The translations under genes were made by a program, and so were the position numbers. 33,699 nucleotides of DNA, taken from assembly GCA_900319405.1 (NCBI GenBank), contig ONOH01000020.1, forward strand, positions 1-33,699. The letters are read 5' to 3'. Positions 1-33,699 of this stretch are shown here, piece by piece (positions within the stretch are counted from its first letter, which is position 1; each line of letters starts with the position of its first letter). Under the pieces are notes generated by a model. The model saw only the letters and a program-made list of their open reading frames with translations. It searched no databases and had not been told where the DNA came from. This stretch comes from an uncultured Bacteroidales bacterium (GTDB lineage Bacteria > Bacteroidota > Bacteroidia > Bacteroidales > UBA932).

Positions 1-2426
1 AGGCCCTTCTCTCCCAGGAAGGTCCACACCGGGGATGCAGCCTGCAGGGCCAGAAACTCTCCTTCGGTGTCGAACCAGGGCTTGTTGAAGCCCTCGATCA
101 GCAAGGCCCGGGGCGCCACGCAGGCGAGCAGCAGGTGCTGGTCGAAGGGCATGGAAGCCGTATCATAGGCGTAGCTGTCGTAAGCGCGGCAGAACCAGTG
201 CCGGAAGGAACTCACCTGAGTGGCTATCTTCTCTCCATAGTCACGCTTGGCCAGCGGAGCGCCGCCACCGCCCGTCTGGACGGGGACAACCACGGGGAAC
301 CTTTCGTCGAACGCCCCCGCCAGCAAAGCAGCCTTACCCAGCCGGGAGTAGCCGGTGAGCACCACCCGGTCCTGGTCCAGCGCAGGATCCCGCTCTATCA
401 TGTCCATGCCCCGCATCAGGCCCCAGGCCCAGGCGGCCAGGGCCGTGGTGTTGTCGTCCCTGGACGGATCCCGGGGGCCCCAGAGCGCGAACACCCCGGT
501 ATAGGCAAAGCTGTCCTGCAGGATGGTTCCGTCCTTTTCCTCCAGCGGGTCCGGGTCCGGGGAAATGTCCGCATAACAAGCCGTAAGCACGGCATAGCCT
601 CTTGCCAGCAAGGTGCTTACGGGGAATACGGTATCGTGGCCGTCCCGGTTGAACTTGCCACGGCTGCGCTGGGAGGCCCGGTGCGGCGTTTCCCGCATCC
701 AGGATTCCGTAACCAGGATCTCCTTGTCTTCCAGCAGCTCATGGTTGCCCGTATAATTCAGGAGCAGAATCACGGGGCAGGGGCCTTGCGCCTGGGCCGG
801 TATCAACTCCAGCCAGTCGATGTGGGGTCCGGTACGATCGGCCTTGAACCACATCCGTACCTGGCGGCGCCGGGCGAAACCCGCCAGGGTGGTACCTTCC
901 TCCAGCGTTTCCGGATAGATTTCGGCCGACGGAGGCATCTGCCCGTACATCTGCCGCTGGAAGATATCCAGGATTTCCCGCCGTCGCTCAGGCCACTGTT
1001 TCCGGGAACGCAGTTTGCGGCCGTCGGCAAAGCGCAAGGGGTCTTCCAGGGTATAGGGCGGGATGGCCGATTCATCGTAATTCACCGTGGCATAAGCTTT
1101 TGTACGCGCTTCGTTCTGCTGCGAGACCGTCCAGGCGCCGGGAACGGACGGAGCCGGACGGGGTTCCGCCCCGCCCTTTAGCATCTCCACCACGTCTTTC
1201 CCCTCCAGCGTGACCTTCAACAGTTCATACTGATCCGACAATTCCACATCCAACAGCTGCCGGCACTCCACGCGGATGTCCCGGAGGGCGATGTCGTGGC
1301 AAAGGGAAACGGGCATATTCTCCCGCTCCTCCATCTGGTAATACTGCGTCCAGGGCCGGATACGCAGGATGGACCCCGTCTTGCCCACCATGTCTTCGAT
1401 GCGGACGAAGGCATACTGCTGCGGGGTGTCGGGACGCAGTTTCAGATGCAGGACATTATGGGCGGCCTCTGAAAAGCAGCGCCGGACAATGACATTCCGG
1501 TTTTCTATGGATTCGCTGCCAAGGGTAAGGCAGGCATGGGTCTGGCCGAAGCGGCAGTCCTCCACGATGATGTCGCTGTTGGGGCCGTTCTCCGCAGCCA
1601 GATCGGCCCAGGTTCCCTTGCCGCCTTTGAGCACTACGCCGTCGTCGCAAACATCCATATAACAGCCTTTTACCAGCACGTCATGGCAGTTGTCCAGGTC
1701 GATGGCATCGGTGCTGTAGCCCACCACCTCGCCGCTGGAAGGGGAGGTGATTTTCAGGTCCAGGAAACGAAGGTGATGGCTTCGGTAAGCGTGGTTGGTC
1801 CAGAAAGGGCTGTCCTTCATGCGAAGGTCCTGCACCGTCACGTTGGCGCTGTTGGCAATGTACACCAGGCGGGGCCGCTGCCCGTCCTTGTTGATGGCAT
1901 CCCCTTTCCAGGACCAGCGAATCTTCATCTCCCGCCAGAATTCCGTCCCGTTGCCGTCTATCAGGCCCGGACCGCCCAGGACAAACCCGTCCACCCCCTC
2001 AATGTTGACAAGGGCCGGGAAATACCGGCAGGTCTGTCCCTCGATACGGGTGGTGGTGAGCGGATAGTCCTTCACCCGGTCCGATCCCATCAGGACCCCT
2101 TCCACCCAGAGGTTCGTTCCCTGGGGGAAGTGCAGGGCTCCGCTGCGGAACACCCCTTCGGGCACCACGATTACCCCGCCGCCCTGCGCGGCAGCCAGGT
2201 CGATCACCTGCTGGATGACCTCAGTCTGCACACAGGTCTGGCCGGCCTCCACGCCGTAGTCCGTAAGGACATACTGTCGGCCCAGGGCCGATAGGAAAAC
2301 CTTCCCGGAATGATGGAACCAGGCCGGAACCTTTTTTCCGTCCGGGAAACGCTCCTGCGCCGGAAGGGGAATTCCCGTAACGACCAAACACAAACAGCCG
2401 ATTGTCAGTAAATTTCTGAGAAACAT
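1..2426 (-). CDS. GH28 polygalacturonase-like / CE15 glucuronoyl esterase-like fusion, 3' end cut by window edge
   Basis: The frame stays open from ATG at 2426 to the window edge (808 codons, no stop), so the C-terminus is missing. Residues 1-24 are a Sec signal peptide ending near PLPAQ. Residues about 40-400 form a right-handed beta-helix of the GH28 type: STDAIDLDNC, then the acidic pair D261-D262 in VCDDGVVLK, then H297 in QTHACLTLGSE in place of the usual GHG, and HLK in place of RIK. From about residue 440 an alpha/beta-hydrolase of the CE15 type follows, with nucleophile motif GYSRLGK (S694) and histidine H764 in FDQHLLLA. The canonical CE15 acid, 23 residues after the serine, is Q717 here. 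GH28 enzymes cut galacturonans, and CE15 enzymes cleave esters of (methyl)glucuronate. The pairing suggests removal of an esterified uronate substituent and backbone cleavage by one exported protein. The gene starts 11 nt after the upstream stop and is probably cotranscribed. Family assignment is firm, but exact specificity is not. Confidence 0.85.
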   Translation of the reverse strand, partial: MFLRNLLTIGCLCLVVTGIPLPAQERFPDGKKVPAWFHHSGKVFLSALGRQYVLTDYGVEAGQTCVQTEVIQQVIDLAAAQGGGVIVVPEGVFRSGALHFPQGTNLWVEGVLMGSDRVKDYPLTTTRIEGQTCRYFPALVNIEGVDGFVLGGPGLIDGNGTEFWREMKIRWSWKGDAINKDGQRPRLVYIANSANVTVQDLRMKDSPFWTNHAYRSHHLRFLDLKITSPSSGEVVGYSTDAIDLDNCHDVLVKGCYMDVCDDGVVLKGGKGTWADLAAENGPNSDIIVEDCRFGQTHACLTLGSESIENRNVIVRRCFSEAAHNVLHLKLRPDTPQQYAFVRIEDMVGKTGSILRIRPWTQYYQMEERENMPVSLCHDIALRDIRVECRQLLDVELSDQYELLKVTLEGKDVVEMLKGGAEPRPAPSVPGAWTVSQQNEARTKAYATVNYDESAIPPYTLEDPLRFADGRKLRSRKQWPERRREILDIFQRQMYGQMPPSAEIYPETLEEGTTLAGFARRRQVRMWFKADRTGPHIDWLELIPAQAQGPCPVILLLNYTGNHELLEDKEILVTESWMRETPHRASQRSRGKFNRDGHDTVFPVSTLLARGYAVLTACYADISPDPDPLEEKDGTILQDSFAYTGVFALWGPRDPSRDDNTTALAAWAWGLMRGMDMIERDPALDQDRVVLTGYSRLGKAALLAGAFDERFPVVVPVQTGGGGAPLAKRDYGEKIATQVSSFRHWFCRAYDSYAYDTASMPFDQHLLLACVAPRALLIEGFNKPWFDTEGEFLALQAASPVWTFLGEKG

Positions 2427-2437
2427 AGAATCTGCGT

Positions 2438-4981
2438 CTATTCAAAAACCATCCAATCGATCTCGAAGAGTTCCGGCCTTTCCTTCCAGGATTCACCGGA
2501 GCCACTGAACATAAGCCAGAGGGCGCGGGGACCCTCTTTTGCCTCCTCCACCTCGCAGGACAAGGTTTTCCATTCGCCTTTCCCGGCAGGCACGTCCAGC
2601 CGGGCGATGCGGCCGGAGAAAGGCTGGTCCTGGGTCACAGTGATGGTGCCGCCGGCCAGGGCACGTACCCGGACGGTAAACTTCCTGAGCCCGGCCGGGA
2701 AGTCCACATATTTCCAGGCGGCCTTGGTTCCGTCCAGGATACCGGAAACGATTTCCCGGTCCGTGCGACCCTCCATCAGGCGGATATGCGGACCGCCGTT
2801 GAAGAGGCAGGCGCGGGCGGCGTCGATGGTTTTACAGGCCGAAAGCGGGGCCCCGGCGCCCTGGGAGGTCATTTCCACCTCGTTGATGGTACCGTCGGCG
2901 TTAAAGGTAATGGGCTCGATGCAGGCCTTGCGGAGCTTGCTGGAATGATGGGTGGAACGGTGGTACAGCACATACCACTGTCCGTTCAATTCCACCACCG
3001 AGCCATGGTTGTTCCACACGTCCGGGTCGCAGCCGTTGCTGTCCACGATCACGCCCTTGTATTCATAAGGACCGAAGACGTTGCGGGACATAGAATAGCC
3101 GATGCAGGTGGGCATGTTCTGGCGGCTGATATCGGCATACACGAAGTAATACCAGCCGTCGCGCTTGAACACGAAGCTGCCCTCATGGAAATAATGGTCC
3201 TTTTCCGTGACAATGCCCTGGTGCAGGGTGGACATGTCCAGCGTCTTCATATCCGGGTTCAGCCTGGCACCCTGCGCACTGAACTGGTCCCAGAAATAAT
3301 AGGCCTGTCCGTCGTCATCAATGAACACGGTGGGGTCGATGCCGCGGATGTCGCCGATGCGCTGTCCGCCGAGGAAGGGGCCGGCCGGGCTGTCGGCCTC
3401 GGCCACGCCCTCCGTCCAGTCGGACATGTCGTAATAGAGGTAATACTTCCCGTCCTTTTCGGCAATATCCGGAGCGTACAGGTCGGAATCGCTGTAGGAA
3501 ACCTCATCGCAGGCCCCCCGGGTGGCGAAAACGTTGGGGTGCAGGGTCCAGTGAAGGGCATCGTCCGAGGACAGCATATGGTGATAGGGCGAACACCAGA
3601 GATCGGTGTTCAGGTCCAGGGAGCAGGCCACATACAACCTTCCGTCAATCACTTTGGCGCTGGGATCGGCCATATATACACCCATGGGGCAGATGGGATT
3701 GTGTCCCAAATCCCCCGCCGGAAGCGGATCCCGGCCGGTTTCCAACCGCACCGTCACAGCCTGGCTGCCCGGAACGCAGGAAACGGCCTTATTGGCCGCC
3801 TGCGGCAGATGCGAAGGCTCTACGAAAACGTTCCTGACAGCATCCAGGTAGCCGTAGCCATATACGTTGTCCGGCTGGAGGTAGCTGGTTTCGGTCCACT
3901 CGTTCCAGGAATTGATGGTGATGAGCGGATGCAGGCCGGGACGGGCGTCCACCCAGGCTTTGGCCCGGCGAAGAGCCTCCTCAAAGCGCTCGGGCGTATT
4001 CTCCTTCACCACGGCGCTGTCGCCGAAGCGGGGGCTGTTGTCCCAGCCGACGGACACATGCGGATAGTACGGAAGGGTGAATTCGGCATCCAGTTTGTCC
4101 CACTCTTCATAGGCCCGGTTCAGGATGGTCTGATAGTCATCGTCCATCCAGATGAAGTGGCAGAACTGATAATGGGACATACTGTTGAAACCCAGGCCCC
4201 GGATGAAATCCTCGCGGGGCCGGCCAGCCTTCACCTTGGCATCATCCACACCACTGTAGTTGAACTGGCTGTCCCACATGGTGAACTGCAGTTCCAGGTC
4301 CGGGAAACCGGCCTTTTTCACCTCTTCCCGGAACCACGCCAGGGCATCCCGGGCGGCATCCACGCCGCCGATCCCCTCGATGAAGGTGTTCACTTCGTAG
4401 ATCATGAACACCGGTTTGCCGTCTATCTTGTAATAGTTGGGCTGCCGGAAAAACAGCTCGATGTTCCGCTTGCAGATTTTCTCGAACTCCTCCCGGCTCA
4501 CCCCGCCGCGATAGATGATATTGCCCTCCTGATATCCAGAAATACGGGTATCCCAGTCGTTCCCCACATTGTGGTTGGCCCACATCAGATAGAACTGCAT
4601 CTTGTCGCGGTTGCGGGCTTTCAGGAAGCCCTCCGTGAGGGTGGTTTCCATCCAGGGACGGCCGTCCAGCCAGTACCAGTCAAAAATGAATACATTCACG
4701 CCGTGGCTGGTGGCCTGCTCGATTTCCATCTCCATCACATACGGATCGGCCTCGTTGATGTAGCCCCAGAGGGGGGTTCGGTTCCAGGGATGGCCCGGGA
4801 AACGCTTCTGCATGGTAAGCACCGTCTCCCATTCGCCCATCCCCATCGGCCAGAAGGGCCTCAGACGAACATCACCCGCCGCATAGGCGGGATACAGATA
4901 AGCGGCCACATCGTACTTTTGCTGGGCCTGCAGACTGCACAAAGAGAGCGCAAGGCCCAGAATCATCAATAGCTTTTTCAT
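2438..4981 (-). CDS. WbsX/GH99-like domain - GH43 - CBM6-like three-domain glycosidase
   Basis: The protein has 847 residues. The start is the ATG at 4981, which opens MKKLLMILGLALSLCSLQAQ, a clear Sec signal peptide; the in-frame extension to 5062 lies inside the upstream gene and is rejected. Residues about 22-390 resemble the GH99-like WbsX family (AAYLYPAY near the start, GVNVFIFDWYWLDG, NSWNEWTE near the end). Residues about 425-725 are a five-bladed GH43 propeller with all three acids: D439 (YMADPS), D549 (GIDPTVF) and E600 (HEGSFVF). The last 115 residues look like a CBM6 beta-sandwich (ending FEIDWMVFE). GH43 members are mostly arabinofuranosidases, xylosidases or exo-galactanases; the role of WbsX-like domains is poorly known and may be endo-acting. 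The ATG overlaps the stop of the upstream GH27 gene by 4 nt (ATGA), implying translational coupling. Specificity is inferred only. Confidence 0.87.
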   Translation of the reverse strand: MKKLLMILGLALSLCSLQAQQKYDVAAYLYPAYAAGDVRLRPFWPMGMGEWETVLTMQKRFPGHPWNRTPLWGYINEADPYVMEMEIEQATSHGVNVFIFDWYWLDGRPWMETTLTEGFLKARNRDKMQFYLMWANHNVGNDWDTRISGYQEGNIIYRGGVSREEFEKICKRNIELFFRQPNYYKIDGKPVFMIYEVNTFIEGIGGVDAARDALAWFREEVKKAGFPDLELQFTMWDSQFNYSGVDDAKVKAGRPREDFIRGLGFNSMSHYQFCHFIWMDDDYQTILNRAYEEWDKLDAEFTLPYYPHVSVGWDNSPRFGDSAVVKENTPERFEEALRRAKAWVDARPGLHPLITINSWNEWTETSYLQPDNVYGYGYLDAVRNVFVEPSHLPQAANKAVSCVPGSQAVTVRLETGRDPLPAGDLGHNPICPMGVYMADPSAKVIDGRLYVACSLDLNTDLWCSPYHHMLSSDDALHWTLHPNVFATRGACDEVSYSDSDLYAPDIAEKDGKYYLYYDMSDWTEGVAEADSPAGPFLGGQRIGDIRGIDPTVFIDDDGQAYYFWDQFSAQGARLNPDMKTLDMSTLHQGIVTEKDHYFHEGSFVFKRDGWYYFVYADISRQNMPTCIGYSMSRNVFGPYEYKGVIVDSNGCDPDVWNNHGSVVELNGQWYVLYHRSTHHSSKLRKACIEPITFNADGTINEVEMTSQGAGAPLSACKTIDAARACLFNGGPHIRLMEGRTDREIVSGILDGTKAAWKYVDFPAGLRKFTVRVRALAGGTITVTQDQPFSGRIARLDVPAGKGEWKTLSCEVEEAKEGPRALWLMFSGSGESWKERPELFEIDWMVFE

Positions 4982-7158
4982 TCTTTTCCGGTTTTGATGT
5001 AAAGCACCCCGTGAGGCGGAATTGGATAAATGGCATCCGTGGGAATGTCCTGCTGGCGCCAAAGGTCACGGACGGTCCCGGCCCTCAGGCCGATTTTGGC
5101 CAGCATACCGGCCAAAGAAACAGGAACCGTGGTCTCGTTCAAGTTGAAGATGCCCACGGCGTTGGTGCCATCGTAGAGGTCACGGCTCCAGATTTGCATA
5201 CCGTCCTCCACTACGTCCTGATGGGCCTGGTGGCCCAGGATGTCCTGGTTCACGGCGTTCACCTCGTTGTTACAGAGGAGGTTGAAGGTGAAATTATCAA
5301 TCAGGTCGATGGGGCAGCCGATGAGCATATTGGCGGCCAGGAGAGACCAGAGGGAGATGTGCGTGTACTGTTCGTCGGGGGTGAGACGGCTGTCATGCAG
5401 GCTGCTGCCCCAGCCCACCTTGCCCACGATGAGCATATCGGGGTCGTTCCAATGGCCGGGACCGGCATACGGATGCAGTCCGGGCTGCCGCTCAAAACCC
5501 GTGACATAGAGGGACTCCCAGGTATCCTGGATGTCGTGCGAAGTGCGCCAGGAGTTGGCATCTACAAAAGCGCCCCATTCCCAAACCTTTCCCCAACCGT
5601 ACTGGCAAAGGGAATAGAAGATGTCGCGCGGCTGGTCCCTCAGGTACTGCTGCATCTTCAGATAAGGGCGGATATACGCCGCTTCGGATTTATCCCGGCC
5701 GGCATCAAAGACTTTGGAATAGCCGCACCAGTCATATTTGAGGTAATCCACGCCCCACTCGTTCCAGACTTCGGCATCCAGCTGTTCGTGGTCCAGAGAG
5801 CCCAGATAGCCGCCGCAGGTGTGGTCTCCGGGACTGGAGTAGATGCCGAACTTCAGGCCATTGGCATGCAGATAATCGCCCAAGGCCTTCATATCCGGGA
5901 ACTTCTCGTTGGCTGCGATACGCCCCTCCGGCGTCCGAAATTCGGCCTCCCAGGCGTCGTCGATGTTCATATAACAGTAGCCATAATCGGCCAGGCCCCG
6001 GTTGATAAGGGCGGCGGCAGATGCCATCACCTTTTCCTGCGACACGCTCAAAGCCCAGCAGTTCCAACTGTTCCAGCCCATGGGCGGGGTGAGACCGATT
6101 TTGTCCTCCCCGACGCAAAGGGTAAACCGGGCCGAGGTGCTTCCCTTGGCATTGGTGGCCGTGAACACCAGCGGATAATCTCCTTCTACGGCGCAACTGC
6201 CGCTGAGTACGCCCTTGTCCGGATCCAGCACAACGCCCTCCGGAAGGCCCTCCACGGTGTATTGCATGGGCTTTTCACCCGAGAAGGCCAGGCGGAAAAT
6301 CACCGGCGAACCCGGCCGCACACCGAACACCAGCGGACCGTTGTAACGCGGCGTAGCCGGCGCCGGAGGCGTGAGGATATAGGGCGAACTAACTTCGGCC
6401 TTCAGTTCTTCCGGGAAACGGGAATCGCTGTACGTAACGGATATGCGCTTTTGCGGTGCCAAGGCGTAAGTGAACTGTTTTTCTTTCCAGGCCGACACCG
6501 TCACTTTCTGGGTTTTGGCCATTTCCGTGGCGCCGGTCATCACATCCGAAACGGTCACCCGCAAGGAACCCGCCGTTTTGACCGATGTGGTCAGCACTGC
6601 CTTGTAGCCCCCCTCTTCGGAAAGCAGGGACAGTTTGGCGAAATCTTTAAGACCGGGTTTGGTAATCCGGGCTGCTCCCCGGTAGAAACCGCCGGGGTCG
6701 CCGTAGTTATACACCCGCACGGCAATGATGTTTTCCCGGTCCCAGCGCACCCAGGAAGGATCTACGATATAGTGGCGGCGTCTGCCCCACTCGCTGGAAT
6801 AGCCATCTGGATCTTCCGGAAAGGTCCCGTCCTTTCCCACAGGATGGCCATTGAGCCAGGTTTGGTCGGAGTCGTCGATGGCGCCCAGATCCAGCATAAT
6901 GGCTTCCACCACACCCTTTTTAAGCGAAGAAGGGATCACCACATGAATCCTGTACCAGCCATAGCCGTTTGCGTAATCCACCAGCTCTTCCCAGGACTGG
7001 TTAAAAGTGACCTCCTGCCAGGAACTGTCGTCAAACGCCGGTGAGCTCCAGGCGGGGTCGTCCCCTTTCCGGAACCGTCCTCCCTCGATGGAAAGCTCCT
7101 GCGCCATAAGCGTCAGTGTCCCCCAAAGCAGGCCGAAGCATATGAGTAATCGTTTCAT
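4978..7158 (-). CDS. GH27 alpha-galactosidase-like enzyme with N-terminal jelly-roll and Ig-like domains (copy 1)
   Basis: The protein has 726 residues. The start is ATG 7158 (MKRLLICFGLLWG), which overlaps the upstream stop by 4 nt; a TTG two codons earlier is less likely. After a Sec signal peptide ending LMAQ comes a galactose-binding-like jelly roll (about 25-170; GWYRIHVVIPSSL, WLNGHPVGK), a connecting beta region, a putative Ig domain (about 265-345; GLPEGVVLDPDKGVLSG) and the GH27 barrel beginning at LTPPMGWNSWNCW. The nucleophile is D476 in YLKYDWCGY and the acid/base is D542 in WRTSHDIQDTW. The GH27 family comprises retaining alpha-galactosidases and related alpha-N-acetylgalactosaminidases or beta-L-arabinopyranosidases. 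The protein is probably periplasmic or outer-face and removes terminal side-chain sugars. It is paralogous to the gene at 14559-16742. A beta-L-arabinopyranosidase role cannot be excluded. Confidence 0.92.
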   Translation of the reverse strand: MKRLLICFGLLWGTLTLMAQELSIEGGRFRKGDDPAWSSPAFDDSSWQEVTFNQSWEELVDYANGYGWYRIHVVIPSSLKKGVVEAIMLDLGAIDDSDQTWLNGHPVGKDGTFPEDPDGYSSEWGRRRHYIVDPSWVRWDRENIIAVRVYNYGDPGGFYRGAARITKPGLKDFAKLSLLSEEGGYKAVLTTSVKTAGSLRVTVSDVMTGATEMAKTQKVTVSAWKEKQFTYALAPQKRISVTYSDSRFPEELKAEVSSPYILTPPAPATPRYNGPLVFGVRPGSPVIFRLAFSGEKPMQYTVEGLPEGVVLDPDKGVLSGSCAVEGDYPLVFTATNAKGSTSARFTLCVGEDKIGLTPPMGWNSWNCWALSVSQEKVMASAAALINRGLADYGYCYMNIDDAWEAEFRTPEGRIAANEKFPDMKALGDYLHANGLKFGIYSSPGDHTCGGYLGSLDHEQLDAEVWNEWGVDYLKYDWCGYSKVFDAGRDKSEAAYIRPYLKMQQYLRDQPRDIFYSLCQYGWGKVWEWGAFVDANSWRTSHDIQDTWESLYVTGFERQPGLHPYAGPGHWNDPDMLIVGKVGWGSSLHDSRLTPDEQYTHISLWSLLAANMLIGCPIDLIDNFTFNLLCNNEVNAVNQDILGHQAHQDVVEDGMQIWSRDLYDGTNAVGIFNLNETTVPVSLAGMLAKIGLRAGTVRDLWRQQDIPTDAIYPIPPHGVLYIKTGKE

Positions 7159-8480
7159 TGGCAATTATTTATAAATATGTTTCTTACATCCATGGCGCCA
7201 CCTTCGGACTGGATTCCGATGTATCCCTCCCGGACGGCGCAGCTGGCTTCGTTGATGAAAAAGCCGTTCAGGAATACCTTGATATTACCGTCCCGGCAGA
7301 CGAATTCAAGGGTATTCCATTCTCCCACCGGTTTTTCGTGTGACTGCGGATCAAACCGCTTCTTCCAGTAGAAAGGGCCTTCTATCCCCTCGATGGGAAT
7401 CCCGCCGAACAAGTCCCCCATATCTTTGGGCGTCATCTGCATCTGGATTCCGGCAGGCCATACTTTGTCTCCGTCCTGGAGGAAGTGGAAGATGCCGCCG
7501 TCCACTCCTTCGGGGCCGGCCCAGCGCCATTCAAGATGAAGGGTATAATGGGAGTACTTCCCTTCCGTGCGAATATAGCCGAACGGCTGTCCGCTGATAT
7601 GAAGGATGCCGTCCGAAACGGTGAAAGTTGGATCCTGTGCCTCCTCACCTTCCTTCAGGAACGGCAGCCAGCCTTCCAGATCCTTGCCGTTGAAAAGATC
7701 CGTATGGGGTTTTTCATAGACCTTGATCCAGTCTACCCGGAGTTCACAAGGCAGTTGCTCCGGATGGCTTACAGGGCCCACCCAACTTCCCGCAAGCTGG
7801 TTGGAAAGAATGAAGAAGAAGGGATAATCGGCCCAGGGGAACTGCCGGGGAACGCCTTCTATACGGGCATAGGAGAGGGTCTTTTCACCGTTGGTAAACA
7901 GGCACACGCTGTCGCGGTGGATTTCGGCGGCATAGATGTTCCATCCCTCCTTGTCGATAGGGTGGGTGGCCGAATGGGCAGGCTCATTGTTGCCGTCCAG
8001 CGTATAGCGCGAATGCAGGGTCTGATAGGCGATGTCTTCGGCGTTGAGATGTTCCATGATGTCCACCTCGGCATATTCGGGCGCCTGCAGGGAACAGTCC
8101 GGCATAAGCCACAAGGCGGGCCAGAAACCATCTGCGCAGTTGAATTTGGCCTTGATTTCAATCCTTGCCTCGCGGAAGGATTTCTTGCCGTGGCTGTGGA
8201 CGCCACCGGTAACGAAAGGCGTCTGGTCGCCCTCGGCGCCCTTCTTTCCCAGAAGGACCAGTTCTCCGTTTTCAATAAAGGCCAGGTCCGGGCGGAGGGA
8301 CATCATATCATTCCAGTCCGACGGGCCCTTTTCCACCCTTGACCACACGCAGGTGTCTATCTCCGGGCCGTCGAAGTTTTCCTCCCATAAAAGGTTCCAC
8401 TCACTTTTCTCCACGGGGGCCGAACAGGCGGCTAATGCCATAACGGCGGCGGCAAAAGCAGCAAATTCTCTTTTTCTCAT
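7155..8480 (-). CDS. GH16 endo-glycanase / DUF1080 (3-keto-disaccharide hydrolase family) fusion lipoprotein
   Basis: The protein has 441 residues. The ATG at 8480 begins MRKREFAAFAAAVMALAACS, a lipoprotein signal with a clear lipobox; the longer frame to 8597 runs into the upstream gene and lacks a signal. Residues about 30-250 are a GH16 jelly roll with the laminarinase-type active site E138-V-D140-I-M-E143 (EVDIMEHLN) and the flanking GFWPALWLMP motif. From about residue 255 (DLFNGKDLEGWLPF) to the end is a DUF1080 domain, annotated in databases as 3-keto-disaccharide hydrolase, itself a concanavalin-like sandwich. GH16 cleaves internal beta-1,3/1,4 bonds of glucans or galactans; DUF1080 enzymes act on glycosides oxidised at C3. 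The gene starts 10 nt after the metallophosphoesterase and overlaps the following GH27 start by 4 nt. The DUF1080 part could instead serve as a binding domain. Confidence 0.88.
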   Translation of the reverse strand: MRKREFAAFAAAVMALAACSAPVEKSEWNLLWEENFDGPEIDTCVWSRVEKGPSDWNDMMSLRPDLAFIENGELVLLGKKGAEGDQTPFVTGGVHSHGKKSFREARIEIKAKFNCADGFWPALWLMPDCSLQAPEYAEVDIMEHLNAEDIAYQTLHSRYTLDGNNEPAHSATHPIDKEGWNIYAAEIHRDSVCLFTNGEKTLSYARIEGVPRQFPWADYPFFFILSNQLAGSWVGPVSHPEQLPCELRVDWIKVYEKPHTDLFNGKDLEGWLPFLKEGEEAQDPTFTVSDGILHISGQPFGYIRTEGKYSHYTLHLEWRWAGPEGVDGGIFHFLQDGDKVWPAGIQMQMTPKDMGDLFGGIPIEGIEGPFYWKKRFDPQSHEKPVGEWNTLEFVCRDGNIKVFLNGFFINEASCAVREGYIGIQSEGGAMDVRNIFINNCQ

Positions 8481-8490
8481 ATCGTAATCC

Positions 8491-9522
8491 TTACTTAAAA
8501 TGAACCACTTGGGCATCACCGTTGTAGGTGGCCCCCACGGTATATTGGATGGCGGTGGGAGAGAATCGCTCCTCGAAGAAGCGGTGCATGTGGCCACAGA
8601 GGATACCCTTCAGAAGCGGCTGTTCCTTGAGCCAGGCAATGAAGCGGAGCGTAGGTTCATCGGAGCGCTGCTGCACCTTGCGGTATCGCCACTCCTCCCC
8701 GGCAGGGTAGGTAACGCCGGGCTCGTAGGTTTCCGTAAGCTCCAGGGGAACGCCGGCCAGATAGGCGCAGCGCCCTTCCATCCGCTCTATCTCATCCTTG
8801 TAGTATTCCGGCGTATAAAGCGGCACGTGAATCAGGAGGATGACGGGCAGGCCCTTGGCCACTTCGGCCTTCATAAGCTCCAGCTGCCGATCCGTAAAGT
8901 TGTAGTACACGTCGTCCACGGCCACGAAATTCACTCCGCCGATGACCCGGCTGGCAAAGGACAGGTCGTTGGGGAAAGCATCCCGGACGGCCTTGTAGCT
9001 ATCGGCCTTGTATGCCTCATCTTCCCTGGCCTCGCCCACATACTTGGAGTATTCGTGGTTGCCGGCGCACACGAACCAATCCCCTTCCATCATATGCTTG
9101 GCATCGCAGTCCAGGTTTGCTTCCGAAACAAAATCGTGCATATCACCGGTGTGCATCAGGTACATCCCGTTTTCCCGCGCGATCCGGATGGCTTCGTCCA
9201 GGTAATGCTCGCCGGCGTTCATCCAGCGGCTGCGGGAGGCCGCCAGTTTGATTTTCCGTTCGTCGTCCCGGTTATCGGCCCTGGCAATATGCGTATCGGA
9301 AACGTGCAGTACGTCAAAGGGCTTTTTCAGGCCGATCTCAATGGTGATTTCCTTGATGTTCAGCGGATCAAAAGCTTCCACATCCCGGCCGATGCGCTCC
9401 GGGAACTGCTGCCACCCCTTTACCAGCGGACCCTTCTTGGCCTCCTGGGGAACCGAGCAGCCACCCAGGGCTACCCCTGCCGCGGCCGCGCCGGATACTT
9501 TGATGAAGTCTCTTCGTTTCAT
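8491..9522 (-). CDS. Calcineurin-like metallophosphoesterase, Tat-type lipoprotein
   Basis: The protein has 343 residues and starts at ATG 9522, overlapping the GH127 stop by 4 nt. The N-terminus MKRRDFIKVSG has a twin-arginine pattern followed by a lipobox ending at C22 (VALGGC), so the protein is probably exported folded and lipid-anchored. The dinuclear-metal signature of the family is complete: D76 and H78 (SDTHIA), D127 (TGDMHD), N155-H156 (AGNHE), a histidine in LLIHVP, and H311/H313 (CGHMHR). Family members hydrolyse phosphomonoesters or phosphodiesters on many substrates. The position between GH127 and GH16 suggests that it acts on a phosphorylated glycan or product, or scavenges phosphate, but nothing in the sequence fixes the substrate. 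Confidence 0.88.
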   Translation of the reverse strand: MKRRDFIKVSGAAAAGVALGGCSVPQEAKKGPLVKGWQQFPERIGRDVEAFDPLNIKEITIEIGLKKPFDVLHVSDTHIARADNRDDERKIKLAASRSRWMNAGEHYLDEAIRIARENGMYLMHTGDMHDFVSEANLDCDAKHMMEGDWFVCAGNHEYSKYVGEAREDEAYKADSYKAVRDAFPNDLSFASRVIGGVNFVAVDDVYYNFTDRQLELMKAEVAKGLPVILLIHVPLYTPEYYKDEIERMEGRCAYLAGVPLELTETYEPGVTYPAGEEWRYRKVQQRSDEPTLRFIAWLKEQPLLKGILCGHMHRFFEERFSPTAIQYTVGATYNGDAQVVHFK

Positions 9523-11513
9523 TCGGTCTCGAATTTATGCCCGGCCAGGGCTTTCATAATGGGTTCGCCGCCGTTCACGGCCGTCCAGTTGTAGCCGTCG
9601 TAACTATACGCCACAAACAGGCCTGCATTCTGGCGGGAATTGTCAAAATAGGTGAGCACATAGGCCTGCTTTTCCTGCTGGTACGGCACCCATACTTTCA
9701 TCTTGCCGGCTTCGCGGTTGTCCCAGGCATAATACGGGATGTAGGTAAGGACATTCTCCGGCGTACGGGCCGATATCTCCACGATGCCGCCCAACTTGCC
9801 AGGCAGCGTCTCCGTCACCAATTCAGCACCCTCTGTGAGCGTCAGTTTGTCAAAGTCCACGGGATTGTCGGCCTCTTCCAGGCAATAAACCACGGGACCG
9901 CGCTGGATGGCCCTGAGGCCTGCATCTTCCTTCACGCGGGGGTCTGCGGCTACCACTTCCACAGGCATATCCAGGTTCAGCCGGATCCGGTCTCCGTCCT
10001 TCCAGGGGCCTTCCAGCACGGCATACCCCTTTTCCACCGGCGCTTCCACCGCCTGGCCGTTTACGGTGAGCGTGTAAGCCTTGCACCAGGCGGGAATGCG
10101 CAGGCGCAATTCCTTGCGCAGACGTCGCTCCAGGCCCAGGGTGAGGGTCACGGTGCCCTCCCAGGGATACGCCGTCTCCTGCGTAAGGGTGATGCCCGCT
10201 CCAATATCGGCCTTGCTGCCCATATACAGGTTTACCCAGACGGCCTTATCCGACACAGCGTACACATAATTGCCGATGGAAGGCAGGAAGCGACAGATCT
10301 GGCTGGGACAGCAGGCGCAGCCGTACCACTCTTGCCGATGGTGCCCACCCAGCGATTCCAGCGGATTCACGTAGAAAAAGCGGTCGCCCGAGAGCGAGAT
10401 GCCCGCCAGGGCACCATTGTAAAGAGCGCGCTCCAGCACATCGGCATACTTGCCGTCACCGGTAAACTGCCCCATGCGCCAGTTCCAGAGCACCATCCCC
10501 ACAGAAGCGCAGGTTTCGCAATAGGCCGTAAGGTTGGGCAGGCTGTAGTCGGTGGTGAAACCTTCATTGCTGGCCGACTGGCCGATGCCGCCCGTGATAT
10601 ACATGTTGCGCTCCACCACATCTTCCCACAGCCGGTCCAGGGCTGCCATATAGCCTTGATCGCCCGTGTAGGAGGCCACGTCGGCCATGCCGCAGTACAG
10701 GTACATGGAGCGTACGGCGTGGCCGGAGATTTCGGCCATCTCCCGCACCGGAACCTCGTCCTGGTAATAGTGCGTGGGCCATACGCGTTCGTCCCCATAG
10801 GAGCCGTAACCGTGGCCCCGCTCGTTCAGGAGCCAGTCGGCAAAATCCAGGTACTTCTTTTCGCCGGTGGTCCGGGACAGCTTCACCAGGGCCAGTTCGA
10901 TCTCCTCATGCCCCGGCACCCAGTGGCGTTTACCGGGACCGAAGACCGACATCATGTGGTCGGCCATGCGGATGCACACGTCCAGCAGTTTGCGTTTGCC
11001 GGTGACCTGATAGTAGGCCACGCCCGCCTCGATCATGTGACCGGCGCAGTACATTTCGTGCCGGTCCATGTCTTTCCAGCGATTTTCCAACCCGGTAAGC
11101 GTATAGAATGTGTTGATATAGCCATCCGGCTGCTGGGCTGCGGCGAATTTGTCTATCCATTCATCGCACTTGGCTTCCAGCTCCGGGTCCGGATGGTTCT
11201 GCAGGGAATAGGCCATGCCCTCCAGGGCCTTGTACACGTCGGAATCGTCAAAGAAGATGCCCGAGTGCTTTCCGCGGCCCTTCGCCGCATTCTCGTAGTT
11301 GCGGATGCGGTCGGTCCGGTTCTCGATCTGGTCGATGCACACGGCCAGGGTCACGTCCTTGTGAGCCTGCAGCCGAGGCGACCAGAAGCCGTCCTGGATC
11401 TGCACCCGGGAAAAAGGAAGCGGGGTAATGAATCTCAGGCTTTCCTCCTGCCGGGAGGAACAGGCCGACAGCAAGACGGCGGCCGCTGCCGCAAAGGGAA
11501 ACAACGTTCTCAT
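9519..11513 (-). CDS. GH127 beta-L-arabinofuranosidase family (DUF1680) lipoprotein
   Basis: The protein has 664 residues, with lipoprotein signal MRTLFPFAAAAAVLLSACSS. The mature N-terminus has the family opening PLPFSRVQIQDGFWSPRL, followed by an alpha/alpha barrel and C-terminal beta-sandwiches. The unusual zinc-cysteine active site is intact by comparison with the characterised Bifidobacterium longum HypBA1: acid/base E317 (SNEGF), zinc ligands E333 and C335 (YCETC), and C399/C401/C402 (YGCACCP), with C401 the expected nucleophile. The 16-residue spacing between E317 and E333 matches HypBA1. GH127 enzymes release beta-L-arabinofuranose, and some Bacteroides members act on rare acidic sugars in rhamnogalacturonan II. 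The gene lies between GH106 and the metallophosphoesterase with 4-nt overlaps on both sides, so it is tightly coupled. The choice between arabinose and a rare sugar is open. Confidence 0.92.
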   Translation of the reverse strand: MRTLFPFAAAAAVLLSACSSRQEESLRFITPLPFSRVQIQDGFWSPRLQAHKDVTLAVCIDQIENRTDRIRNYENAAKGRGKHSGIFFDDSDVYKALEGMAYSLQNHPDPELEAKCDEWIDKFAAAQQPDGYINTFYTLTGLENRWKDMDRHEMYCAGHMIEAGVAYYQVTGKRKLLDVCIRMADHMMSVFGPGKRHWVPGHEEIELALVKLSRTTGEKKYLDFADWLLNERGHGYGSYGDERVWPTHYYQDEVPVREMAEISGHAVRSMYLYCGMADVASYTGDQGYMAALDRLWEDVVERNMYITGGIGQSASNEGFTTDYSLPNLTAYCETCASVGMVLWNWRMGQFTGDGKYADVLERALYNGALAGISLSGDRFFYVNPLESLGGHHRQEWYGCACCPSQICRFLPSIGNYVYAVSDKAVWVNLYMGSKADIGAGITLTQETAYPWEGTVTLTLGLERRLRKELRLRIPAWCKAYTLTVNGQAVEAPVEKGYAVLEGPWKDGDRIRLNLDMPVEVVAADPRVKEDAGLRAIQRGPVVYCLEEADNPVDFDKLTLTEGAELVTETLPGKLGGIVEISARTPENVLTYIPYYAWDNREAGKMKVWVPYQQEKQAYVLTYFDNSRQNAGLFVAYSYDGYNWTAVNGGEPIMKALAGHKFETE

Positions 11514-14500
11514 TTCTTTTTGAATTCCAGGGTTACGGGGCCCAGGAGGCCGGAAGTCTGCAGGGAATCCTCCGCCTCGAAAGGACGGTTGTTGGTCCAG
11601 GTGCCGCGCTGCGCCTCCGGCAGGCGCTCATCGGCGATAAGGCGGTTCTGCCAATTGTTGTACACAGTAATCTCCAGACGGTTTTCCCCTTCCTTCACCA
11701 GGGGACCGACGGCAAGGCGATAAGGATACGTCCAGACGCCTCCGGCCTCCTTTCCGTTCACCTTCACGCTGGCCAGGACCATCACCTCGCCAAGGTTCAG
11801 GCTCAGGTCTTCGGGGACGTTTTCCAGGTAGAAAGTGCTTGTGTACCGGGCGTTTCCGGAGTAGTGTCTGACGGCAGGGTCTTCGCTGCAGGCCCAGTCG
11901 GAGAGGCTTTCAAAAGTGCGCGTAAAACCCGGATTTCCGGCCGAAGGTGCAAATTCCACGGTCCAGGGACCGGGGAGAACAACAGTTTCGATTTTCCCGT
12001 TGGGACAAGAGGGGGCTTTGGCCTTTTTCCGGAAGACGACAAAAACGCTTTGGAGACGGTCCAGGGACAGGACCTCTCCGTCCCAGCCCCAGGTCTGTCC
12101 GGTAAGCGGATCCCATATTTCCGCCTTCAGGGCGGGGTTCACGCGGAAAGAAGGGCGCAGTTGTACAGGGCGGTCCTCCTGGTTGGACACGAAATAGATT
12201 TCCCCTTCGCTTCCCAGGGTGCGGTGGATAAAGAGCAGACGCCCCTCCCCCGAATAAGTGAAGTCGGGACGGAAGCCCAGATCGTCCAGCACCCGGTCCA
12301 GCGGAGTGCCGGCAGGATAGACCAGGCCTTTCCCTCCGCCGTTCCAGATTTTTTCGGCCAGTTTTTTCACCTTTTCATCGGCCGTGAAGATACCGTGCTG
12401 CATGCTGGGGGAACGCAGGGGCGCGTCTCCCACGATGCACAGGCCCTCTTCCACAAAACGGGCGATGGTCTCCAGCAGCTCCGGACGCATGGTCTCCTGC
12501 CGGGGCAGCACCAGCACCCGGTACTCCATCCCGCTGTCCAGGACCAGCCGGCCGTCTTCCACATGCGCGCGGTGCCGGAGGACATCGGCATTGATATAGT
12601 CGAAGCTGTACCCCTCCGGTACGGGCGGGTCGGTCACGCCCGTCATCTTGGGCACATCCTCGCCGATGAAATACGCCACATCGGCCACATAACGTCCCTG
12701 CTGCAGGAGGAAGTTGCAGCGCTTGAGGTACTCCACAAAAGCGCCCATTCCTTCGAACCAACTGTTGTTGCGGTTGAATTCATTGCCGAACCAGGCGCTG
12801 CGGCCCGGCTGGCGGTCATCGGGCTGCTGGATATACAGGTGCAGGAGGGTGGCGTTGATGCCTTCGCAGAAGAAGCGGTCGGTCCGCTGCTTCATCAGGC
12901 GCGGATAGCGGTGAAAGGCCGGGCCGCCGGAGGTGCAGGATTCGGCCCAGATTCTATTTTTGCCATAAATGTGGCCGCAGGACGAGGCGGCCCGGTTTTC
13001 GATGTCTCCCAGTTCCCCTTCGCTCCAGAACTCTCCGCCAATCTGGTCGCTCTGGCTGCCATACAGGAGGAATTCGCCGGGAAAGCCCCAGTGGCCGTAG
13101 CACTCCAGCCAGGTTTGCAGGCCGTCGGCATTGGCTTTTTCCCGCAAGCCGCCCACGTAATCGTAGGCCACGCGGTCGGCCACCAGGCGGCGAAGGTCCC
13201 AGAGGAAACGCTCGCTCTCCTCCATCGTACTCACCACCAGGCCCTGCAAAACGGGAAGATAGGGACGGGGATTGTATCCGTATGTCTTTTCAAACACCTT
13301 GGCCATATCGTCGGTCCAGTTCTGGCCGCCGGTTTCGTAACTGTCTTCCACCACCACCTTCCAGGACTTGCGGTCCTGGGGAGGAATGCGGCGAAGAAGG
13401 TCTCCTACAAAAGCGTCGTAATGCTCCGCGACATAGCGGCGGCTCATCTTGTCCACCTCCAGTCCGGTGCCTTCGCGGACGGCGGGAGAATTGGAGACGC
13501 CGGTGCTTTCCATATAACTGACGAGCACCGTCCAGCGGCCATCAGGCGCCTTCCAGCGGAGTTCTCCATCCACCAGGCAATCCGTGATATCTCGCTGAAA
13601 CACCGGATCCACGCAGTAGCGGTAGTTTACGTACTCGGGATGGTCCCACAGATAGGCGTCCCACAGGGGAAGCGGGTCCTGGAACATCTTGGCCAGGCTC
13701 TTCTCGGCATAGTGGGGCAGAAAGGCCCGTTGGGACAGCGTAACCGTGAAACTGCCCTCGGAAGGGGTTTCCAGCCTCAGCTCAAACGTACCGCTTTCTC
13801 CGGTAGGGAAACTCTCCACCCAGGGAGCCAGGGGCCGGAAGCCCACATTGGGGTTCAGGTTGTGCCGATCGAAGGTAAAGGCAGCCACCTCCCGGCCGTT
13901 GCAACGGAGCGTCACGGGCGTCCGCTGCTCCCCGTCGCTTTCCAGCACAAGGCTGTGCACCGGAAAGGGAACCTGCATTCTGAGAACAGCCGGAACGCCC
14001 CGGCGGGTGGTGAGCTGCCAGCTTCGGGAAGCTCCCTCCACCGTGCGGAAGGCCTGGATGTCCACAATCCGGTCCGGCGGCACATCCGGCAGGGCCAGCC
14101 GCTGTTCGCAGCCATTGCCCTCCACCTGCTGGAAATGTCCCTCGAGGTATTTCATACTCTGCTCCGGGCTTATCCAGGGCCCGCCCGATTGGCTCCAGCC
14201 CGGGCAGTTGAAAAGTCCTATCTCTATCCCCAGTTCTCCGGCGGTTTTCATTGCCTGGTGGGTTATTTCCAGCCACTCATCCGAGAAAAGGGGAACGGGA
14301 CCGTCGCCCTCGTCAATCCCCTGATTGCCGATGAAAGCGCGGTTGATGCCCACCCGCTTCATCGCCTCCAGGTCTTTCACCACCCCCTCCCTGGAAATGT
14401 AATTGTCCATCCAGTACCAGTAAACGGCCGTCCGGACAGAGTCGGGAATGTTCCGGAATCCCTCTTCTATCTGTGCAATCCCCACGTTTGCATCCCTGCC

Positions 14501-14557
14501 GCAGGAGAGCGGCAGAAGCAGCAGGGACAATCCCAGCAAAAGCAGCGGCTTTTTCAT
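11510..14557 (-). CDS. GH106-type alpha-L-rhamnosidase lipoprotein
   Basis: The protein has 1015 residues. The signal MKKPLLLLGLSLLLLPLSC ends in a lipobox. The N-terminal region carries the GH106 hallmarks VYWYWMDNYISREGVVKDLE and FNCPGWSQSGGPWISPEQ (about residues 115-135), and the central region has further conserved acids in VVEDSYETGGQNW (E404, E408) and WAESCTSGGPAFH (E539), which are candidates for the catalytic pair. A C-terminal jelly roll (about 890-1015; VKVNGKEAGGVWTYPYRL) is also typical. GH106 enzymes are inverting alpha-L-rhamnosidases, including ones acting on pectic rhamnose in rhamnogalacturonan II. The length is normal for the family. The gene begins 1 nt after the upstream GH27 stop and its TGA overlaps the GH127 ATG, so the three are almost certainly cotranslated. 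Linkage specificity cannot be read from the sequence. Confidence 0.88.
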   Translation of the reverse strand: MKKPLLLLGLSLLLLPLSCGRDANVGIAQIEEGFRNIPDSVRTAVYWYWMDNYISREGVVKDLEAMKRVGINRAFIGNQGIDEGDGPVPLFSDEWLEITHQAMKTAGELGIEIGLFNCPGWSQSGGPWISPEQSMKYLEGHFQQVEGNGCEQRLALPDVPPDRIVDIQAFRTVEGASRSWQLTTRRGVPAVLRMQVPFPVHSLVLESDGEQRTPVTLRCNGREVAAFTFDRHNLNPNVGFRPLAPWVESFPTGESGTFELRLETPSEGSFTVTLSQRAFLPHYAEKSLAKMFQDPLPLWDAYLWDHPEYVNYRYCVDPVFQRDITDCLVDGELRWKAPDGRWTVLVSYMESTGVSNSPAVREGTGLEVDKMSRRYVAEHYDAFVGDLLRRIPPQDRKSWKVVVEDSYETGGQNWTDDMAKVFEKTYGYNPRPYLPVLQGLVVSTMEESERFLWDLRRLVADRVAYDYVGGLREKANADGLQTWLECYGHWGFPGEFLLYGSQSDQIGGEFWSEGELGDIENRAASSCGHIYGKNRIWAESCTSGGPAFHRYPRLMKQRTDRFFCEGINATLLHLYIQQPDDRQPGRSAWFGNEFNRNNSWFEGMGAFVEYLKRCNFLLQQGRYVADVAYFIGEDVPKMTGVTDPPVPEGYSFDYINADVLRHRAHVEDGRLVLDSGMEYRVLVLPRQETMRPELLETIARFVEEGLCIVGDAPLRSPSMQHGIFTADEKVKKLAEKIWNGGGKGLVYPAGTPLDRVLDDLGFRPDFTYSGEGRLLFIHRTLGSEGEIYFVSNQEDRPVQLRPSFRVNPALKAEIWDPLTGQTWGWDGEVLSLDRLQSVFVVFRKKAKAPSCPNGKIETVVLPGPWTVEFAPSAGNPGFTRTFESLSDWACSEDPAVRHYSGNARYTSTFYLENVPEDLSLNLGEVMVLASVKVNGKEAGGVWTYPYRLAVGPLVKEGENRLEITVYNNWQNRLIADERLPEAQRGTWTNNRPFEAEDSLQTSGLLGPVTLEFKKK

Positions 14558-14558
14558 T

Positions 14559-16742
14559 TTACTTCACTTTCACGTACAGGACACCGTGTGAAGGAATCTG
14601 GTACACGGCATCGGTAGGGATGTCTTTTTGGCGCCAGAGATCGCGTACGGTATCGGCTTCGATGCCGATTTTCTCCAAGGCTCCCTTGAGCAGGGTTGGC
14701 ATAACGGCATCGTTCAGATTGAAGATGCCCACGGCCTTGCCGCCGTCATAGAGTTCGCGGCTCCAGATCTGCACGTTGTCCTCCACCACGTCCTGGTGGG
14801 CCTGTTTTCCCAGGATATCCTGGTTCACGGCATTCACCTCGTTGTTGCAAAGGAGGTTGAAAGTGAAATCGTCAATCTGGTCCAACGGGCAACCGATGAG
14901 CATATTGGCGGCCAGCAGCGACCAAAGGGAAATGTGGGTGTACTGCTCGTCCGGGGTGAGGCGGCTGTCCCATAGACGGTCGCTCCAGCCCACCTTGCCC
15001 ACCACCAGCATATCGGGGTCGTTCCAATGGCCGGGGCCGGCATAGGGATGAAGCCCGGCCTGCCGGACAAAACCGATGTCATAGAGGGAAGCCCAGGTAT
15101 CATTGATGTCTCCTGTGGTACGCCAGGAGTTGGCATCGACATAGGCGCCCCACTCCCACACATTGGCCATACCGTACTGGCAAAGGGAATAGAAAATATC
15201 GCGGGGCTGCTCACGAAGATACTGCTGCATCTTCACATAGGGACGCAGGTAGGCGGCGGAAGAGTGGTCGCTGCTGGCGCTGAAAACCTTGTTGTAGCCG
15301 CACCAGTCGTATTTGAGATAGTCGATGCCCCATTCGTTCCAGGTTTTGGCATCCTGCTCCTCGTGGTCCAGGGAGCCCAGATAGCCGCCGCAGGTGTGGC
15401 TTCCGGGGCTGGAATAGATGCCCAGGCGGAGTCCGTTTCCGTGCAGCCAGTCGGCCAGGGACTTCATATCGGGGAACTTCTCGTTGGTGAGGATGGTGCC
15501 GTCAGGGGCACGGTGATCGGCCTCCCAGGCATCGTCGATGTTCATATAACTGTAGCCATAGTCAGCCAGGCCGCGGTTGATGAGGGCGACGGCCGATGCC
15601 ATCACCTTCTCCTGCGACACGCTGGTGCCCCAGCAGTTCCAGGAATTCCAGCCCATCGGCGGAGTAAGGGCGATTCTTCCGCCCACCTTGAGGGTAAAGG
15701 AGGCGCGGGTGCTGCCCTTGGCATTGGTGGCCGTAAAGATAAGCGGATAGTCGCCTTCTTCTTTGACGCTGCCGCTGAGAACCCCTTTCTCCGGATCCAG
15801 CACGACACCTTCGGGAAGCCCTTCCACCTTGTAGGTCATAGGCTTCTCACCGGAGAAAGCCAGGCGGAAGATCACCGGGGAGCCGGGCCGTACACCAAAT
15901 ACCAGCGGTCCGTTGTAACGGGGCGTAGCCGGAGCCGGCGGGGTGAGGATGTAGGGGGCGCATACATTGGCTTCCAGGTAATCGTCAAACCTGTTGTCCC
16001 GATAGATGAAGACCAGGCGGATCCCCTCCCGGAGAGTCTGGGAGAAAGTGAGGTCGCTCTTGCCGTCCAGACGGACTTTCCAAGTCTTGGAAGACAGGAT
16101 TTCATCCGTATGGACATCCTTTATCTGCGCCTCCACCGTGCCGCTGGTCTTAATACGGCTGCTGACGGTGGCCACGCATTCCTGATTCTTGCGTTCCAGG
16201 AAGATGCTTACATAGTCTTTCAGCTCCGGTTTGGCGATATAGACGGGATGCTCATAGAATCCTCCCGGTTCACCACCGTTGTATACCCGGACGGCAATGA
16301 TGTTTTCCTTGTCCCAGCGAACCCGTTCGGGGGATACCACATAACGGCGGGGGGTATCCCACTTTCCTTCGAAACCGCCTTCCTCCTTGGGGAAGCGGCC
16401 CGTCTTCCCCACCAGATGCCCGTTGAGATAAGTCTCATCGGTGTCGTCGATGGGCCCCATATCCAAAAGTATATCTCCGGTGACGCCCCCTTTCAGGGAC
16501 GAAGGAATCACCGTATGGAGGCGGTACCAGCCAAAATTGTTGGGGTTCTTGACACCCTGCTGGGTCCAGTTTTTATCCAAGGCAAGCATCTGCCAGGAAC
16601 TGTCTTCAAAATCAGCCTTCTGCCAGGAGGGGTTGTCTCCCTTGCAGAAACGGCCGCTTTCTACAGTGACAGATTGAGCGCCGGCCGGCTGTGCCATTAC
16701 AAGTGCGGTCACCAGCAGCAGGACGGAAAAAATCTTTTTCAT
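14559..16742 (-). CDS. GH27 alpha-galactosidase-like enzyme with N-terminal jelly-roll and Ig-like domains (copy 2)
   Basis: The protein has 727 residues starting at ATG 16742, with Sec signal MKKIFSVLLLVTALVMAQPA. It has the same architecture as the gene at 4978-7158: jelly roll, connecting sandwich, Ig-like domain, GH27 barrel starting LTPPMGWNSWNCW, C-terminal sandwich. The nucleophile is D479 (YLKYDWCGY) and the acid/base is D545 (WRTTGDINDTW). The barrel is closely similar to copy 1, while the N-terminal jelly roll is clearly more divergent, which suggests different substrate recognition. This is the first gene after a 157-bp gap with an inverted repeat, so it probably opens a transcription unit, although read-through from unit 2 is possible. 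It is likely to remove terminal alpha-galactose or a beta-L-arabinopyranose. Confidence 0.92.
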   Translation of the reverse strand: MKKIFSVLLLVTALVMAQPAGAQSVTVESGRFCKGDNPSWQKADFEDSSWQMLALDKNWTQQGVKNPNNFGWYRLHTVIPSSLKGGVTGDILLDMGPIDDTDETYLNGHLVGKTGRFPKEEGGFEGKWDTPRRYVVSPERVRWDKENIIAVRVYNGGEPGGFYEHPVYIAKPELKDYVSIFLERKNQECVATVSSRIKTSGTVEAQIKDVHTDEILSSKTWKVRLDGKSDLTFSQTLREGIRLVFIYRDNRFDDYLEANVCAPYILTPPAPATPRYNGPLVFGVRPGSPVIFRLAFSGEKPMTYKVEGLPEGVVLDPEKGVLSGSVKEEGDYPLIFTATNAKGSTRASFTLKVGGRIALTPPMGWNSWNCWGTSVSQEKVMASAVALINRGLADYGYSYMNIDDAWEADHRAPDGTILTNEKFPDMKSLADWLHGNGLRLGIYSSPGSHTCGGYLGSLDHEEQDAKTWNEWGIDYLKYDWCGYNKVFSASSDHSSAAYLRPYVKMQQYLREQPRDIFYSLCQYGMANVWEWGAYVDANSWRTTGDINDTWASLYDIGFVRQAGLHPYAGPGHWNDPDMLVVGKVGWSDRLWDSRLTPDEQYTHISLWSLLAANMLIGCPLDQIDDFTFNLLCNNEVNAVNQDILGKQAHQDVVEDNVQIWSRELYDGGKAVGIFNLNDAVMPTLLKGALEKIGIEADTVRDLWRQKDIPTDAVYQIPSHGVLYVKVK

Positions 16743-16778
16743 AACAAGACAATAGTTAATGTTTTACAAGATAGACAG

Positions 16779-16841
16779 TTTCAGGGATTGCATCTCTTTT
16801 GTTTTCGCTAAAAAAACTTTGAGAAATGACAATCCCTGAAA
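16779..16841. repeat. Perfect 12-bp inverted repeat with 39-bp spacer
   Basis: TTTCAGGGATTG at 16779-16790 is matched exactly by its reverse complement CAATCCCTGAAA at 16830-16841. The centres of the arms are 51 bp apart, close to five helical turns, so two regulator subunits or dimers could sit on the same face of the DNA. It lies 37 to 99 bp upstream of the GH27 ATG, where an operator is expected. A loop of 39 nt makes an RNA terminator unlikely. I did not notice another copy in the window. Confidence 0.7.
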
Positions 16842-16875
16842 TTGCCTTTTTTATGAAAAGGGGGCAGCGGGAATC

Positions 16876-16895
16876 TTTCCGCCACGAAGCGGAAA
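16876..16895 (-). other. Short stem-loop just after the HEAT-DUF1080 stop codon
   Basis: A perfect 7-bp stem (TTTCCGC/GCGGAAA, 6-nt loop) begins 4 nt after the stop on the minus strand. The U-rich tract precedes the stem rather than following it, so it is a poor intrinsic terminator. It may be a 3'-end stabilising or processing hairpin that separates unit 2 from unit 3. Confidence 0.35.
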
Positions 16896-16899
16896 AAAA

Positions 16900-19377
16900 T
16901 TACTTCTTTTCTCCCAAATCCAGAATTCGCACATTCCGGATTTTAAGCCCTGAACCGTGACCGCAGAAAGAAATGTAGCCCTTGCGGTTGAAAAGCCCCG
17001 GATGCGCACGGCCATCGACAGTGGTCTTCCGGCCGCCCGCGGTCACCTTCCGGACATCGGCGTCCGTAATCAGCTCTCCGTTCACCGTCACCTTAATACG
17101 GTCTCCTTCCACCACGATCTCTTCCGTGCTCCATTCTCCCAAAGGTTTGTGTTTCACGCGTTTGGCAGGAACGATTCCGTAGATGGAACCGTGGGTCTGG
17201 TAATCTTTCAGCCAGCCGGCATAGGCCGGAGCGTCGTGGTCCAGAATCTGCAGTTCGCACATCCCCTCATAGGCGGCATCCACATTTTCGGGGGTACGGA
17301 TGCCCACGCCGTTGTTCACGCCCTCTTCCAGGAAACAGAACTCGAAACGAAAGACAAAGTTTCGGTACTGCTTGTTGGTGTACAGGTTTCCCGTGCTGCC
17401 GTAACGGGCCGACACCAGGATGGCCCCGTTCACCACGGTATAGCCTTCCTTGTCGCCGTGCCACTTGGAAAGGTCGCTTCCGTCAAAGAGCATTTCGAAG
17501 CCCCGGGCCTTCTCTTCGGCAGTGAGCTCGCTCCGCGGGGCGGGCTTTGCCTCTGCGAGCATCTTGCCGATCTCGTCCACTGCATAGCCGTCATCGGCCA
17601 GGCCACGGGAACGATAGAGGTCGGCGGCTTTCTCCAGGCTGCACTTGAAGTCATCGTAATTGATTTCCTCCTTGCACTTGGACGCAATCTTGCGGACAGC
17701 ATCGGCCGCAGCATAACGCACAGCATCGGCATTGTCACCCAGATACTTGCCGACCAGAAGGAAACTCTTCATCAGCGGCATATCGCCCAATTTTCCAAGG
17801 GCCGACACCTTCACGGCCGGATCGGATGCCCGCGAAAGCACTTCGGCGAAGCCCAGCCGCTTCACGTCATCATTCTTCTCGAACTGCGAGAGAAGGGTCG
17901 CGTAACGGTCCAGGTACTTGTCGGCCTCCTTTCCTCCTTCACGGGCCGCAGCGAGCACATCTTCCATCACGGAAGGGACCTGCATCCCAAAGAGGGCTTC
18001 ACGGGCCGATGCATCCTGCTGCGCCGCCTCCCGGAGCACCTTCGCCGCCGCTTCGCTATTACCTGCGGCAAGGACCGGATAGAACTTCTCCTTGTGAACG
18101 GCGGACGAAAGATATCCCTTCAGCTTTTCTGCTTGAGCTTCAGGCGTTTCCGCATGAAGCGCATAGACAAGGGCTTTCTGGAGGGGCTCCGTGAAGGGTG
18201 CGGCGGAAGCATCCAGCAGGGCGGCAATCCCGTCCGCCTGCGCCACGGTGGCCATTCCGTCCAGGGCTTTTGCGGCAAACAGATTACCGGACGCAGCCAG
18301 TTTCTGCACCTTCGGGGCCAGATCCACCAGATGACGCTTGGATGCCAGGCGGAGAAGGTTCTCCAACTGCAAGCCGTTCACAGGGGCATCCAGCGCCTTA
18401 GACACCGGATCGGTCACGTTTCCCTCAAAAGTGGCCAGGGCGGCAAAGGCGGCATCGGCCTTGTCGCCGGAAAGGGCGGCCACCAGCGCTTCGGCCGCTT
18501 TCCCGCCACCGAGGATACCGGTGGTGCGGATGGCCGTCTCTCCCAGTTCGTCCGGGCTCCAAATGCTGCCCAGAACAAGGGGAAGGGCGCTCTTGACTTT
18601 CTTCAGGCCAATCCAGTTGAGCACATCCGTCCGGGCCTCGCCGGAAAGGGTGGCATACGCTTTTTCCAGCGCTTTTGCCAGGGTCTCCCCATCATATTTT
18701 TCCGCAGCGGAGAGGGCGGCATTGCGGTAGGGACGGTCACCGGTCCTGAGGGCATTCACCACCAGCGTAGGATCCGGAGCAGACCGTTCGATGACGGTCT
18801 TCACGGCAGCGCAGCGGATACCGGAATTGTCGTTCTTCAGAAGGCTCCTGGCCGCCTTCACGGCGTCCTTGTCGCTGAAGTTGTTCAGAAGGACCATATA
18901 GTCCGGCAAAGACTGGCTCTTCAAATACTTGGCAGAGGCCTTGCTGCCGATAACGCCAAGAGTCCGGGTGATGGCCTTCTTCTCGTCCACCTGCGCATTT
19001 TGGGCCCATTGAAGCAGGTACGGTTCGGCCTCACGGAGCCCCCGGTCGGCCACGGCGCCGCACAGGAGCGCCTTGTCGGCTCCTTCCGTGCGGATCAGGT
19101 CCATCAGCGCCTTATCCCCGCCGGGAAGCGCCGCCAGCGCGGCAATGGACATAGGAGCGCAATAGGCATCGTTCACATAAAGAAGGTAAAGGCCGATGTC
19201 GGACTCCTGGGCCAGCGGATATAGTTGCTGGAGAAGGAAAGAACGGGCAACAGCGTCATCGCACTGCAGGATTTCCCGCTTCAGGGCATCCCGTCTGGCG
19301 AAATCCTCCGCCGGTTGTCCAAAAAGGCTTCCTGCCACAATCAAAAGAGCAGAAAACAGGGCTATCATCTTTTTCAT
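16900..19377 (-). CDS. HEAT-repeat protein with C-terminal DUF1080 (3-keto-disaccharide hydrolase family)
   Basis: The protein has 825 residues. The ATG at 19377 opens MKKMIALFSALLIVAGSLFG, a Sec signal peptide; a TTG four codons upstream is possible but less likely. Residues about 30-610 are alanine- and lysine-rich helical repeats of HEAT type (for example SGIRCAAVKTVIERSA and VRYAAADAVRKIASK), probably a solenoid. Residues about 620-825 are a DUF1080 domain starting FEMLFDGSDLSKWHG and containing NNGVGIRTPE and LQILDHDAPAYAG. DUF1080 proteins are concanavalin-like and several are reported to cleave 3-keto-glycosides. The gene lies 12 nt after a Tat-exported Gfo/Idh oxidoreductase, the enzyme type that makes 3-keto sugars, so the pair probably works in sequence outside the cytoplasm. 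The HEAT part may hold a polymer or a partner enzyme. Confidence 0.88.
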   Translation of the reverse strand: MKKMIALFSALLIVAGSLFGQPAEDFARRDALKREILQCDDAVARSFLLQQLYPLAQESDIGLYLLYVNDAYCAPMSIAALAALPGGDKALMDLIRTEGADKALLCGAVADRGLREAEPYLLQWAQNAQVDEKKAITRTLGVIGSKASAKYLKSQSLPDYMVLLNNFSDKDAVKAARSLLKNDNSGIRCAAVKTVIERSAPDPTLVVNALRTGDRPYRNAALSAAEKYDGETLAKALEKAYATLSGEARTDVLNWIGLKKVKSALPLVLGSIWSPDELGETAIRTTGILGGGKAAEALVAALSGDKADAAFAALATFEGNVTDPVSKALDAPVNGLQLENLLRLASKRHLVDLAPKVQKLAASGNLFAAKALDGMATVAQADGIAALLDASAAPFTEPLQKALVYALHAETPEAQAEKLKGYLSSAVHKEKFYPVLAAGNSEAAAKVLREAAQQDASAREALFGMQVPSVMEDVLAAAREGGKEADKYLDRYATLLSQFEKNDDVKRLGFAEVLSRASDPAVKVSALGKLGDMPLMKSFLLVGKYLGDNADAVRYAAADAVRKIASKCKEEINYDDFKCSLEKAADLYRSRGLADDGYAVDEIGKMLAEAKPAPRSELTAEEKARGFEMLFDGSDLSKWHGDKEGYTVVNGAILVSARYGSTGNLYTNKQYRNFVFRFEFCFLEEGVNNGVGIRTPENVDAAYEGMCELQILDHDAPAYAGWLKDYQTHGSIYGIVPAKRVKHKPLGEWSTEEIVVEGDRIKVTVNGELITDADVRKVTAGGRKTTVDGRAHPGLFNRKGYISFCGHGSGLKIRNVRILDLGEKK

Positions 19378-19389
19378 AAGGCACTGCAA

Positions 19390-20694
19390 TTAGATCATCG
19401 AAGCCCAAGGGGCACGCATAGGTTGATGGATGAGGTGATTGGCGGCATCGTCGCCGACAAAGCGCTGGGTGAGCGGGTCGAAGTGCAGCGTCCGGCCCAG
19501 ACGCAGGGCGCAGGCGCCCATATTCACCACCGTGGCGCTGTGATGGCCGATGATCTCGTCCAGGGCGAAGTGCTGGCGGTTGCGCACGCACTCCAGGAAA
19601 TCGGTATGGCGGGGAGCCGGGTCGGGCAGGGAGTTGATGACATCCCAGACATGGGGGATAGTACACTCGAAGCCCTTGTACACTTTGCCCAGCGGGCCTT
19701 CGATGTAAGGGACTTTTCCGGGGCTCTCGTACCCCTCACCTTCTAGGATAATGCGGCAGCCGTCGTCATAGGTGTAGGTGACGCTGCGCCAGGTGCCCAC
19801 GGCATCGGGATGCTGCGGCGGGGCGTCCACCTCCACCTTCACCGGGAAAGTGTCATCCTTGCCCAGAATGTACTGGACAGGGTCTATGTAATGCTGTCCC
19901 ATATCTCCCAGGCCGCCCGACTCGTAGTCCCAGTAGCCGCGGAAGGTTCCGTGCACCCGGTGCGGATGATAGGGCTTGTACGGGGCGGGACCCAGCCAGA
20001 GGTCGTAGTCCAGTTCGGCCGGAACGGGCTGGGGAACCAGGTCCTCGCGGCCCGTCCAGTAGAACTTCCAGGCGAAACCCGTCGCCCCCGAAATGCGGAC
20101 GGTGAGCGGCCAGCCCAGCAATCCGCTGGAAACCAGCTTCTTGAGAGGCTCCACCGTGGTACCCAGGCCATAGAAAGTATCCTTGAAACGGAACCAGGTG
20201 TCCAGGCGGAAGATGCGGCCGTACCTGGCTACGGCCTCCACCACTTTCTGCCCTTCCCCGATGGTTCGGGTCATCGGTTTCTCGCAGAAAATGTCCTTGC
20301 CGGCCCGGGCGGCCTCGACGGCCTGGATGCCGTGCCAGTGGGACGGTGTGGCAATGTGGACGATGTCAACGTTGGGGTCGTGAATGAGGTCGCGGAAATC
20401 GTGATAGGCGGCGAGGGTGGTGCCAAATCGTTCCTTTCCAGCTTCCAGGGCCCGGTTGAGGTGGTTCCGGTCCACATCGCAGACAGCCACGAGGCGGCAC
20501 TTTTCGTCACTGGCAAAGTGCAGGTTGGACATCCCGATACCGCCTACGCCAATGATTCCCCGCGTAAGCTGGTCGCTGGGGGCCACATACTTTTTGTTGC
20601 CCCCCAGGGCGCCAAATACATTTCTGGGCAGGATGGTCGCGGCCACGATGCCGGCCCCCGCTTTCTTGAGGAATGATCTTCTTGAATCTGCCAT
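19390..20694 (-). CDS. Gfo/Idh/MocA-family oxidoreductase with Tat signal
   Basis: The protein has 434 residues. The N-terminus MADSRRSFLKKAG is a twin-arginine signal, implying export of a folded, cofactor-loaded enzyme. A Rossmann nucleotide-binding fold follows, with GVGGIG (49-54), then the acidic residue of VCDVD, HIATPSHWHG and the catalytic-lysine motif EKP (K139). The C-terminal alpha/beta domain contains GGLGDMGQHYIDP. Family members oxidise or reduce sugar hydroxyls with NAD(P); some exported ones act as C3-glycoside oxidases or as GH109-like retaining glycosidases with bound NAD. Beside a DUF1080 gene, C3 oxidation of a glycoside is the best inference. The start is 4 nt after the GH78 stop, and the HEAT-DUF1080 gene follows 12 nt downstream. 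The electron acceptor is not encoded here. Confidence 0.9.
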   Translation of the reverse strand: MADSRRSFLKKAGAGIVAATILPRNVFGALGGNKKYVAPSDQLTRGIIGVGGIGMSNLHFASDEKCRLVAVCDVDRNHLNRALEAGKERFGTTLAAYHDFRDLIHDPNVDIVHIATPSHWHGIQAVEAARAGKDIFCEKPMTRTIGEGQKVVEAVARYGRIFRLDTWFRFKDTFYGLGTTVEPLKKLVSSGLLGWPLTVRISGATGFAWKFYWTGREDLVPQPVPAELDYDLWLGPAPYKPYHPHRVHGTFRGYWDYESGGLGDMGQHYIDPVQYILGKDDTFPVKVEVDAPPQHPDAVGTWRSVTYTYDDGCRIILEGEGYESPGKVPYIEGPLGKVYKGFECTIPHVWDVINSLPDPAPRHTDFLECVRNRQHFALDEIIGHHSATVVNMGACALRLGRTLHFDPLTQRFVGDDAANHLIHQPMRAPWASMI

Positions 20695-20698
20695 AGGG

Positions 20699-23029
20699 TT
20701 ATCGTATATTAGTGATTAATCGGTCCCGTGCATCCAGCGGGGTTTCAAGGGTGTGCCGTCCGGATTGCAGTTTTACGGGGCTTTCCGAAGCGGGCATCCA
20801 CACGCTGGCGTGAGAGCCTTCGGGAACCTGTAGCGTGAGACGGAAAATCCTGTCTTTCCTTTCCCAGTGCACGGCGACGACACCTTGCGGAGTCTCGGTT
20901 TCATAGCTCACCCACTCCAGATCCCCGAGCGGGAGCGGCTTCACAAGGATGTGCCTGTAACCGGGCTCGAGAGGGTCTGCCTGCAGGCCCGCCAGATGGG
21001 TGTACATCCAGGAGATACCGCCTCCGAACATAGGGTGGTTGCGGGACGCTTCTCCGTCCCACTGCTCCCAGAAAGTATCGGCCCCCTGTTCTATCCAGTG
21101 GCCGTATGAGGGATAGTCGGTTTGCGTCATAGCCGTGAAGGCCATCTCCCCGAGGCCGTACTCGCACAGCATATCGAAGAAAAGCTGAGTGCCGAAAATG
21201 CCGGTGTTCAAGTGTCCGCCGTTGGCCTCGAATTCTCTTTTTACCGTGTTCAAGACAGCTTCGCGGCGTTCCTCGGGCACCCCCATATGCAGGGCGAAGA
21301 AATTGGCGCCGTCGTTGTCTCCGTAGCTTTCCGCCTCCTGGTGGTAGAACACCCTGTGGAAGGCTTCGCGGACCTCTTCGGCCAAGGCCTCATAGCGGGC
21401 CTCGTCGGCCTCCTTTCCCAGGGCGCCGGCCGAAAGCGCCATATATCTGGCGCACTTCCAAAGGAAATACGTATGCACCAGGGCGTCCGAGGGCAGGTTG
21501 TAGGCCGGGCACCATTCTCCCAGATTGTTCCAGTAGAAGGGATTATCCCTCGAAGGCATCTGCTGGTACATGATCCCCTCCTCCGTTCTCCAGCTTTCCA
21601 TATATCTCAACTGCAGGGCCATCGCCTCGTAATGCTCCTGAAGCACGGAAATGTCTCCGTAATGGAGATAGTGTTCCCAGGGCATCAGGGTCATCGCCGC
21701 ACCCCACGGGACTCCGCCGCCGCAGCCGGGATGCCAGGGGGCGCCGTTGGGCACATAGCCGGTTTCGGTATCCTGACAATCCGACATATCCCGCAGCCAC
21801 TTGCGGTAGAAGCGGTTGGCGTCAAAATTGTGCATCACCGTCACGCAGGCCACCTGGCCATCCCCGGTATAAGGTCCTTTTTCGCGATGCGGGCAATCCG
21901 TGGCCACCCCCAGGTGCATATTGTCGGTCTGGGTGCGTTTCCAGATTTCGTTGATTTTCACCAGAAGCGGATGGGAACAGTCGAAACGGGCGCTTTCGCG
22001 GATGTCGGAATGGACCACCTCGGCCCGGATGTTCTCGGCCTTGAGCGTGCCGGGCCAGCCCCAGACCACCACTTTCCGGAAAGTCCACCAGCAGAAACGA
22101 GGCGCATAGGAGGCCACGGGACCTCCGGCGCAGATGTATTTGTAAATGCCGTTGTAATCCTTCCCTTCCACGGGATGCTCTACGGTAATGACCCTTCCTT
22201 CAGGCGCTTCAAAGTCCAGCAGCCGCACCCAGCCGGTCACATAGTCTCCAAAATCCACCTCCCAGCGGCCATCGGGTCCGTGGACGATGGAGACGGGTTC
22301 CAGCACCTCCATCACCTTGTCGGGCGGACCGTCCTGCAGACACAGTTTTCCGTCGGGGGCTTTCCGGAGGACGGCCGCTTCCCACTCCCCGGCATTCTCG
22401 CGCCGGGCGTCGTAAATCTCCCCTTCAAAAAGGTCGTTCATCACGATGGGGCTCTGCCGGACACGCCAGCTGGTATCGCTCACGACGGTTTCCTTGCGGC
22501 CGCCGGCATACTCCAGATCCACCTGACAGATGAGCCGGGGTGTACCGTAAGGAGCCACCCAGCGCCGTTGTCCGGAGGCAAAAAAGCCATTGCCCAGGAC
22601 AACTCCCAGGGTGTTTTCCCCCTCCCGGAGGGCCTCCGTGATGTCGTAATTCAGGTAAAAGACCCGGAAGGCGCGCCAGTGGGTGTCATCCACCGGAATC
22701 CCGTGCTTCTGATAAGGGAGCGAGGGTCTGTGACCGTAAGAGGTCTCGTTGGGGGTGAGCACCTCATCCCCTATTTTCTTCCCGTTCACATAGAGTTCGA
22801 AAAAACCCAGGCCGCTGATATGCGCCGTCGCCCTTTTGACCTTTCCTTCCAGGACAAAGTCTTTCCGGAATTCGGGGGCGGACAGCAGGGTGTCGGCCCG
22901 GTACGTCTCCCCTTCCCAGGGAGCGCCTATCCAGCTGGCCTCCCAATGCCGGATGTCGGGAACCGTCACATCGACGGCCATCGTGCAGGCCGTAAGCAGA
23001 AAAGCAAGAAAAAGAAATCTAAGGTTCAT
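20699..23029 (-). CDS. GH78 alpha-L-rhamnosidase lipoprotein
   Basis: The protein has 776 residues with a short signal MNLRFLFLAFLLTAC ending in a lipobox. N-terminal beta-sandwich domains (HISGLGFFELYVNGKKIGDEVL and GNGFFASGQRRW are typical) precede the alpha/alpha barrel. The general acid is E383 in DCPHREKGPYTGD and the probable base is E655 in DTFWEQWDG, matching the inverting GH78 mechanism. A C-terminal sandwich closes the protein. GH78 releases non-reducing terminal alpha-L-rhamnose from pectins, plant glycosides and polysaccharides. The start lies inside the 3' end of the GH9 gene (11-nt overlap), and the Gfo/Idh gene begins 4 nt after the stop. It is one of three rhamnosidase-family modules in the window. 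Confidence 0.93.
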   Translation of the reverse strand: MNLRFLFLAFLLTACTMAVDVTVPDIRHWEASWIGAPWEGETYRADTLLSAPEFRKDFVLEGKVKRATAHISGLGFFELYVNGKKIGDEVLTPNETSYGHRPSLPYQKHGIPVDDTHWRAFRVFYLNYDITEALREGENTLGVVLGNGFFASGQRRWVAPYGTPRLICQVDLEYAGGRKETVVSDTSWRVRQSPIVMNDLFEGEIYDARRENAGEWEAAVLRKAPDGKLCLQDGPPDKVMEVLEPVSIVHGPDGRWEVDFGDYVTGWVRLLDFEAPEGRVITVEHPVEGKDYNGIYKYICAGGPVASYAPRFCWWTFRKVVVWGWPGTLKAENIRAEVVHSDIRESARFDCSHPLLVKINEIWKRTQTDNMHLGVATDCPHREKGPYTGDGQVACVTVMHNFDANRFYRKWLRDMSDCQDTETGYVPNGAPWHPGCGGGVPWGAAMTLMPWEHYLHYGDISVLQEHYEAMALQLRYMESWRTEEGIMYQQMPSRDNPFYWNNLGEWCPAYNLPSDALVHTYFLWKCARYMALSAGALGKEADEARYEALAEEVREAFHRVFYHQEAESYGDNDGANFFALHMGVPEERREAVLNTVKREFEANGGHLNTGIFGTQLFFDMLCEYGLGEMAFTAMTQTDYPSYGHWIEQGADTFWEQWDGEASRNHPMFGGGISWMYTHLAGLQADPLEPGYRHILVKPLPLGDLEWVSYETETPQGVVAVHWERKDRIFRLTLQVPEGSHASVWMPASESPVKLQSGRHTLETPLDARDRLITNIR

Positions 23030-25319
23030 ATAAGTGGTATTTCAAATAAACTGACAATGTACCCAGGAAGCGGCTGACGGGTTCTATCCAGATTTCGTGG
23101 GCGGTGGCGTGGGCCGTTCCGTTCCAGAAGGGCCGGTCATCGTGAAAGCTGTCCATTCCCACCGGCAACGCTCCGGCGATGTTTCGCGTACAGTACACGA
23201 AGTTGGGGGCGAAGTTGTATCCCACCCCGTACATCAGACTGGAAGAGAAGGGATTGCGGCCCAGCGTCCATTCCAGCTGCGTTTGTACCAAGTCCATTGC
23301 TTCCCGGTCTTCCAACAGGGCCGCCGCCTGCGCCAGGGCCCAGGCCTGGGAGAGATGGAAATGGGTGGCGCCGTGAAAGACGTGGTTTGTCCAGACGGGG
23401 AAGGTGCGCATCACATAGTGTTCACTCACCGGCGTTCCGGGCTGCTCGCGGGTTTGCTCGCGGGTAAACACCCCCGCCGGCAAAAGATAATACGGGGCCG
23501 ACAGTTCGCTGCCGGGCCTCAGGTAGGCCTCCAGATACAGCCGCGCCGCCTCCTTCCAGGGGGCCGACTGCTGCGGAAACACCTCGGCAAGCGTCGAAAA
23601 GGCCAGCATAGGGGCCTCGTTGAAGGCCGAATGGGAGTCCTGAAGAATGTGCCGGTGACGGCTATGGCTGTAAAAATAACCCCGGATGGGCATTCCGTCC
23701 ACCTGGTCCTGTTCCTGACAGCGAAGCAGGAGGTTCGCGAAACGAAGGGCCGCCTCCCTATATTCCTCCCCCCCGAAATGCTTGAAGAGAAGGGCCGATG
23801 CCACGGCGCCCCAGGATGCTTCCAGATAAGAGGCTTCGTTCCATTCCAGGGCGTCCATCATGGCCTTCCAGTCTTCCCTGGCAGCCTTTTCAAAGGCTTG
23901 CCTTTCGGATTTTGTCAGGGGGAGCGCCTCCAGCGCCCTGGCCAATACGGCAACGCCCAGGAAGGTCTCCCAGGGGACGAAAGAAGCGGGGGAAGATACG
24001 TCGTCCAGCGTTCCCAACTCGTTGTCGGAATAATACCGGAGGGTATTCCAGCTGTGATGCCAGCCCTCCGGGAAGCGCACTTTCAGGAGCCAGTCCACTC
24101 CCCAGCGGGCCTCTTCGGCCATCCTTTTCCGGATGGACCGGGGAGCCACTTCCAGCGCAGCGAGCAGGGCGTAGCAGCCATAGGCCGTGCGCCAGAACCC
24201 CTGGGAGAGGTCTCCGGCATCGTGCCAGCCGCCGTTCACGACGATGGTCCTGCCATCCCGGAATGCCTGGGAATCGGCGTGACACACGTCGTGAATGCCC
24301 TCCACGGGATAGCCGCAGCGCTGGCAGAAATAGAAATTAAGCACATTCCAAAGCGGTTCTTCCCACACATCGGGGCCGATGGGGAAGCTTTCGGAAAGGA
24401 ATTCCCCATAGCGGATGCGGTACTGTCCAGCTTTCCGGAAACGGCTGAAATCCAGCTCCATAAAGCGATTTCCCTTGTGGGAAATCTCCCGGGCTTCCCC
24501 AGTATAGACCGTCTTTCCCTTCCGGTTGACCAGGGAGAAGTTCCCTTCTGCGGAAGGACCGGCCAGCGCCAGCTTCCGGGCCCCGGGCAGGTAGCCCGTA
24601 TGGGCGTAGGCAAATTGACCGGAGGGCAGGTTCCAGCCCTCATAATGGTCCGGTTCTACCCGCTGCAGTTCCAGGCGGTCAAAATCAATGGTCACATACT
24701 CTTCTCCGATGGCACGGTCGTATCCGGTGCAGGTCTGACAGAGTTCAAAACGCAGCACGCGGTCCCTTTTGAGGGCCTCTATCTCCCACAGCAGTTGCAC
24801 CCATTTTCCCTGCGGGATGTCCACATTGGTCTCCCGGCTGGGCGTGAGGGTCCCGTCCGGGGTATCCGTAATCAGGTCCAGGGCAAAACTCACATTGGGA
24901 TTCTTGGAAGGATGGATGTACGCCCAAAGGGAAATCCGGTTGTAGGCACTCCAGTCCTGCGGCGTGTCATATTCCAGTGCCACGCAGGTCCAGCCGCCCT
25001 GTTCTCCGCCAAAGGTATCCCAGGGGGTCCGATAGGTGGCCAGACTCTCCCGGTCTACCAGGGAAATCCGGTGCCGGAGTGCCCGGCTGCCGTCCTTGCA
25101 GTTGTCCCGGGTATAGCAGATTTCCGGTTTCCCCTCCCGGACTGTCCATCGGCCCTCCTGCTCCATATCGTCCAGAAGAAGCGAGTCCAGCACCTCCTTC
25201 GTCGCCCAGCGCGACAGCATCGAGCGGCTCTCGTCCACAGGCAGCGGAAAACGACGGCCGGCCCTGTCCCCGCAGGAAACGGCCAGCAGCAAGCTACACA
25301 CGCAAAGTAATCTCCTCAT
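23019..25319 (-). CDS. GH9 family glycosidase lipoprotein with extra N-terminal beta-sandwich
   Basis: The protein has 766 residues. The ATG at 25319 opens MRRLLCVCSLLLAVSC, a lipoprotein signal just downstream of a strong promoter; the in-frame extension to 25826 crosses the terminator and is rejected. Residues about 30-210 look like a carbohydrate-binding-type beta-sandwich, followed by a CelD-N-like Ig domain (about 210-310) and the GH9 alpha/alpha barrel. The acidic motif GGWHDAGD gives D367 and D370 (base), and the acid is most likely E742 in HEIWIEPVSRF, where classical cellulases have NEVAIDYNAGF. GH9 contains endoglucanases and also exo-beta-glucosidase and glucosaminidase types; the divergent C-terminal motif argues against assuming cellulose. 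It leads the operon GH9-GH78-Gfo/Idh-HEAT-DUF1080. Confidence 0.87.
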   Translation of the reverse strand: MRRLLCVCSLLLAVSCGDRAGRRFPLPVDESRSMLSRWATKEVLDSLLLDDMEQEGRWTVREGKPEICYTRDNCKDGSRALRHRISLVDRESLATYRTPWDTFGGEQGGWTCVALEYDTPQDWSAYNRISLWAYIHPSKNPNVSFALDLITDTPDGTLTPSRETNVDIPQGKWVQLLWEIEALKRDRVLRFELCQTCTGYDRAIGEEYVTIDFDRLELQRVEPDHYEGWNLPSGQFAYAHTGYLPGARKLALAGPSAEGNFSLVNRKGKTVYTGEAREISHKGNRFMELDFSRFRKAGQYRIRYGEFLSESFPIGPDVWEEPLWNVLNFYFCQRCGYPVEGIHDVCHADSQAFRDGRTIVVNGGWHDAGDLSQGFWRTAYGCYALLAALEVAPRSIRKRMAEEARWGVDWLLKVRFPEGWHHSWNTLRYYSDNELGTLDDVSSPASFVPWETFLGVAVLARALEALPLTKSERQAFEKAAREDWKAMMDALEWNEASYLEASWGAVASALLFKHFGGEEYREAALRFANLLLRCQEQDQVDGMPIRGYFYSHSRHRHILQDSHSAFNEAPMLAFSTLAEVFPQQSAPWKEAARLYLEAYLRPGSELSAPYYLLPAGVFTREQTREQPGTPVSEHYVMRTFPVWTNHVFHGATHFHLSQAWALAQAAALLEDREAMDLVQTQLEWTLGRNPFSSSLMYGVGYNFAPNFVYCTRNIAGALPVGMDSFHDDRPFWNGTAHATAHEIWIEPVSRFLGTLSVYLKYHLYEP

Positions 25320-25330
25320 AGAGCCATCTG

Positions 25331-25353
25331 TCATTTCAAAATGAATCGGATTC
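25331..25353. promoter_or_regulatory. Two overlapping palindromes at the start of the GH9 transcript, possible operator
   Basis: TCATTT-CA-AAATGA (25331-25344) and GAATC-G-GATTC (25343-25353) lie side by side, immediately downstream of the -7 box and upstream of the GH9 ATG. The position fits repressor or activator binding, or a short hairpin in the 5' leader. No protein is tied to it by sequence alone. Confidence 0.35.
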
Positions 25354-25356
25354 TTA

Positions 25357-25388
25357 CAAATATACCCATTTTTTGCCATTGGAACAAG
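25357..25388 (-). promoter_or_regulatory. Bacteroidota sigma-ABfr-type promoter for the GH9 operon
   Basis: On the minus strand, CTTG (25388-25385) and TATATTTG (25364-25357) are separated by 20 nt. This matches the Bacteroidota consensus of a -33 TTG/TTTG and a -7 TAnnTTTG at 19-21 nt spacing. Transcription would start roughly 30 nt before the GH9 ATG at 25319. The surrounding DNA is the most AT-rich stretch in the region. Confidence 0.82.
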
Positions 25389-25430
25389 AGCCCGCGGCCT
25401 TTTGCCGGAAGCGGGGTGCCGGGTATGGAA

Positions 25431-25467
25431 AAACACCGCTGCAAGAAGGCTTTCTGCAACGGTGTTT
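25431..25467 (-). terminator. Strong hairpin terminator closing the first transcription unit, possibly bidirectional
   Basis: AAACACCGCTGCA (25431-25443) pairs with TGCAACGGTGTTT (25455-25467) over 13 positions with a single mismatch, and the 11-nt centre can extend the stem (GAA/TTC around GGCT). On the minus strand the stem runs into TTTTT, and on the plus strand into TTTCTTTCTT. It begins 20 nt after the stop of the HAD remnant and lies upstream of the GH9 promoter, so it insulates the two units. Confidence 0.82.
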
Positions 25468-25486
25468 CTTTCTTCCGGAAGGAATT

Positions 25487-25813
25487 TCAGAACTTGAAGG
25501 GCACTTTCTTTACACCGGGGCCATAAATGGTTTTGAAGTCGTCCCGCATCGAGATGACGTGATAACCTGCTTCGCGCCACTGCCTGCCCAGGGCACGGGC
25601 GATGAAGCGGTCGGAACCCGATACGACATAGGAGGTGAAACCATAATCCTTCAGATAATCGAACACCTCCAGCATCGGCTTGTAGAAGCTTTCTCCGTAG
25701 GTCATGCCGGTAAAGCCGTTGGCCGGGGTGGAAGCATAGGATTTTACATAGCTGTCGAACTCTGCCAGCGTCAGGCCCGAGTAAGCCTTTGCCGCCGCCC
25801 GGGCGTGAATCAG
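25487..25813 (-). pseudogene. Remnant of a HAD-superfamily phosphatase, 5'-truncated and internally deleted
   Basis: The frame directly after the GH78-GH3 stop reads KAYSGLTLAEFDSYVKSY, then GMTYGESFYKPMLEVFDYLK, GFTSYVVSGSDRF, then at once REAGYHVISMRDDFKTIYG and a stop at 25487. Exported HAD hydrolases of Bacteroidota have this middle block and this C-terminus. In the complete proteins, however, the two are about 100 or more residues apart, and the block is preceded by about 100 residues carrying the DxDGT nucleophile motif. Both parts are missing here. No start codon exists before the internal Met at 25705, which would give only 72 residues, so the product is unlikely to be active. The intact terminator behind it suggests that it is the old end of this operon. 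Confidence 0.75.
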
Positions 25814-28800
25814 TTATTTCTCTCACCTATTATCCCTCCGGCAAGCTTCACCCGGCCGACGGTGATGCGCTCGTCGGCATTCTTGCCCAGCCACACTTCA
25901 AACCAGCCTTCCTCCACGCGCTGGACCATATCGGCATCCCAAAGGGAAAAACCCCGGTACGGTACTTCCAGTTCCACTTCCCGGCTTTCTCCGGGAGCCA
26001 GGGTAATGCGCCGGAAGGCGGCCAGCTGTTTCATAGGACGCACCACGGAGGCCAGTTCGTCGCGAAGATAGAGCTGGACCACCTCGTCGCCGGCCACGGA
26101 GCCGGTGTTGGTCACGGTCACTTTCACTTTCAGGGACCGGCCTTCTTCCAGCGTTTCAGGAACTTCGAAACCGCTGTAGGCAAAACTTGTATAACTGAGT
26201 CCGTAGCCGAAAGGATACAGCGGCGAACCGTCGTTCTCCACATAACCGTAGCCACGTCCGCTGGGTTTGATGGAATAATAGTAAGGATTCTGGCCGATAT
26301 TGCGCACCCAGCTGAAAGGAAGGCGTCCGCCAGGGTTGCGCGCCCCGGTGAGGACATCGGCCACGGCCCGTCCGCCCTGCTCGCCGGAATACCAGGCTTC
26401 CAGCACCGCTGCGGCACCGTCCACCCAGTCGGAAATGTCGATGACCGCCCCGTTGTGCAGCACCACGACCACCGGTTTCCCTGTAGCGATGAGCTCCCGC
26501 ACCATTTTTTCCTGGTCAATCCGGACGTGGTTTTTCTGCTGCGCTCCGATGATGACGCCCCCCTCTTCCCGGCGGACGTTCATCGTGGCCGAAGGAAGGG
26601 CGAAACTGCTGCGGTCGCTACCCTCCTCTTCTGTAATGGAAGGGAAAAAGAGCAGCACGTCGCAGCCGCGGGCTACCGAGGCCACCTCCTGTCCCCGGCT
26701 CAGGACCACCTCGCCGCCATAGGCGGCCTTCAGACCCTCGTAAGGGGTTATGGCACCCTCGCCGTTCCAGCCGCCGTATCCTCCGCTGTAGTCTCCCAGG
26801 TTCAGTTCATCCGCCGCAGGGCCGAAGAGTCCGATTCTCCCCGTGCCCTTCAGCGGCAGGATGCCGTCGTTTTTCAAAAGGGTCATCGCCTTGACGGCGC
26901 TCTCGTACGCCAACTCCCGGTGCTCCGGGGTGCGGACCGACTCATCGGCCCTGTCAGCCTCCACAAAGGGATGGTCAAAGAGGCCCAGTTCGAACTTGAG
27001 GGTGAGGACGCGGCGGACGGCTTCGTCCAGGACAGGCATCGGGATGCTGCCGTCCTCCACCTTGGAAAGAAGGCCGGCCGATGTGTTGTGCAGCTGGAGG
27101 TCCAGGCCGCCGCCCAGGCACATCGCCAGGGCGTCTTCTTCCGTCAGGGCCATCCGGTGCGCCTTACTGACGATATCCACGGCGCCATAGTCCGATACCA
27201 CGATGCCCCTGAAGCCCCATTCCTTTTTGAGGATTTCGTTCAGAAGGCGGCTGTTGCAGGAAGCCGGAATGCCATCCACGGAGTTGTAGGCCGACATGAT
27301 TCCCCGGGCGCCGCCTTCCTGGACGCAGGCGCGAAAGGGTTCCAGATACACTTCCCGCAACTCCCTCCATGAGGTGACGGAAGCGAAGGAGTCGTGTCCT
27401 CCTTCGCCGTAATTGTCCACAAAATGCTTGGGGGTGGCCACCACGCCGCCTTCCTCCAGGGCTTTCACATAGGCTACGCCCATCCGGGAATTCAGGAGCA
27501 CGTCCTCTCCGTAGCTTTCCTGTCCGCGGCCCCAACGCTGGTCGCGGGTGATGTTGACCACCGGCGCATAGACCTGGCGCACGCCCACGGCACGAAGTTC
27601 CCGTGCCACAACCTGCCCCACCCGGTAATACAGATCCGCATCGAAGGTGGCCGCCATAGCGATGCTCTGCGGAAAGCAGGTAGCGTCTCCCCACTGCGCC
27701 CCGTGAAGGGCTTCTCCGTGCTGGAGCACCGGAATGCCCCAACGGCTGGCTTCCATCGAGCGACGCGTATCCTCGTTGATGGCCTCGGCCTTGGCCTTCG
27801 GGCTTGCCCCCGGCATAAAATGCCCCACATTGCGGACGTGGCCCTTGCGGTAGTCCCGCCGGTCATAAAATTCCTCCATGAACAGCAGCTGGGCGCTGAT
27901 CTGGTCCACCTTCTCTTCCACGGACATCCGTTTCATCAGGTCCCGGACCCGCTTTTCCACCGGGAGGGAGGCATCACGGAATTTCATTCCGGCGGTGTTC
28001 TCCCGTTTGACGCTGAGCGGCAGACGATGCTTGCCGGGGCCGAGGGTCTTGCTGACCCGGGTTTCCGGCAGGGAAACCTCCGCGAGCGTTCCCCCGGGCA
28101 CGGTAACTTCCATAAAGTTTCCGCTCCGGCTGTAGGTGACCGCGATGGTCCCCGCCACCGTGGGGAAGGAAAGGAAACACTCGTCAAAGACATAGGGATC
28201 GGGACGCACGGAGAACCGCTTCCAGGCGGGATCCAGCGGAACGACACCCAGCATCCGCGAAGGGAAGACAGACAACGGACCGCCGCTCCAGGCGTGGTTC
28301 ACGCTGCCGCAGTCCCAGTCTCCGTTTACACCCACCCTCCAGGTCTCGAAGAGTGTGTCGTAGAAGGGATGGTTCACCATAAAGTCGTAGCGGCGGCGCT
28401 CCCGCTCCAGGGCATAATCCCCGTGGCCGATGGCAAAGAGTGCCTCCATAACGTACTTCTCCATATACGGGCTGGCAAACTCCTGGGTCTTCAGTACCTC
28501 ATAGATGGCATCATACTGATCCCGGCCGGCCACACCGGCAAGAACCGCAAGGGCATTCACCCTGTCGTCGGGTTCCCCCTGGAATTCCGGGTGCCGGTAG
28601 AAGGAACCCGTCCAGGTTTCGCGCCGGATGGCTTCGCGAAGAGCAAGCATCCGGCTCCAGTAGGCGGCCCCTTCGTCGGGCAGTCCTATGGCGTCGGCCA
28701 TATTCGAAATGCCTTGCAGGGCCAGCACGTACCACAGGTTCTGCAACATTCTCAAATCGCGGTTGTCACCCCAGTCTCCCCAGTTCCAGTCTCCTTTGTG

Positions 28801-30225
28801 CCATTCCACCAGGCCGTCCTCACCGATATGGTAGGTAGCCAGGTAACGCTTCACCGCAGGGTATGCATAGCGGATTGTTTCCAGGTCTCCGGTGTTCATA
28901 TAATAGGTCCAGAAACCGTAATATCCCACGGCCGCCAGCATCTGGCAAGGCAGTTCCGACCTGTATTTTCCGGGAATGGGCGAGAAGAGGATATCGTCCG
29001 GGCGCTGCCAGTCGCAGAGCTCACGGATGCCTTTCCGTATCAGGGAATACAGCGAGGGAGAGTAGGTGTAGAAACTCTCTCCCAGGATGGTCACGATGTC
29101 TCCCCACCACTGGGCGCGTTCGCGTTCCGGACAGTCGAAGAAAGTGTCGCGGGAATTCACATAAATGGTCCTCAGGCCCTTCTGCCAAAAGCGGTTATAA
29201 AATTCCTCCGAGCAGGTGAAGCGACCATCGGGCGCGGCATCGTAACCAGTTTCCCGGTAGGCAAGGCCCGTCACGCGCGCACCATGCTCCACCGTCAGGA
29301 TGATCCGCTGTCCGCTGAGCCAGCCCAGCGACTCGTAGGTCTGCCGGCCGGCTTTGGTGATGTACTCGGCCCTGAGGCACTCCACGCCCACTTTGGAGTG
29401 GTCGGTTTCTATCACAATCCGGTGCCCGCCGCTTTCGTCCTCTATCGTAAGGACGGGGGTCATCTGCATATTGTGGGGCAGCGTAGCGCGTACGGTATCC
29501 GCCTCGGCGCCGGATTTCGTCTCAAAGCTTATCTCCTTGATGCCGAAGTCCTTCCACTGGGGAATGGGACGCAAGTGCAGGCGGCCCAGGGTGTTTTCCC
29601 GTATTACCACCGGAGAGAATCCCTCCGGGGTGCCTGTCTGCCAGCCCTCCAGGTCTTTCCGGGCATCGAAGAGGATGTTGGATTCGGGAAGGCGGTAGTT
29701 GGGTTCGGGAAGATCCACGGCCGTCCCGTAAGCGGGATGCACGCGGCACATCCAGTCGTCCGGGCCGATGGCCGGACAGTCAAACCACAGCTGCGGGGTT
29801 CCGCTGTTCGAGTGCGAGAATCCTTCCTTTCCGAAAAACCACAGCAGCAGGGCCACCCGGTTCTCCCCCTTCTTCAGGTAGGGAGCCAGGTCCACGCTGT
29901 CGAAATAACTGTCCGCAGGGTTGGGGCCGCGTTTGAGGTTGCCTTCGAAGACCGCCAGCTCCCCGTTCACCCACAGCCAATACTTGCTGTCGGCGGAAAT
30001 CCGGGCAAGGGCCTCGGAAGGAACCTTTTCCAGGTTCACATCCTTCCTGAATGCGATCCACTGGTTGGGGGCGTCCGTTGTCCCCGGACAGCCCATCGTA
30101 TGGTCGATCTCCACGATTTCCTCCTTGGGAGGTTCCCACTGCGGACTGTCTTTCCCTCCGTCGGCCTTTCCGCCACAGGCGGCCAGGATGATCAGCGCTG
30201 CCAGCGCAAATCCCGTTTTCTTCAT
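25810..30225 (-). CDS. GH78 alpha-L-rhamnosidase / GH3 beta-glycosidase bifunctional lipoprotein
   Basis: The protein has 1471 residues in one uninterrupted frame, with lipoprotein signal MKKTGFALAALIILAAC. Residues about 40-725 form a GH78-like unit: N-terminal beta-sandwiches (YWLWVNGELAVFEGN), alpha/alpha barrel with acid E369 in DCPERERAQWWGD, and candidate base E627 in LFETWRVGV. From M747 (MKFRDASLPVEKRVRDLMKR) a complete GH3 enzyme follows: barrel with KHF and nucleophile D1012 in VVSDYGAVD, alpha/beta sandwich, and a C-terminal FnIII-like domain (YPFGYGLSYTSF, VTNTGSVAGDEVVQLYL). The combination would remove a capping rhamnose and then the beta-linked sugar beneath it, as in rutinosides or rhamnosylated side chains. 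It starts 6 nt after the small phosphodiesterase gene. The aglycone or polymer is unknown, and the GH3 part could be a glucosidase or a xylosidase. Confidence 0.9.
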   Translation of the reverse strand: MKKTGFALAALIILAACGGKADGGKDSPQWEPPKEEIVEIDHTMGCPGTTDAPNQWIAFRKDVNLEKVPSEALARISADSKYWLWVNGELAVFEGNLKRGPNPADSYFDSVDLAPYLKKGENRVALLLWFFGKEGFSHSNSGTPQLWFDCPAIGPDDWMCRVHPAYGTAVDLPEPNYRLPESNILFDARKDLEGWQTGTPEGFSPVVIRENTLGRLHLRPIPQWKDFGIKEISFETKSGAEADTVRATLPHNMQMTPVLTIEDESGGHRIVIETDHSKVGVECLRAEYITKAGRQTYESLGWLSGQRIILTVEHGARVTGLAYRETGYDAAPDGRFTCSEEFYNRFWQKGLRTIYVNSRDTFFDCPERERAQWWGDIVTILGESFYTYSPSLYSLIRKGIRELCDWQRPDDILFSPIPGKYRSELPCQMLAAVGYYGFWTYYMNTGDLETIRYAYPAVKRYLATYHIGEDGLVEWHKGDWNWGDWGDNRDLRMLQNLWYVLALQGISNMADAIGLPDEGAAYWSRMLALREAIRRETWTGSFYRHPEFQGEPDDRVNALAVLAGVAGRDQYDAIYEVLKTQEFASPYMEKYVMEALFAIGHGDYALERERRRYDFMVNHPFYDTLFETWRVGVNGDWDCGSVNHAWSGGPLSVFPSRMLGVVPLDPAWKRFSVRPDPYVFDECFLSFPTVAGTIAVTYSRSGNFMEVTVPGGTLAEVSLPETRVSKTLGPGKHRLPLSVKRENTAGMKFRDASLPVEKRVRDLMKRMSVEEKVDQISAQLLFMEEFYDRRDYRKGHVRNVGHFMPGASPKAKAEAINEDTRRSMEASRWGIPVLQHGEALHGAQWGDATCFPQSIAMAATFDADLYYRVGQVVARELRAVGVRQVYAPVVNITRDQRWGRGQESYGEDVLLNSRMGVAYVKALEEGGVVATPKHFVDNYGEGGHDSFASVTSWRELREVYLEPFRACVQEGGARGIMSAYNSVDGIPASCNSRLLNEILKKEWGFRGIVVSDYGAVDIVSKAHRMALTEEDALAMCLGGGLDLQLHNTSAGLLSKVEDGSIPMPVLDEAVRRVLTLKFELGLFDHPFVEADRADESVRTPEHRELAYESAVKAMTLLKNDGILPLKGTGRIGLFGPAADELNLGDYSGGYGGWNGEGAITPYEGLKAAYGGEVVLSRGQEVASVARGCDVLLFFPSITEEEGSDRSSFALPSATMNVRREEGGVIIGAQQKNHVRIDQEKMVRELIATGKPVVVVLHNGAVIDISDWVDGAAAVLEAWYSGEQGGRAVADVLTGARNPGGRLPFSWVRNIGQNPYYYSIKPSGRGYGYVENDGSPLYPFGYGLSYTSFAYSGFEVPETLEEGRSLKVKVTVTNTGSVAGDEVVQLYLRDELASVVRPMKQLAAFRRITLAPGESREVELEVPYRGFSLWDADMVQRVEEGWFEVWLGKNADERITVGRVKLAGGIIGERNN

Positions 30226-30231
30226 AGGCCC

Positions 30232-31128
30232 CTATTCAAATACTTCTATCACTTTTCCACGCCAGCTCTGCGGGGTTTCCAGATTCAGGATGCGGGCCAC
30301 GGTGGCGGCCATATCGTACTGAATCATCGTCTCCTTGATCTGGTGGTTTTTCTTCACGCCCTTTCCCCAGATCACGAAGGGAGTCTGGATTTCCAGCTGG
30401 TCGTGTCCCCCGTGGTGGTGGCCGACGTGACCGTGGTCGGAAGTAATCATAATAATGCTGTCATCATAGATTCCGGCGGCCTTCACGCCTTCCACAATCT
30501 GGCGGACCCGTTCGTCCACCTTGGGTAGTTCGGCATAATACTCTTCCGAGCCCTGGCCGTAGGAATGGCCCATATGGTCCAGCGCATCGATGTGGATAAA
30601 GCACAGCACAGGCTTTTTCTCTGTGATGTATTTCACGCTTTCGGTGACAATGTCGTCGGGGTTCTGCGAAGCATTGGCAATCCGCTTGTAATAGTCCAGG
30701 CACAGGGTGTCGGCATAATTGAGGAAATCCCCCCACTCGCACACCACGCCGCATTCCTCTGCGGGACGCTGCTCTTTCATCAGGTGGAAGAAGGTAGGCT
30801 GCGCCTTGTGCTGCGTCAGGTACAAGGGCTCAAAAGTGGGATAGGGATCGTTGTTGGTGATTCCGGACGATTCGACCGGGGTGCCGTTCATCATTGCGGC
30901 CCAGTTGGCACCGCTGATGGATGGGAGTACAACCCGCTTGTTCAGGGTCCAGGAACCTTCCTGCATCATTTCACGGATAAAGGGATACTCCCCCTTTTCC
31001 ATACACCAGGTACCCCAGCCGTCCAGGCCGATGACAATCACGTGGGAAGCCAGTTCTTTCCGGGTGGCCGGCTCACTGCAGGAAACAAGCATCAGCGCCG
31101 CTGCAAAAGCAAAGAGAATCTTTTTCAT
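30232..31128 (-). CDS. Alkaline-phosphatase-superfamily phosphodiesterase (NPP-like) lipoprotein
   Basis: The protein has 298 residues with lipoprotein signal MKKILFAFAAALMLVSC. The metal-binding pattern of nucleotide pyrophosphatase/phosphodiesterase-type enzymes is present: D36 (VIGLDGWG), a likely serine nucleophile S72 in LPSISGANW where relatives usually have threonine, D181 and H185 (IDALDHMGH), D231-H232 (TSDHGHVGHHHGGH) and a final GGH histidine. It is compact, with no accessory domain. Such enzymes hydrolyse phosphodiester or phosphomonoester bonds outside the cytoplasm. The gene is separated by 15 nt from the PA14-bearing relative upstream and by 6 nt from GH78-GH3 downstream. The substrate is unknown. 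Confidence 0.87.
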   Translation of the reverse strand: MKKILFAFAAALMLVSCSEPATRKELASHVIVIGLDGWGTWCMEKGEYPFIREMMQEGSWTLNKRVVLPSISGANWAAMMNGTPVESSGITNNDPYPTFEPLYLTQHKAQPTFFHLMKEQRPAEECGVVCEWGDFLNYADTLCLDYYKRIANASQNPDDIVTESVKYITEKKPVLCFIHIDALDHMGHSYGQGSEEYYAELPKVDERVRQIVEGVKAAGIYDDSIIMITSDHGHVGHHHGGHDQLEIQTPFVIWGKGVKKNHQIKETMIQYDMAATVARILNLETPQSWRGKVIEVFE

Positions 31129-31143
31129 ATTATTTCAGCTTGG

Positions 31144-32706
31144 TTATTCATAATAAAGCATCGCGGCAGGCAGGTTCGCATAATTCAAGCCTTCCCCTTC
31201 CAGGCCGATCTCCAGGTCTTCTCCGCCATAATTCTCCCAATACTGCACCTGGAGGCGGTGATAACCGGCACCCAGCCGATACCAGCCCTGGCGGTATCCG
31301 CCGCCGTCGCGGTCCACGTCCCAGAGGAGTTTCCCGTCCAGGAAGAGTTTGGCTCCGTCGTCACAGGCAAAGGAGAGCAGGTACAAGCCTTCCTTCTCGA
31401 TTTTCATCAGGCCGCTGAACTCAAAGCCGAAGTGATCTTCCCGCTTTTTGCAGTCGGTAGAGAAGACGGGAGCAATGCCTCGGGCCTTCACGGGCGCGGC
31501 CAGCATCTCGGGAACGCTCATAATCTTATCGTCTTCGTGGTAGATATAGCGGAGACCATTCCCCTTGGGAGCGGCTTTCACCGCCTCAAAGCTGTCCAGC
31601 GCCGTCGGCTTTTCGGGCTCTTTGTAGTAATGGGGGTCGATGGGATCGCACTTGACACCGTTCCCGGGCGTGAAGTCCACTCCCAGAATGGAGGCGATGG
31701 TGGCGGCGAACTGCTTGGTGTAGAAGATGCCGTTGTCGGAGGTTTCTCCCAAAACGGGGATATCCTTACCAAAGGCAATGAACCAGGTCTGGTCGGCCCC
31801 ACGGACACTGGCGCTGTGGCTGTTGAAGGCCTCACCATAACCGCGGCCGTGGTCGGTAGTGAGGATATAGCTGGTCTTTCCCTTGTAGTACGGGTCGGAC
31901 TCGCAAAACTCCACGATGCGTCGGATGAAAAGATCGGTCCAGTGAATGGCATCCATATAATGGTCATACTCACGGCTGTGGGCATATTCGTCGGTGTCTC
32001 CAAAACCTACGTAAAACACCTTGGGATGATCTTTCCGCAGGGTTTCCATCGCCATACCATAGGTGATGTAATCCATCCGCTCGCTGCCTCCGAAGCCTCC
32101 GTCCGGCGAACCGGCATCCATATCCTGAAGGATATCGGCCACATAACTTTGGGTGATGGCAGGCTCGTGCGCACTGCTGGCCGGGATAGCGCCGCGCTCG
32201 TTGTTGACAGCAAAACGGATGCTCTCCCAGGAGGAATACATCATTACTTTTCCCTTGTATCGGGGATCCTGGTTCACCACCTCCAGAACACTCTGGTTGG
32301 GATTGGGAATGGGGTCGTTGGAATTGATGCGTTCGTCATCGGCCCAGCCGCAGAACATTTCGCTGTAGCCGGGATAGGAGAAACTCATCTGGTTGTCCAC
32401 CTGCATAAAGCTGTTCTTTTCGCGGTTTCCGATCAGGTAACCGTGCTCCGGAACATAACTCCAGACAAAGGGCATCAGGGCGCTGCGGCGCTCCTGAGGA
32501 GTTTCCCTCCAGTATTTGGACTGAAGGGCCGACGGATTCCTCACATACTTGGGGTTCCCCACCAGGGCCTCATCGGCCCCGGAAAAGAGTTCCTGCCAGC
32601 GCAGGCCGTCAAAAGTGATGATTACCAGACGGGGATCATCGTCCCCCTTGCTGCAGGATACCAGCGCCATCAACGCTACCGCCAACACGACGACAAATTT
32701 TTTCAT
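31144..32706 (-). CDS. Alkaline-phosphatase-fold hydrolase with C-terminal PA14-like domain, probable surface lipoprotein
   Basis: The protein has 520 residues. Signal MKKFVVVLAVALMALVSC is followed by SKGDDDP, an acidic stretch that resembles the Bacteroidota lipoprotein export signal for outer-surface display. Residues about 25-370 are an alkaline-phosphatase-type domain: D33 (ITFDGLRW), possible nucleophile S110 in FSYPGYSEM, D239 and H243 (GDTDEYAH), D285-H286 (TTDHGRGYG). Residues about 395-520 resemble a PA14/GLEYA sugar-binding beta-barrel (LYLLSFACDDGAKLFLDGKL, WYRLGAGYHRLQVQYWENYG). It could be a phosphodiesterase or phosphatase acting on a glycan held by PA14. The nucleophile assignment is tentative. 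The start codon overlaps the stop of the regulator gene by 4 nt, so the two are coupled. Confidence 0.85.
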   Translation of the reverse strand: MKKFVVVLAVALMALVSCSKGDDDPRLVIITFDGLRWQELFSGADEALVGNPKYVRNPSALQSKYWRETPQERRSALMPFVWSYVPEHGYLIGNREKNSFMQVDNQMSFSYPGYSEMFCGWADDERINSNDPIPNPNQSVLEVVNQDPRYKGKVMMYSSWESIRFAVNNERGAIPASSAHEPAITQSYVADILQDMDAGSPDGGFGGSERMDYITYGMAMETLRKDHPKVFYVGFGDTDEYAHSREYDHYMDAIHWTDLFIRRIVEFCESDPYYKGKTSYILTTDHGRGYGEAFNSHSASVRGADQTWFIAFGKDIPVLGETSDNGIFYTKQFAATIASILGVDFTPGNGVKCDPIDPHYYKEPEKPTALDSFEAVKAAPKGNGLRYIYHEDDKIMSVPEMLAAPVKARGIAPVFSTDCKKREDHFGFEFSGLMKIEKEGLYLLSFACDDGAKLFLDGKLLWDVDRDGGGYRQGWYRLGAGYHRLQVQYWENYGGEDLEIGLEGEGLNYANLPAAMLYYE

Positions 32707-33699
32707 ATAACGATTCGGTTAGATTGTTTTTTTGCAAATTCGGCCGGTGTCATCCCGGTGAGGTTCTTGAAATTGCGGGCGATGATTTTGTAGTCCGTCC
32801 CCAGTTCATCGGCCGCCTGGAGGGGAGAAAGCCCGGTATTGATGAGGTCCTTCATCCGGTTCACGCGCGCACGGATAATATATTGATACAGAGAGATTCC
32901 AGTCTCGCGGGCAAAAGTGGTCTCCAGCATACGCCGGCTCATCGGGACAAGGTCCACCAGGCCTTCCACCTTGATCCTGTTATGCAAGTTCTCGTTTACG
33001 TAGTACATGATCCGCGAGATATACGGGTTTTCGTGGATGAAGGCGTCCGTGCTCTGCCGGGTGGTGATATAAGTAGGACAGACGAGGATGTCTCGGTAAT
33101 GCTGTTGTCGTTCCTGGGGCGGGAAGGAAAGCAATTCCTCAATCAGGGCAGCTGCCTGGTAACCCGCCTGCTCCACATCCTGGTTGATGGAGGAAAGCTG
33201 GGGCGCACACATCTGGCATACGGAAGCGTCGTTGTCAACTCCCATTACCAGAATATCTTCCGGAATGCGCATATCCTCCCGATCCACCTGCGACACGGCT
33301 TCTATAATCTGATAGGCGATATTGTCGTCACAGCCCTGGACGGCCACCGGTTTGGGCAATTCTGCCAGCCACTCGGTAAGACTGGCAGTGTCGTACCACC
33401 AGACATCGTGCAAGCCGGTTTTCATCCGAACCGAAAGATGCGCCTCCGGTACACGCTCCCTGATCCGGGCGGCAAAGCCTTCCAGGCGCTCTTCCGACCA
33501 GACCATCCCGGAGATGCCGAAGAATGCGAAGTGACGTACGCCTTTCTCAATGAAATAGTCTGCAGCCATCTCACCGGAAAGCACATAGTCTCCGCTGATA
33601 TTGATCAGGTCTGGGAAACGCTGTTGATAATCCTGTGCCAGGGTAAGAATTCCCTTCTCCTGAAAAACCTTTACATTGTCGCTGTTGCGGAACTGGCCG
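32703..33699 (-). CDS. XylR-type transcriptional regulator (LacI-like sensor plus AraC helix-turn-helix), 5' end cut by window edge
   Basis: The reading frame is open to the window edge, so the N-terminus is missing and the GTG at 33584 is not a true start. The visible 331 residues begin in a periplasmic-binding-protein-like sensor domain (DLINISGDYVLSGEMAADYF, RHFAFFGISGMVWSEERLEGF, GVDNDASVCQMCAPQLSSI) and end in an AraC-family DNA-binding domain of about 95 residues (VPMSRRMLETTFARETG, and LTGMTPAEFAKK at the end). Bacteroidota use such hybrids as cytoplasmic sugar sensors next to sugar and keto-glycoside operons. It is the first gene of the unit and is translationally coupled to the PA14 hydrolase, suggesting autoregulation with the enzymes. 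The 12-bp inverted repeat at 16779-16841 is a possible, untested target. Confidence 0.88.
   Translation of the reverse strand, partial: GQFRNSDNVKVFQEKGILTLAQDYQQRFPDLINISGDYVLSGEMAADYFIEKGVRHFAFFGISGMVWSEERLEGFAARIRERVPEAHLSVRMKTGLHDVWWYDTASLTEWLAELPKPVAVQGCDDNIAYQIIEAVSQVDREDMRIPEDILVMGVDNDASVCQMCAPQLSSINQDVEQAGYQAAALIEELLSFPPQERQQHYRDILVCPTYITTRQSTDAFIHENPYISRIMYYVNENLHNRIKVEGLVDLVPMSRRMLETTFARETGISLYQYIIRARVNRMKDLINTGLSPLQAADELGTDYKIIARNFKNLTGMTPAEFAKKQSNRIVI

What the first reader, a model, noticed from the sequence alone, without database searches (positions are those of the whole stretch)
7155..20694. Oxidative (3-keto-glycoside) cleavage set built into a hydrolytic glycan locus
A Tat-exported Gfo/Idh oxidoreductase (19390-20694), an exported HEAT-DUF1080 protein directly after it, and a GH16-DUF1080 fusion in the next unit all sit among nine or more classical glycosidase modules. 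Exported Gfo/Idh plus DUF1080 is the known pattern for oxidising a sugar at C3 and then cleaving the keto-glycoside, as in the Bacteroides thetaiotaomicron BT2156-BT2160 type of operon, which also has a LacI/AraC-like regulator. Here it would act together with GH78, GH9 and GH16 on the same substrate. The proposal that oxidation handles bonds the GHs cannot cut is inference.
Basis: partly seen in the sequence, partly recalled or inferred. Interest (0 to 1): 0.72.

Follow-up and report, generated by a model that had tools for sequence, protein, structure and literature searches.

The report
Oxidative sugar-cleaving gene pair in glycosidase cluster
A rumen bacterium carries, inside a large set of plant-fibre-cutting genes, a conserved gene pair that looks built to cut sugar bonds by first oxidising the sugar; the chemistry is already known, but this version of the pair and its place in such a cluster are new in detail.

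Summary
A Tat-type Gfo/Idh (19390-20694) abuts an exported HEAT-DUF1080 protein (16900-19389) among eleven glycosidase modules. The reading is partly supported. For it: Gfo/Idh Lys/Asp/His in 85 of 85 orthologues, no GH109 loop, best structural match a glucoside-3-dehydrogenase; the HEAT-DUF1080 keeps the His that I map to H275 of BT2157; the two genes are adjacent almost wherever found. Against it: the Gfo/Idh scores 143 bits on the BT_2158 equivalog model (cut-off 750), so it is a relative, not a member; the GH16-DUF1080 lacks the matching His, Glu, Asp and Asn and should leave the set; and the pair often sits beside housekeeping genes elsewhere, even in 2 of the 7 closest named loci, so it is a portable module. 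New here: the same genome has a real BT2158-type operon on another contig, and in a sister species that operon lies 17-21 kb from the pair in one glycosidase supercluster. Best reading: C3 oxidation outside the cytoplasm, then elimination/hydration; substrate unproven, probably pectin-derived glycosides or oligosaccharides. No activity is shown.

The parts
19390..20694 (-). Tat-type Gfo/Idh oxidoreductase, proposed glycoside C3 oxidase (K139, D264, H268)
16900..19389 (-). exported HEAT solenoid + C-terminal DUF1080, proposed 3-keto-glycoside eliminase/hydratase (N692, E712, D717, H811); likely start at the ATG near 19377
   Evidence: Pfam; residues; model pLDDT 89.7; fold match to DUF1080 structures
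7155..8597 (-). GH16-DUF1080 fusion (likely start near 8480, lipoprotein-like); GH16 motif intact, DUF1080 site degenerate (D, Q, P, E at the Asn, Glu, Asp, His positions); not counted as part of the oxidative module
20699..23029 (-). GH78 alpha-L-rhamnosidase directly upstream of the pair
   Evidence: Pfam; 4-nt gap
23019..25826 (-). GH9 with CelD_N; the sister species has an apiosidase-GH9 fusion in its place
25810..30225 (-). GH78-GH3 fusion
30232..31128 (-). type I phosphodiesterase-like protein, lipoprotein-like start
31144..32706 (-). metalloenzyme-superfamily protein with PA14
32703..33698 (-). LacI-type sensor + AraC HTH regulator, cut by the contig end
14559..16742 (-). GH27 with He_PIG domain (copy a)
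11510..14557 (-). GH106 alpha-L-rhamnosidase
9519..11513 (-). GH127
8491..9522 (-). Tat-type metallophosphoesterase
4978..7164 (-). GH27 with He_PIG domain (copy b)
2438..5062 (-). WbsX domain + GH43 fusion
3..2426 (-). GH28 (rhamnogalacturonidase-like) + CE15, cut by the contig end

Best explanation
The two-gene unit 16900-20694 is a secreted oxidative deglycosylation module. The Gfo/Idh is exported folded through Tat, probably with bound NAD(H), and oxidises C3 of a glycosyl unit. [quoted passage not shown] The HEAT solenoid is a scaffold with an unknown partner. The pair is a portable module found in many Bacteroidales contexts; in this lineage it lies in a rhamnosidase-rich glycosidase supercluster with a LacI/AraC-type regulator. 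There it probably finishes small glycosides or oligosaccharides released from pectin-like glycans. Shown: gene content, adjacency, conserved residues, folds, genomic contexts. Inferred: the reactions, the cofactor state, the HEAT role, the substrate. The GH16-DUF1080 fusion is left out of the module.
Confidence: 0.6

Rival explanations
1. The pair does oxidise and cleave glycosides, but a substrate unrelated to this glycosidase locus (a general glycoside of the periplasm); its position here is incidental.
For: 42 of 80 named loci carry at least one ribosomal-protein, uvrC, PBP1A-like, miaA or topoisomerase neighbour cluster within the stretch held (clusters named from one representative each), 2 of them among the seven closest loci (L029, L030). 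Immediate upstream neighbours outside window-like loci: 6 of 53 in glycosidase families at E<=1e-6. Downstream: thioredoxin-like in 14 of 40, glycosidase 1 of 40 among the 25 of 27 families shown.
Against: In the window the pair is packed into the glycosidase unit (4-nt and 0-nt gaps); five of the seven closest loci (L026, L027, L028, L031, L032) have window-type glycosidase matches nearby; the sister supercluster adds the full canonical operon. Distribution is patchy (33 of 149 genomes in the family draw, 29 of 295 in the order draw, own genome included), which suits catabolism better than housekeeping.
Confidence: 0.23
2. The Gfo/Idh is an NAD enzyme with another role, and the DUF1080 is an ordinary glycanase or a carbohydrate-binding domain.
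Against: His811 and the Asn/Glu/Asp set match the BT2157-type proteins and are near-invariant; the match to AL3 leads other Gfo/Idh entries by more than 5 Z units; GGHGG is absent.
Confidence: 0.13
3. The GH16-DUF1080 fusion is also part of the oxidative set.
For: It passes the Pfam family cut-off (125.5 bits against 26.8) and lies on the same strand in the next unit. Loss of the His alone might leave elimination.
Against: Asp, Gln, Pro and Glu stand at the conserved Asn, Glu, Asp and His positions. A relative (L121) also has QSEG in place of the His motif, though it keeps Asn and Glu. No match to this fusion was seen in the sister stretch searched, G295:C3 18-76 kb.
Confidence: 0.07

Closest known systems
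B. thetaiotaomicron BT2156-BT2160 operon / Alistipes AL-series glucoside 3-oxidation enzymes
   Same: Exported Gfo/Idh plus DUF1080; same conserved residues; 8tdf/8tdh (AL3) are the top sequence and fold matches of the Gfo/Idh and BT2157-type structures are among the fold matches of the DUF1080. A true relative of that operon is in this genome on contig C21 (BT_2158_fam 815.1 bits). BT2156-58 are listed as sugar phosphate isomerase, DUF1080, Gfo/Idh in PMC10434189 (passage).
   Different: The window Gfo/Idh is not an equivalog (142.9 of 750 bits), its DUF1080 partner is fused to a HEAT solenoid, and the TIM-barrel and second Gfo/Idh genes are absent from the window.
Caulobacter LacABC + DUF1080 lactose route (PMC9007349, passages read)
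   Same: Oxidation outside the cytoplasm followed by a DUF1080 protein (there a proposal from mutant fitness data).
   Different: The oxidase there is LacABC, not Gfo/Idh; no large glycosidase cluster is described in the passages seen.
GH109 NAD-dependent glycosidases
   Different: No GGHGG loop and a weaker structural match than AL3.
Bacteroidales pectin (RG-I/RG-II) utilisation loci (gene lists recalled)
   Same: GH28, GH106, GH127, GH78, GH43; GH28 540.6 bits on the BT4153 rhamnogalacturonidase model, GH127 454.1 bits on the aceric acid hydrolase model, GH106 193.9 bits on the BT4145 model.
   Different: All below the equivalog cut-offs (650, 950, 1300); no SusD on the window contig.

Membership tests
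BT_2158 glycoside 3-dehydrogenase (NCBIfam NF058561) | Score at or above the equivalog cut-off (750 bits) | tested here: not met
   142.9 bits; own-genome C21 copy scores 815.1
BT_2158 glycoside 3-dehydrogenase (NCBIfam NF058561) | Gfo/Idh Lys/Asp/His and Tat-type signal | tested here: met
   (85 of 85; also present in the C21 equivalog)
BT_2158 glycoside 3-dehydrogenase (NCBIfam NF058561) | C3 oxidation of glycosides | not testable with these tools
   needs an assay
DUF1080 3-keto-glycoside eliminase/hydratase (BT2157 type) | PF06439 above cut-off | tested here: met
   HEAT-DUF1080 122.7 bits against 26.8; GH16-DUF1080 125.5
DUF1080 3-keto-glycoside eliminase/hydratase (BT2157 type) | His equivalent to H275 and conserved Asn/Glu/Asp, in HEAT-DUF1080 | tested here: met
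   mapping of H275 is my own; role of Asn/Glu/Asp inferred from conservation only
DUF1080 3-keto-glycoside eliminase/hydratase (BT2157 type) | The same residues in the GH16-fused DUF1080 | tested here: not met
   D, Q, P, E at the four positions
DUF1080 3-keto-glycoside eliminase/hydratase (BT2157 type) | Elimination/hydration activity | not testable with these tools
   needs an assay
BT2156-BT2160-type operon | Two Gfo/Idh, DUF1080 and TIM barrel together | tested here: not met
   window has one Gfo/Idh and no TIM barrel of that kind; C21 has the set; make-up of the reference operon partly recalled, BT2156-58
GH109 | GGHGG loop | tested here: not met
   motif from a reference title seen
SusCD-type polysaccharide utilisation locus | SusD near the glycosidases | tested here: inconclusive
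   no SusD on contig C10, but the contig is cut at both ends; SusC was not searched

The most novel reading that the evidence does not exclude
The pair is a second, separate oxidative deglycosylation line in Bacteroidales, distinct from BT2156-BT2160: the HEAT solenoid docks the DUF1080 eliminase/hydratase to the Tat-exported oxidase so that the labile 3-keto glycoside is channelled, and lineages with large rhamnosidase clusters have drawn both lines into one supercluster to clear linkages that their hydrolases leave.
Probability: 0.2. Interest if true: 0.7.

Novelty: new variant of a known kind. Interest (0 to 1): 0.47.

Why it matters
Oxidative glycan cleavage is a recent addition to the glycosidase picture. 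A conserved, portable two-gene version that family models do not name as such, and that sits with a full canonical operon inside one glycosidase supercluster in a sister species, gives a concrete and testable case of oxidative and hydrolytic cleavage side by side in rumen bacteria.

Tried and rejected
Rejected: GH16-DUF1080 as part of the set. Rejected: GH109 identity. Left open: RG-I or RG-II as substrate; family scores lean to pectin but none meets an equivalog cut-off, and the nearest solved GH106 and GH127 structures do not settle it. The Gfo/Idh model was weak. Promoters and signal peptides were not scanned with a program; SusC and a Gfo/Idh tree were not done.

Literature: ten searches (the last found nothing). 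I saw passages only, of PMC10628242, PMC9007349, PMC11501099, PMC11003636, PMC13273386, PMC10881899 and PMC10434189. None of those passages describes a HEAT-DUF1080/Gfo-Idh pair; that is not proof that none is in print. The 2024 Nature paper on the alternative pathway is recalled only and is not held.

Rows dropped before counts: the neighbour scans used 53 of 61 upstream and 40 of 49 downstream ORFs found; left out were window-like loci (upstream L026, L027, L028, L031, L032; downstream L026, L027, L029, L031, L032, of which L029 is itself a uvrC-type locus) and short ORFs. The downstream table shows 25 of 27 families. HEAT and/or DUF1080 matches include partial ones (12 of 80). One domain of each tandem DUF1080 protein of this genome also has Gln and Pro at the Glu and Asp positions while keeping the His, so those two positions vary within the family.
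Full report
Setting. The window is a whole contig (C10) of an assembly of 2.13 Mb in 59 contigs, 89% complete. Named relatives of its Gfo/Idh are Bacteroidales assemblies, mostly from rumen and other gut samples by their titles, the nearest at 97% identity. I took sixteen large minus-strand ORFs as genes; they run almost without gaps, the one larger gap being 157 nt after the HEAT-DUF1080 gene. Both contig ends cut a gene (the regulator and the GH28-CE15 protein).

Observation. The Gfo/Idh has a Tat motif and the genome has TatC. The two DUF1080 proteins have signal-peptide or lipoprotein-like starts by eye.

Is the pair real? Of 86 loci with the Gfo/Idh at more than 55% identity (the window included), 80 have a HEAT and/or DUF1080 match immediately downstream on the same strand, 68 full-length and 12 partial. 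Of the six misses, L034 and L060 end at the contig edge, three gain the partner with longer DNA, and one (G278) is a true miss. Four distant loci (about 60-69% identity, other families) have a HEAT-DUF1080 protein of 1132-1166 aa there (L111-L114), with two DUF1080 domains in the two that I scanned (L111, L112); the window protein has one. Six further loci gave four with the partner, one cut by the contig end, one without. Over the same 294 other genomes of the class, 5 hold the Gfo/Idh orthologue, 6 the DUF1080 type, 4 both (Fisher p 2.4e-7).

Context elsewhere. Clusters around the 80 named loci include ribosomal proteins S3 and L4, UvrC, MiaA, a PBP and a topoisomerase (one representative each scanned); 42 of 80 loci hold at least one. 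Immediate upstream neighbours outside window-like loci include 6 in glycosidase families of 53; downstream, 14 of 40 are thioredoxin-like and 1 is a fucosidase. Of the seven named loci at 90% identity or more, five (L026, L027, L028, L031, L032) have window-type glycosidases nearby and two (L029, L030) have a second Gfo/Idh, a thioredoxin-like gene and uvrC. The Gfo/Idh is patchy: 33 of 149 genomes in the family draw and 29 of 295 in the order draw, own genome included. So the pair is a portable module, and glycosidase company is a feature of part of the lineage.

The canonical operon. Contig C21 of the same genome holds, in a row, GH78, a Gfo/Idh, a BT_2158 equivalog (815.1 bits, cut-off 750), a DUF1080 close to BT2157-type structures (E about 1e-130) and a TIM-barrel protein. 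In the sister assembly (L032, G295:C3, 105,889 bases) one same-strand run from 18 to 75 kb carries homologues of most window glycosidases, the pair (46849-50628), and then this operon: GH78 from 68088 (17 kb on), BT2158 at 71811-73283 (21 kb on, 96% identical to C21), DUF1080, TIM barrel to 75024. C21 1861-32525 matches C3 58912-90912 at 80-86% nucleotide identity in its main blocks. No close match to the window's GH78 (best 28.6%) or to the GH16-DUF1080 was seen in the 18-76 kb stretch, and both window GH27 genes match one sister gene best. The sister run also has an apiosidase-GH9 fusion, GH92, GH2 and further GH78/GH106. Thus oxidative and hydrolytic genes are linked in this lineage more strongly than the window alone shows. 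Whether C10 and C21 join in the window's own genome is unknown.

Substrate. GH28 scores 540.6 bits on the BT4153 rhamnogalacturonidase model (cut-off 650), GH127 454.1 on the aceric acid hydrolase model (950), GH106 193.9 on BT4145 (1300). This points to pectin-type glycans, as inference. SusD is absent from the contig, which is cut at both ends.

Mechanism. Oxidation at C3 by the Gfo/Idh, then elimination and hydration by the HEAT-DUF1080; the 3-keto sugar would then need a reductase, possibly from the C21 operon. All of these steps are inferred from relatives.

Against the reading. No activity is shown; the Gfo/Idh fails the equivalog cut-off; another DUF1080 protein is reported as an endo-glycanase (PMC10881899, PMC9007349, passages); BT2157 and BT2158 deletions in B. 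theta gave no growth defect on raffinose-family sugars (PMC11501099, passage).

Verdict. A real, conserved, probably oxidative pair of a known chemical kind, in a variant architecture and a notable genomic setting: a new variant of a known kind.

Noticed in passing
window 23019-25826: The GH9 protein lacks the apiosidase half that the sister species' 1524-aa homologue has (only residues 771-1520 of that protein match the window), and no apiosidase was found in this 89%-complete assembly.
   Followed up: partly
window 4978-7164 and 14559-16742: Two GH27 genes with the same domain order look like a duplication (a 300-nt stretch 83% identical, spacing about 9.57 kb).
   Followed up: partly
window 8491-9522: A second Tat-type protein, a metallophosphoesterase, sits in the glycosidase run; close homologues (79%) lie near the pair in L026 and L027.
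   Followed up: no
L107 (G000:C15) 4759-9989: Another oxidative-looking set: tandem DUF1080 protein, two Gfo/Idh and an ApbE-like flavin transferase side by side.
   Followed up: partly
L111-L114: Distant orthologues of the HEAT-DUF1080 are longer; the two scanned carry two DUF1080 domains, and the first domain in all four has Asp and Gln at the conserved Asn and Glu.
   Followed up: partly
L055 5536-6609 and similar loci, downstream of the pair: A thioredoxin-like (AhpC-TSA/Redoxin) protein often follows the pair (14 of 40 downstream neighbours scanned).
   Followed up: no
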